From Burkholderiaceae bacterium (lineage in GTDB: Bacteria > Pseudomonadota > Gammaproteobacteria > Burkholderiales > Burkholderiaceae_D): a stretch of 46,004 bases of DNA. The stretch is taken from contig JAKOOD010000396.1 in NCBI GenBank assembly GCA_022701635.1, positions 1 to 46,004 on the forward strand, in the 5' to 3' direction. Numbering within the stretch: the first letter of the stretch is position 1; each line of letters opens with the position of its first letter. The notes beneath the pieces were generated by a model. That model saw nothing but the letters and a program-made list of their open reading frames with translations, did not search any database and had not been told where the DNA came from. This document shows, piece after piece, positions 1-46,004 of this stretch. Both the position numbers and the translations under genes were made by a program.

Positions 1-339
1 GGCGCCGCCGTCGCCTACGCGATCTGGAAGCTGCAGGACCGCGGCCGCATGTTCGTCGAGCACAACACCCCGGTGTACGAAGGCATGATCATCGGTATCC
101 ACTCGCGCGACAACGACCTGGTCGTCAACCCGATCAAGGGCAAGCAGCTGACCAACGTGCGTTCGTCGGGTACCGACGAAGCCGTGCGCCTGGTGCCGCC
201 GATCCAGATGTCGCTGGAATACGCCGTCGAGTTCATCGAGGACGACGAGCTGGTCGAGATCACGCCGAAGTCGATCCGCCTGCGCAAGCGTCACCTGAAA
301 GAGCACGAGCGCAAGAAGGCCAGCCGCGAAAACGCGTAA
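1..339 (+). CDS. typA: TypA/BipA translational GTPase, C-terminal end (5' truncated)
   Basis: This is the last 112 codons of the ribosome-associated GTPase TypA/BipA, which is involved in ribosome assembly and stress or cold adaptation. The reading frame is open from base 1, so the gene begins outside the window. The visible part matches the family C-terminal domain: [17 protein letters not shown], then a K-Q-L-T-N-x-R-S-S-G-T-D-E-A segment and the SLE(Y/E)[15 protein letters not shown] stretch. It ends in a basic tail ([12 protein letters not shown]). No GTPase motifs are present because the N-terminal domain is missing. A terminator follows directly, so the gene is transcriptionally separate from the flagellar locus. 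Confidence 0.95.
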
Positions 340-356
340 TCGCGCTTTCTGGTTGC

Positions 357-389
357 AAAAAAACCCGCTGCCTGCAGCGGGTTTTTTTA
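357..389 (+). terminator. Rho-independent terminator of typA
   Basis: A 7-bp GC-rich stem (cccgctg at 364-370, cagcggg at 375-381) with a 4-nt loop is followed by seven T and preceded by seven A. It lies 18 bases after the typA stop. The flanking A tract could let it act on the opposite strand too. Confidence 0.9.
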
Positions 390-536
390 TGGGGGTAGGG
401 TTTCTAAGCGCGGCGTTGTCATAGGTGTAGCATCTTATGAGTGCGTCGTTTTTATGGGTGCGACATGTTGATGACTGTGGCGTTCTACGGCGCGGGGGCG
501 ACGGCGGTATGTAATCGGCGCGGGAAGTCCGGGCAT
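390..536. other. Intergenic stretch, no gene seen
   Basis: This stretch lies between the typA terminator and the terminator of the flg operon. The short reading frames in it have no family resemblance and no ribosome binding site. Nothing else is recognised. Confidence 0.5.
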
Positions 537-562
537 GAAAAAAGCCGCCCTCGGGCGGCTGT
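537..562 (-). terminator. Rho-independent terminator of the flgB-L operon
   Basis: Read on the minus strand this is an agccgcc/ggcggct stem with a 4-nt loop followed by six T. It sits about 20 bases downstream of the last gene of the minus-strand flg operon. Confidence 0.85.
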
Positions 563-582
563 TTCACGTGGCATAGCGACGA

Positions 583-1659
583 TCAGCGCAAGCCCAGCAG
601 GGCCAGCACGCGCTCGCGGCTGACGCCCACCAACGCCGAGCTCAGCGCCAGCAGCGAGTCGTAGTTGGTGTTCGCGGCGGCGCTGGCGAAATCCTCGGCC
701 GCCAGGTCGACTTCCGGCGGCGGCGTGGTCGCGGTGACGACCTGGGCGCTGGCGGCGGAGAGCGCGGTGCTGGCGGCGTCCTGCGAACGGCGCACGCGCT
801 CCAGCGCCTGCACGACTTCGCGCAGGCTTTGACGAAGGGCATCGGCATTGCCGGCGTTGCCACCGTTCGTGCCGCTGTTGCTGCCGATCGTCCACTGCTG
901 CGGCGCCAGCGCCGGTGCGATTTCCTCGGTGGCGACGCGGCCGCGGCCGCTGACGGCGATGCTGTCCCTGACCGCCGGCCAGTTGGTTTCCGGGGTCGAG
1001 AACACCAGGCCGCCGTTGTTCAGGCTGGCACGCACGCCGAGCGGCGCGATGGCGCGGTCGATCGCGCGCGCGGTTTCCTCGCTCGACTGGTCGGTGCCGA
1101 TGGTGACCGCCAGCTGCGGGCCGCCGACGCCGCCGACCGAGAACGCCACCGTCTGCGGCGCGTTCTGCTGCAGGGTGTCGATGTCCAGCCCGCGGATGCG
1201 GAAGCGCTGCTGGGCCGGCTGGCCGTCGAAGTTCAGGTTGGCATCGACGCCGCCGCCGGCGCTGCTCGTGCGCGCCGCCAGCGTGTTGCTCAACTGGCGC
1301 ACCGCGCCGTCGAGCTGCTGGCGCTGGACGCTGCGCTGCTGGCTGCGCTGGCCGTTGCCGGCACCGGACAGCCTGGCGCTGATCTCGCCTTTCAGGTTTT
1401 CCAGCTGGCCGGCGACCTGCTCGAGGTAGTCGACCGCCTGCTGGGCGCGCGCCACCGAGTTCTGCAGCCCACCGCCGATGGCGGCGGCGCTGCCGTTGCT
1501 GCGCAGCGGGACCGGCGTCGCCACGGGGGCGGCACTGCCGGCGTCCTTGTCGAGGTCGACGACGTCGAGGCTGCGTGCCGGTACCAGGCGCGCCGGCGTG
1601 GAGGTGCCGGCGACGAGGGCGCCGCCGGTGGAAGAACGAAGTGCCGTGTCGATTGCCAT
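583..1659 (-). CDS. Uncharacterised flagellin/hook-associated-like protein, last gene of flg operon
   Basis: This 358-residue protein is not firmly recognised. Its start codon overlaps the flgL stop (ATGA), so it is translationally coupled to flgL and is probably a flagellar structural or accessory protein. Residues about 65-130 are predicted helical and rich in Gln and Arg. Residues about 140-230 are beta-rich, with a pattern like the flagellin IN module (T-I-G-T-D then E-T-A-R-A-I-D and a short GVRASLNNGGLVFS strand pair). The last 100 residues are helical again and end with SLLALSSALVGVSRERVLALL. The helix-beta-helix layout resembles FlgL and flagellin. The position after flgL recalls lafW of Flag-2 loci, but that link is positional only. 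No signal peptide is visible, which fits export through the flagellar type III apparatus. Confidence 0.6.
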   Translation of the reverse strand: MAIDTALRSSTGGALVAGTSTPARLVPARSLDVVDLDKDAGSAAPVATPVPLRSNGSAAAIGGGLQNSVARAQQAVDYLEQVAGQLENLKGEISARLSGAGNGQRSQQRSVQRQQLDGAVRQLSNTLAARTSSAGGGVDANLNFDGQPAQQRFRIRGLDIDTLQQNAPQTVAFSVGGVGGPQLAVTIGTDQSSEETARAIDRAIAPLGVRASLNNGGLVFSTPETNWPAVRDSIAVSGRGRVATEEIAPALAPQQWTIGSNSGTNGGNAGNADALRQSLREVVQALERVRRSQDAASTALSAASAQVVTATTPPPEVDLAAEDFASAAANTNYDSLLALSSALVGVSRERVLALLGLR

Positions 1660-2570
1660 CAGAGCGCCGAGAACAGGGAAAGAGTGCCGATCTTGCTGTA
1701 GGCTTTATAGGTCGCCTGCAGCGCCGTGGAGTAACCGTTCAGTTCGATCGCGGCGGCGCCGACGTCGAGCTGGCCGATGTCGTTGATCGCCATCTGGTTC
1801 GACAGGCTGACGTTCTGGTGATTGGCGTCGATGGTCGACAGGATGTTCTGCTGGCCGCCCAGCACGGCGACCTTGCCGGACAACAGGTCCATCGCATCGT
1901 CGAAGCCGTCCAGGTTGGCCGACAGGGTCGCCTTGACCGTGGCGTCGTTGGCGTCGCGGCTCGAGTTCGACAGGGTATCGATGGTCTGGTCGAGCTGGTT
2001 GAGCAGCTTTTCCAGGCCCTTCACGTTCTGGTTCGCGGTCTGGGTGATGCCGTTGCCGACGACCACGGTCTGGGCGTTGGTGTTGCCGGCGTAGCTGTAG
2101 CGCGCACCCAGCGGCTGGGTGGCGTCGTAGGCGATCGGCGTGCTGCCGGTCACGGTGCCGGAAAACACGTGGCGGCCTTCCTGGTCGATCGTGTTGGCGG
2201 TGTACAGGATACTGTCGCGCAGCGAGGTCAGCGAGGTGACCATCGACTTCAGGTCGTCCGGCGTGTTGCTGCCGTCCGCGGCCCAGACCAGCAGGTCGCG
2301 GCCCGACTGCATGTCGTTGACCATGTTCTGCAGGTAGCCTTCGGTCTTCGACATGCGCTGCTGGACCGCGGCGATGTTGTCGCGGTACTGCTTGACGGCG
2401 GCTTCCTCGCGCTTCAGGCGCGACATGCGCACGCTGTCGACCGGATCGTCCGACGGCAGCTGGATGCGGTTGCCGTTCGCCATCTGCTGGGTAACGTAGC
2501 TGATGCGCTCCTGGTTCTTCTGGAGCGACTGGTTCATCATCGATTGGTATTGGCTGCTCGCGATTCGCAT
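1659..2570 (-). CDS. flgL: FlgL, hook-filament junction protein (HAP3)
   Basis: This 303-residue protein forms, with FlgK, the adaptor rings between hook and filament. The N-terminus (MRIASSQYQSMMNQSLQ, then ISYVTQQMANGNRIQLPSDDP) is the conserved flagellin-like D0/D1 helix with the S-D-D-P motif. The C-terminal helix (NQMAINDIGQLDVGAAAIELN) is the partner coiled coil. Its length is normal for FlgL. It follows flgK by 17 bases and its stop overlaps the next start. It is secreted by the flagellar type III system and has no cleaved signal. Confidence 0.95.
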   Translation of the reverse strand: MRIASSQYQSMMNQSLQKNQERISYVTQQMANGNRIQLPSDDPVDSVRMSRLKREEAAVKQYRDNIAAVQQRMSKTEGYLQNMVNDMQSGRDLLVWAADGSNTPDDLKSMVTSLTSLRDSILYTANTIDQEGRHVFSGTVTGSTPIAYDATQPLGARYSYAGNTNAQTVVVGNGITQTANQNVKGLEKLLNQLDQTIDTLSNSSRDANDATVKATLSANLDGFDDAMDLLSGKVAVLGGQQNILSTIDANHQNVSLSNQMAINDIGQLDVGAAAIELNGYSTALQATYKAYSKIGTLSLFSAL

Positions 2571-2587
2571 GATCTGGTTCCTTAACC

Positions 2588-3958
2588 TTAACCCATCATG
2601 GCCAGGGTGGCGTCGAACAGGGCGTTCGCCACCGACATCACCTTCATGTTGGCCTGGTACATATTCTGGTATTCGACCAGGTTCACGGCTTCTTCGTCCT
2701 GGTTGACGCCGCTCGTCGACTGCCAGTCGGCGTCGGCCTGGTCGCGCATCGACTGGGCGGTGGTCAGCGCGGTCTTGTTCTGCTGGCTTTGCACGGCCAG
2801 CTTGCCGACCAGCTGGGTGTCGGCGTCGCTGATCAGGACCGAGCCGAGGCCGGTCACCGTGATCGTCTGGTTCTTGATGTCGACCAGCTTCTGCAGGTTG
2901 CCGGTGTCGCCGGCGGTGCCGTCGCCCGAGAACGCCAGGTCGGCGGTCTGGAAACCGTCGGCCACCTGCAGCATGTTCGAGGTATTGCCCGGCGTGTAGA
3001 CGAACATCGGCTTGCCCCGGGTGCCGTCCATCGCGTAGCCCGCCGCCAGCTGGCCGTTGACCTTGTCGGCGACCTGCTTCGCGATGTCGGCCACGCCCTG
3101 CTGCAGCGGCTTCAGGGTGTCCGTCACATAGGTCGACAGGCCGCCCAGCTGGCCGCCGGCCTTGGTCGGGTCCAGCGCGAACGAGGTGCCGGCGAATTCG
3201 AGGCTGAAGGTCTGGTCGAGGCCGCCGCCCACGCTCAGCGTGCCGGCGACGCCGCCCAGCACCAGCGACTGGCCCGACTTCAGCGAGACGTTGCGGGTGC
3301 CGTCCGGCTGGTCGCTGACTTCCAGCGCCAGCTGGCCGGCCAGGCTGTCGATCGCCTGGTCGCGCGTGTCGATCAGGCCCGAGGCATTGGTGCCGCTGGC
3401 ATTCGCGTTGGCGATCTGCGTGTTCAGCGAGGCGATCGTGGCGATCGCGCTGTTGGCCGAGTCGACCACGGCGCTGCGCTGCTGGCGCACCGATTGCATC
3501 TGGGCGTTGTAGACGTTGTTCAGGCTGTTGAAGCGCTGGGCCAGCAGCGTGCCGGTGGTGACCACCTGCTGGCGCAGCGGGGTCGAGGTCGGATCGACGC
3601 CGGCCACCGCGTTCAGGGCGGCGAAGAAGCTGTCGATCCCGCTCGACAGGTTGGATTGGTCGTCGCCCATGACCTGTTCCAGCTGGGTCATGTAGGGCTG
3701 GGTCTGGGAGCGCTCGCCGACTTCCGAATTGCTGCGCCAGAGCTGCTGGGTCTTATAGTTGTCTGAAAAACGCAGCAGCGAGCTCACGCGCACGCCGTTG
3801 CCGGCCTGGTTGGCGCCGGCGGAAGGCCCCGCCGCCGTCAGCAGCGCGGACTGGCGCGTATAACCCTTGGTCTGCAGGTTGGCGATGTTCTGGCTGCTGG
3901 CGGACAGCGCCAGCTGCGATGCGAGGGCGCCGGACAGCGCGTTGTTCAGGATGCTCAT
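2588..3958 (-). CDS. flgK: FlgK, hook-associated protein 1
   Basis: FlgK is the first hook-filament junction protein. The N-terminus (MSILNNALSGALASQLALSA, then QNIANLQTKGYTRQ) carries the rod/hook N-domain with the ANxxTxGYxRQ-type motif. The C-terminus (EEAVNLVEYQNMYQANMKVMSVANALFDATLAM) is the classic terminal helix. At 456 residues it is shorter than FlgK of primary systems (about 550-650). The difference is in the central domains, since both ends are intact. Compact FlgK is typical of lateral/Flag-2 systems. It lies between flgJ (45-base gap) and flgL. Confidence 0.96.
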   Translation of the reverse strand: MSILNNALSGALASQLALSASSQNIANLQTKGYTRQSALLTAAGPSAGANQAGNGVRVSSLLRFSDNYKTQQLWRSNSEVGERSQTQPYMTQLEQVMGDDQSNLSSGIDSFFAALNAVAGVDPTSTPLRQQVVTTGTLLAQRFNSLNNVYNAQMQSVRQQRSAVVDSANSAIATIASLNTQIANANASGTNASGLIDTRDQAIDSLAGQLALEVSDQPDGTRNVSLKSGQSLVLGGVAGTLSVGGGLDQTFSLEFAGTSFALDPTKAGGQLGGLSTYVTDTLKPLQQGVADIAKQVADKVNGQLAAGYAMDGTRGKPMFVYTPGNTSNMLQVADGFQTADLAFSGDGTAGDTGNLQKLVDIKNQTITVTGLGSVLISDADTQLVGKLAVQSQQNKTALTTAQSMRDQADADWQSTSGVNQDEEAVNLVEYQNMYQANMKVMSVANALFDATLAMMG

Positions 3959-4003
3959 GGGACACGTCTCATAGGGGCGGGATCAATACAGACAGGCGAC
4001 CGT

Positions 4004-4360
4004 TCAGCCAGCTTTATTAAGTCCTTGCGGCAACAATTGCTTCAAAATGGCATCGGCGACGCCAAAGGCGCGCTGGTTGGCCAGGTTCCCGGCCAGCATG
4101 TTGTCGACCATGTCGGTCATGTCCTGGTTGACCTTGTTCTTGGCCGCGCTGTCTTCCGGGGCGATGGTGCGCTGGTTCTCGCGCATCTGGTGCAGCATGT
4201 GCGAGATGAAGAAGCTCTCGAATTCGACCGCGGCCTTGGTGGCCTTCGCCACGTAGGCCGGATCGGGCGCCTGGACGGCGTCGGCGGCCGGCGCGACCGC
4301 ATCGGCGGTCCCGGCCTGTTCCGGATGGAGCGGCTTGAGCGGGTTGAGGTTGTTCAGCAT
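4004..4360 (-). CDS. flgJ: FlgJ rod-cap protein, scaffold domain only
   Basis: This 118-residue protein has only the rod-binding domain of FlgJ: K-A-A-V-E-F-E-S-F-F-I-S-H-M-L near residue 45 and the terminal ANQRAFGVADAILKQLL. The peptidoglycan hydrolase domain that makes enteric FlgJ about 310 residues is absent. The reading frame ends at an ordinary stop with no hydrolase remnant downstream, so this is a single-domain form and not a truncation. Its start overlaps the flgI stop (ATGA). The protein probably caps the growing rod. The missing activity is likely supplied by the glucosaminidase at 11395-12132. Confidence 0.93.
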   Translation of the reverse strand: MLNNLNPLKPLHPEQAGTADAVAPAADAVQAPDPAYVAKATKAAVEFESFFISHMLHQMRENQRTIAPEDSAAKNKVNQDMTDMVDNMLAGNLANQRAFGVADAILKQLLPQGLNKAG

Positions 4361-5544
4361 CAGATCACCACCAGTTCGCCTTCGATCGCGCCGGCCTGGT
4401 CGAGCGCCTGCAGGATCGCCATGATGTCGTCGGGCGACGCCCCCAGGCTGTTGACCACGTCGATGATGGTCTGCAGGCGCGCACCGGCCGGCCAGTGGAA
4501 CATCTGGCCCGAACCGCGGTCGACCGAGATCTTCGACTGCGGGGTCACCGCGGTCTGGCCGTTCGACAGCGGGCCCGGCTGGCTGACCGCCGAGCTTTCC
4601 GAGATCACGACCTTGAGGGCGCCGTGGGTGACGGCGGCCGATTTCACGCGCAGGCCGTCCGAGATCACCACGGTGCCGGTACGCGAGTTGAACACCACCT
4701 TCGGCGTCTCGGCGCCGGCTTCCACCAGCATGTTTTCCAGCTTGGCGACGAAGGCCACGCGCTCGGTCGGGTTGCTTGGGGCGACCACTTCGACGCTGGT
4801 GCCGTCGGCGGTGGTGGCGACGTCGCCGAAGCGGCGGTTGATCGTATTCACGACGTTGGTCGCGGTGTCGAAATTCGGATGGCGCAGGCGCAGCATGACT
4901 TGCGGGCGGGTTGAGAAGTCGGTCGGGATCTCGCGCTCGATCTGGGCGCCGTTCGGGATGCGGCCGCCGGTCGGCGTGTTCACCGTCACCGAGGAACCGC
5001 TCTTGCCCGAGGCCGCCAGGCCGCCGACCACCACGTTGCCCTGCGCCAGCGCATAGACTTCGTTGTCGGCCGCGCGCAGCTGGGTCAGCAGCAGGGTACC
5101 GCCGCGCAGGCTCTTGGCGTCGCCCAGCGACGACACCGTGATGTCGATCGACTGGCCGCGGCGGTAGCCCGGCGGGAACACGGCGGACACCATCACCGCC
5201 GCCACGTTCTTGTTCTTGGCATCCTCGCCCTGCGGCAGCTTGACGCCGAACTGCTTGAGCATGTTGACCACCGACTGGCTCGCGTACTTGACCTGGGTCG
5301 AGTCGCCGCTGCCGTTCAGGCCGACGACCAGGCCGTAGCCCACCAGCGGGTTTTCGCGGACGCCTTCGACGCTGACCAGGTTACGCAGCGGCTGGGTGCG
5401 CGGCATGGCCGGCTCCACCTGGGCCGCGGTCTTCGGTATGGCCGGCGCCGCCATGGCCACGGACGCGGCGGACAGCGAGAGGCTGGCCAGTACGGCCAGG
5501 GAAACGATACGGATCAGTGAAGCAGGGCGTGCGAATGGGGTCAT
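4360..5544 (-). CDS. flgI: FlgI, flagellar P-ring protein
   Basis: This 394-residue P-ring subunit is the periplasmic bushing around the rod at the peptidoglycan layer. A Sec signal peptide spans about residues 1-33 (basic start, hydrophobic core, A-x-A end). It is followed by the family core: [28 protein letters not shown], then MLKQFGV and [14 protein letters not shown]. It ends with [25 protein letters not shown], the conserved FlgI C-terminus. Length is normal. It starts 7 bases after the flgH stop and its own stop overlaps flgJ. Confidence 0.97.
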
Positions 5545-5551
5545 GTCGTGC

Positions 5552-6217
5552 TCAGAACGGCATCAGGGGGCCGGTGAAGAAGCGGGTCAGCCAGCCGGGG
5601 CTGTTGGCGTCGGCCAGCGAGCCTTGGCCGGAATAGGCGATGCGGGCATTCGCCACGCGCAGCGAGGACACCTGGTTTTCCGAATCGATGTCGGCGGCGC
5701 GCAGGTAGCCCTTCACGCGCAGGAATTCCTCGCCCTGGTTCAGCTGCAGGCGCTTTTCGCCGGCCACGCGCAGCAGGCCGTTCGGCAGCACTTCCTGCAC
5801 GATCACGGTGACCGCGCCGGTCAGCGCGTTCTGCTGGGTGCTGGTGGCGTCGCCCTGGAAGCTGCGGTCGGCGCTGGCGTCGATCGCGGTGCGGCCGAAG
5901 GTCTTGCCGAGCGCGCCGAGCGGGGCCACCGAGACCGACGAGCCCTTGCTGAAGCTGGTGCCGGCCTTCTTGCTGGCCTGGGTGGTTTCCTGCAGCAGGA
6001 TGGTGACCACGTCGCCGATGCGGAAGGCGCGCGCGTCCGAGGTCAGCGACACGGTGTCGGCCGAGAACACGCCGCCGGACATGCCGGCGCGCGCCGCGCC
6101 GGCCTTGGGCAGGGCGAGGGCGTCGTCGACCGGGGCCGGGGTACGCAGCGGCACGTTCGAGGCGCAACCGGTGAGCAGCAGGATGGCCGCTGCTGCGGCG
6201 GCATGCAGGCGGACCAT
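5552..6217 (-). CDS. flgH: FlgH, flagellar L-ring lipoprotein
   Basis: This 221-residue protein forms the L-ring in the outer membrane. It has a lipoprotein signal peptide with lipobox L-T-G-C, lipidated Cys about residue 18. Family motifs include [18 protein letters not shown], SQPFxGDA-like [19 protein letters not shown] and [31 protein letters not shown], followed by [10 protein letters not shown]. It lies 2 bases after the flgG stop. Confidence 0.97.
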
Positions 6218-6219
6218 GA

Positions 6220-7005
6220 TCAGCGCGCCGCCTGCGACAGGTATTGCAGCATGTTGTCGGCAGCCGACAGCACCTTGGTGTTCATCTCGTAGGTGCGCTG
6301 GGCGGCGATCATGTCGACCATCTCTTCCACCACCTGCACGTTCGAGCCTTCCAGCGCGCCCTGCTTCAGGGTGCCGATGCCGGCGGTGCCGGGCTGGCCC
6401 TGGTTCGGGTTGCCGCTGGCGGCGGTTTCCTGGAACAGGTTCTCGCCCATCGCCTGCAGGCCGGCCGGGTTGACGAAGGTGGTCAGGGTCAGCTGGCCCA
6501 GTTCGGTCGGGGCGGTGCTGCCCGGCACCGCGGCGCTGACCATGCCGTTGGCGCCGATGGTGAGCGACAGCGCGTTGTTGGGCACGGTGATCTGCGGCAC
6601 CAGGGGCAGGCCCTGGGCGTTGACCAGCACGCCGTTGGCGTCGACCTGCAGCTGGCCGGCGCGGGTGTAGGCGGCGGTGCCGTCCGGACGGCGCACCTCG
6701 AGGAAGCCGTTGCCCGAGATGGCGACGTCGAGCGGCTGGCTGGTGGTCTGGATGCTGCCGTTGGTGAAGATCTTCTGGGTGCCGACGACGTGCACGCCGT
6801 TACCCAGCTGGACGCCGTTGGACACGGTGTTGTCCGCGACCTGGGCGCCCGGCTGGGCGTCGATCTGGTAGAACAGATCTTCGAACACGACGCGGTCGCG
6901 CTTGAAGCCGGTCGTGTTCACGTTGGCCAGGTTGTTGGCGATGGCCTGCAGCTTCGCATCCTGGGCTTGCACGCCGGTCTTGCTGATCAACATTGCTGGA
7001 TTCAT
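6220..7005 (-). CDS. flgG: FlgG, distal rod protein
   Basis: This 261-residue distal rod subunit begins with the rod-protein helix (AMLISKTGVQAQDAKLQAIA, then NNLANVNTTGFKRDR). The internal features are FlgG-specific: VQLGNGVHVVGTQKIFTNGS, PLDVAISGNGFLEVRRPDG and YTRAGQLQVDANG. It ends in the rod C-terminus (QVVEEMVDMIAAQRTYEMN). Length is standard. It is separated from flgF by 128 bases holding two palindromic repeats, which is unusual because the rest of this operon is tightly packed. Confidence 0.97.
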   Translation of the reverse strand: MNPAMLISKTGVQAQDAKLQAIANNLANVNTTGFKRDRVVFEDLFYQIDAQPGAQVADNTVSNGVQLGNGVHVVGTQKIFTNGSIQTTSQPLDVAISGNGFLEVRRPDGTAAYTRAGQLQVDANGVLVNAQGLPLVPQITVPNNALSLTIGANGMVSAAVPGSTAPTELGQLTLTTFVNPAGLQAMGENLFQETAASGNPNQGQPGTAGIGTLKQGALEGSNVQVVEEMVDMIAAQRTYEMNTKVLSAADNMLQYLSQAAR

Positions 7006-7023
7006 GGAATTCTCTCTTTATAC

Positions 7024-7066
7024 ATGGGGTCAGAGCCCGGTTTTCCCGGGTGGGCTCTGACCCCAT
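7024..7066. repeat. REP-like palindrome, copy 1
   Basis: Two 15-base arms (7024-7038 and 7052-7066) are perfect inverted repeats around a 13-base centre. The arm motif is a-t-g-g-g-g-t-c-a-g-a-g-c-c-c. The structure matches REP/BIME-type elements that are mobilised by REP-associated tyrosine transposases in many proteobacteria. No such transposase gene is in the window. Confidence 0.8.
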
Positions 7067-7080
7067 CTGATTAGTATTAC

Positions 7081-7122
7081 ATGGGGTCAGAGCCCGGTTT
7101 TAAGGGTGGGCTCTGACCTTAT
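7081..7122. repeat. REP-like palindrome, copy 2 (partly decayed arm)
   Basis: The left arm (7081-7095) is identical to that of copy 1. The right arm (7108-7122) ends in ccttat where copy 1 has ccccat, giving two mismatches. It stands in the same orientation 14 bases after copy 1, so the pair forms a tandem doublet inside the flg operon. Confidence 0.8.
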
Positions 7123-7133
7123 CTGACTATGGT

Positions 7134-7862
7134 TCAAGCGCCGATCAGCTTGTTACCGGCTTCATTCATCTTGTCGCTCGCCTGGAACAGCTTCATCTGG
7201 ATCTCGAAGCTGCGGTTCAGGCTCATGGTGGCGACCATTTCCTCGACTGCCGACACGTTGCTGCCTTCCAGCGCACGCGAACGCAGTTTCACGTTGGGGT
7301 CGGTGGCCAGGGGGGCGCCGTCGCGGGCGACGATCAGGCCGGCCTCGTTCTTGGTCAGTTCCGTGCCTTCGGCGTTCACCAGGCGCAGCTTGTCGATCAC
7401 CTGCATCTGTTTCGCGCCTTCGGTCAGCACCGAGATGGTGCCGTCGGTGCCGATCTCGACCGCGGTGTGCGGGGGCAGGGTGATCGGGCCGCCTTCGCCC
7501 ATCAGCGGGTGACCGTGCACCGACAGCGCGCCTTCGGCGCTCATCTCGATCTCGCCCGAGCGGGTATAGGCTTCGCCGTCGCCGTACTGCACGGCGAGCC
7601 AGCCCTTGCCGCCGATCGCCACGTCGAGCGGGCGGCCGGTCTCGCGCACGCTGCCGGCGCGGGTCGAGAGGGTGTCGGCCTGCATGTTCGTCATCTGCAC
7701 GTCGTCGTAGCCGTAGCCGCCGCTGGGCTTGGCGTGGCCGGCGACTTCCATGCTGGCGCGAAAGCCGGCGGTGTCCAGGTTGGCCAGGTTGTTGGCGTGG
7801 ACCTGCTGGGCGCGCATCAGGCGGTCGGCGCCGGAAGCGGCGGTGAAGATCAGTTTATCCAT
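7134..7862 (-). CDS. flgF: FlgF, proximal rod protein
   Basis: This 242-residue proximal rod protein has the N-terminal helix MDKLIFTAASGADRLMRAQQ with VHANNLANLDTAGFRAS. It then has PLDVAIGGKGWLAVQ(Y)GDGEAYTRSGE, the FlgF version of the rod core, and the C-terminal helix SAVEEMVATMSLNRSFEIQM. Length is standard. It follows flgE by 29 bases and precedes the repeat pair. Confidence 0.96.
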   Translation of the reverse strand: MDKLIFTAASGADRLMRAQQVHANNLANLDTAGFRASMEVAGHAKPSGGYGYDDVQMTNMQADTLSTRAGSVRETGRPLDVAIGGKGWLAVQYGDGEAYTRSGEIEMSAEGALSVHGHPLMGEGGPITLPPHTAVEIGTDGTISVLTEGAKQMQVIDKLRLVNAEGTELTKNEAGLIVARDGAPLATDPNVKLRSRALEGSNVSAVEEMVATMSLNRSFEIQMKLFQASDKMNEAGNKLIGA

Positions 7863-7891
7863 GTCGGCTCAGTGTTCGATCGGTGTCCGGA

Positions 7892-9070
7892 TTACAGGGC
7901 CTGCATCAGGGCCTGCATCATCTGGCTTTCGGTGGTCAGGACCTTGGAGTTGGCCTGGTAGTTGCGCTGCGACGTCATCAGGCCCACCAGTTCCGAGGTG
8001 ATGTCGACGTTCGAGCCTTCCAGCGCGCCGGTGTTGAGCTTGCCCGCCAGGCCGACGCCCGGGACGTTGTACAGGGCCGCGCCCGAGCCGGCGTTGGCGG
8101 TCCAGCTGGTGCCGCTGATCGCCTGCAGCCCGCCTTCGTTGGCGAAGTTGGCGATGGCCACGGTGCCGACCACTTGCGACTGGTCGTTGCTGTACTTGGC
8201 GACCAGCGAGCCGTCGCCGGCCAGTTCGACGCCGACGAAGGCGCCCGAGGCATAGCCGTCGCTGCGGTTGGTGGTGGTGGTGGCGTCGCCGGCGAAGCGG
8301 GTGGTGCCGGTGTAGTCGAACTTGACGCTGCCTCCGGCCGCGCCGCCCTGTGCCGGGATGTTGATGGTGTTGTTGGTAACGCCGGTCAGCTTGCCGGTGG
8401 AGTCGAAGGTCAATTGTCCCGGGGTTGCACTGACCGCACCGCCGTCCAGCGAGTAGTAGACGTTGACGGTGTTGTCGTTCTGCTTGGAGAAATACTGCGA
8501 CATGGTGTGCTGGGTGCCCAGCGAGTCGTACACGACCGATTGCTTGACCATGTTGTAGGTGTTCGGGTCGTCCTTGCTGAAGCCGGTCTTGTTGCTCCAG
8601 TCGGCCGACAGGTTGCCGACGAAGGCGACGCTGGTGGTGGCGACGGCCGGGATCTGGCCGGTCGGCACCTGGATGTCGCCCATCGCGCCGAGGGTGCCGT
8701 TGACGGCCGGGCCGTAGCCCTGCACCTTCTTGCCGTCGCTGTCGATCAGGTAGCCCTTGGTGTCGGTCGAGAAGATGCCGACGCGGCTGTAGGTCATGCC
8801 GCCCTGCGGATCGCGGCTGACGAAGAAGCCGCGGCCGTCGATGGCGGCGTCGAGGCCGCGGCCGGTGGTGGTGGTGCTGCCGTTCTGGCTGATGTTCTGG
8901 GTGACCGAGCCGATCTCGGTGCCGTTGGCCTTGCTGCCGGCCATCACGGTGGCGAAGTTGGCGCGGCCGGCCTTGAAGCCGTAGGTGGCGGCGTTGGCGA
9001 TGTTGTGCGAAACGGTTTCCAGCTGCTCGTTGATGGCCTGGATGCCGGACAGTGCGATGTCGAAGCTCAT
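7892..9070 (-). CDS. flgE: FlgE, flagellar hook protein
   Basis: This 392-residue hook subunit makes the universal joint between rod and filament. The N-terminus (MSFDIALSGIQAINEQLE, then VSHNIANAATYGFKAGRANF) and the C-terminus (TSELVGLMTSQRNYQANSKVL) are the conserved hook ends. The middle contains GRGFFVSRDPQGGMTYSR and GYLIDSDGKKVQGYGP, both typical of FlgE. Length is close to the enteric protein. It follows flgD, which encodes its assembly cap. Confidence 0.97.
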   Translation of the reverse strand: MSFDIALSGIQAINEQLETVSHNIANAATYGFKAGRANFATVMAGSKANGTEIGSVTQNISQNGSTTTTGRGLDAAIDGRGFFVSRDPQGGMTYSRVGIFSTDTKGYLIDSDGKKVQGYGPAVNGTLGAMGDIQVPTGQIPAVATTSVAFVGNLSADWSNKTGFSKDDPNTYNMVKQSVVYDSLGTQHTMSQYFSKQNDNTVNVYYSLDGGAVSATPGQLTFDSTGKLTGVTNNTINIPAQGGAAGGSVKFDYTGTTRFAGDATTTTNRSDGYASGAFVGVELAGDGSLVAKYSNDQSQVVGTVAIANFANEGGLQAISGTSWTANAGSGAALYNVPGVGLAGKLNTGALEGSNVDITSELVGLMTSQRNYQANSKVLTTESQMMQALMQAL

Positions 9071-9114
9071 GTCGATTCCTTGATATTTTTAATGCGGTAG
9101 AGGAGGAAGGGCGC

Positions 9115-9786
9115 TCAGGAGCCCGTCTTGCCGTTGAATCCCGTGACGGTCGAGGGATCGACCTCGCCAATGCCCGCCACTTGCAATACGACGCCGGTCC
9201 CGGTGACGCGCACGCTGTTCAGGCGTGCCGCCACTTCGACCTGCGGGGCGCTGCCGTCGGACGGCTGCGCCTGGATGGAATAGGTGCCCGGCGCCAGGCC
9301 GAGCGCGTCCGGATCGATGGTGAAGCTTTGCTCGCCCGAACCGTGGGCGGGCAGCGCCACGGTATGCTGCTGGCCGTCGATGCCGGTCAGCACCAGGTTG
9401 GTGGCGCTGCTGGCGCCGAGCAGGTGGATGCTGCCGTTGATCTTGGCGCCGTCCACTTTGACGTGGTCGGTCACCACGGTCACGTCGGAACCGACCTGGC
9501 CGCCCATCGCCAGCGTCTGCAGGCTCTGCAGGATGCTGGCGTTGGCGGTGGTCATGGTCGACAGGTTCTGCAGCGCCTCGGTCTGCGACAGCTGCGACAG
9601 CTGGTTGACGTAGGTGGTCGGGTCCTGCGGCTCGAGCGGATCCTGGTTCTGGATCTGCGCGACCAGCAGCTTGGTGAACATGTCGCGGTTTGCCGAGGTG
9701 CTGGCCTGGGGCGCGACGGCGCCGCTGCCGGCCGCGGTGGTGTTGTTGCCCAACGGGTTGTTGGTGGTGGAAGTCGTGGTTACCAT
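9115..9786 (-). CDS. flgD: FlgD, hook-capping protein
   Basis: FlgD caps the growing hook and is discarded later. This 223-residue protein has the diagnostic N-terminal motif (MFTKLLVAQIQNQDPLEPQDPTTYV, then QLSQLSQTEALQNL) at about residues 35-80. A beta-sandwich follows, built around an LTGIDGQQ...YSIQAQPSDG region. It lies between flgC (5-base gap) and flgE (44-base gap), the usual order. Confidence 0.96.
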   Translation of the reverse strand: MVTTTSTTNNPLGNNTTAAGSGAVAPQASTSANRDMFTKLLVAQIQNQDPLEPQDPTTYVNQLSQLSQTEALQNLSTMTTANASILQSLQTLAMGGQVGSDVTVVTDHVKVDGAKINGSIHLLGASSATNLVLTGIDGQQHTVALPAHGSGEQSFTIDPDALGLAPGTYSIQAQPSDGSAPQVEVAARLNSVRVTGTGVVLQVAGIGEVDPSTVTGFNGKTGS

Positions 9787-9791
9787 CTCGA

Positions 9792-10196
9792 TCAGCCTTC
9801 GCCCAGTTTCAGCAGCGACTGCTGCATCGATTTGATCCGGCCCAGCACCTCGACGTTGGTCTCGAATGCGCGCGAGGCGGACATCATGTCGGCCATTTCG
9901 GCCACTTCGTTGACGTTGGCGTAATACACCATGCCGTCGGCATCCGCCTTCGGATTGTCCGGCTCGTGCACGCGGCGCAGCGGCTCGCTGCTCTGGACCA
10001 CGTCGAGCACCTGCACGCCGCCGCCGGCCTGGCCTTCGACCATGGCGGCGAACACCGGCTTGCGCGCGCGGTAGGCTTCCGCTTCCGAGCCGGCCACGGC
10101 GTTGGCGTTGGCCAGGTTGCTGGCGATCGTGTTGAGGCGCACCGATTGCGCCGTCATCGCCGAACCGGCGATATTGGAGATGTCCTTGAAGCCCAT
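9792..10196 (-). CDS. flgC: FlgC, proximal rod protein
   Basis: This 134-residue rod subunit starts with MGFKDISNIAGSAMTAQ and RLNTIASNLANANAVAGSEA, and includes the Y-R-A-R-K-P-V-F motif. It ends with YANVNEVAEMADMMSASRAFETNVEVL, the FlgC C-terminal helix. Length is standard. It is 25 bases downstream of flgB. Confidence 0.96.
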   Translation of the reverse strand: MGFKDISNIAGSAMTAQSVRLNTIASNLANANAVAGSEAEAYRARKPVFAAMVEGQAGGGVQVLDVVQSSEPLRRVHEPDNPKADADGMVYYANVNEVAEMADMMSASRAFETNVEVLGRIKSMQQSLLKLGEG

Positions 10197-10221
10197 GTTG
10201 CGTATCCTTTGTCGGCCGGGG

Positions 10222-10581
10222 TTACTGGCCGTTGATGGCCTTGGCCAGACCGCGCAGCTGCATGTTCACGAAGGTCAGGCTGGTCTGGAAATCGGAAGCG
10301 TTCTGCGAAAACGCGGCCTGCTCGACACCGATCTCGACGGTATTGCCGTCGGCGCTCGGATGGAAGGGCACGCGGTACAGTGGGTCGCCTTCGCCCAGGC
10401 CCATCTCGCCATTCTCGGAATCGATGCGATCCTGCAGCATCGCGCCGAAGTCGACGTCGCGGGCGGTGAAGCCGGGCGTGCTTTCATTGGCGATGTTCGC
10501 CGCCAGCACTTTAGTGCGCTCCGCGCGTACCTGCAGCGCATCCGCGTGCACCCCGAGTGCATCCTTGAAATTAAACGTCAT
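10222..10581 (-). CDS. flgB: FlgB, proximal rod protein
   Basis: This 119-residue rod subunit is the first gene of the minus-strand flg operon. The ATG at 10581 (MTFNFKDALGVHADALQVRA) is chosen because it follows a GGAGG ribosome site and matches the FlgB family start. The frame is open further upstream, but the extra 33 residues would cross the intergenic region toward flgA. Motifs are VLAANIANESTPGFTARDVDF and the C-terminal SDFQTSLTFVNMQLRGL. It diverges from flgA with 77 bases between the start codons, where the operon promoter must lie. Confidence 0.95.
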   Translation of the reverse strand: MTFNFKDALGVHADALQVRAERTKVLAANIANESTPGFTARDVDFGAMLQDRIDSENGEMGLGEGDPLYRVPFHPSADGNTVEIGVEQAAFSQNASDFQTSLTFVNMQLRGLAKAINGQ

Positions 10582-10658
10582 GGTCCGGAACCTCCGTTGT
10601 CCTGCAATGCAATGTGATTGGTTAAAATCGGATTTCTTTTTACTGCCGCTATTCTCTA

Positions 10659-11363
10659 ATGATTGCTTTCTGTAAGGCAACCCTTGTCACGACGACACTT
10701 GTGCTGGTTTCAGGTCTCACAATTGCTGCTCAGCAACCTTTATCGATACAAATCGAACAAGCCGCCCGTGCCGAATTGGAAAGACAAATGGCGGCGTCGG
10801 GATTGACCGAACCGCAGGTCGAGGTGGCCGTCGTGACCACCCGCGCGGCGCCGGCATGCGCCCAGAATGTCGCCATCGAGGCCCTGGATACCCGTTCTCC
10901 CCTGCGGATGCGCTTCCTGGCGCGTTGCAACGACACGCCCGGATGGCGGTACGAGTACGTGGTGCGCGCGCGCCTGACGGCCATGGTGGCGGTCGCCGCG
11001 GCCCCGGTTGCCGCCAACGAGGCATTGACCGATGCACAAGTCACGATCGAGCGCCGTGATGTTTCCAACATTGCCGATCCGATCACGACTCCTGAAGATG
11101 CTGTCGGACAAATGTCACGCCGGATGTTGCGCCCAGGAGACATTTTGCGTGGCGGCCAGCTCAGCAGCCCTGTACTGGTCAAGCGCGGCGACGCCGTGAC
11201 CATGATCGCGCGCCGCGACGGCATCGAAGTCAGCAGCGCCGGCGAGGCGCTGGATGCCGGCGCGCGCGGCGCCATGGTGCGTGTACGGAATGCAAACAGC
11301 GGGCAGGTGCTGCGCATGCGGGTGGCCGGTCCTGGGGTGGTCGAACCGGTCGGCAACCAATAG
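10659..11363 (+). CDS. flgA: FlgA, P-ring assembly chaperone
   Basis: This 234-residue periplasmic chaperone is needed for FlgI polymerisation. A signal peptide covers about residues 1-24 (hydrophobic LVTTTLVLVSGLTIA, then AQQ). The C-terminal half is an SAF-type domain with RMLRPGDILRGGQL, VKRGDAVTMIARRDGIEVSSAGEALD and V-R-V-R-N-A-N-S-G-Q-V-L, the characteristic FlgA ending. It stands alone on the plus strand, divergent from flgB and convergent with the glucosaminidase gene 31 bases away. Confidence 0.95.
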   Translation: MIAFCKATLVTTTLVLVSGLTIAAQQPLSIQIEQAARAELERQMAASGLTEPQVEVAVVTTRAAPACAQNVAIEALDTRSPLRMRFLARCNDTPGWRYEYVVRARLTAMVAVAAAPVAANEALTDAQVTIERRDVSNIADPITTPEDAVGQMSRRMLRPGDILRGGQLSSPVLVKRGDAVTMIARRDGIEVSSAGEALDAGARGAMVRVRNANSGQVLRMRVAGPGVVEPVGNQ

Positions 11364-11394
11364 ACAGGGCGTTCGCGAAGGGTGTGCGGAGGCG

Positions 11395-12132
11395 TCAGCC
11401 GCCGACGCCCTGCAGCTTGCCGGCCAGGCGCGACAGCTTGGCCGCGTACGCCGGGTCGGTCGCGTAGCCGCCCTTGGCCAGTCCGGATGCGAACGCACGG
11501 GCATCGCTGCCGGTGCCGAGCGCGCCGCGGAAACGCGGATTATCGACCAGCATCTGCGCATAGTCGCGGAAGGCGCTGGCCTGGTCCGGATAAGCGCGGA
11601 AGCGCGCACTGGTCTTGACCGCCGCGCCGCCCACGTATTCGGTGGTGCTGTTGTCGGCGACGTCGCCTTTCCAGCTGTTGCCGGCCTTGATGCCGAACAG
11701 GTTGTGGGTCGAACTGCCGTCGGCATTCTTCAGCGGGCGCCGGCCCCAGCCCGATTCCAGCGCGGCGTGCGCCGACACCAGTTCCGGCGCCACGCCCAGC
11801 TTGTCGGCCGCTTCGCGCGCCCACGGCGCGATACTCTCGAGGAAGGCCTGCTGGTCGGGCGAGGCGCTGCCGTCGCCGTCACCGACGATGGCATTCGCGG
11901 CGCCGGCTTCGCTGGCGCGCGCGGCCCACACACGGCCTTCCGCGCTCAGGGTGGCGCCGCTGGTCGAGTCGCCGCCGCCGTTCTGGATGAAGTCGGCGAC
12001 TTCGCCCTGCACCTGGCCGAACACGCCGCCGAAGTTGGCCCCACCGCTGCCGTTGCCGATGGCAGCGGCAGGGCGGGTGGCGGCGGTCGGCGCCAGCGCC
12101 GGGATCGCGGTCGTGAATTCAGCGTGGCGCAT
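11395..12132 (-). CDS. Stand-alone flagellar glucosaminidase (FlgJ C-terminal type, GH73-like)
   Basis: This 245-residue protein carries the peptidoglycan hydrolase domain normally fused to FlgJ. From about residue 90 it reads QQAFLESIAPWAREAADKLG, then SAHAALESGWG (predicted catalytic Glu about 126). It continues with HNLFGIKAG, TTEYVGG, FRAYPDQASAFRDYAQ and KGGYATDPAYAAKL, all GH73/FlgJ signatures. The N-terminal 90 residues are low-complexity and show no Sec signal, so export may be through the flagellar type III apparatus. The ATG at 12132 follows GAGG; an in-frame start at 12150 is possible. It overlaps flgN by 14 bases. Its natural role would be to open peptidoglycan for the rod capped by the single-domain FlgJ. 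Confidence 0.88.
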   Translation of the reverse strand: MRHAEFTTAIPALAPTAATRPAAAIGNGSGGANFGGVFGQVQGEVADFIQNGGGDSTSGATLSAEGRVWAARASEAGAANAIVGDGDGSASPDQQAFLESIAPWAREAADKLGVAPELVSAHAALESGWGRRPLKNADGSSTHNLFGIKAGNSWKGDVADNSTTEYVGGAAVKTSARFRAYPDQASAFRDYAQMLVDNPRFRGALGTGSDARAFASGLAKGGYATDPAYAAKLSRLAGKLQGVGG

Positions 12133-12547
12133 AGGTCTGGTCCTCGCCATGCATCAGGCGCTGCATCACCGAATGCTGTTCCGCCATCAGGTTGGTATTG
12201 CGGGTGGTGGCGCGCTTGCAGTCGCGCACCAGTTGCTCCAGCTGGTCCCAGGCGGCGCTGGCGCCGCCGCGCTGGGCGTCGGGCAGGCTGCTGAACAGCT
12301 GGTCCATGCCGGCCTGCTGGCCGAACAGGGCGCGCACCAGCTGCACGCGCTGCTGGCGGCGCTGTTCCATGGTGTCCAGCTGCGGCGTCAGTTCGCCGGC
12401 CAGCGTCGCCAGTTCGGCGCCGCGGTGGCGCAGCGCGGCCTGGAACTGGCGTTCCAGTACGTCGCGGATGCTGGTGCAGGAGCGGATGTCGTCCTGGATG
12501 CCGTCCAGCAGGCGCGTCAGCGCCTGGTCGCGGGTCATGCGGCTCAT
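12119..12547 (-). CDS. flgN: FlgN, chaperone for FlgK and FlgL
   Basis: This 142-residue, mostly helical protein is a cytoplasmic export chaperone for the hook-filament junction proteins. It has FlgN-like features: a long amphipathic helix (ALTRLLDGIQDDIRSCTSIR), a middle helix (RHRGAELATLAGELTPQLDTM) and a C-terminal helix with KRATTRNTNLMAEQHSVMQRLM. The ATG at 12547 is chosen because it lies just after the flgM stop; the frame extends slightly upstream. It directly follows flgM, the usual pairing. Confidence 0.85.
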   Translation of the reverse strand: MSRMTRDQALTRLLDGIQDDIRSCTSIRDVLERQFQAALRHRGAELATLAGELTPQLDTMEQRRQQRVQLVRALFGQQAGMDQLFSSLPDAQRGGASAAWDQLEQLVRDCKRATTRNTNLMAEQHSVMQRLMHGEDQTYAPR

Positions 12548-12551
12548 TGCG

Positions 12552-12833
12552 TTACCCCTGGCTGCCATGGAAGCGCTGGATCAGGCCGGCAAGGCGGCCG
12601 GCGTCGAACGGCAGCTGGCCCTTGGCCAGGGCGTCGCGCAGCTCGGCCACGCGGGCGGCGTCGAAGTCGGGCAGGGCGCGCAGTGCGCCCTGGGCCGGTT
12701 GCAGCACCGCCGATTCGAGCGGAGACGATGATTCGGCCGCCGGGGCCGACACCGCCACCGAAGCGGATGCGGCAGCGGCGCCGGCTTGCGGCGTGATGGA
12801 GATGGAAGGAGTCGAGACGCCTGTGATCTTCAT
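12552..12833 (-). CDS. flgM: FlgM, anti-sigma-28 factor
   Basis: This 93-residue protein holds FliA inactive until it is exported through the finished hook-basal body. It begins MKITGVSTPSIS, followed by an Ala/Ser-rich disordered stretch. The C-terminal sigma-binding helices are visible (FDAARVAELRDALAKGQLPFD, then RLAGLIQRFHG). The start at 12833 is preferred over an upstream in-frame start because it gives the standard M-K-I-x FlgM N-terminus. It sits between motB and flgN, downstream of fliA and motAB. Confidence 0.9.
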   Translation of the reverse strand: MKITGVSTPSISITPQAGAAAASASVAVSAPAAESSSPLESAVLQPAQGALRALPDFDAARVAELRDALAKGQLPFDAGRLAGLIQRFHGSQG

Positions 12834-12862
12834 GCGTTGTCCTCTGGATTTCGATTGGATCG

Positions 12863-13825
12863 TCATGGTTTCTTCGCCATTTGGCTGCGCAGGTCCTGGA
12901 GCGCTTCTTCGCCCGGTTTGCTGACCGTGACGTCCTGCGTCAGCGATTCGGTCGGGCCCGGCGTGCCGAACATCGCCTTCACGCTGGCAGCCTGGGCACT
13001 GGTCAGGATCAGGAGTTCGATGCGGCGGTTCGCCGCCGCCGCCGGCTTGGCGACATCGAGTGGCGCGCGGTCGGCCATGCCGACCACTTGCAGCACGCTT
13101 TCGGTGCGCATCCCGCCGCTCAGCAGTTCACCGCGCGCAGCCAGTGCGCGGTTGACCGACAGGCTGGTATTCGAATAGCCCATCGGACCTTTATAAGTGT
13201 ACTGCAAGGAATCAGTGTGGCCCACAATCAACATCTGATTTTCCATTTTTTCGAACAATGGCGCCATCGCACGCAACAGTTTTGCGAATTTCGTGGTTGG
13301 CAACGGGCTGCCGCGCTCGAACATGCCCTGGCGGTCGGTGTCGTGCAACATCACGCGCAAGCCGTTCGGCGTGACCACCGTGGCAAGATTCGATGACAGG
13401 CCGGCATCGACGCTCATCTGCTGCAGCGCCCGCGCCAGGGCCGCCAGTTCGGAGGCCGATTCGTACTTGGTGCGGGCGGCGTCCTGCTTGCCCGCATTCG
13501 GCCCTTCGCTGCCTCCGTTACTCTTTGGCATCTCGAAGCGTTCGATCATGCTGCCGCTCGGGTTGCTGGCAAGCTCGGGCTTGCTGCCGCTGCCTTCGAT
13601 CATGCCGCTGGCCATGTTGTCGCGCACGATTTTCTTGGCCTTTGCCGCATCTTGCGAAGCGATCAGCCACAGCACCAGGAACAGTGCCATCAAGGCCATG
13701 CAAAAGTCGGCGAACGCCACTTTCCAGGCGCCGCCGTGCTCGTCGTCGTGGTGCTTGCCGCCGCCGCGCTTGACGATGGTTTCGCCGTGGTGATCGCCGC
13801 CGCCGCCTTTTTTATTTGCTTGCAC
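12863..13825 (-). CDS. motB: MotB/LafU-type stator protein
   Basis: This 320-residue stator subunit anchors to peptidoglycan. The single transmembrane helix (WKVAFADFCMALMALFLVLW, about 34-53) contains the proton-binding Asp at about 40. The periplasmic OmpA-like domain has QMLIVGHTDSLQY, LSVNRALAARGELLSGG and ANRRIELLI. The long basic, His- and Gly-rich N-terminus (residues 1-32) is cytoplasmic. The start codon is GTG, supported by a GGAG site 6 bases upstream. It follows motA by 11 bases and precedes flgM. Confidence 0.95.
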   Translation of the reverse strand: MQANKKGGGGDHHGETIVKRGGGKHHDDEHGGAWKVAFADFCMALMALFLVLWLIASQDAAKAKKIVRDNMASGMIEGSGSKPELASNPSGSMIERFEMPKSNGGSEGPNAGKQDAARTKYESASELAALARALQQMSVDAGLSSNLATVVTPNGLRVMLHDTDRQGMFERGSPLPTTKFAKLLRAMAPLFEKMENQMLIVGHTDSLQYTYKGPMGYSNTSLSVNRALAARGELLSGGMRTESVLQVVGMADRAPLDVAKPAAAANRRIELLILTSAQAASVKAMFGTPGPTESLTQDVTVSKPGEEALQDLRSQMAKKP

Positions 13826-13836
13826 TGGGGGCTCCG

Positions 13837-14727
13837 TTACGCTTTACGCTTGGCGCCGCCGGCGTCTTCGCCGTCGGCCATGGCGTTCAGCCAGGCTTCC
13901 AGCTGGGCGAAGCTGGGCTTGGTGTTCAGCTGGATCAGGCGGCGCCCGGCGTCGATCGCCAGCAGCGGCGGCTTGCCGGCCACGTGGGTCACCAGCACGA
14001 CCTTCACCGTTTCCATGGTCGAGGCTTCGGAATTGACCAGCTGCTTCATCATGCCGGAAATCGGATCCAGCACGCCGTAGCAGAAGAAAATGCCGATGAA
14101 GGTACCGACCATGGCCGCGCCGATGTGTTCCGCGATCTCGGCGGTCTCGGCGCCTTCGCCGACCGAGTTCATGGTGATCACGATGCCCAGCACCGCGGCC
14201 AGGATGCCGAAGCCCGGCATGCCCTCGGCGACCTTGTGCAGCGACTTGGCCGGCTGGCTCAGCTCTTCGTGGATGGCTTCCAGTTCCTGCTCGAGCACGC
14301 CTTCCAGTTCGTGGGCGTTGATCTTGCCCATCGCCATCAAGCGGAAGTTGTCGACGATGAAGGCGAGCAGTTTCGGCTCTTCCAGGATCAGCGGGTAGCG
14401 CTGGAACATCGGGCTTTCCTTGGGTGCCTCGACGTGGGCGTCGAGCGCCTTCAGGCCGCCGGCGGCGGTCTGCAGCAGTTCATACATCAGCAGCAGCAAC
14501 TGGCGCTGGAATTCCGAATCGTGCTTGTGCTTGCCCGCGACCTTTTTCATCTGGCCGAGCATCTCGATCAGCACGTGCTTCGGGTTGGCCAGCACCAGCG
14601 CCCCCAACGCGGCGCCGCAGATGACGATCAGTTCGTTGGGCTGCCAGATGGCGATGGCGGTGCCGCCCATCAGCATGTAGCCGCCGAACACGGTGCCCAG
14701 CACGATGAGAATGCCTAAGATTTGCAT
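13837..14727 (-). CDS. motA: MotA/LafT-type stator protein
   Basis: This 296-residue membrane protein forms the ion channel with MotB and drives FliG. Four hydrophobic segments lie at about residues 3-22, 33-52, 170-190 and 203-225. The cytoplasmic loop has the charged residues that contact FliG. Family motifs are GYMLMGG, ELIVICGAALGALVLANP, EGMPGFGILAAVLGIVITM and GTFIGIFFCYGVLDPISGMM. The sequence is of the proton MotA type, not PomA. It sits directly downstream of fliA, the lafS-lafT order of lateral systems. Confidence 0.95.
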   Translation of the reverse strand: MQILGILIVLGTVFGGYMLMGGTAIAIWQPNELIVICGAALGALVLANPKHVLIEMLGQMKKVAGKHKHDSEFQRQLLLLMYELLQTAAGGLKALDAHVEAPKESPMFQRYPLILEEPKLLAFIVDNFRLMAMGKINAHELEGVLEQELEAIHEELSQPAKSLHKVAEGMPGFGILAAVLGIVITMNSVGEGAETAEIAEHIGAAMVGTFIGIFFCYGVLDPISGMMKQLVNSEASTMETVKVVLVTHVAGKPPLLAIDAGRRLIQLNTKPSFAQLEAWLNAMADGEDAGGAKRKA

Positions 14728-14761
14728 GATGTTGTTACCTTTATTGTTGGTCGTGCAGCTT

Positions 14762-15493
14762 TCAGGCCTGGGCCAGTGCGGCTTTCATCTTGGCCAGCGC
14801 GGTCTTGTTGAGCTGGCAGACGCGGGCATCGGACAGGTCGAGCACGGCGGCGATTTCCTTGTAGCTGAGCTCGAACTCATAAATCATCTGGATCACGCGC
14901 TGCTCGCGCTCGTTGAGGGCGGCCAGTGCGTGTTCCAGGCTGCGCCGCACCGCGTACTGCTCTTCTGGCCCCGGCGCATGGCTGGCGCGCTCGGTGCTTT
15001 CCTGGAGCACGTCGTCGAAGCTGAGCAGTTCCTCGGCGACGTCGTCGAGCAGGAACTGGCGCCACTCGTCCTGGCTGATGCCGAGCGCCTCGGCCGCTTC
15101 CTTGTCGTTCGGCTCGCGGCCGAGCTTGCGGGTGAGGGCGCGCACGGCGTCGCGCATCTTGTGGCTGTCCTGGCGCACGGCGCGTGGCCGCCAGTCCTGG
15201 CGCCGCAGCTCGTCGAGGATGGCGCCACGCACGCGCAGCGACGCGTAGCTGGCGAAGCCGGTGTCGGGCGTGCCGTAGCGGCGCAAGGCCTCGAGCAGGC
15301 CCATCAGCCCGATCTGTTCCATGTCTTCGCGTCCCATCGCACCGGAAACCTGCGAGTTCAGCTGGCGTGCGATGCGTTTCACCAGGGGCGCATAAGCGAC
15401 CAGGTGGCGCTGTTCGTCCTTCGCGCTCATCGCCGCGTGGTGGGCGGCACCGGCGTATTCGGTGCTGGCGTAGCTGTCGGCGTAGTCGGTCAT
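14762..15493 (-). CDS. fliA: FliA/LafS sigma-28 factor
   Basis: This 243-residue sigma factor directs transcription of late flagellar genes such as flagellin. Region 2 is visible (LVKRIARQLNSQVSGAMGRE, DMEQIGLMGLLEALRRYG, GFASYASLRVRGAILDELR). Region 3 follows (RDAVRALTRKLGREPNDKEAAEALGI). Region 4 has its helix-turn-helix (ALAALNEREQRVIQMIYEFE, then SYKEIAAVLDLSDARVCQL). The ATG at 15493 is chosen; a GTG at 15502 with a nearby GGGGA is also possible. It lies between fliL and motA and is balanced by flgM in the same run of genes. Confidence 0.95.
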   Translation of the reverse strand: MTDYADSYASTEYAGAAHHAAMSAKDEQRHLVAYAPLVKRIARQLNSQVSGAMGREDMEQIGLMGLLEALRRYGTPDTGFASYASLRVRGAILDELRRQDWRPRAVRQDSHKMRDAVRALTRKLGREPNDKEAAEALGISQDEWRQFLLDDVAEELLSFDDVLQESTERASHAPGPEEQYAVRRSLEHALAALNEREQRVIQMIYEFELSYKEIAAVLDLSDARVCQLNKTALAKMKAALAQA

Positions 15494-15515
15494 GTAACCC
15501 ACGATATCCCCGGTG

Positions 15516-15986
15516 TCATTCGATGATGAGCTTGCCGATCATGACTTCGGCGAACGGTTTTTCGGCGTGTTCGTGCTCGTAGTTGGCATCGAACGCGTGG
15601 TTCAGCTTCTCGGCGTACTTGTCGACGCTCATGCTCGATGCCTCGGCCATGGTGTAGCTCGACAGCGTGCGCACCGCCAGGCTGCGGATCAGCGGCAGGT
15701 TTTCCTTGGTTTCCTTTTCCTTGGCGTGCTCGGTGGCCAGCACCAGGTCGGTCGACAGGTAGTGCGACTCGGTTTCGTTGGGGCCGCGGCGCAGCATGAC
15801 GATCACCTTGTCGAGGGTGACGTACTTCATCGGCTTGGCGTCTTTCTTTTCCGCTTCGGCTTTCTTTTCCTTGCCCTCGGCCGCGGCCGCAGCCGGCTTG
15901 GGCATGAACCACCAGACGGCACCGCCGGCGCCGGCGGCGCTGATGATCACGGCGCCGACGATGGCCAAAATCGTTTTCTTGTTCAT
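15516..15986 (-). CDS. fliL: FliL, stator-associated basal body protein
   Basis: This 156-residue inner-membrane protein surrounds and stabilises the stator. It has one N-terminal transmembrane helix (TILAIVGAVIISAAGAGGAVWWF, about 4-27) and a Lys/Glu/Ala-rich linker. The periplasmic domain has YVTLDKVIVMLRR and HYLSTDLVLATEHAKEKE, and the C-terminus reads VMIGKLIIE. It is positioned between fliK and fliA, as lafF is in lateral clusters. Confidence 0.9.
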   Translation of the reverse strand: MNKKTILAIVGAVIISAAGAGGAVWWFMPKPAAAAAEGKEKKAEAEKKDAKPMKYVTLDKVIVMLRRGPNETESHYLSTDLVLATEHAKEKETKENLPLIRSLAVRTLSSYTMAEASSMSVDKYAEKLNHAFDANYEHEHAEKPFAEVMIGKLIIE

Positions 15987-16031
15987 TGTGCTTGTACTTG
16001 TACTTGTGTCGTATCTGCTGAGGGTGGGCTA

Positions 16032-17330
16032 TCAGGCGTCGCGGGCGCCGAGCGAAAACGCCGACCCGGCATGGTTGGCTTCGGCCAGTGCGCGGCCGGG
16101 TTCGTCCTGCTCGCGGCCCGGCTGGCGGCCGCGGCCCTGCTGTTGCTGCTGCTGCGGATCGCCGAACGGGGATGCGCCGCTGTTCTTCGGTGTCGGGGTC
16201 ACGGACACCGCGACGTCGGTGTACTGGCGCTGGGCCAGGTCGTTGCGCAGGTTGTCGCTGACGGTCTGGAGCTGGCGCAGTACTTCGCCGTTGCTGGCGG
16301 AGATGTTCACTTCCAGCGTACCGTTGCTGTGACGGATCGCGATGTCGATGCGACCCAGCTGGGGCGGCTCGAGGCGGATCACGGCCTGCTCCACGTTCTT
16401 CCCGACCTGCACCTGCAGGCGGTCGCCGAGGGCTTCCTGGAGGCTCTGGCGCCAGGCGGTCGGCGGACCGGCCAGCTTGACCGTATCGGCGCCCGGCTGG
16501 GGGCCGGCGGGCGCGGCGACGGCAACCTGCGGCGTGGCGGTGGTCGTGGTGGCGGTTGTCACGGTACGCTCGGCGGCGCCGTCCTGTCGGGCGTCGGTAT
16601 CGGCGCCGGCATTGGCGCCGGCCTGGCTGCCCGCCTGGCCGGCGGCGGCCTGGACGGCGAAGCGCACGGCGCCGTCGTCCTGGCGCGCGGCCTGGGCGGT
16701 TTGCGCCGGCAGCTGGGCCAGTGCGATGTCGGCGCGGCGGCCGCCATCCTGGCCGGCCGCGCTCAGGCCATGTACGGCGCCGCTGCCGCTGCCGGCCGCC
16801 TGGGCGGCGGGCTTGCGTTCACCGCCGGCGGCGCCGCCCGCGGCCGTGTCGCCGCCCTGGGCGACCTGCACCGCCTGCACGATCTGCATCGGCGTCAGCG
16901 GCATCAGCGGCATGGCCATCGCGGCCAGCAGCGTGTTGTCCTGGGCGCCGGCGCCGGCGCCGTCGTCGCCTTCGGCGGACGGGCGGGTGTCGGCGGCGGA
17001 TGCGCCCGCATCCGCGCTGGCGCTTGCCGTCCCGGACGGGACATCCGCCGGCGCCGCGGCCTGCAGGGCTTGCGACAACGCGGCGAAGGCATTCCCCGGC
17101 AGGACCGGCAGGGACGGCTGCGCGGCGGCGCCGTCGGCCTGGTCGAGCCATTGCGCAAACGGCGCGGCGGGCGGGACCGGCGTGGCAGCGGTGGTGGTCC
17201 CGGCCGGCTGCTGGCCGGCGCCGGCGGCGACGGTTTGCGCTGCCTGCACGGCGGCGCCGCTGGCCGCGGCCGGTGCCGATGCCTGTGCCGTCGAGGCGGC
17301 GGTGTTGACTAAGGTGGACATCATGCTCAT
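16032..17330 (-). CDS. fliK: FliK/LafE hook-length control protein
   Basis: This 432-residue secreted ruler switches export from hook to filament subunits. The first 280 residues are low-complexity, rich in Ala, Gln and Gly, as usual for FliK. The C-terminal FliK domain is clear at about residues 295-380 (LQVQVGKNVEQAVIRLEPPQ, then LGRIDIAIRHSNGTLEVNIS and LRNDLAQRQYTDVAV). A poly-Gln stretch and a charged tail follow. Its start overlaps the fliT stop (ATGA). Confidence 0.92.
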   Translation of the reverse strand: MSMMSTLVNTAASTAQASAPAAASGAAVQAAQTVAAGAGQQPAGTTTAATPVPPAAPFAQWLDQADGAAAQPSLPVLPGNAFAALSQALQAAAPADVPSGTASASADAGASAADTRPSAEGDDGAGAGAQDNTLLAAMAMPLMPLTPMQIVQAVQVAQGGDTAAGGAAGGERKPAAQAAGSGSGAVHGLSAAGQDGGRRADIALAQLPAQTAQAARQDDGAVRFAVQAAAGQAGSQAGANAGADTDARQDGAAERTVTTATTTTATPQVAVAAPAGPQPGADTVKLAGPPTAWRQSLQEALGDRLQVQVGKNVEQAVIRLEPPQLGRIDIAIRHSNGTLEVNISASNGEVLRQLQTVSDNLRNDLAQRQYTDVAVSVTPTPKNSGASPFGDPQQQQQQGRGRQPGREQDEPGRALAEANHAGSAFSLGARDA

Positions 17331-17650
17331 CCCTGGCTCATGCCTGATTCGGTGTCGCTGTGCATCGCATACGCGGCCCAGCCGTCTTTGTTGTTACGAA
17401 GTTGCTCCAGGCGGGCTGCCAGCGCGCCGGAGGCCACGGCGGTGGCCTCGAGGGCGGCGTCGTGGGCCGTGCGCAGGCGCTGCAGGGCCTGGCGTTCGGC
17501 CACGCTCCACGGACCGCGTGCGGCCAGCGCCTGCAATTGCGGCGCCAGCGCGTTCACGTGCTCCCCGAGCCGCGCCCAGTCGGCGCCGGCGGCGGCGGCG
17601 CGCAGCGCGTCGCCCATGCGCAGCAGTTGGGCCTGGCGCAGCTCAGCCAT
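17327..17650 (-). CDS. fliT: FliT-like export chaperone for FliD
   Basis: This 107-residue helical protein sits directly after fliS and before fliK, the position of fliT/lafD. The sequence is Ala-, Leu- and Arg-rich, with helices such as ADWARLGEHVNALAPQLQAL and AERQALQRLRTAHDAALEAT. FliT is poorly conserved, so the call relies on size, helical character and context. It overlaps fliS by 8 bases and fliK by 4. It would act in the cytoplasm on FliD. Confidence 0.75.
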   Translation of the reverse strand: MAELRQAQLLRMGDALRAAAAGADWARLGEHVNALAPQLQALAARGPWSVAERQALQRLRTAHDAALEATAVASGALAARLEQLRNNKDGWAAYAMHSDTESGMSQG

Positions 17651-18032
17651 TGCGCGCCTGGACGCCGTGCCAGCCCTGGCGGATCGTGGTCATGATCTTC
17701 ACGACTTCGTCGATCATGGCCGGGTCCTGCTTGATGCCGGCGCCATGCAGGTGGCGCGCGCAGAAGTCATACAGGTTGGCCAGGTTGGCCACGACCTGGC
17801 CGCCGCTCTCGAAATCGAGGGAGCTGGACAGGCCGTTGATGATGTCGACGCACTTGTTGATGCTGGCCGCGCGCGGCTCGTAGCGCTTGGCGACGATGTG
17901 GGCGCGCGCACGCGCCAGTTCGTCGAGCAGGCCGTCGGTCAGCAGCAGGACGAGTTCGATGGGCGAGGCGCGCGAGGTCTGCGCATCCAGGCTGGTGGAG
18001 TGATAGCTGGCGTAGGCTTCTTGATAGGACAT
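17643..18032 (-). CDS. fliS: FliS, flagellin export chaperone
   Basis: This 129-residue four-helix chaperone binds the flagellin C-terminus. It begins MSYQEAYASYHSTSLDAQTSRASPIELVLLLTDG, where the P-x-E-L-v-L-L-L-Y/T-D-G motif is diagnostic (residue positions about 24-35). It continues with KCVDIINGLSSSLDFESGG and VANLANLYDFCARHL. It lies 10 bases after fliD. Confidence 0.95.
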   Translation of the reverse strand: MSYQEAYASYHSTSLDAQTSRASPIELVLLLTDGLLDELARARAHIVAKRYEPRAASINKCVDIINGLSSSLDFESGGQVVANLANLYDFCARHLHGAGIKQDPAMIDEVVKIMTTIRQGWHGVQARNG

Positions 18033-18042
18033 GGTTGCTCTC

Positions 18043-19458
18043 TCAGGACTTGTCGCTGCTGAACAGTGCGTCGAACATGGAAAGGTTGGAGTTCATCGTC
18101 GACTGCAGCGCTTGCAGGTCGGTGTATTGCTTCAGGTAGCGGGAGTAGGCCGAGTTGTACATCGCGTCGAGGTCGGACTGGCGCTTGCTCAGGGTCGCCG
18201 ACAGGGCGTTGTTGGCGTCGGTACGCGTCTTGATCTGGCCGGTGGCGCTGTTGCTCCACTGGTTCAGGTAAGTGTTCAAGGAGCCGGCGACGCCGCTCGG
18301 ATTGCTGATGCTGGCCGAGCCGAGCAGTTTGTCGAGGCCGGTCGGGTCGACCGTCAGCTGCTTGGTCAGGCGTGCCGAATCCAGGCTCAGCGAGCCGTCG
18401 CGGTTGGCGGTGATGCCGTAGCTGGCCAGCGAGGTGGCGCCGAGCGGGCGCATCAGCGACACCAGGCGGCTCTGCAGGGCCGAGACGCCGGCGTCGTGCG
18501 CGAAGGCGCCGGCGCTGACCTTGTTGGCCGGATCGCCGGCGTCGACCAGGCTGTCGATCGCGCTCTTGAGCTTGTTGTAGGCGTCGACGAAGGACTGCAC
18601 GTTCTTGGTGGTGCCGTTGCTGTCGCCCGAGACCGTCAGCGTGACCGGCGTGCTGCCCGTGCTCTGGGCCTTGCTGACCGTGAACGACACGCCGTCGATG
18701 TTGGTGAAGGTGTTCGAGGACTGCTTGATCGCGGTGCCGTTCTCGCCGCCCAGCATGACGATCGCGTCCTGGGCCGCGGTCACCATGGTGCGGTTGCTGG
18801 TGGCCAGGCCGGTCTGCAGGCTGGAGCCGGTCGCGCCCGAGGGGTCGAGCGAGATGGTGTTGGCGACGCCGGTGTTCTTCGAGGTCAGCACCAGGCGGGT
18901 CTCGGTGCCGATGGTGACCACGCCGGCCGACACCTGGCCGGCATTGCCGGAGGAACGGTTGATCGCGGATGCCAGTTCGCGCACGCTCAGCACGCCGTCC
19001 TTGTCGGTGTCGGCATTCGCGGCCGACAGGTCGACGTCGAAGGTCAGCGGGGTGGCGGTGGTCGAGCTCTCGTCCTGCAGCTTGACCTTCAGCGTGCCGC
19101 CGAGGGTGGCGCCGTCGGCCAGGCCGTTGTACGAGACCTGGCCGGCGGTCGCGACCTGCTTCACGAACAGGCTGTAGGTGCCGGAGGCCGCGCTCGGCTT
19201 GGCGCTGGCGCTGCCGAAGCTGGTGTCGGACAGGATGGCGCTCTGCGCCAGCACCGACTTGCCCAGGCCGGTCAGCGTGCTCAGGCTGCCCTGGAAGGCG
19301 GAGATGGCCGAGCTCAGGGTCGACAGCGCCTTGGCGGTCGCGGTCGTGGTCGTGGTGTCGGTCTGGATCTTGGCCTGCAGGGTGGCGGTGGACTTTTCCG
19401 CCAGCGCCTGCGCGGTGGTGGTCGGATCGTAAGCCGGTGCGGTAATCGTTGATGCCAT
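18043..19458 (-). CDS. fliD: FliD/LafB filament cap protein
   Basis: This 471-residue cap promotes flagellin folding at the filament tip. The ATG at 19458 (MASTITAPAYDPTTTAQALA) is used because the frame upstream runs into fliJ. Features are the N-terminal domain with S-A-I-S-A-F-Q-G-S-L, and the IN motif region near residue 110-180. The conserved FliD C-terminus reads SYGITANRDGSLSLDSARL, later YLKQYTDLQALQSTMNSNLSML-like ending. The protein is Ser/Thr-rich. It follows fliJ by 14 bases. Confidence 0.95.
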   Translation of the reverse strand: MASTITAPAYDPTTTAQALAEKSTATLQAKIQTDTTTTTATAKALSTLSSAISAFQGSLSTLTGLGKSVLAQSAILSDTSFGSASAKPSAASGTYSLFVKQVATAGQVSYNGLADGATLGGTLKVKLQDESSTTATPLTFDVDLSAANADTDKDGVLSVRELASAINRSSGNAGQVSAGVVTIGTETRLVLTSKNTGVANTISLDPSGATGSSLQTGLATSNRTMVTAAQDAIVMLGGENGTAIKQSSNTFTNIDGVSFTVSKAQSTGSTPVTLTVSGDSNGTTKNVQSFVDAYNKLKSAIDSLVDAGDPANKVSAGAFAHDAGVSALQSRLVSLMRPLGATSLASYGITANRDGSLSLDSARLTKQLTVDPTGLDKLLGSASISNPSGVAGSLNTYLNQWSNSATGQIKTRTDANNALSATLSKRQSDLDAMYNSAYSRYLKQYTDLQALQSTMNSNLSMFDALFSSDKS

Positions 19459-19472
19459 GTCTGTTCCTTTGG

Positions 19473-19922
19473 TTATTCGGCCCGTCCGGCCAGCCACGAT
19501 TGCGTGGCGATTTCGTCTTCGCGCTTGCGCTGCGCGCGGTCCTGTTCGCGGCCGAACGCGGCTTCCTGCTGGGCCAGCACCTTGCCGAGCAGTTCGCGCC
19601 GGGTCCAGGCTTGCGTCAGCCTGCCCTGCGAGACCGCCATGTTGGCCTCGATCAGGTGCAGGTCGGTGCGGTGGGTGTCCGCCAGCGCGAACACGGCTTG
19701 CTTGTAGTTGCCGCAGTTGGCCGCCAGCACCGGCGACAGCGCGCCGGCGGATTGGCCCGATGCGCCGCTGCCGACAGCCAGCTCCGTCAACCGGTCGACG
19801 CTGTTCTGGAAGCGCACGCGCGTCGCTTCCTGCTTGGCGAGATCGGCCTGCAGGCGCTCGACTTCGGTGCTGCGCAGGCGCACCAGCGTGCCCAGGCTCT
19901 CGATCGTATTCATCTTGCTCAT
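19473..19922 (-). CDS. fliJ: FliJ, export apparatus stalk protein
   Basis: This 149-residue coiled-coil protein acts as the central stalk of the FliI ATPase ring. The start at 19922 (MSKMNTIESLGTLVRLRSTE) overlaps the fliI stop (ATGA), which decides it over a much longer open frame. Long helices (VERLQADLAKQEATRVRFQNS and RRELLGKVLAQQEAAFGREQ) match the FliJ pattern. The gene is last in the tightly overlapping fliGHIJ group. Confidence 0.88.
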   Translation of the reverse strand: MSKMNTIESLGTLVRLRSTEVERLQADLAKQEATRVRFQNSVDRLTELAVGSGASGQSAGALSPVLAANCGNYKQAVFALADTHRTDLHLIEANMAVSQGRLTQAWTRRELLGKVLAQQEAAFGREQDRAQRKREDEIATQSWLAGRAE

Positions 19923-21235
19923 GCCATCATCGCTTTCAGCTGGTCGACCGACGGTGCCAGCGGCGCGTCTTCGCGCGTGCCCTGGCACAGGAAGGCTTCG
20001 ATGTGCGGATGCAGCTTGACGGCGCGGTCGGTCTCCGGATCGGCGCCCGGCTGGTAGGCGCCGAGCGGGATCAGGTCGCGCACGCGCGCATGCTTGGCCA
20101 TCGCCGCCTTCAGCTTGCGCGCGGCCTGCGCATGCTCGGGGCCGACCACCTGCGCCATGCAGCGGCTGATCGACTGGGCGACGTCGATCGCCGGATAGTG
20201 GCCGCGCTCGGCCAGTTCGCGCGTCAGCACGATGTGGCCGTCGAGGATGGCGCGCGCGCTGTCGACGACCGGGTCCTGCTGGTCGTCGCCTTCGGCCAGC
20301 ACCGTATAGATGGCGCTCATGCTGCCGTTGGCGTTCTCGCCGTTGCCGGCCGATTCGCACAACTGCGGCAGGTTCGAGAACACCGACGGCGGATAGCCGC
20401 GCGTGGCCGGCGGTTCGCCCAGCGACAGCGCCACTTCGCGCAGCGCCATCGCATAGCGGGTCAGCGAATCGCACAGCAGCAGCACGTTCTGGCCGCGGTC
20501 GCGGAAGTGGGCCGCGATCGAGTGGCACATTTCCGTCGCCATCACGCGCATCATCGGCGATTCGTCGGCCGGCGCCACCACCACCACCGCGCGCTTCAGG
20601 CCATCCGGTCCGAGCGACTTCTCGACGAATTCGCGCACCTCGCGGTTACGCTCGCCGATCAGGCCGACGACGATCACGTCGGCCACGGTCTGGCGCGTGA
20701 TCAGGCCGAGCAGCACCGACTTGCCGACGCCGGAACCGGCCATCAGGCCGACGCGCTGGCCCTTGCCGATCGTGAGCATCGAATTGATCGCGCGCACGCC
20801 GACGTCGAGCGGCTCTTCCACCGGCGCCTTGCGCAGCGGATTGACCTTGGGCGGCGTGGTCGAAAGAAGCTGGTCGCCGCCGAGGCGGCCCAGGCCGTCG
20901 ATCGGCTCGCCCAGGCCGTTCACCATGCGGCCCATCCACGACGGGCCGATCTGGATGCTGGACGGGCCGGTGGCCGGCAGCACGCGCGCGCCGGTGACCA
21001 GGCCGTCGGCCTTCTTGAACGGCATCAGGTAGGTGACCTTGTCGCGGAAGCCCACCACCTGGGCGTCGAGCCAGCCGCCGTCGACGGTCTCGACGCGGCA
21101 GCGCTGGCCGGTGTGCAGCTTGCAGCCGACGCTTTCCAGCAGCAGGCCCTGCACCGCGACCAGGCGGCCGGTCGGCACCGCCACCGGCACCGTGCCGATG
21201 TCGAGCGAACGCAGGGTTTCGGCGAGCGCGCTCAT
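19919..21235 (-). CDS. fliI: FliI, flagellar export ATPase
   Basis: This 438-residue cytoplasmic ATPase powers flagellar protein export. Walker A (AGSGVGKS) is at about residues 166-173, and the Walker B-like NVLLLCDSLTRYAMALREV is at about 250-270. Other family motifs are PLDVGVRAINSMLTIGKGQR, GLIGERNREVREFVE, GEPPATRGYPPSVFSNLP and DGHIVLTRELAERGHYPAID. Length is normal. It overlaps fliH and fliJ by 4 bases each. Confidence 0.97.
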   Translation of the reverse strand: MSALAETLRSLDIGTVPVAVPTGRLVAVQGLLLESVGCKLHTGQRCRVETVDGGWLDAQVVGFRDKVTYLMPFKKADGLVTGARVLPATGPSSIQIGPSWMGRMVNGLGEPIDGLGRLGGDQLLSTTPPKVNPLRKAPVEEPLDVGVRAINSMLTIGKGQRVGLMAGSGVGKSVLLGLITRQTVADVIVVGLIGERNREVREFVEKSLGPDGLKRAVVVVAPADESPMMRVMATEMCHSIAAHFRDRGQNVLLLCDSLTRYAMALREVALSLGEPPATRGYPPSVFSNLPQLCESAGNGENANGSMSAIYTVLAEGDDQQDPVVDSARAILDGHIVLTRELAERGHYPAIDVAQSISRCMAQVVGPEHAQAARKLKAAMAKHARVRDLIPLGAYQPGADPETDRAVKLHPHIEAFLCQGTREDAPLAPSVDQLKAMMA

Positions 21236-21912
21236 TCGTCACCTTTCGCATCGGCGGCGGTGAGGCCCTCGCGCACCTGCTCCATGCAGGCGGCCAGGCG
21301 GTTCTGGCAGCCGGCATCGACTTCGTGGTCGCCGGCGCGCACGCGGCATTCGCCCGGCACCAGGCTCGGGTCGGCCATCAGGTTCCACTTCTTGGCGCGC
21401 TTCGGATCGAGTTCCTGGATGCGCTTGAGTTCTTCCGGATTGAGCAGCACCTCGACCTCGTCGCGGGTCGGCGGCATGCCGGCCAGCGCCTCGTCGACCA
21501 GCGCCAGCATCTGCACCGGCTGCAGCGCCAGTTCGGCGCGGATCACCTGGCGCGCGATCTTGCCGACCAGGTCGACCACTTCGTTGCGTTGGGCATTGCG
21601 GTATTCGGTCTTCAGCTTCTTCAGGCCGCGCAGCATGGCGTCGACCGGCTTGAGCGCCGCTTCGATCTCGGCCAGCGCCTGCTGGCGGCCTTCCTCGTAG
21701 CCGCGCGCCAGTCCCTCGGCGTGGCCCGACTCCACGCCCTCGGTGCGGCCCTGTTCGAGGCCGACGTCGTAGCCGTCGCGCTGGCCCTGGCGGAAGCCGT
21801 CGGCGACCGCGCCCTGCCAGTCCTCGCCCGCGTTGGCCGAGGATGCGGTGGCGCCGCTCGCAGCGATGTACTGCGACAGCGGCGGGAAGTGATAAGGCCG
21901 GAACTGCTTCAT
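21232..21912 (-). CDS. fliH: FliH, negative regulator of FliI
   Basis: This 226-residue protein links FliI to the C-ring. It has the FliH N-terminal FRPYHFPPL motif, a central glycine-patterned helix (GFRQGQRDGYDVGLEQGRTE and GLARGYEEGRQQALAEIE) with GxxxG repeats, and a C-terminal domain with EVEVLLNPEEL and VRAGDHEVDAG. It overlaps fliG and fliI by 4 bases each. Confidence 0.93.
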   Translation of the reverse strand: MKQFRPYHFPPLSQYIAASGATASSANAGEDWQGAVADGFRQGQRDGYDVGLEQGRTEGVESGHAEGLARGYEEGRQQALAEIEAALKPVDAMLRGLKKLKTEYRNAQRNEVVDLVGKIARQVIRAELALQPVQMLALVDEALAGMPPTRDEVEVLLNPEELKRIQELDPKRAKKWNLMADPSLVPGECRVRAGDHEVDAGCQNRLAACMEQVREGLTAADAKGDE

Positions 21913-22931
21913 TCCGCGGTCGCCTCGGCAAACAGCTGCACTTCGATCTCACCGTTGTCGGCCAGCTCCTTGACCGAGGCCATGATCTCGCGGCGGGTCT
22001 GCTCGATGCGCGACATCGGCACCGGGCCGGAACGGCGCATCAGGTCCTCGAAGCTCTGGGCCTGGCGCTTCGGCATCGCGCCCAGCAGGGCGTCGCGCAG
22101 GGCCGGTTCGGCACCTTTCAGGGCGATCGCCCACTGCTCCAGCGGGATTTCGTCGAGCAGGCGCGAGATGGTCTGCTCGGTCTGTTTCGACAGGATGAAG
22201 AAGTCGTACATCGACATCTCGATCTTCGAGACCACCTCCGGATCGTGGGCGCGCAGCAGCTCGACCATCGTGCCGCGGTTGGTCGGCAGGCGGTTCAGGA
22301 TCTCGGCGGCCTGGCGCACGCCTTCGACCGTCGAGCTCTGGGTGTCGAGCGCGGACAGGCAGCGCTGGACCAGCTCTTCCAGCTCGGCCAGCAGGTCGCG
22401 GTCGATCTCTTCCAGGCGCGCCAGGTTCAGCAGCACCAGTTCGCGGCCTTCTTCCGGCAGCGCGTCGATGATCTGGCCGGCCAGCGCGGCCGGCAGGAAG
22501 GCCAGGAACACCGCCTGCATCTGCACGTGCTCGTTGGCGATGTATTCGGCCAGCCACTTGGGCGAGGCGTACTGCAGGCGCGCCATCATCGGGCGGATGG
22601 CGTCGCCATAGATCGTGTTCAGGACCGAGTTGGCGATCTCGCTGCCCAGCGCCAGGTCGAGCGAGCGCTTCAGGTAGCTGCGCGAGGCGCCGTGCAAGCC
22701 GCTTTGCTGGCGGTAGTCGTCGAAGAACTTCTGCGCCGCGTTCTTGACGGCGTCGACCTTGATGCCGCTCATCCGCGACATCACCTGGGTCAGCTCGATC
22801 AGTTCTTCGCGCTCGAGGCAGCGCAGGACCGCCGCGGCCGGCTCTTCGCCGATCGACAGCAGTACGATGGCGGCCTGTTCGACCGGAGTGAGAGCGACTT
22901 CCTGCATATCGTTACTGTTCAGTTCCGGCAT
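21909..22931 (-). CDS. fliG: FliG, motor switch protein (variant EHVQ motif)
   Basis: This C-ring protein receives torque from MotA. The start at 22931 (MPELNSNDMQEVALTPVEQ, 340 residues) is preceded by AGAAGA and overlaps fliF by 20 bases; an ATG at 22907 without overlap is the alternative. Domains are FliG_N (EQAAIVLLSIGEEPAAAVLRC), middle (WLAEYIANEHVQMQAVFLAF) and C-terminal torque domain (AIALKGAEPALRDALLGAM). The middle-domain EHPQ motif that contacts FliM reads E-H-V-Q here (about 134-137). The protein is closer in flavour to lateral-system FliG than to enteric FliG. Confidence 0.95.
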   Translation of the reverse strand: MPELNSNDMQEVALTPVEQAAIVLLSIGEEPAAAVLRCLEREELIELTQVMSRMSGIKVDAVKNAAQKFFDDYRQQSGLHGASRSYLKRSLDLALGSEIANSVLNTIYGDAIRPMMARLQYASPKWLAEYIANEHVQMQAVFLAFLPAALAGQIIDALPEEGRELVLLNLARLEEIDRDLLAELEELVQRCLSALDTQSSTVEGVRQAAEILNRLPTNRGTMVELLRAHDPEVVSKIEMSMYDFFILSKQTEQTISRLLDEIPLEQWAIALKGAEPALRDALLGAMPKRQAQSFEDLMRRSGPVPMSRIEQTRREIMASVKELADNGEIEVQLFAEATAE

Positions 22932-24627
22932 TTTTCTTCTGCACCCATTGTTTGACCACTTCCGCGACCCGCTCCGGTTCCTTGCCTGCAAGGACCTTCA
23001 GATGGTCGACCATCACATCCACAGCCGAACCGGCCGGGGGCAAATCATAGTTTTCGAGCAGCGGCTGGACCGGCAGCGTGCCGCCCAGCGCCGGGGTGGC
23101 GGCCGCGCCGCCGGCTGTCGCCGGGGCGGCCAGCGCACCGGCCGCCGCGCCGCCGGCCAGGGCCGGGGTGCCCGCCGCGCCCGCCAGTTGCGGGGCAGCG
23201 GCGCCTTGCGGCAGCACGCGCTGGGTCAGCGCACGCATCAGCGGACGCAGGACCAGGAACCAGCCCAGGATCGCGCCGATCGCGTACATCGCCCAGCCGG
23301 TCATGTCGACCACGTTGTCGCGCTGCTGGTACCACGGCTCGATCGGGGCCGCTGCCGGGAAGCTCAGGGCCGACACCGCCAGCACGTCGCCGCGCTGGGT
23401 GTCGATGCCGAGGCCGCCGCGCAGGATCTTCTCGATGTTGGCGATCTCGGCCGGCGTCCAGCCGGTCTTCGGCGTGGCCGCCTTGGCGTTGTTCAGCACC
23501 ACCGCCACCGACAGCTTCTTCAGGCGGCCGCGCGCACGCTTGATCTGGGTGATGGCGCGGTCGTAGGCGTACTGGCGGGTGGTCGCATTCTTGCGGTTGC
23601 TGCCGTCGTCCTGCTTGGGCGCGGCGTTGGGATCGGTGCCGGCTGCCGTTGCGCCGCCTTCCGGCGCCGCAGCGGCCGGCGGACGGTTCGACAGGGTGCC
23701 GGGCACGCCCAGCGCCATGCGGTTCCTGTCCATCTCTTCGCGCATCGCCTCGCTGGTCACCTTCGGGGCTTCGCCGTACTTCTCCTGGGTTTCCTCGATC
23801 TTGTCGTTGTCGACGTCGGCGGTCACGCTGACCTTGAAGTTGTCGGCACCCAGCACCGGGCCGAGCAGTTCGTTGACGTTGGTGCGCACCTCGTCCTGGA
23901 AGTGCTTGGCGGCGCTGTCGGCCTGGGCCGCGCCGTCGAAGCCTTCGCTCAGGTCGACGCGCGAGGACAGGTAGTTGCCGTTCTGGTCGACCAGCGACAC
24001 GCGCGCCGGCGACAGGCTGGCCACGCTGCCCGACACCAGGTTCACGATCGCCGCGATCTGTTCGTTCGACAGGGTGCGGCCCGGCTTCACCGCCACCACC
24101 ACCGAGGCCGACGACTTGTCGCCGTCGCTGGCGACGAAGGAGGTCGACTTGGCGATCGCCAGGTGCACGCGTGCCGAGGCGATCGCATCCATGGTCAGGA
24201 TCGATTGCGACAGCTCACCCTCCAGGCCGCGGCGGAAGCGCACGTCCTGCACGAACTGCGACACGCCCAGCGGGTCGTTCTTGTCCATCAGTTCGAGGCC
24301 GGCCGGCAGCTGCGCGGTCACGCCTTTGGCGGCCAGCAGCATGCGCACCTTGCCGAGCTGGGAAGAGGGCACCAGCACCTGGCCGGACTGCGGATGCACG
24401 CGGTAGGCCACGTGCTCGGCTTCGAGCACGCCCATCATGTCGGCGGCAGCGACCTTCTCGCTGGCGCCGAACACCGGCTTGTAGCTCGACTGGTCGTTCC
24501 ACATGTAGAGCATCACCGCGGCGGTCACGCCGAGGGCGAGGACCAGCATCGGGGTCAGGTTCCTGGAGAACGCGGGCGGGAGCGCGAGGCGCTTGCCGGC
24601 GATGGCGGACTTTAATGCAGCGATCAC
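22912..24627 (-). CDS. fliF: FliF, MS-ring protein
   Basis: This 571-residue protein builds the MS-ring. Two transmembrane helices lie at about residues 24-43 (LTPMLVLALGVTAAVMLYMW) and 440-462 (DMTGWAMYAIGAILGWFLVL). The periplasmic ring-building motifs include SQFVQDVRFRRGLEGELSQSI, ASARVHLAIAKSTSF and SASVVVAVKPGRTLSNEQI. The C-terminal cytoplasmic tail, after an Ala/Gly-rich linker, has the FliG-binding segment (VDVMVDHLKVLAGKEPERVA). The start codon is GTG with an AGGA site 8 bases before it. It lies 41 bases after fliE. Confidence 0.96.
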   Translation of the reverse strand: MIAALKSAIAGKRLALPPAFSRNLTPMLVLALGVTAAVMLYMWNDQSSYKPVFGASEKVAAADMMGVLEAEHVAYRVHPQSGQVLVPSSQLGKVRMLLAAKGVTAQLPAGLELMDKNDPLGVSQFVQDVRFRRGLEGELSQSILTMDAIASARVHLAIAKSTSFVASDGDKSSASVVVAVKPGRTLSNEQIAAIVNLVSGSVASLSPARVSLVDQNGNYLSSRVDLSEGFDGAAQADSAAKHFQDEVRTNVNELLGPVLGADNFKVSVTADVDNDKIEETQEKYGEAPKVTSEAMREEMDRNRMALGVPGTLSNRPPAAAAPEGGATAAGTDPNAAPKQDDGSNRKNATTRQYAYDRAITQIKRARGRLKKLSVAVVLNNAKAATPKTGWTPAEIANIEKILRGGLGIDTQRGDVLAVSALSFPAAAPIEPWYQQRDNVVDMTGWAMYAIGAILGWFLVLRPLMRALTQRVLPQGAAAPQLAGAAGTPALAGGAAAGALAAPATAGGAAATPALGGTLPVQPLLENYDLPPAGSAVDVMVDHLKVLAGKEPERVAEVVKQWVQKKNAGTEQ

Positions 24628-24668
24628 GTTTCGATTCCTGGGTGATTAAGCTTGATCAATGAACTTGA

Positions 24669-25013
24669 TCAAACTGGGAGCTTGAGCAGCTCGTCGACGG
24701 CGCCCATGACTTTATTGCGGACTTGCATCAACATGGAGAAGGACAGGTTCGCTTGCTGCGACGACAGCATGGCGCCGACCAGGTCGTCGCTCTTGCCGCT
24801 GTCGACCGCGGCCATCTTGTCGCCGGCGACGCGCTGTTCCTGGTCGACGCCGGCGATCGCATCCTTCATGCTCTGCGTGAAGGACGAGCCGCCATTGGCA
24901 TTCGCCTGGCCAAGCTGGGCGGCGTCGATCGACGGCGCCACCGCCAGGCGGCCGGCATCGTTGGTCAGTGCCGCCAGGTCGGCCCGGATCAGACCGGCAA
25001 GTTCAGTTCCCAT
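24669..25013 (-). CDS. fliE: FliE, MS-ring/rod junction protein
   Basis: This 114-residue protein joins the MS-ring to the proximal rod. The central motif (SFTQSMKDAIAGVDQEQRVA, then SDDLVGAMLSSQQANLSFSMLMQVRNKVM) is FliE-specific, as is the short C-terminal AVDELLKLPV ending. Length is standard. It is the first gene of the long minus-strand run and diverges from fliM, 351 bases away. Confidence 0.95.
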   Translation of the reverse strand: MGTELAGLIRADLAALTNDAGRLAVAPSIDAAQLGQANANGGSSFTQSMKDAIAGVDQEQRVAGDKMAAVDSGKSDDLVGAMLSSQQANLSFSMLMQVRNKVMGAVDELLKLPV

Positions 25014-25364
25014 CGTGTTCCCACTCCATGATCAAGTGATGTGTATTGGTAGGTGCGCGGTAGAAATTTGACAGTGTTGCTTAGTGTCACTACCGGTCAA
25101 AGTTAATTGCTTTGAAGAAATTGTTAAATCTGCAGGGGCGTGGCAGAAACCGGGTATCCTCGCCATGTGGAAGAAACAGCCACATGTATTTAGGTGACAC
25201 TCCGTCAATTTCGAGAAATCTTCATCAGATGTGAGCATCTTACCGTACGGCAATGGCGAAATCAAAGCGGATTCGCAAACGACGAGACACAATTTAGCAG
25301 GTATAATTGTTGCCCAGGGGAATGAAAAGAAAGCATTCCTGATTAGTAGAATGTTAATTTTAAA
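25014..25364. promoter_or_regulatory. Divergent control region between fliE and fliM
   Basis: This 351-base gene-free region separates two divergent flagellar operons and is AT-rich relative to its neighbours. It contains a 7-bp inverted repeat with a 9-base spacer (25164-25170 and 25180-25186). It also holds the near-palindrome tagtgtcacta (25082-25092), with the related taggtgacact at 25191-25201, and a perfect -10 hexamer on the plus strand (25302-25307). No good -24/-12 sigma-54 element and no clear sigma-28 site were seen. The symmetric elements could be operators; this is inference. Confidence 0.55.
25302..25307 (+). promoter_or_regulatory. Candidate -10 element for the fliM-flhA operon
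   Basis: A perfect TATAAT lies 57 bases before the fliM start, but no recognisable -35 hexamer stands at 16-18 bases. This suggests an activator-dependent promoter if it is real. A sequence resembling an FlhDC half-site (aatggcgaaat from 25252) lies upstream, but too imperfectly to call. Confidence 0.35.
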
Positions 25365-26228
25365 ATGCCGATCGTTAACACAGCCAACGCCGAACAGCAT
25401 CCCGTGCTCGATCCCCGTCTCCTGGGGCGTCCGGTGCATCTGCTGCCCCAGTTTGCAGTCCGTCTGCAGGATGACCTCGAGGCCCTGATGCAGGGCAGCG
25501 CGCGCCGCTACTGGGCCGGCTGGCGCCTGGAAACCGTCGAATTCGGGCGTGCGCCGCAGCTCGACAGCCTGCGTTGGATGGCCGCAACTGGCCTTCTGGG
25601 CACGGTTTCGGTGGCATTTGACCGTGGTTTATTGCTGACACTGTTGGAACGGCGCTACGGTGGGCGTGGTGCCGGCGCAACTCAGCAGGGACAGAAAGAG
25701 CGTCAGGGCGAGCGTGTGACGGCCACCGAAGACCGTCTGAGCGTCGTACTGACGCAACAAATGATCGACGTGTTGTATGGACGCGTCGCTGTCGGTACGG
25801 CAATGGAGGTCGCGCCGCAGCCGGTGCCGGCGAATGCTGTTGCCACTGCGACCATGCCGGGAGCGACCAACTGGGCCGTGCGGGTCGGGGTGCGCGACGC
25901 CGCCGACGTCGCCGGGGAGTTCTGGATTGCGCCCGATCAAGCCTTGATGGCAACTATTCTGGGCAGCCTGCGCCCGGAGCAGCCGCGCCCGCGCGCTGCG
26001 CGTGGTCCCAGCGAACCGCTGGCGACTAAACTGCAGGTCAAGCTCGACGGCCGCCTGGTGAGCAAGGAAATCACCCTGGGCGCGCTGTTCGACTTGAAGG
26101 TGGGTGACGTCATCCCGGTCAGCATGGGCCGGGCCGACGTGTTGCTCGACGAAGCGCGGCTGTTCACCGCCGCGGTTGCCGAGAGCAAGGGAAAGCTGTG
26201 TTTAACCTCATTTGAAGATGCCGAGTAA
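25365..26228 (+). CDS. fliM: FliM, motor switch protein, short form without CheY-binding N-terminus
   Basis: This 287-residue C-ring protein is shorter than typical FliM (about 330). It starts MPIVNTANAEQHPVLDPRLL and lacks the LSQxEIDALL-type N-terminal peptide that binds phospho-CheY. The GGxG motif of the middle domain is present (GGRG, about 99-102), followed by VTATEDRLSVVLTQQM. The C-terminal SpoA-like domain is clear (LQVKLDGRLVSKEITLGALF, then DLKVGDVIPVSM). It is the first gene of the plus-strand export/switch operon. In primary systems FliM transmits chemotactic signals; here that link is unclear. Confidence 0.92.
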   Translation: MPIVNTANAEQHPVLDPRLLGRPVHLLPQFAVRLQDDLEALMQGSARRYWAGWRLETVEFGRAPQLDSLRWMAATGLLGTVSVAFDRGLLLTLLERRYGGRGAGATQQGQKERQGERVTATEDRLSVVLTQQMIDVLYGRVAVGTAMEVAPQPVPANAVATATMPGATNWAVRVGVRDAADVAGEFWIAPDQALMATILGSLRPEQPRPRAARGPSEPLATKLQVKLDGRLVSKEITLGALFDLKVGDVIPVSMGRADVLLDEARLFTAAVAESKGKLCLTSFEDAE

Positions 26229-26234
26229 CCCAAT

Positions 26235-26579
26235 ATGAACCTGAACGATCAATTCGCCGGCGGCGACATCATCATCGACGACCTGGCCGACGACGCCGCC
26301 CCGGTGGCCACCGCGCCATCGGCGCGCCTGCCGCAAATGATGCGCCGCATCCCGGTGACCCTGACGCTGGAAGTGGGCTCGGCCCGCATCTCGCTGCAGG
26401 AACTGATGGCCATCGGCCCGGCCAGCGTGATCCCGCTCGACGCCCTGGCCGGCGAGCCGCTGGTGATCAAAGTGAACGGCGCCGCCATCGGCCGCGCCGA
26501 AGTGGTGGTCGCGGGCGAGCAGTACGGCCTGAAGGTCATCGACCTCGACGGCCTCAACCTGGACCTGATCGCACCATGA
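26235..26579 (+). CDS. fliN: FliN, motor switch protein
   Basis: This 114-residue C-ring protein has an acidic N-terminus (DIIIDDLADDAAP) and the SpoA domain. The domain reads RRIPVTLTLEVGSARISLQELMAIGPASVIPLD, then PLVIKVNGAAIGRAEVVVAGEQYGLKV. It begins 6 bases after fliM, and its stop overlaps the fliP start by 4 bases. No fliO is inserted between fliN and fliP. Confidence 0.95.
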   Translation: MNLNDQFAGGDIIIDDLADDAAPVATAPSARLPQMMRRIPVTLTLEVGSARISLQELMAIGPASVIPLDALAGEPLVIKVNGAAIGRAEVVVAGEQYGLKVIDLDGLNLDLIAP

Positions 26580-27352
26580 CGTTCAAGCAGGGCGGCGCTG
26601 GTGTGCGCCGCTGGACGCCGGCCATCGCCGGCGTTTTCCTATTTGCCGCCGCGACGAGCGTCTGGGCCGCCCCGGCCGGACAGGACGTGCTGCCCGGCAT
26701 CATCCCCGGCGCCACCAGCGGCCTGACGGTCAAGTCGCAGATCCTGGTCCTGATGACCATCCTCGGGCTGCTGCCCGTGATGGTCATGATGATGACCAGC
26801 TTCACCCGCTTCGTGATCGTCCTGTCGCTGCTGCGCCAGGCCCTCGGCCTGCAGCAGGGCCTGCCCAACCGGATCGTCACCGGGGTGGCGCTGATCCTCA
26901 CCCTGCTGGTGATGCGTCCGGTCGGGCTGCAGGTCTGGAACGAAGCCTTCCTGCCCTACGACCAGGACAAGATCTCGCTGGAGACGGCCCTCAAGACGGC
27001 CGAGGTGCCGCTGTCGCGCTTCATGCTGGCCCAGACCAGCAAGACCGCGCTCAACCAGATCGCGCACCTGGCCGGCGAGCCGGCGAACATGCAGCCGATG
27101 CAGCGCGCCTTCACGGTCAAGATGGCGGCCTTCGTGCTGTCCGAACTGAAGAGCGCCTTCCAGATCGGCTGCATGCTGTTCATCCCGTTCCTGATCATCG
27201 ACCTGGTGGTGTCGTCGGTACTGATGGCGATGGGCATGATGATGCTGTCGCCGCTGGTGATCTCGCTGCCGTTCAAGCTGTTGCTGTTCGTGCTGGTCGA
27301 CGGCTGGACCCTGACCGTCAACACGCTGGTCGGCAGCATTCACGGGTGGTGA
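26576..27352 (+). CDS. fliP: FliP, export gate protein
   Basis: This 258-residue protein is the main subunit of the FliPQR export gate. A cleavable signal peptide spans about residues 1-31 (AIAGVFLFAAATSVWA). Motifs are SQILVLMTILGLLPVMVMMM, TRFVIVLSLLRQALG and PNRIVTGVALILTLLVM. It ends with LSELKSAFQIGCMLFIPFLIIDLVVSSVLMAMGMMMLSP, the FliP hallmark. Length is standard. Confidence 0.97.
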   Translation: MTFKQGGAGVRRWTPAIAGVFLFAAATSVWAAPAGQDVLPGIIPGATSGLTVKSQILVLMTILGLLPVMVMMMTSFTRFVIVLSLLRQALGLQQGLPNRIVTGVALILTLLVMRPVGLQVWNEAFLPYDQDKISLETALKTAEVPLSRFMLAQTSKTALNQIAHLAGEPANMQPMQRAFTVKMAAFVLSELKSAFQIGCMLFIPFLIIDLVVSSVLMAMGMMMLSPLVISLPFKLLLFVLVDGWTLTVNTLVGSIHGW

Positions 27353-27355
27353 GCC

Positions 27356-27625
27356 ATGACGCCTGATATCGCTGTCGACATCGTCGTCGAGGCCCTGCAG
27401 CTGGTGATGCTGCTGGTGCTGGTGCTGGTGGTGCCCGGCCTGATCGCCGGCGTCATCGTCGCGCTGTTCCAGGCCGCGACCCAGATCAACGAACAAACCC
27501 TGAGCTTCCTGCCGCGCCTGCTGGTGACGCTGGTGGCGCTGGTCCTGGCCGGCCACTGGATGACGGGCAAGCTGATGGATTATTGCGTGTCCGTGTTCCA
27601 GCGCGCGGCCCAGCTGGTGGGCTGA
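27356..27625 (+). CDS. fliQ: FliQ, export gate protein
   Basis: This 89-residue protein has two transmembrane helices (ALQLVMLLVLVLVVPGLIAG and LLVTLVALVLAGHWMTGKL). Between them is the conserved VALFQAATQINEQTLSF segment. It assembles with FliP and FliR in the basal body. It starts 3 bases after the fliP stop. Confidence 0.96.
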   Translation: MTPDIAVDIVVEALQLVMLLVLVLVVPGLIAGVIVALFQAATQINEQTLSFLPRLLVTLVALVLAGHWMTGKLMDYCVSVFQRAAQLVG

Positions 27626-27637
27626 GTGGATAGCTAG

Positions 27638-28426
27638 ATGCTCGAAGTCGCAAACCTGCTGTTGCCGACCCTGATGGCGCTGTGGTGGCCGTTCTGCCGC
27701 ATCATGGCGATGCTGTCGACCGCCCCCGTCCTCGGCGAAGGCATGGTGCCGATTCCGGTGCGCGTGCTGCTGTCAGTGGTGCTGGCATTCCTGATGCTGC
27801 CGCTCACCAAGGTGGCGGCGATGCCGGACCCGTTCTCGCTGGCCGGCGTGGTCACGATGATCGAGCAGGCCGTGATCGGCGGCGTGATCGGGCTGGCGCT
27901 GCAGCTGACGATGGCGGTGGTGAGCATGCTGGGCTTCCTGGCCTCGAGCCAGATCGGCTTTTCGATGGCGCAGATGAACGACCCGATCAACGGCCAGCAG
28001 TCGGACGTGGTGTCGACGCTGCTCGGGCTGGTGTCGATACTGGTGTTCTTCGCGATCGACGGCCACCTGGTGCTGGCCGGCGTGATGGGCCAGAGCTTCC
28101 GCGCCTGGCCGGTGGCCGGCGGCTTCGGGCCGCTGCTGCTGGAGACGGTGGCGCTGAACGTCGGCTGGGTGTTCTCGGCCGCGGTCCTGCTGGCGCTGCC
28201 GATCGTGTTTTCGACGCTGGTGGTGCAGATCGGTTTCGGTTTCCTGAACCGGGTGGCGCCGTCGCTGAACCTGTTCTCGCTCGGCTTTTCGCTGGTGACG
28301 CTGTTCGGCCTGATGATGCTGGTGCAGGTGGTGCGCTTCGTGCCCGAACACTACGTGCAGATGACCAACCAGGTGCTGGAGATGCTCCAGCAGCAAATGA
28401 CGGTGGCCCATGGCGGACGCATATGA
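27638..28426 (+). CDS. fliR: FliR, export gate protein
   Basis: This 262-residue polytopic membrane protein has about six hydrophobic segments. FliR motifs include PFCRIMAMLSTAPVLGEGM, PIPVRVLLSVVLAFLM, GLALQLTMAVVSMLGFLAS and FGFLNRVAPSLNLFSLGF. Its length is normal and its stop overlaps the flhB start (ATGA). Confidence 0.96.
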   Translation: MLEVANLLLPTLMALWWPFCRIMAMLSTAPVLGEGMVPIPVRVLLSVVLAFLMLPLTKVAAMPDPFSLAGVVTMIEQAVIGGVIGLALQLTMAVVSMLGFLASSQIGFSMAQMNDPINGQQSDVVSTLLGLVSILVFFAIDGHLVLAGVMGQSFRAWPVAGGFGPLLLETVALNVGWVFSAAVLLALPIVFSTLVVQIGFGFLNRVAPSLNLFSLGFSLVTLFGLMMLVQVVRFVPEHYVQMTNQVLEMLQQQMTVAHGGRI

Positions 28427-29562
28427 GTGAAAGCAGCGGCGGCGACAAGACCGAAAAGGCCTCGGCCCAAAAGCTGAAAAAGGCGCGCGAGCAGGGGCAG
28501 GTGGTCCGCTCCAAGGACCTGGCCACGGCGGTCGGCATCCTGGCCAGCCTGAAGCTGTTCGTGTTCCTGCTGCCGGACTACCTGGAATCGTTCCGCGCGC
28601 TGTTCCGGCTGGTCTATGTACCGCTCGGCGCCGCGGGCTCGATCGAGAACGCGCTGTCGGTGGTGTGGGGCAGCGCCGCGGCGCTGCTGGTCAAGATGGT
28701 GCTGCCGCTGCTGGGCGTGCCGCTGGCGATCGTGGTGTCGAGCATGGTGCCGGGCGGCTTCGTGGTCTCGGGCAGCAACCTGATGCCGCGCTTCGACCGC
28801 TTCTCGCCGGTGAAGAACCTGGGCCAGCTGGCATCCGGCAAGCACTGGACCACCTTCGCCAGCTCGGTGGCGAAGGCGGCCCTGCTGGCGACGGTGCTGG
28901 TGCACGTGGTGCGCTCGGCCGGCGGCGCCTGGGTCGAGCTGCAGCGCATGCCGCTGAGCGACGCGCTGCTGCACGGCGCCGGCATGATGTTCGACGGCCT
29001 GATGTCGCTGGTCGCGGTGTTCCTGATCTTCGCCGTGATCGACGTGCCGCTGCAGGCCTTCCTGTTCGCGCGCGGCCAGCGCATGAGCAAGCAGGAAGTG
29101 AAGGAAGAGTACAAGAGCTCCGAGGGCAAGCCCGAGGTGAAAGGGCGCATCCGCCAGCTGCAGCAACAGCTGGCGCGGCGCAGCGTGAACAAGACCGTGC
29201 CGACGGCCGACGTGGTGATCGTCAACCCCGAGCACTACGCGGTGGCGCTGAAATACGATACGGACCGCGCCGAGGCGCCGTTCGTGGTGGCCAAGGGCGT
29301 CGACGAGATGGCCCTGTACATCCGCGCGGTGGCGGCCAAGCACAAGATCGAGACGGTCTCGCTGCCGCCGCTGGCGCGCGCCATCTACAACACCAGCCAG
29401 GTGCAGCAGCAGATTCCCGCCCAGTTGTACCAGGCGGTGTCGCAGGTGCTGAACTATGTGCTGCAATTGAATGCTTTCCGTGCAGGCCGGCGCCAGGCGC
29501 CCCCACGGTTCCCCAATGAAGTGGCCGTGCCGGCCCATTTGAGTGAGGTATCCGCTAAATGA
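28423..29562 (+). CDS. flhB: FlhB, export switch protein with NPEH autocleavage motif
   Basis: This 379-residue protein controls the substrate switch of the flagellar exporter. The start at 28423 (MSESSGGDKTEKASAQKLKK) has the family E-K-A-S/T-x-x-K-L-x-x-A-R-E-x-G-Q motif and overlaps fliR. Four transmembrane helices follow. The cytoplasmic domain has EVKEEYKSSEGKPEVKGRIR. The autocleavage site reads N-P-E-H at residues 268-271, where most FlhB have N-P-T-H. The Asn-Pro bond that is cut is intact. The C-terminal extension after about 345 is Arg- and Pro-containing and weakly conserved. Confidence 0.96.
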   Translation: MSESSGGDKTEKASAQKLKKAREQGQVVRSKDLATAVGILASLKLFVFLLPDYLESFRALFRLVYVPLGAAGSIENALSVVWGSAAALLVKMVLPLLGVPLAIVVSSMVPGGFVVSGSNLMPRFDRFSPVKNLGQLASGKHWTTFASSVAKAALLATVLVHVVRSAGGAWVELQRMPLSDALLHGAGMMFDGLMSLVAVFLIFAVIDVPLQAFLFARGQRMSKQEVKEEYKSSEGKPEVKGRIRQLQQQLARRSVNKTVPTADVVIVNPEHYAVALKYDTDRAEAPFVVAKGVDEMALYIRAVAAKHKIETVSLPPLARAIYNTSQVQQQIPAQLYQAVSQVLNYVLQLNAFRAGRRQAPPRFPNEVAVPAHLSEVSAK

Positions 29563-31652
29563 ACATGATTAACAGTCTGCTCGTCGAGCTGCGCCGTCTG
29601 AAGTACGGCACCCCGGCGTTCCTGCTGGCCATCCTGGCGATGATCATGCTGCCGCTGCCGCCGGTCCTGCTGGACGTGCTGTTCACCTTCAACATCGTGA
29701 TGGCGCTGGTCGTCATCCTGGTGTCGGTGTCCTCGAAACGGCCGCTGGACTTCTCGGTGTTCCCGACCGTGATCCTCGGCACCACGCTGCTGCGCCTGGC
29801 GCTGAACGTGGCCTCGACCCGGGTGGTGCTGCTGCGCGGCCACGAGGGCACGCACGCGGCCGGCCAGGTGATCGAAGCCTTCGGCAACGTCGTCATCGGC
29901 GGCAATTTCGTGGTCGGCATGGTGGTCTTCGTGATCCTCATGATTATCAACTTCGTGGTGGTCACCAAGGGCGCGGAACGGATCTCGGAAGTGTCGGCGC
30001 GTTTCACGCTGGACGCGCTGCCGGGCAAGCAGATGGCGATCGACGCCGACCTGAACGCGGGCCTGATCAACCAGGAAAAGGCGATCCAGCGGCGCAAGGA
30101 CGTGGCCAACGAAGCCGACTTCTACGGCGCCATGGACGGCGCCTCGAAGTTCGTGCGCGGCGACGCCATCGCCTCGATCCTGATCCTCCTGATCAACATC
30201 ATCGGCGGCGTCGCGATCGGCGCCCTGATGCACGACCTGTCGTTCGCCGACGCCTTCAAGACCTACGCGCTGCTGACCATCGGCGACGGCCTGGTCGCCC
30301 AGATCCCGGCGCTGCTGCTGTCGGCCGCGGCCGCGATCCTGGTCACCCGCATCAGCGACTCGGGCGACTTCGAGCAGCAGGTCGGCGGCCAGCTGCTGGC
30401 GCAGCCGAACGTGCTGTTCTCGGCCGCCGGCGTGATGATCATCCTGGCCCTGGTGCCGGGCATGCCGTGGTTCTTCTTCATGGTGTTCGCGGCCGCCCTC
30501 GGCTACGTCGGCTGGAAGCTGACGCGCGAGATCAAGGCGCCGGACACCGCCGGCGTGGCCGCGATCGAGGCGGCGCTGCGCGACGACCGCGCGCCGGAAC
30601 TCGACTGGCAGCAGCTGCCGGTGGTGCAGCCGATCGCGGTGGCGGTCGGCTACAAACTGGTGCACCTGCTCGACAAGGGGCAGGGCGAAACCCTGAGCAA
30701 GCGCATCATGGGCGTGCGCCAGAGCCTGTCCGAACAAATGGGCCTGCTGCTGCCCGCCATCGGCGTGCGCGACGACCTGACGCTGCGTCCGAACCAGTAT
30801 TCGATCGCGATCAACGGCACCGTGGTGGCGGAAGGCGAAGTGCAGCCCGACTGCCTGATGGCGATCGCCTCGCCCAACGTCTACGGTGAACTGGATGGCA
30901 TCCCGGGTATCGAGCCGGCCTTCGGCATGGCCGTGACCTGGATCGAGGCGGACCAGAAGGCGCACGCGCTGGGGCAGGGCTACCAGGTGGTCGAGGTGGC
31001 GAGCGCGATCGCGACCCACACCTCGAAGGTCGCGCGCGACTACATGGCGGAGCTGTTCCGCCACGAAGACGTGCCGGCGATGCTGGACCGCCTGACGGCG
31101 CTGTCGCCCAAGCTGGCGGGCGCGCTCGACAAGGCGCTCACCCACACCCAGCTGCTGCGCGTGTTCCGCGTGCTGCTGGCCGAGAACGTGTCGCTGAAGG
31201 ACATCGTGGTGATCGCCACCACGCTGCTGGACAGCTCGGAAACCACCAAGGATCCGATCCTGCTGGCGGCCGAGGTGCGCTGCGCGCTGCGCCGCCAGAT
31301 CGTGTCCACGCTGTACGGCAAGAAGAAGGACATGCCGGCGTTTAACCTGTCGGGCGAGTTGGAAAACATGCTGCTCGGGTCGCTGAACCAGGCACGCCAG
31401 GCCAACGGCGGCAAGGTCGCGCTGGACAACTACCCGATCGACCCGCAACTGCTGTCGCAGCTGCAGCTGAACATGCCGGTGGCGCGCGAGCAGATGAAGC
31501 AGCAGCACACGCCGCCGCTGCTGCTGGTGCTGCCGCAGATCCGTCCGCTGCTGGCACGCTACGCGCGCCTGTTCGCGCCGGGGCTGCACGTGCTGTCGTA
31601 TAACGAGATTCCGGAGAACCGCGAAGTCTCGATCGTCGGCACCGTCGGTTGA
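29559..31652 (+). CDS. flhA: FlhA, export apparatus protein
   Basis: This 697-residue protein forms the nonameric docking ring of the exporter. The N-terminal half has about eight transmembrane segments and the FHIPEP-type motif region: GTTLLRLALNVASTRVVLL, VVVTKGAERISEVSARFTLD, LPGKQMAIDADLNAGLI and FYGAMDGASKFVRGDAIASI. The cytoplasmic C-domain includes PAIGVRDDLTLRPNQYSIAI and the late EQMKQQHTPPLLLVLPQIR segment. Its start overlaps the flhB stop (ATGA). It is the last gene of the operon. Confidence 0.97.
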   Translation: MNMINSLLVELRRLKYGTPAFLLAILAMIMLPLPPVLLDVLFTFNIVMALVVILVSVSSKRPLDFSVFPTVILGTTLLRLALNVASTRVVLLRGHEGTHAAGQVIEAFGNVVIGGNFVVGMVVFVILMIINFVVVTKGAERISEVSARFTLDALPGKQMAIDADLNAGLINQEKAIQRRKDVANEADFYGAMDGASKFVRGDAIASILILLINIIGGVAIGALMHDLSFADAFKTYALLTIGDGLVAQIPALLLSAAAAILVTRISDSGDFEQQVGGQLLAQPNVLFSAAGVMIILALVPGMPWFFFMVFAAALGYVGWKLTREIKAPDTAGVAAIEAALRDDRAPELDWQQLPVVQPIAVAVGYKLVHLLDKGQGETLSKRIMGVRQSLSEQMGLLLPAIGVRDDLTLRPNQYSIAINGTVVAEGEVQPDCLMAIASPNVYGELDGIPGIEPAFGMAVTWIEADQKAHALGQGYQVVEVASAIATHTSKVARDYMAELFRHEDVPAMLDRLTALSPKLAGALDKALTHTQLLRVFRVLLAENVSLKDIVVIATTLLDSSETTKDPILLAAEVRCALRRQIVSTLYGKKKDMPAFNLSGELENMLLGSLNQARQANGGKVALDNYPIDPQLLSQLQLNMPVAREQMKQQHTPPLLLVLPQIRPLLARYARLFAPGLHVLSYNEIPENREVSIVGTVG

Positions 31653-31688
31653 TCGACGGGTAGCGCCGACGATATAAACGTAGATATG

Positions 31689-31720
31689 ACGTAGGGTGGG
31701 CTCCCGAGCCCACCCTACGT
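31689..31720. repeat. Long palindrome after flhA (GTAGGGTGGGC family)
   Basis: Perfect 14-base arms (31689-31702 and 31707-31720) flank a 4-base loop. The g-t-a-g-g-g-t-g-g-g-c core belongs to a common family of intergenic palindromes in high-GC proteobacteria. It sits between two convergent genes and may also act as a terminator hairpin, though no long T run follows. Confidence 0.75.
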
Positions 31721-31741
31721 CAGCATACGGCAAACGTCCGC

Positions 31742-31766
31742 GTGGGCACGGTGTGCCCACCCTACG
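31742..31766. repeat. Second related palindrome
   Basis: Eight-base arms (31742-31749 and 31753-31760) around a 3-base loop are followed by cctacg. The right side repeats the end of the preceding palindrome (gcccaccctacg), so the two are related copies. Its last bases overlap the 3' end of the next minus-strand gene. Confidence 0.65.
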
Positions 31767-32610
31767 CCGGCAGCAGCAGCGCCAGCTCCGCCACCGCCCG
31801 GAACACCGGCAGACTCAGGGCCGATGCCGCCTCCGCCGACGGCAGGCGCGCATGCACCGGCCCGTCCTGCAAAATCTCGACGTACTTCCATCCGAGCACG
31901 CGCAAGCCGGTGCGCCGCACCGCCGCTTCCAACTCGGGCTGCAGCGTGCGCATGCGTTCCAGCGTGCGGCTGTCCTGCGCCCACACCTCGATGCGGACCC
32001 CGTCCGCGACCGGCTCCGCCTGCACCGTCACGATGCTGCCGTCGGCCAGCACCAGTTCCAGGCGCAGGGCGGCGCGGGCGCGGCGGCGGCGCCGCTCCGG
32101 CTGCTGTTCCGACCGCTGTTCCGACTCATGCTGCACCACGCGCAAATGCTGGCCGCGCGGGCCGTTGGCGTGGATCGTGAAGCGCCACGCATCCTGCGGC
32201 GCGCCCAAGAGTTCGGCCTGGCGCAACACCCGCGCATCCGCGATCGGCTGGCCGCTGAGCAGGAGCGCCGCCGGCACCTGGCCGGCGCGCGCCTGCTGCT
32301 CGCGGGTAGCGAACTGGGTGCCGTAGTTGCGCACCATGCCGCGCCACGAACTGGCGAGCGTGCCGCCGTCCGGCGTCGGCCAGTTCAGCTGGCGCGACAT
32401 GATCACCTGGTCGGGCCGCATCGCCGCACCGTCCGGCACATCCGCGGCGGGGGCGGGCAGTGCCGGCGCCAGTTGCGGCAGCGGCAGCGCGTCGAGTTCG
32501 GCCTGCAGCAGCGCCACCGGCGCCACGGCCGTGACGGCGCCGACCGGCATCGGCGGCAGCGAAGGCACCGCGAGCGGCGGGAGCAGGGCGGGGAAGGAGA
32601 AGCTGGCCAT
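31762..32610 (-). CDS. Uncharacterised protein, possibly FliK-C-terminal-like
   Basis: This protein of about 282 residues is not recognised with confidence. The first 70 residues are Pro-, Ala- and Leu-rich with no clear Sec signal. Residues about 70-160 contain RQLNWPTPDGGTLASSWRGM. After an Arg-rich linker there is a compact domain (RLELVLADGSIVTVQAEPVA, then VEVWAQDSRTLERMRTLQPE and LEAAVRRTGLRVLGW). The pattern of strands plus a helix ending in a-a-x-x-x-x-G-L-R-V resembles the C-terminal domain of FliK. It lies between flhA and flagellin, about 100 bases after the flagellin stop. A GTG at 32619 is an alternative start; no good ribosome site is visible for either. Confidence 0.55.
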   Translation of the reverse strand: MASFSFPALLPPLAVPSLPPMPVGAVTAVAPVALLQAELDALPLPQLAPALPAPAADVPDGAAMRPDQVIMSRQLNWPTPDGGTLASSWRGMVRNYGTQFATREQQARAGQVPAALLLSGQPIADARVLRQAELLGAPQDAWRFTIHANGPRGQHLRVVQHESEQRSEQQPERRRRRARAALRLELVLADGSIVTVQAEPVADGVRIEVWAQDSRTLERMRTLQPELEAAVRRTGLRVLGWKYVEILQDGPVHARLPSAEAASALSLPVFRAVAELALLLPA

Positions 32611-32630
32611 GATGAGCACAGTGTAAAAGT

Positions 32631-32661
32631 AAAAAGGCCAACCGTGCGGCTGGCCTTCGTG
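32631..32661 (-). terminator. Terminator after flagellin gene
   Basis: On the minus strand, aaggcca (32651-32657) and tggcctt (32634-32640) form the base of a stem that extends through ccg/cgg pairs. It is followed by a short T run. It lies about 50 bases downstream of the flagellin stop. Confidence 0.75.
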
Positions 32662-32708
32662 AAAATCCCGCCTGTGCCAGCGCGGGAGCGTGCCCGTAGG
32701 CCGAACGA

Positions 32709-33596
32709 TTACTGCAGGAGCGACATGACCATCGAGGACATGCTGTTGGTCTGCTTCAGCATCGCGGTGCCGGCTTGCATCAGCATCTGGTTCGAGGTCA
32801 TGCTCGACGACTCGGTTGCGAAGTCGACGTCCATGATGCGGCCAGCGGCGGCCTGGGTGTTCGAGCTGACGTTCGACAGGTTGTTGTAGACGTGGTCCAG
32901 GCGGTTGGCCACGGCGCCCAGCTTCGAACGCAGTGCGCTGACGCTGTCGATCGCGCTGGCCAGGTCGCCGATGGTGGCGTTGGCGTTGGTGCCGGTGATG
33001 TCGGTACCGATCGCGGTGGCGGCGGCGCCGGTGGTGCCGTTGTAGGAAGCGGCTGCGTTCTTGATGGCGGTGTGGACGTTGGTCAGTTCGGTGGCGAAGC
33101 TGGCGGTCATCTTCTCCGACGAATCGGCGCCGATCTGGAAGGTCATGCCGGCGGTTGCGCTCAGCTTGCTGGTGCCGCCTGCGGTCAGCAGGGTGCTGCC
33201 GCCGAACTTGGTGTTGGCCATGATGTTGCCCAGTTCGTTGCTCAGCTGGTCGAACTCGCCCTGCATCGCGGTCTGGTCGTCGGTCGACGACGAGGCGTCG
33301 GAGGACTGGGTGGCCAGGTCTTTCATGCGGACCAGGATGTTGCCGACTTCGGACAGCGCGCCTTCGGCGGTCTGCATCATCGAGACCGAATTCTGGGTGT
33401 TGCGCATTGCGACGGCCATGCCGCTGGTCTGCGACTTCAGGCGGGTGGCGATCTGCAGGCCGGCGGCGTCGTCCATTGCCGAGTTGATGCGGTAGCCGGT
33501 CGACAGGCGGGTCATCGAGGTCGACAGCGACTTCTGGGTGGTGCTGATCGAGTTCTGTGCGGAGAGCGAGGCATTGTTGGTGTGAAGGCTCAGCAT
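32709..33596 (-). CDS. Flagellin, lateral (LafA)-type
   Basis: This 295-residue filament subunit starts at the ATG at 33596 (MLSLHTNNASLSAQNSISTT), which follows AGGAGC. The frame is open upstream but without homology. The N-terminal D0/D1 helices contain MTRLSTGYRINSAMDDAAGL and QIATRLKSQTSGMAVAMRNTQ. The C-terminal half reads LGAVANRLDHVYNNLSNVSS, then GRIMDVDFATESSSMTSNQM and QTNSMSSMVMSLLQ. Only a small central part remains, so there are no large outer D2/D3 domains. The MLSLHTN start and SSSMTSNQMLMQAG-type ending are typical of lateral flagellins. It is probably transcribed by FliA. The Ser/Thr-rich middle offers O-glycosylation sites. Confidence 0.95.
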   Translation of the reverse strand: MLSLHTNNASLSAQNSISTTQKSLSTSMTRLSTGYRINSAMDDAAGLQIATRLKSQTSGMAVAMRNTQNSVSMMQTAEGALSEVGNILVRMKDLATQSSDASSSTDDQTAMQGEFDQLSNELGNIMANTKFGGSTLLTAGGTSKLSATAGMTFQIGADSSEKMTASFATELTNVHTAIKNAAASYNGTTGAAATAIGTDITGTNANATIGDLASAIDSVSALRSKLGAVANRLDHVYNNLSNVSSNTQAAAGRIMDVDFATESSSMTSNQMLMQAGTAMLKQTNSMSSMVMSLLQ

Positions 33597-33954
33597 GGTG
33601 AAGCTCCTAAAAAATTGGGTGTTGGTCACTGGAGCAGCGATTCGTCGCGCTCTCACAAGTACAAGACGACCGTTTTCCACCGGGCATTAAATTCCATATG
33701 GAAATTTTTTTGAAAAATTTTTAGACGTGCTGTTTTAACAATGACAGTGGCAGATTGCATATGTTTATGCCCCTGTATGCCTAGGAATACCTGCCTTGTG
33801 TCAAACGGTCGCCACGACAAACTTACAATTTGGCGGATATCTTTTGCTCCATGGCAAGTGCACATCTATAATTCTTGAATGCCCCGGCGTCGGCCGATCG
33901 CGTTCTTCGCCGCCGCCTCACTCATCCGGCTCACTCACTTTCACGCTTCTCATC
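33597..33954. promoter_or_regulatory. Divergent intergenic region, flagellin / TPR glycosyltransferase
   Basis: This 358-base region has a marked AT-rich core (33688-33740) in an otherwise GC-rich window. It includes a perfect 12-base palindrome ttccatatggaa (33692-33703) about 100 bases upstream of the flagellin start. A convincing sigma-28 promoter for flagellin could not be identified by eye, although one is expected. A candidate sigma-70 promoter for the rightward genes lies at 33844-33872. Confidence 0.5.
33844..33872 (+). promoter_or_regulatory. Candidate sigma-70 promoter for the glycosyltransferase operon
   Basis: A perfect TATAAT (33867-33872) is preceded at 17 bases by ttgctc (33844-33849), a 3/6 match to TTGACA that keeps the TTG. 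The start codon at 33955 would leave a leader of about 75 bases. Confidence 0.45.
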
Positions 33955-36177
33955 ATGGCAAAACCATTCGCACATCCGGCTCCCCAGCACGGCCAGGCCG
34001 CCGCCACAGCAGCACGAGCAAACCATCTATATATGGAAGGCCTGCAATTGCACCACCAGGGCGAACTGGCCAAGGCAGCTGCCTTCTATGAACAGGTATT
34101 GTCGCTGGTGCCGAAGCATGTCGAGGCGCTGCACCACGTGGGCATCATCGCTTTCCAGGAGGGGAACCACGAATTGGCCGTCGGTTTCATCCGCGCGGCC
34201 CTGGCCCAGAACCCGAACGTGGCGGCGGCTCATTGCGACCTCGGCAATGCATTGAAGGAGTTGAACCAGCTCGGCAATGCGCTGAACAGCTACGACCGCG
34301 CGATCGAACTGGCGCCGGGCGACGTCGATGCCTATTACAACCGCGGTGCCACCCTGCACGCGATGAAGCGCTTCGACGACGCGCTGGCCAGCTACGACCA
34401 GGCACTGGCACGCAACCCGGGCGACGCGCAAGCCTTGAACAATCGCGGCGTGACGCTCAAGGAGCTGCAGCGTTTCGAGGACGCGCTGGCGAGCTACGAC
34501 AGGGCGCTTGCCCTGGCGCCGGACTTCGTGGACGCCTGGAGCAACCGCGGCATCGCGCTGCGCGAACTGGGCCAGTTCGAGCAGGCGCTGGAAAGCCTCG
34601 ACACCGCGATCTCGCTCAAGCCGCGCTTCGCCGATGCCCATTGCAACCGCGGCATCGTACTGCAGTCCATGGACCGGTCGCAGGAAGCACTGGACGCCCA
34701 TGATTATGCGATCAGCCTGAATCCGCGCTTCGCCCAGGGTTACCATAACCGTGCCTTGACCTATTACGAACTCGAACGCTGGCAGGAGGCGCTGGCCGAT
34801 TCCCAGCAGGCCATCCGCCTGCGTCCCGATTACGCCGAAGCCTACGCCTGGCTGGGCGAGACGCTGCAGGAGATGAAGCAGTTCGAAGCCGCCGTCAAGA
34901 GCTACGACGTGGGCATCCGGCTCGGTTACGAGACCCCGGAGCTGCACGAGCGGCGCAGCGCGGCGCTGGGAGAACTGAAGCAGTTCGACCAGGCGCTGGA
35001 CGCGATCGACAAGGCCCTGACGATGAAGGATTACCCGATCGGCCAGTGCGTGCGCGGCGGCGTGCTGCTGCGCATGGACCGCCACGACGAGGCACTGGCC
35101 TGCTACGAGCGCGCGATCGCGATGGCGCCCGACCTGGCCGAAGCCCACCACAACCGCGCGATCGTGCTGGGTCTCCAGCAGCGCGATGCCGAATCGCTGG
35201 CTGCCTTCGACACCACGCTGGCGCTCGATCCCGCGCTCAACCTGGCGCGCTGGAACCTGGCGCTGATGAACCTGCGCCGCGGCGCGCTGCTGGAAGGCTG
35301 GCGCGGCTACGAATGGCGCTGGCAGACCCCGGGGATCAGCGTCTACAAGGAGCGCCGCACCTTCGTCCAGCCGCTCTGGATGGGCGAGGAACCATTGGCC
35401 GGCAAGACCATCCTGCTGTATGCCGAGCAGGGCATCGGCGACACGCTGCAGATGTGCCGCTATGTCGAAAAGGTGGCCGCGCTCGGCGCCCGTATCGTGC
35501 TCGAAGTGCAGCCGGCGCTGGTGCGCCTGCTGCGCGACCTGCCGGGCGTGGCGGCGATCGTGGCGGGCGGCAGCCGCCTGCCGGCGTTCGACCTGCAATG
35601 TCCTCTGATGAGCCTTCCGCTGGCGTTCCAGACGACGCTGGACGCGATGCCCGCGCCGCGCCGCTACCTCGACGCGGATCCTGCCCGCGTCGCCGCCTGG
35701 GAAGCCACGCTCGGACCGAAGACGCGGACCCGCGTCGGCGTCGTCTGGAGCGGCAGCACCATCCACCTGGGCGACCATCACCGCAGCGTCGCGCTGGCCG
35801 AGTTCGCGGCGCTGTTCGGTGGCGATTGCGAGTTCGTGTCGCTGCAGAAGGAAGTGCGCGACGCCGACCAGGCCGTGCTCGCGGGCCTGCCGCAGGTGCG
35901 CCACGTCGGCGCGCAACTGGAGGACATGACCGATACCGCGGCCCTGTGCGAACTGATGGACCTGGTGATCTCGGTCGACACCAGCGTGGCCCACCTGGCC
36001 GCCGCGCTGGGCCGGCCGGTCTGGATCCTGCTGCCATCCAATAGCGACTGGCGCTGGATGCGCGAGCGCAGCGACAGCCCCTGGTATCCGACGGCCAAAC
36101 TGTTTCGTTGCAACAAGGACAGCGCATGGGGCGACGTGCTGGCCAGCGTGCGCCGTGACCTGGAGGCGCTGGCGTGA
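33955..36177 (+). CDS. TPR-repeat glycosyltransferase (GT-B, GT9/GT41-like)
   Basis: This 740-residue protein has about thirteen 34-residue TPR repeats from roughly residue 24 to 465 (for example VDAYYNRGATLHAMKRFDDA, then LASYDQALARNPGD). A C-terminal glycosyltransferase-like domain follows at about 480-740. That domain has the G-K-T-I-L-L-Y-A-E-Q-G-I-G-D-T-L-Q nucleotide-sugar loop, WSGSTIHLGDHHRSVAL, CEFVSLQKE and SVDTSVAHLAAALGRPVWIL. The start at 33955 begins the recognisable protein; the frame is open 53 codons upstream without homology. TPR plus this domain is the architecture of SPINDLY/OGT-like and flagellin glycosyltransferases. Its divergence from flagellin suggests filament modification; this is inference. 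Confidence 0.88.
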   Translation: MAKPFAHPAPQHGQAAATAARANHLYMEGLQLHHQGELAKAAAFYEQVLSLVPKHVEALHHVGIIAFQEGNHELAVGFIRAALAQNPNVAAAHCDLGNALKELNQLGNALNSYDRAIELAPGDVDAYYNRGATLHAMKRFDDALASYDQALARNPGDAQALNNRGVTLKELQRFEDALASYDRALALAPDFVDAWSNRGIALRELGQFEQALESLDTAISLKPRFADAHCNRGIVLQSMDRSQEALDAHDYAISLNPRFAQGYHNRALTYYELERWQEALADSQQAIRLRPDYAEAYAWLGETLQEMKQFEAAVKSYDVGIRLGYETPELHERRSAALGELKQFDQALDAIDKALTMKDYPIGQCVRGGVLLRMDRHDEALACYERAIAMAPDLAEAHHNRAIVLGLQQRDAESLAAFDTTLALDPALNLARWNLALMNLRRGALLEGWRGYEWRWQTPGISVYKERRTFVQPLWMGEEPLAGKTILLYAEQGIGDTLQMCRYVEKVAALGARIVLEVQPALVRLLRDLPGVAAIVAGGSRLPAFDLQCPLMSLPLAFQTTLDAMPAPRRYLDADPARVAAWEATLGPKTRTRVGVVWSGSTIHLGDHHRSVALAEFAALFGGDCEFVSLQKEVRDADQAVLAGLPQVRHVGAQLEDMTDTAALCELMDLVISVDTSVAHLAAALGRPVWILLPSNSDWRWMRERSDSPWYPTAKLFRCNKDSAWGDVLASVRRDLEALA

Positions 36178-36188
36178 CGGGGAACAGC

Positions 36189-36917
36189 ATGCGTTTGCCG
36201 ATCAAGGTCATCAGCCTGCCGGGTTCGCTCGAACGCCGGGCCGCCTTCGCCGCCAACAACAGCCACGTCGCCTACGACTTCTTCGATGCGGTCGACGGCA
36301 AGCAGATCCAGCCGCAGATGGCGCGCCTGCCCGACCTGTTCGCGCCCGGCCTGGAGTACACGGCCGGCGCGGTCGGCTGCGCGCTCTCGCACCTGACGCT
36401 GTGGCAGGACGTGGTCGATAGCCAGCAGCCGCTCACCATCCTCGAGGACGACGCCATCCTGCGCCACGATTTCGAGACGCGCGCGGCACAGGCCGTCGCC
36501 GGCCTGCCGGCCGACTGGGATATCGTGGTGTGGGGCTGGAACTTCGATTCGATCCTGTCGCTGAACATCCTGCCAGGCATCTCGCCGGCCGTCGTGCAGT
36601 TCAACCAGACCCAGTTGCGCGCGACCATGCGCAACTTCCAGGCACTGACCGGCGCGCCGGCGGTGCTGCGCCTGGGCGAATGCTTCGGCACCTGCGCCTA
36701 CACCATCAGTCCGGCCGGAGCGCGCCGCTTCATGGCGGCTTGCTTCCCGCTGCGCCCGTTCCGCCATTACGTGCAGGGCATCAAGCGCGACCTGCCCAAC
36801 AACGGCATCGACATCCCGATGATCCAGCTGTACGGCCTGGTCAACGCCTTCTGCGCGATGCCGCCGCTGGCCGCAACCCGCAACGACCGGACGGCCTCGC
36901 TGGTGCAGGCACCCTGA
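36189..36917 (+). CDS. GT25-like glycosyltransferase
   Basis: This 242-residue cytoplasmic protein resembles the LPS/LOS glycosyltransferase family 25. It has an N-terminal IKVISLPGSLERRAAFAANN strand-loop and YDFFDAVDGKQI. The diagnostic AGAVGCALSHLTLWQDVVDS, then PLTILEDDAILRHDF, includes the acidic E-D-D-A motif. A later segment (LGECFGTCAYTISPAGARRFMAA) fits the family too. The ATG at 36189 follows GGGGAA; an overlapping GTG at 36174 is possible. The gene is coupled to the TPR glycosyltransferase and likely acts in the same glycan pathway. Confidence 0.85.
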   Translation: MRLPIKVISLPGSLERRAAFAANNSHVAYDFFDAVDGKQIQPQMARLPDLFAPGLEYTAGAVGCALSHLTLWQDVVDSQQPLTILEDDAILRHDFETRAAQAVAGLPADWDIVVWGWNFDSILSLNILPGISPAVVQFNQTQLRATMRNFQALTGAPAVLRLGECFGTCAYTISPAGARRFMAACFPLRPFRHYVQGIKRDLPNNGIDIPMIQLYGLVNAFCAMPPLAATRNDRTASLVQAP

Positions 36918-36938
36918 CCGCAATACGCCCCTTATTTC

Positions 36939-38519
36939 ATGAAGAACGCTATGCAGCCCCTCGATTACACAACGATTCCACGCGTGGTGCACCGCATCTG
37001 GTTCGGTCCGAAGCCGATCCCCGACGAGTACCAGAAATATTGGGAAGCATGGCAGCGCCAGCTGCCCGATTTCGCATTCCGCACCTGGCGCGACGACGAC
37101 GTCCTCGCATTCCAGACCGCGCCGCAGATCGCGCGCGCGGAAGGCATGGCGCGCAAGGCCGATATCGCACGCTATGAAATCCTGCTGCGCCACGGCGGCA
37201 TCTACCTCGACTGCGACATCTTCCCTTACAAGCGTTTCGACGACACGCTGCTCGACAACGAGCTGGTGGTTTGCAACGAGAGCGGGGACGAAAGCATCTG
37301 TTCGATCGGCTTCATCGCCGCGATACCGGGGGCGCAGGCGCTGGCCTGGGCGGTCGATGCCCTGTTGACGCGGCAGCTGAACCGCCGCCCCCCGAACGAG
37401 GAGACCGGCCCGTGGTTCTTCCGCGAAGCGCTGCGCCACGGACCACATACGAAGCTCCCCACCATGAGCTTTTATCCCTACCTCTTCAACGAGCCGTTTT
37501 CGGCGGTCCTGGAACGCGACCTGTCCGCCACCTACGGCATCCATGTGTGGGGCGGCTCCTGGCTGGACGACAGGCAGAAACTGGCCAAGGTGATGGAACG
37601 CGTGCAGCATGGCGACCTCGAGGAAGCGGCCCACCTGTCCGCCGGCATGCAGGGCGACGGCGAGCAGATCCATGCGTATGCCAACCTGGCCCGCGCCGCC
37701 CGCATGAAGCTCATGGAGGCGGCCAAGCATGCCATGCTGGGCAACCACCTGAAGATGGAGAACGTGGCGCCGCTGGCCTTCCTCAAGGCCGGCCTGTTCC
37801 TGATGACGCAGGTCACCGATGCGCTGGTGTGGCAGATCGGCGCCGCCGACGGCATCCTGGTCGATCCGCTGCGCACGCTGATGGTGAACTTCGACCCGCA
37901 CGCCGTGCTGGTCGAGCCCAATCCTTACATGCATGCCAGGCTGCGCAAGAACTACGCCAACAACCAGCGTACCCGCTTCATCCAGGCTGCACTGGGCGCG
38001 GTGCCCGGTACCCTGCGCCTGAACGCGATCAATCCGGAAAAAGTCGAGGCCAATGGCCTGCCCGGATGGGCGCTCGGCATCTCATCGGCTTATACCGACC
38101 GCAACGCGATCGGCGGCCTGACCATCGACGCCGACATGACGCGCGCGATCGGGGCATGCGTGGAAGAGATCGATGTCGACCTGGTCGACGTCGAGCATCT
38201 GCTGGCGCTGCACGACCACGTGCCCCCGGCTATCGTCGTGATCGACGTCGAAGGCATGGATGCGCAGATCGTCGAGTTGGTCCTGGACCGCGGTATCCGT
38301 CCGTTCATCCTGCAATTCGAGGCACAGTGCCTGCCTCAGGCTGAAATGGACCTGGTGATGGCCATGCTGCAGGACGAATACGTCAGCCTGCGCTTCGGCG
38401 AAGACATCGTCGCCTATCGCAAGGATTTCCTGGAAACCTACTGCGAGCATATCTACGTCGAGAACGGCATTCACACGATCTACCGCGATGCGGTCGCCTT
38501 CGTGATGAATATTGCCTAG
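36939..38519 (+). CDS. Fusion of GT32-like glycosyltransferase and FkbM-like methyltransferase
   Basis: This 526-residue protein appears bifunctional. The N-terminal part (about 10-250) is a GT-A glycosyltransferase of the DXD sugar-binding type: IPRVVHRIWFGPKPIPDEYQ, then ARKADIARYEILLRHGGIYL with D-C-D at 91-93. The C-terminal part (about 290-510) resembles FkbM SAM-dependent methyltransferases: WQIGAADGILVDPL, HAVLVEPNPYMHARLRKNYA, RFIQAALGAVPGTLRLNAI and AIVVIDVEGMDAQIVELVLD. A single open frame spans both, with no frameshift. It is third in the glycosylation block. It could add a sugar and methylate it. Its stop shares the CTAG with the convergent kinase gene. Confidence 0.85.
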   Translation: MKNAMQPLDYTTIPRVVHRIWFGPKPIPDEYQKYWEAWQRQLPDFAFRTWRDDDVLAFQTAPQIARAEGMARKADIARYEILLRHGGIYLDCDIFPYKRFDDTLLDNELVVCNESGDESICSIGFIAAIPGAQALAWAVDALLTRQLNRRPPNEETGPWFFREALRHGPHTKLPTMSFYPYLFNEPFSAVLERDLSATYGIHVWGGSWLDDRQKLAKVMERVQHGDLEEAAHLSAGMQGDGEQIHAYANLARAARMKLMEAAKHAMLGNHLKMENVAPLAFLKAGLFLMTQVTDALVWQIGAADGILVDPLRTLMVNFDPHAVLVEPNPYMHARLRKNYANNQRTRFIQAALGAVPGTLRLNAINPEKVEANGLPGWALGISSAYTDRNAIGGLTIDADMTRAIGACVEEIDVDLVDVEHLLALHDHVPPAIVVIDVEGMDAQIVELVLDRGIRPFILQFEAQCLPQAEMDLVMAMLQDEYVSLRFGEDIVAYRKDFLETYCEHIYVENGIHTIYRDAVAFVMNIA

Positions 38520-40453
38520 GTCAAGGCGCGCGGCACGGTCCTGGCCCGTTCCAGCACCTCGAGCAGCTGGCCGAAGTCCACGGGTTTCACCAGGCGCGCA
38601 TCGAAACCCGGGCCGGCGCTCTGCGCATGCTGGTTTTCGCCCCAGCCGGTGACGGCGATGATGCTCATCGTCTCGCCCCACGTGTGCTCGCGCACGCGGT
38701 GCGCGACTTCGTACCCGTTCAGCCTGGGCATGCCGATGTCCAGCAGCAGGATGGCCGGCCGGCGCTGCTCCGCCAGGTCGTAGGCGGCCTGGCCGTCGTA
38801 GGCGGTGTGCACCTGGTAGCCTTCGGCGCGCAGCAGTTCGGACAGCAGGTCGGCGGCATCCACGTTGTCGTCGGCCAGCACGATTTCCGATGGATGCAGG
38901 CCGGGGGAGGGCAGCGGGTCCGCCGCCGGCGTGCTTTCCTGCGTCGCTTCGGCGAGCGGCAAGGTGACCCTGACCCGCGTGCCCAGTCCCGCACCGGCAC
39001 TGGATGCGCTGACCGAGCCGCCATGCAGTTCGACCAGGGAGCGGACCACGGCCAGCCCGACGCCGAGTCCGGGCTCGCCGCCATGCATCTTGGTGTGGCC
39101 TTGCGCGAACATGTCGAATACGCCGCCGAGGCGGGCGGCTTCGATCCCGATGCCGTTGTCGGCGATCTCCAGCACCGCATTCCCGTCGTCGTGCCAGGCA
39201 CGGATCCCGATCTCGCCGCCGGGCGGGGTGAACTTGGCGGCATTGTGCAGCAGGTTGCCGATCACCTGGGTCAGGCGGACTTCGTCGCCGTTGACGACGA
39301 GGGGTTCGCCGGCCACCGTCTGGATCGTCCGGTGCCGCTTTGCCTCCAGGGCCGGACGCGCGTTCTCGTACGCGATGTCGATGATGGCGCGCAGGTCGGT
39401 CGGCTCCAGGTCCAGTTCGATACGGTTGCGGGTGATGCGGCTGACATCGAGCAGGTCGTCCAGCAGCTTGCCCATGTGCGCGGTCTGGCGCTCGATGACA
39501 TCCACCGCCTTGCGCATCTGCGGCGGCGGCGCACTGCGGCGCAGCATCGCCACCGAATAGCCCGACGCGGCCAGCGGATTGCGCAACTCGTGTGCCAGGA
39601 GCGCCAGGAATTCGGTCTTCTGGCGGTCGGCCTCCTGCAGCTCGGCGCGCTGGCGCTTCAGGTCGTCCTGGATCGCGACTTCGGACGTGATGTCGCGCGC
39701 GCTGCCGACCACGAGCACGGCGGCCCCGGCCTCGTCGTGCAGCACCTTGGCGGTGGACGCGATCCAGCGCGTCACGCCGTCGGCGCCCAGGACGCGGAAC
39801 TCGACGCGGTAGGGCCGGACGCCGCGCACGGCGTCGTCCCAGGCGGACAGCACTGCCGGCCGATCGTCCGGATGGATGGCCTCGGCCCAGTCGGCGACGC
39901 CGGCGTGCACGAAGCCGGGTGCGTGGCCGAACATGGGGCCGAGGGCATCGGAGTAGGTCACCTCTTCATTGCGCAGGTCGACCTGCCAGCTGCCCATCCC
40001 GGCGGCTTCCAGCGTGATCTCCAGGCGCGCCCGCGCCACCGTCTCGCGCACATGCGCTTCCTCCAGCCGCTTGCGCTGCTGCGCTCGTTCGACGCAGGCG
40101 CGCACCGTGAACGGTACGCGCGGATAGTGCTTGACGGTCTTGGTCACATAATCGTCCAGCCCATCCTTCATGGCGGCCACGGCGACTTCCTCGCTGCCGC
40201 TGCCGGTGAACATGATGACCGGACGCTCCGGGAACCGGCGCTTCAGTTCGTGCAGCACGGTGATGCCATCGCTCCAGCGCAACTGGTAATCGGTGATGGC
40301 GACGTCGAAATCCTCAGCGCCCAGCATGTGCGCGAACGCTTCGGCGGTGCCCGCATGCAGCACCCGCGGGTCGTCGAGATCGAGCTTCAGCTGGCGCTCG
40401 ACCAGGGCGCGGTCGTCCGGGTTGTCGTCGATCAGGAGGATGCTCAGGCCCAT
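38516..40453 (-). CDS. Hybrid sensor kinase REC-PAS-HisKA-HATPase-REC
   Basis: This 645-residue soluble protein has an N-terminal receiver (LSILLIDDNPDDRALVERQL; phosphoacceptor Asp about 55 in AITDYQ). A PAS domain follows (SDALGPMFGHAPGF to VLVVGSARDIT), then HisKA with the LLAHELRNPL H-box. The HATPase domain (VIGNLLHNAAKFTPPGGEIG, LEIADNGIGIE, GLGVGLAVVRSLVELHGG) leads to a C-terminal receiver (LLLDIGMPRLNGYE, then RLVKPVDF). The start at 40453 follows GAGGA and lies 10 bases after the preceding kinase. No transmembrane segment is seen. It likely receives and relays phosphate from the upstream kinases. Its target is unknown. Confidence 0.93.
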   Translation of the reverse strand: MGLSILLIDDNPDDRALVERQLKLDLDDPRVLHAGTAEAFAHMLGAEDFDVAITDYQLRWSDGITVLHELKRRFPERPVIMFTGSGSEEVAVAAMKDGLDDYVTKTVKHYPRVPFTVRACVERAQQRKRLEEAHVRETVARARLEITLEAAGMGSWQVDLRNEEVTYSDALGPMFGHAPGFVHAGVADWAEAIHPDDRPAVLSAWDDAVRGVRPYRVEFRVLGADGVTRWIASTAKVLHDEAGAAVLVVGSARDITSEVAIQDDLKRQRAELQEADRQKTEFLALLAHELRNPLAASGYSVAMLRRSAPPPQMRKAVDVIERQTAHMGKLLDDLLDVSRITRNRIELDLEPTDLRAIIDIAYENARPALEAKRHRTIQTVAGEPLVVNGDEVRLTQVIGNLLHNAAKFTPPGGEIGIRAWHDDGNAVLEIADNGIGIEAARLGGVFDMFAQGHTKMHGGEPGLGVGLAVVRSLVELHGGSVSASSAGAGLGTRVRVTLPLAEATQESTPAADPLPSPGLHPSEIVLADDNVDAADLLSELLRAEGYQVHTAYDGQAAYDLAEQRRPAILLLDIGMPRLNGYEVAHRVREHTWGETMSIIAVTGWGENQHAQSAGPGFDARLVKPVDFGQLLEVLERARTVPRALT

Positions 40454-40463
40454 GGCGTCGTCC

Positions 40464-41952
40464 TCATGCCGCCGGCAGGTCGATGAGGAAGGAAGAACCG
40501 GCATCCGGCGTCGAGATGACGCCGATGCCGCCGCCCATGCGTTCGAGGCCTTTTTTGACGATCGCCAGGCCGATGCCGGTGCCGGGGAATTCCTCTTCGC
40601 TGTGCAGGCGTTCGAACACGTTGAAGATGCGGCTCTGCGCCTCGAGCGGAATGCCGACGCCGTTGTCCTCGATCGCGATGCGCACCAGCGCGTCGCTGCG
40701 CAGCGCATGGATGCGCACGCGCGGCACCCGTTCCGGCCGCACGAACTTGACGGCGTTCGACACCAGGTTGGTCAGCGTCTGCACCAGCGTCTGGCGATGC
40801 GCCTTGACCACGATATCGGGCGCCACGTCGATGTCGATGCGTGCCCGGCCGTAGCCGGGTTCCGATTGCGACATCAGTTGCATGTCGCGCACGGCGTCGA
40901 TCATCGCCATCGCTTCGATGGCGATCTCGGTGCGCGACAGGCGGGCAAACTCCAGCAGGTCGGACACCATGGTGTCGACGCGCCGCGTCACCGCCTCGAT
41001 GCGCGTGACGTACACGATGAACTTGTCCAGGCGGCCTTCCTGGTAGTCTTCCTTGAGGGCGTTGGCGTAGCCCTGGATGGTGCGCAGCGGTTCGCGCAGG
41101 TCGTGCGAGACCGAGAAGCCGAAGGCCTCGAGCGCTTCGTTGGCCTCCTGCAGCTGGCGCGTGCGTTCGGCGATGCGCTGTTCCAGTTCGGCGTTCAGGC
41201 GCAGGATCTCGGCATTCGCGCGATGCAGCGGCGTGAAATCCTCGACGATGCCGTCGACCGCATCGTGGCCGTTGACGCGCACCCGTACCAGCTTGACCGT
41301 GCGCGCATGCCCGCCCTGGGCCAGGTCGCCCAGCACTTGCAGTTCGGCGGTGGCCAGGGTGGTGTCCAGCTGGTCCAGTGCCTGCCGGATCCGCACGATC
41401 AGGGGGTGCGCTTCCAGGCCGTCGGCGTGCCCGGGCGCCAGGTCGAGCATGGCCCAGAAGGCCCCGTTGGCTTCTTCGAGCCGACCCGCCAGCGACATGC
41501 GGAACACCCCCCAGCTGGATGTTTTCCAGCAGGGCAGCCAGGCGGGTTTCGGTGCGGATCGCACGGGCCCGGATTTCGGTGCGGTCCAGGCAGGTGCGTA
41601 CCGAGATCGGCAGCCGCGCATAGTGGCGCGGGCTCTTGATCACATAATCGTCCAGGCCGTGCTTCATGGCGTCGACCGCGATCTCCTGCGTGCCGGTCGC
41701 GGTGAACATAATCACCGGCATCTGCGGCGCGTGCGCCTTGATGTACTTGAGCACATCCAGCCCGGTGGTCCAGCGCATCTGGTAGTCGGTAATCACGAGA
41801 TCGAATGGCAGGTCGCTCGCAGCGGCCCCCTCGAAGCCATGGCGGTCGCCTACCTCGGTGATCGCGCAATCGCTGAAATGGCGTTCCAGCGCGCGGCGTG
41901 CGAGCATTCGATCGTCAGGATTATCATCAAGCAAAAGAACGCGCAGGGTCAT
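40464..41952 (-). pseudogene. REC-PAS-histidine kinase with one-base frameshift in a G tract
   Basis: The first part (from 41952) encodes a receiver domain (TLRVLLLDDNPDDRMLARRA; Asp about 56 in LVITDYQMRW). Homology in that frame ends at LAALLENIQLG. It resumes one frame away with V-F-R-M-S-L-A-G-R-L-E-E-A-N, a PAS start, then HisKA (GFSVSHDLREPLRTIQGYAN) and HATPase (TLTNLVSNAVKFVRPERVPR, GTGIGLAIVKKGLERMGG). The break is in a run of six G on the minus strand (41507-41512); five G would restore one frame of 495 residues. The original frame stays open to 40444 by chance of GC bias. An internal ATG at 41498 could start the kinase half alone. It may be a sequencing error, a mutation or a phase-variable site. 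Confidence 0.82.
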
Positions 41953-42025
41953 GGAATCAAAAAACGCATTACGGGAGGTGCGGGCCAGCCGCGGGCTAGT
42001 ATAACTGTATTGTCAATATGGCTGT

Positions 42026-43822
42026 CTACGACACATTCGGCGCCGCCTGTCTCCCATGTAGCGGCCGGAGCGACAGGACAGCCATGGCACCGCCGCCCGG
42101 CGCCTCCTCCATGTGCACGCTGCCACCCATCCAGTCGGCCGCCTTGTGCACGATGGCAAGCCCGATACCGGTGCCCGGATAACGCTCCTGGCCATGCAAG
42201 CGCTCGAATACCCCGAATACGCGGTCGCGGTCGGCGGGCGCGATACCGATCCCGTTGTCGGCGACCTCGACCCGGATGCGGTCTTCCGATGCGTGTGCCC
42301 GCACCAGCACCCGGGGCGTCACGCCCGGCGCGACGAATTTGATGGCATTCCCGATCAGGTTGTTGAACACCTGGACCAGCAAGGCCTCGTTGCCCAGCAC
42401 GGCCGGCAGCGGCGAGGCCACCTCGACGCGGGCGCCGCTCGCCCCGACCTGGGCTTCCAGGTCGGTCAGGGCAAGCTGGACGGCGCGTTCCAGATCGACC
42501 GGACCTTGCGGCAGATCGCCGCGTGTCAGTTTGCTGTAGTCGAGCAGGTCGGAAATCAGGCGGTCGAGCCGTCCCACGCCACCGTCGATCCGCTGCAGGA
42601 ACATGCGGCCGGTCGGGCTCAGGCGCGGGGTCTCGTCTTCCAGCAGCGCCGAAGCGAAGCCCTGGATATTGCGCAAGGGCGCCCGCAGGTCGTGCGCCAC
42701 CGTGTGCGCGAAGGCGTGCAGTTCCAGGTTGGTCTCGGCAAGCGCCTCGGTGCGCTCCAGCACGCGCTGCTCCAGGGTCTGGTTGGCTTCGTTCAATTTG
42801 CGTTGGGCGTCCTTGAGGCGCGTGATGTCCATGGCCGAGATGACGGCGCCGCGCGGGCGGTCGTCGATCAGGACCGGGTAGCAGCCGGCGATCCAGTCGT
42901 GCTCGGCGTTGGCGTCGGCGCCGGCCGCCGAGGGGGCGTACAGCTCCACGTTGAAACGGGGCGTGCCGGTGGAAATCACGAGCCGGTAAATCGAGCCGAC
43001 CTGGCCATCGGCGGCAGCGTTCCGGCCGCTGCGGAACACGTCCTCGAACAGCCTGCCGGCGGCATCGGCTTCCGACGTGCCCAGGAACTTTTCCGCCACG
43101 GGATTCATGAAGCGCACCCGGCCGTCGAGGTCGACCGCCACCACGGCTTCGCCGATGCTGCGCAGCGTGGCGTCCAGCCGGGCACGCTCATCGATGAGAA
43201 TCACGGCATCGCGCCAGGCCAGCCAGCGCACCAGCACCAGCAGCGCAATCGACAGCGCGGCGACCACCGACACGGCAACGATCACGCGTATCTGGTCATT
43301 CCTGAGCTGCGTTTCGCGGACACCGAGCAGGCGTTCCTCCTCGGCACGCAAGCCGCCAGCCTGCTTCAGGATCGTCGCGCGCGTCGCCGCCGCCATCCGG
43401 CGCTCGTCCAGCGTCTGCTGGCCGGCGTCCGCAGGGGCGGCCAGGGCGGCCTGCAAGGCGAGGGTGTGGCGGTCGAGTGTCTGCCTGTAGGCCTGCAAGG
43501 CATCCTGCTGGCGCGGGTTGTCGCGCGTCAGCCCCTGCAGCTTCTGGACGGATTGCGGAATGGCGTGCAAGGTGCGGTCGAGGGCGGCACGGTCTTCCGC
43601 GTTCTTGTCGAGCAAAACGGATTTCTGCAAAAAATCCGCCTCGTGCACGAAAGAAATGGTCATTTGCACGTGCTCGAGCACTTCGCGCGTATGGATGACC
43701 CAGCGCCAGGAATCCCAGATATGACGGATGCTGCTGGTGAGGGTCGCCACCATGACCACCAGGACCAGGATGCTGGCGATGGTTGCGTAATCGATGAAGA
43801 TGCGGGTTCGACGGATCGGCAT
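42026..43822 (-). CDS. Membrane sensor histidine kinase (CHASE3-like, PAS, HisKA, HATPase)
   Basis: This 598-residue kinase has two transmembrane helices (about 12-31 and 179-199) enclosing a periplasmic all-helical domain of CHASE3 type. A PAS domain follows (ATLRSIGEAVVAVDLDGRVR to AVISAMDITRLKDAQ), then a coiled coil and HisKA with H-box FAHTVAHDLRAPLRNIQGF (His about 377). HATPase_c has the N box (VFNNLIGNAIKFVAPGV), VEVADNGIGIAP and GTGIGLAIVHKAADWMGG. It is the first of three kinase genes on this strand; the gap to the next is 73 bases. No receiver domain is attached. Its stimulus is unknown. Confidence 0.93.
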   Translation of the reverse strand: MPIRRTRIFIDYATIASILVLVVMVATLTSSIRHIWDSWRWVIHTREVLEHVQMTISFVHEADFLQKSVLLDKNAEDRAALDRTLHAIPQSVQKLQGLTRDNPRQQDALQAYRQTLDRHTLALQAALAAPADAGQQTLDERRMAAATRATILKQAGGLRAEEERLLGVRETQLRNDQIRVIVAVSVVAALSIALLVLVRWLAWRDAVILIDERARLDATLRSIGEAVVAVDLDGRVRFMNPVAEKFLGTSEADAAGRLFEDVFRSGRNAAADGQVGSIYRLVISTGTPRFNVELYAPSAAGADANAEHDWIAGCYPVLIDDRPRGAVISAMDITRLKDAQRKLNEANQTLEQRVLERTEALAETNLELHAFAHTVAHDLRAPLRNIQGFASALLEDETPRLSPTGRMFLQRIDGGVGRLDRLISDLLDYSKLTRGDLPQGPVDLERAVQLALTDLEAQVGASGARVEVASPLPAVLGNEALLVQVFNNLIGNAIKFVAPGVTPRVLVRAHASEDRIRVEVADNGIGIAPADRDRVFGVFERLHGQERYPGTGIGLAIVHKAADWMGGSVHMEEAPGGGAMAVLSLRPLHGRQAAPNVS

Positions 43823-43900
43823 GGTTGCTGGGCACTAAAATCGCTCGGGCCGTCCGGTCCTGCTGCAAACGCATATGGAATCGAACCCCCATGCGAATAA

Positions 43901-43906
43901 ATTATA
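43901..43906 (-). promoter_or_regulatory. Candidate -10 element for the kinase operon
   Basis: Read on the minus strand this is a perfect TATAAT, about 80 bases before the first kinase start. No matching -35 hexamer stands at 16-18 bases. The 137-base gap around it contains nothing else recognised. Confidence 0.3.
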
Positions 43907-43959
43907 GTCTTCCAGCCGCGACCATAGTGTCTGTTACGCCTGGTCAACCCATCGCTGGC

Positions 43960-44394
43960 CTAGCGTTTGAAGGCCAGCAGAAGTACACCCGCTGCCACCA
44001 GGCCGATACCGGCCCATTCGCGCAGCGAGGGGCGCTCGCCCAGGAACACGACGGCGAATACGGCGACCAGCACCAGACTGAACTTGTCGACCGGGGCCAC
44101 CTGCGACGCCTGTCCGATCTTGAGCGCGCGAAAGTAGCATACCCAGGACGCACCGGTGGCAAGCCCGGACAGCAGCAGGAACAGCCAGGTGCGCGCGGGC
44201 AGGGTGAACGGATTCGACCATTTGCCGGCATAGGCGACGAAGGCCGCCAGCACGACGATGATGATCGCCGTGCGGATCAGTGTCGCGAGATCGGCATCGA
44301 CGTTCTGGATGCCTATTTTCGCGAAAATCGCCGTCAGGGCGGCAAAGCCCGCCGACATCAGCGCCCAGTACAGCCATGCGTCCAGATGTGCCAA
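43960..44394 (-). CDS. EamA-like half-size membrane transporter (COG2510 type)
   Basis: This protein of about 144 residues has roughly five hydrophobic helices, equal to one half of a drug/metabolite transporter. The N-terminus (WLYWALMSAGFAALTAIFAK, then IGIQNVDADLATLIRTAIII) matches the small single-EamA membrane protein family. The C-terminal helix pair (LVAVFAVVFLGERPSLREWA and GIGLVAAGVLLLAFKR) fits too. The TTG at 44394 is proposed as start because AAGGGA precedes it by 5 bases; the frame is open further upstream without homology. Such proteins probably work as dimers. The substrate is unknown. Confidence 0.82.
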   Translation of the reverse strand: MAHLDAWLYWALMSAGFAALTAIFAKIGIQNVDADLATLIRTAIIIVVLAAFVAYAGKWSNPFTLPARTWLFLLLSGLATGASWVCYFRALKIGQASQVAPVDKFSLVLVAVFAVVFLGERPSLREWAGIGLVAAGVLLLAFKR

Positions 44395-44528
44395 GGTGTT
44401 CCCTTTCGCGTCACTGTGAATCCGCCAAGCATAGCCGCGCCCATGTCCGGCACACGACTGCTTGCAAAAATGTAACCTGCGCGACGGTTTCACGTTAACC
44501 AGGGTGTGGCGATTGCGCCGCCGACCGT

Positions 44529-44555
44529 GGCCGGCCGGGGTTAGCGGAGCCGGCC
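44529..44555. other. GC-rich hairpin upstream of dusA
   Basis: Seven-base arms ggccggc (44529-44535) and gccggcc (44549-44555) enclose 13 bases. The hairpin lies about 55 bases before the preferred dusA start and may be a leader structure. No function is assigned. Confidence 0.4.
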
Positions 44556-44610
44556 GCTTTGCCTTATCATGTCGGCTTCCGTCGCCAAGCGACAGTCTTG
44601 CTGTTTCCGC

Positions 44611-45666
44611 ATGCATTCCCAGATCGAGATTCCTGAAGGCGCTACGCCTTCCACCGCAGCCATGCCGACGCCGGCACCCGGCTTGCCCAGCCGCCGTCTG
44701 TCGGTGGCGCCCATGATGGACTGGACCGACCGCCATTGCCGCGTCTTCCACCGCCAGATCACCCGCCATACCTGGTTATATACGGAGATGGTGACCACCG
44801 GCGCCCTCATCCACGGCGACGTCGAGCGCCACCTGCGCTACGACGACGTGGAGCATCCGGTCGCCCTGCAACTGGGCGGCAGCGATCCGGCCGATCTGGC
44901 AAAAAGCGCCAAGCTGGGCGAACAGTGGGGCTATGACGAGATCAACCTGAATTGCGGCTGCCCGTCCGAGCGCGTGCAGAAGGGCGCGTTCGGCGCCTGC
45001 CTGATGAGCGAGCCGCGGCTGGTGGCCGATTGCGTCAAGGCGATGCGCGACGCGGTGTCGATCGACGTCACCGTGAAGCACCGCATCGGCATCGACCACA
45101 ACGAGGAATATGGTTTCGTGCGCGATTTCGTCGGCACCATCGCCGACGCCGGCTGCCGTACCTTCATCGTCCATGCGCGCAATGCCGTGCTGAAGGGTTT
45201 GTCGCCCAAGGAAAACCGCGAGATTCCGCCGCTGCGCTACGACGTCGCGTACCAGCTCAAGCGCGAATTCCCGGACCTCGAAATCCTGATCAACGGCGGC
45301 ATCAAGACGGACGACGAAATCGCGCTGCACCTGGAACACGTCGACGGCGTGATGATCGGGCGCGAGGCCTACCACAACCCATGGCTGATGGCCGATTGGG
45401 ACGCTCGCTTCTACGGCGACGACGCGCCCGGCAAGAGCCGCGACGAGGTGCTGCAGGCGATGATTCCGTACATCCGCGCCCAGCTCGAGCGCTACGGTCC
45501 CCTCGGCCTGCGCCTGAACAGCATCACCCGCCACATGCTCGGCCTGATGGCCGGCCTACCGGGCGCGCGCGCCTACCGCCAATTGCTGTCCGACTCGCGC
45601 CGCCTGGCTGGCGGCGACCCAGAACTCCTGCTCGAAGCCGCCGCGCGCCTGCGCCAGGCTGCCTGA
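44611..45666 (+). CDS. dusA: DusA, tRNA-dihydrouridine(20/20a) synthase
   Basis: This FMN enzyme reduces uridine to dihydrouridine in the tRNA D-loop. The TIM-barrel core has RRLSVAPMMDWTDRHCRVFH and LYTEMVTTGALIHGD, then HPVALQLGGSDP and the catalytic-Cys region EINLNCGCPSERVQKGAFGA. HRIGIDH and FIVHARNAVLKGLSPKENR follow, then ILINGGIKTDDEI and DGVMIGREAYHNPWL. These features are specific for the DusA subgroup. The start is uncertain: ATGs at 44569, 44611 and 44662 are in frame and none has a clear ribosome site. 44611 is a compromise giving 351 residues. Confidence 0.95.
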   Translation: MHSQIEIPEGATPSTAAMPTPAPGLPSRRLSVAPMMDWTDRHCRVFHRQITRHTWLYTEMVTTGALIHGDVERHLRYDDVEHPVALQLGGSDPADLAKSAKLGEQWGYDEINLNCGCPSERVQKGAFGACLMSEPRLVADCVKAMRDAVSIDVTVKHRIGIDHNEEYGFVRDFVGTIADAGCRTFIVHARNAVLKGLSPKENREIPPLRYDVAYQLKREFPDLEILINGGIKTDDEIALHLEHVDGVMIGREAYHNPWLMADWDARFYGDDAPGKSRDEVLQAMIPYIRAQLERYGPLGLRLNSITRHMLGLMAGLPGARAYRQLLSDSRRLAGGDPELLLEAAARLRQAA

Positions 45667-45680
45667 TCCTGTTTCCCTCC

Positions 45681-45711
45681 GGCCCGTGGCGTCCGCCATG
45701 GGCCGTGTCTT
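45681..45711 (+). terminator. Possible terminator after dusA
   Basis: Ten-base arms (45681-45690 and 45695-45704) pair with one G-U and a 4-base loop, 14 bases after the dusA stop. Only a short T-rich stretch (gtgtcttt) follows, so its strength is uncertain. Confidence 0.5.
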
Positions 45712-45799
45712 TGGTGGCGCGCGTCATCATTCCCATCCAGTAAAAAGCCTTGAATTCAGCGCAAGAAGCGGTGAGATAAACTTTATTTAGTTGTCTCAA

Positions 45800-45827
45800 T
45801 TGCACGACGGTTACGACTTTGTAATGA
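45800..45827 (+). promoter_or_regulatory. Candidate promoter for the GT2 gene
   Basis: ttgcac (45800-45805) and taatga (45822-45827) stand 16 bases apart in an AT-rich stretch before the next gene. The surrounding 45720-45860 region is clearly richer in A and T than the rest of the window. Confidence 0.3.
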
Positions 45828-45902
45828 TAAAAATCATAATTTTCAATAAATAGTTGGATGTTTATGTATGATGGTTTACTTTCGGTTACCTCGTCAGCAA
45901 CC

Positions 45903-46004
45903 ATGTCGAATCACGCCATTCCTGCCGTATCCGTCTGCATTCCCTGCTATCGTGGCGCCGCCCACCTGGGCGCGGCGATCGCGTCGGTGCTTGCCCAGAC
46001 CTGG
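45903..46004 (+). CDS. Family 2 glycosyltransferase, N-terminal fragment (3' truncated)
   Basis: The first 34 codons of a GT-A family 2 glycosyltransferase are visible. The segment AVSVCIPCYRGAAHLGAAIA, then SVLAQTW, is the classic first strand and helix of this family. The gene continues beyond the window. The ATG at 45903 gives the usual short N-terminus; in-frame ATGs at 45858 and 45864 would add about 13-15 residues. It may begin a polysaccharide or glycan cluster to the right. Confidence 0.8.
   Translation, partial: MSNHAIPAVSVCIPCYRGAAHLGAAIASVLAQTW

What the first reader, a model, noticed from the sequence alone, without database searches (positions are those of the whole stretch)
4004..12132. 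FlgJ split into a scaffold-only rod cap and a separate glucosaminidase
The protein at 4004-4360 has only the rod-binding domain. A separate 245-residue protein at 11395-12132 carries the GH73-like FlgJ hydrolase domain with its predicted catalytic Glu, overlapping flgN. The two are 7 kb apart in different operons. The enzyme has no Sec signal, so it may be exported by the flagellar system and recruited to the rod. Known split cases in alphaproteobacteria use an unrelated lytic transglycosylase.
Basis: partly seen in the sequence, partly recalled or inferred. Interest (0 to 1): 0.62.

Follow-up and report, generated by a model that had tools for sequence, protein, structure and literature searches.

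The report
Flagellar wall-cutting enzyme as separate protein
In a soil-type bacterium with two flagellar systems, the second system appears to carry its rod cap and its cell-wall-cutting enzyme as two separate proteins instead of the usual single FlgJ, and the pair has stayed together in many relatives.

Summary
The 118-aa protein (4004-4360) has only a rod-binding domain. The 245-aa protein (11395-12132) has a FlgJ-type GH73 domain with both catalytic Glu, no Sec-like signal, and overlaps flgN by 14 nt. Main correction: this Massilia-like genome has two flagellar systems. The primary one keeps a normal 324-aa two-domain FlgJ on another contig; the split pair belongs to the second, lateral (Flag-2-like) system.

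The pair is conserved. In one draw of 145 family genomes, the same 26 carry lateral FlgI and the standalone GH73. The layout recurs in Pseudoduganella, Pseudogulbenkiania and Iodobacter. Trees argue against simple breakage of one local FlgJ: E. coli Flag-2 in the same FlgI clade is also rod-only, and the enzyme groups with Neisseriales-type FlgJ, not with Massilia's own.

Best reading: a dedicated trans-acting glucosaminidase of the lateral flagellum, probably exported as an early type III substrate (conserved F-x-x-x-F/Y at residues 34-38). Export, recruitment by the rod cap and the motility role are inferred. Rod-only FlgJ plus a separate wall enzyme is a known kind; this GH73, apparently Sec-less version looks like a new variant.

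The parts
4004..4360 (-). rod-only FlgJ (rod cap/scaffold) of the lateral system, 118 aa
   Evidence: PF10135 27.1 bits, FlgJ NCBIfam models E about 1e-11; between flgI and flgK in relatives
11395..12132 (-). standalone FlgJ-type GH73 glucosaminidase, 245 aa
   Evidence: PF01832 106.9 bits; AlphaFold model of the domain at high pLDDT, best PDB matches are FlgJ GH73 structures
11413..11829 (-). GH73 catalytic domain (residues 102-240)
11755..11757 (-). predicted catalytic Glu126 (ALESGWG), taken as counterpart of Salmonella E184
   Evidence: 50 of 50 sequences; Salmonella numbering from PMC8517470 passages
11638..11640 (-). predicted second catalytic Glu165, taken as counterpart of Salmonella E223 (same spacing of 39)
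   Evidence: 50 of 50 sequences
12019..12033 (-). F34-x-x-x-F38 motif at the start of a predicted helix 34-51; candidate type III gate recognition motif
   Evidence: F34 in 49 of 50, F/Y/L at 38 in 50 of 50; helix; FlgD motif FLTLL at residues 36-40 (PMC8983047 passages)
12119..12132 (.). 14-nt overlap of the flgN end with the GH73 start
   Evidence: conserved in relatives
12119..12568 (-). flgN
   Evidence: PF05130 42.9 bits
12552..12866 (-). flgM
   Evidence: TIGR03824 49 bits, over cut-off
12863..13825 (-). lafU/motB-type stator gene
   Evidence: best NCBIfam model is LafU, 200 bits, under its cut-off of 383
13837..14727 (-). motA
   Evidence: 55% identical to E. coli Flag-2 motA
14762..15502 (-). 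fliA-type sigma factor (lateral)
   Evidence: TIGR02479 over cut-off
4360..5544 (-). flgI of the lateral system
   Evidence: 57% identical to E. coli Flag-2 FlgI against 46% for the genome's own primary FlgI; tree
2588..3958 (-). flgK
   Evidence: 39% identical to E. coli Flag-2 FlgK
10659..11363 (+). flgA, convergent with the GH73 gene
   Evidence: TIGR03170 and PF13144 over cut-off
29559..31652 (+). flhA of the lateral system
   Evidence: PF00771 792 bits; a second flhA match lies on contig C251
32709..33680 (-). flagellin of the lateral system
   Evidence: PF00669 and PF00700

Best explanation
The window holds a second, lateral (Flag-2-like) flagellar system whose rod cap and wall-cutting enzyme are two separate proteins. 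The 118-aa rod-only FlgJ caps the growing rod. The 245-aa GH73 enzyme is a dedicated N-acetylglucosaminidase made in the same cluster, its start overlapping the end of flgN. I infer that it is exported by the flagellum's own type III apparatus as an early substrate (N-terminal F-x-x-x-F/Y signal, no Sec signal), docks at the rod tip, probably on the rod-only FlgJ, and cuts the wall so that the rod can pass: the division of labour of two-domain FlgJ, carried out in trans. Shown: domains, conserved catalytic residues, purifying selection on the catalytic part, conserved linkage and co-occurrence with the lateral system, tree placement. Inferred: enzymatic activity, translational coupling, type III export, docking on the rod cap, requirement for lateral motility.
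For: Domains and two-system genome. Same arrangement in 21 of 24 other genus genomes; the three without it (G010, G016, G019) have one FlgI each, primary-type, 44-47% identical. In the same draw of 145 family genomes, 26 carry the standalone GH73 and the identical 26 carry lateral FlgI at E <= 1e-120, in every case on one contig, 6.5-7.3 kb apart start to start. Of 47 loci in the named-genome scan, 41 carry GH73 directly after flgN, including Pseudogulbenkiania and Iodobacter; a 14-nt overlap in 40 of those 41. Catalytic Glu126 and Glu165 in 50 of 50 sequences; dN/dS 0.13-0.31 in the catalytic part for five pairs. High-confidence GH73 fold, best matches FlgJ structures. F34 in 49 of 50 with F/Y/L at 38, close to the FlgD gate motif at 36-40 (PMC8983047, passages; the general pattern F-x-x-x-hydrophobic is recalled). 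Highest 10-residue hydrophobicity in the first 40 residues 1.54 over 61 sequences, against 2.42-2.67 for FlgA, FlgI and FlgH. Two-domain FlgJ itself joins these two functions in one protein.
Against: No experiment. E. coli Flag-2 has rod-only FlgJ and no GH73 annotated or matched in the 46 kb read, and none is annotated in the 28 kb read of the V. breoganii plasmid, so such a system may manage without its own GH73. The gene lies at the end of a run that starts with fliD and contains fliA, which suggests late expression, whereas rod penetration is early; promoter scans settled nothing. The conserved MRHA start is partly forced by the flgN overlap. L104 lacks the F of the motif and the overlap. 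The closest relative, L066, has an in-frame stop at codon 42. The hydrophobicity test is crude and no signal-peptide predictor was run. The rod-only FlgJ model was of low confidence and its fold search gave nothing at E <= 0.001.
Confidence: 0.7

Rival explanations
1. The standalone GH73 is flagellar but does not open the hole for the rod. It acts later, for example on the wall around stators or for filament growth, and the primary two-domain FlgJ, or another hydrolase, serves both flagella during rod passage.
For: Gene at the end of a run that starts with fliD and contains fliA, motA and lafU; E. coli Flag-2 and the V. breoganii plasmid system have no annotated GH73 in the stretch read; a full-length FlgJ is present in the genome.
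Against: Its closest kin are FlgJ catalytic domains, and rod-only FlgJ leaves exactly this function unfilled within the system. Co-occurrence with the lateral system is complete in the draw of 145 although each of those 26 genomes shows at least one further GH73 match.
Confidence: 0.18
2. Simple fission: an ancestral lateral two-domain FlgJ broke and its C-terminal half moved next to flgN.
For: Lateral FlgJ of Plesiomonas is 328 aa and listed as peptidoglycan hydrolase, most similar to V. parahaemolyticus LfgJ (PMC4481668, passages), so two-domain lateral FlgJ probably exists.
Against: The FlgI clade that holds the window, E. coli Flag-2 and V. breoganii is rod-only throughout (21 of 21 rows; the V. 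breoganii row is flagged as a long branch of unsure place); the GH73 domain groups with Neisseriales-type two-domain FlgJ. Vibrio, Aeromonas and Plesiomonas lateral systems were not knowingly in the FlgI tree, so this is not excluded.
Confidence: 0.2
3. A wall hydrolase that only happens to sit beside flagellar genes, with a housekeeping role.
For: GH73 enzymes outside flagella exist; three genus genomes carry an extra GH73 of 160-170 aa open frame without flagellar neighbours among my queries.
Against: In the draw of 145, 26 genomes have both the gene and lateral FlgI and 119 have neither at the thresholds used; the same slot in Oxalobacteraceae, Chromobacteriaceae and Iodobacter.
Confidence: 0.03

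Closest known systems
Two-domain FlgJ (Salmonella, E. coli and most beta/gamma-proteobacteria)
   Same: Rod-binding function plus a GH73 domain with the Glu184/Glu223 pair (PMC8517470, passages); the window's domain is closest to FlgJ structures
   Different: Here the two functions are on two polypeptides from separate gene runs about 7 kb apart, in the second system only
Rhodobacter sphaeroides Fla1: rod-only FlgJ + SltF
   Same: Rod-only FlgJ with a separate flagellar wall enzyme encoded among flagellar genes
   Different: SltF is a lytic transglycosylase with a signal sequence, exported by Sec (PMC7277832, passages); here a GH73 without a Sec-like stretch
Borrelia burgdorferi: single-domain FlgJ + LTase-Bb (BB0259)
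   Same: Single-domain FlgJ with a separate wall enzyme that binds it
   Different: SLT-type enzyme; the Borrelia GH73 protein BB0531 had no observed motility or shape phenotype when deleted (PMC8517470, passages)
E. coli Flag-2 secondary flagellar locus
   Same: Lateral-type system with a 99-aa rod-only FlgJ between flgI and flgK, and FlgI in the same clade
   Different: No GH73 annotated or matched in the cluster; a 309-aa protein without a Pfam match follows flgN instead
Thermotoga maritima GH73 (PDB 4qdn; I take it to be TM0633)
   Same: A GH73 crystal structure named flagellar protein FlgJ (136 residues in the entry); the T. maritima control genome matches both PF01832 and PF10135, so it may be another rod-only + separate GH73 case
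   Different: Distant sequence (25% identity); its gene context and flagellar role were not tested here. That 4qdn is TM0633 is recalled

Membership tests
FlgJ (TIGR02541, two-domain) | rod-binding and GH73 domains in one protein | tested here: not met
   Neither window protein has both; each scores under the TIGR02541 cut-off: 42.8 and 187.5 against 193. The C661 protein meets it with 330.4
Rod-binding (PF10135) | score over the curated cut-off | tested here: met
   27.1 bits against 25.1, narrow; the AlphaFold model was too weak to add support
GH73, FlgJ-type | PF01832 match and GH73 fold | tested here: met
   106.9 bits; Foldseek best 3vwo, 43% identity, TM-score 0.89 by target length
GH73, FlgJ-type | two catalytic Glu with FlgJ spacing | tested here: met
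   E126 and E165 in 50 of 50; spacing 39 as in Salmonella E184/E223 (numbers from PMC8517470 passages)
GH73, FlgJ-type | glucosaminidase activity on peptidoglycan | not testable with these tools
   needs a zymogram or muropeptide assay
SltF / LTase-Bb type flagellar lytic transglycosylase | SLT domain | tested here: not met
   only PF01832 matched at E <= 0.001
SltF / LTase-Bb type flagellar lytic transglycosylase | Sec signal at the N-terminus (SltF) | tested here: not met
   hydrophobicity scan only; no signal-peptide predictor
Lateral / Flag-2 flagellar system | gene content and order as in E. coli Flag-2, FlgI in its clade | tested here: met
   flgM-flgN stand in a different place than in E. 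coli
Lateral / Flag-2 flagellar system | lateral flagella made by cells | not testable with these tools
   needs microscopy
Early flagellar type III substrate | gate recognition motif with an N-terminal hydrophobic signal | tested here: inconclusive
   conserved F-x-x-x-F/Y at residues 34-38, similar in position to FlgD; export not shown

The most novel reading that the evidence does not exclude
The lateral flagellum of these betaproteobacteria secretes its own wall-cutting GH73 enzyme in trans through its type III channel as an independent early substrate, which the rod-only FlgJ cap then captures: a division of FlgJ's work in which hole-cutting can be supplied, timed and lost separately from rod capping, and which arose once when a Neisseriales-type FlgJ catalytic domain was added to a lineage already rod-only.
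Probability: 0.4. Interest if true: 0.62.

Novelty: new variant of a known kind. Interest (0 to 1): 0.48.

Why it matters
Two-domain FlgJ ties rod capping and wall cutting together, and the known separate flagellar enzymes that I found described are transglycosylases, SltF being exported by Sec. A conserved natural separation of the same two domains, beside an intact two-domain FlgJ in the same cell, gives a clean way to ask whether the two functions must be coupled, how a wall enzyme is aimed at the rod tip, and how two flagellar systems keep their enzymes apart. It also points to an open question for E. coli-type Flag-2 systems: which enzyme lets their rod through the wall.

Tried and rejected
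Rejected: chance or mis-annotation (conserved synteny); contamination as the source of the full-length FlgJ (its GH73 domain falls among primary FlgJ of the same genus); housekeeping role; the standalone domain as sister of Massilia's own primary FlgJ (AU p 0.0245, a moderate rejection).

Led nowhere: sigma-54 pattern scan at chance level (24 found, 26.5 expected) and sigma-28 scan with no match (both consensus patterns recalled); rod-only FlgJ model of mean pLDDT 65 with no PDB match at E <= 0.001 and no solved relative by sequence (one match, E 0.27). The E. coli 309-aa protein after flgN has no Pfam match and was not followed further.

Rows dropped or loosely labelled. Trees: identical rows once; L049, L062, L063 (small GH73 without flagellar neighbours), L124, L125 and L129 left out; both carry long-branch warnings, for the V. 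breoganii row L136; the AU test used 51 of the 137 rows, and there the bootstrap had not settled. L066 is counted as standalone although its ORF has a stop; only its domain downstream of the stop was used. 'Rod-only' means no GH73 match within 1.8 kb behind flgI: L181 was read (150 aa); for L185, L198 and L205 only ORFs of the other strand were printed. dN/dS was asked for eight pairs and ran for five, the others having been removed as duplicates. The unnamed and named sets overlap (L045 and L072, for example, appear to be the same contig), so their counts are not added.

Literature. Passages only of PMC4481668, PMC8517470, PMC8983047, PMC7277832, PMC4752226, PMC6913195, PMC10954123 and PMC5773237 (reference-list passages); term search without hits in PMC6993521. 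Nambu et al. 2006, on FlgJ domain plasticity, was not seen; it may discuss such cases. None of the papers listed (open-access library; searches list only 20 of 28, 12 of 435 and 20 of 31) showed, by title or start of abstract, a standalone GH73 in a lateral system.
Full report
Observation. Both genes are at the stated places on the minus strand. The 118-aa protein has a rod-binding domain just over the Pfam cut-off and no other Pfam match; the 245-aa protein has a strong GH73 domain and no rod-binding match. The flgN stop lies inside the GH73 start, a 14-nt overlap.

What the single window could not show. The genome (5.48 Mb, 724 contigs, 88% complete) has a second GH73 and a second rod-binding match, both in one 324-aa protein on contig C661, behind a second flgI, and a second flhA match. 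So there are two flagellar systems, and the primary one has an ordinary FlgJ. The window system resembles lateral/Flag-2 systems: the best NCBIfam model for its motB-type gene is LafU, though under cut-off, and its flg genes are closer to E. coli Flag-2 than to the genome's own primary set (FlgI 57% against 46%, FlgG 60% against 51%). E. coli Flag-2 has a 99-aa rod-only FlgJ in the same slot.

Conservation. Of 24 other genomes of the genus, 21 carry the standalone GH73 in the same slot. G016 and G019 have one GH73 match each, in open frames of 328 and 315 aa, and the second GH73 of G010 is a 160-aa frame without flagellar neighbours among my queries; all three have a single, primary-type FlgI. 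In a draw of 145 family genomes, 26 have the standalone protein, read as matches at E <= 2.3e-49 that begin at query residue 16 or before, with a gap to 8.8e-46 for the next match. Exactly the same 26 have lateral FlgI at E <= 1e-120. I checked full context in 13 of the 26 (own; G012; 11); the other 13 rest on both matches lying on one contig 6.5-7.3 kb apart. The named scan gave 47 loci: 41 with GH73 behind flgN (Massilia, Telluria, a 'Herbaspirillum' that falls among Massilia, Pseudoduganella, Pseudogulbenkiania, Iodobacter), rod-only FlgJ seen in 39 of the 41 (the other two are short contigs). The remaining six are two-domain FlgJ of Aquaspirillum and Gallionella, two Proteus FlgJ-like frames behind flgI, and two Bacillus proteins without flagellar neighbours among my queries. 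One more order member, G051, has the layout too. In a draw of 229 class genomes the only match running from the start of the standalone model was the window's own.

Enzyme. Glu126 and Glu165 are in all 50 sequences compared and 39 residues apart, as are Salmonella Glu184 and Glu223 (PMC8517470 passages). dN/dS for five pairs is 0.13-0.31 in the catalytic part and 0.36-0.72 in the N-terminal part. The AlphaFold domain is of high confidence from about residue 91, residues 1-39 are not; a helix is drawn at 34-51. The best structural and sequence matches are FlgJ GH73 structures.

Export. The first 40 residues hold no stretch as hydrophobic as the Sec signals of FlgA, FlgH and FlgI. Within the poorly conserved N-terminus, F34 stands in 49 of 50 sequences with F, Y or L at position 38, and I49 in 50 of 50. 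FlgD carries its gate recognition motif, FLTLL, at residues 36-40 (PMC8983047, passages; that the general pattern is F-x-x-x-hydrophobic is recalled). This fits an early type III substrate but shows no export. The conserved MRHA start is partly dictated by the overlap with flgN.

Origin. In a tree of 137 GH73 domains the 54 standalone rows form one clade (100/99), inside a group with Aquaspirillum FlgJ and the two-domain FlgJ of an unnamed family that I take for Chromobacteriaceae kin (100/94), away from Massilia's own FlgJ. In a reduced set of 51 rows, grouping with the Neisseriales-type rows has support 98/95 and grouping with the own-family primary FlgJ is rejected at p-AU 0.0245, which is moderate. 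In a FlgI tree of 63 rows the window, its relatives, E. coli Flag-2 and a V. breoganii plasmid form one clade (99/96), all rod-only; the V. breoganii row is a long branch of unsure place. The simplest story is a lateral system that was already rod-only and gained a FlgJ catalytic domain as a separate gene once, followed by vertical and horizontal spread. Lateral systems with two-domain FlgJ (Plesiomonas; PMC4481668, passages) were not knowingly in that tree, so loss followed by regain, or fission, remains possible.

Mechanism and doubts. The most likely role is to open the wall for the lateral rod in place of FlgJ's missing domain. Two facts pull the other way: the gene lies behind fliD and fliA in what looks like a late run, and E. 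coli Flag-2 seems to do without it. Activity, export, docking and need for motility are untested.

Standing. Rod-only FlgJ with a separate wall enzyme is known: SltF (PMC7277832, passages) and Borrelia LTase (PMC8517470, passages). The new parts are that the separate enzyme is FlgJ's own kind of domain, apparently without a Sec signal, tied to the lateral system, in cells that keep a normal FlgJ for the other flagellum. A Thermotoga GH73 named FlgJ (4qdn) may be a further separate GH73 case, which tempers the claim.

Noticed in passing
L066:10001-10738: The closest relative's standalone GH73 ('Herbaspirillum sp. SJZ107', 97% identical in the domain) has an in-frame stop at codon 42: a broken gene or a sequencing error.
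   Followed up: partly
L039:26787-27716: E. coli Flag-2 carries a 309-aa protein without a Pfam match directly after flgN, the slot that holds the GH73 in the betaproteobacteria.
   Followed up: partly
window 33796-38519: A protein that looks TPR-repeated (read by eye) and two glycosyltransferase-type genes lie next to the lateral flagellin, possibly for flagellin glycosylation.
   Followed up: no
G012:C1:1207791-1208816: A third FlgI, 39% identical, in one genus member: perhaps a third flagellar system.
   Followed up: no
L181, L185, L198, L205: Other class members whose flgI is not followed by a GH73 match within 1.8 kb; L181 has a 150-aa rod-only FlgJ, and its genome G551 is not among the GH73 matches listed.
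   Followed up: partly
L049, L062, L063: Extra GH73 proteins (open frames of 160-170 aa) without flagellar neighbours among my queries in three genus genomes.
   Followed up: no
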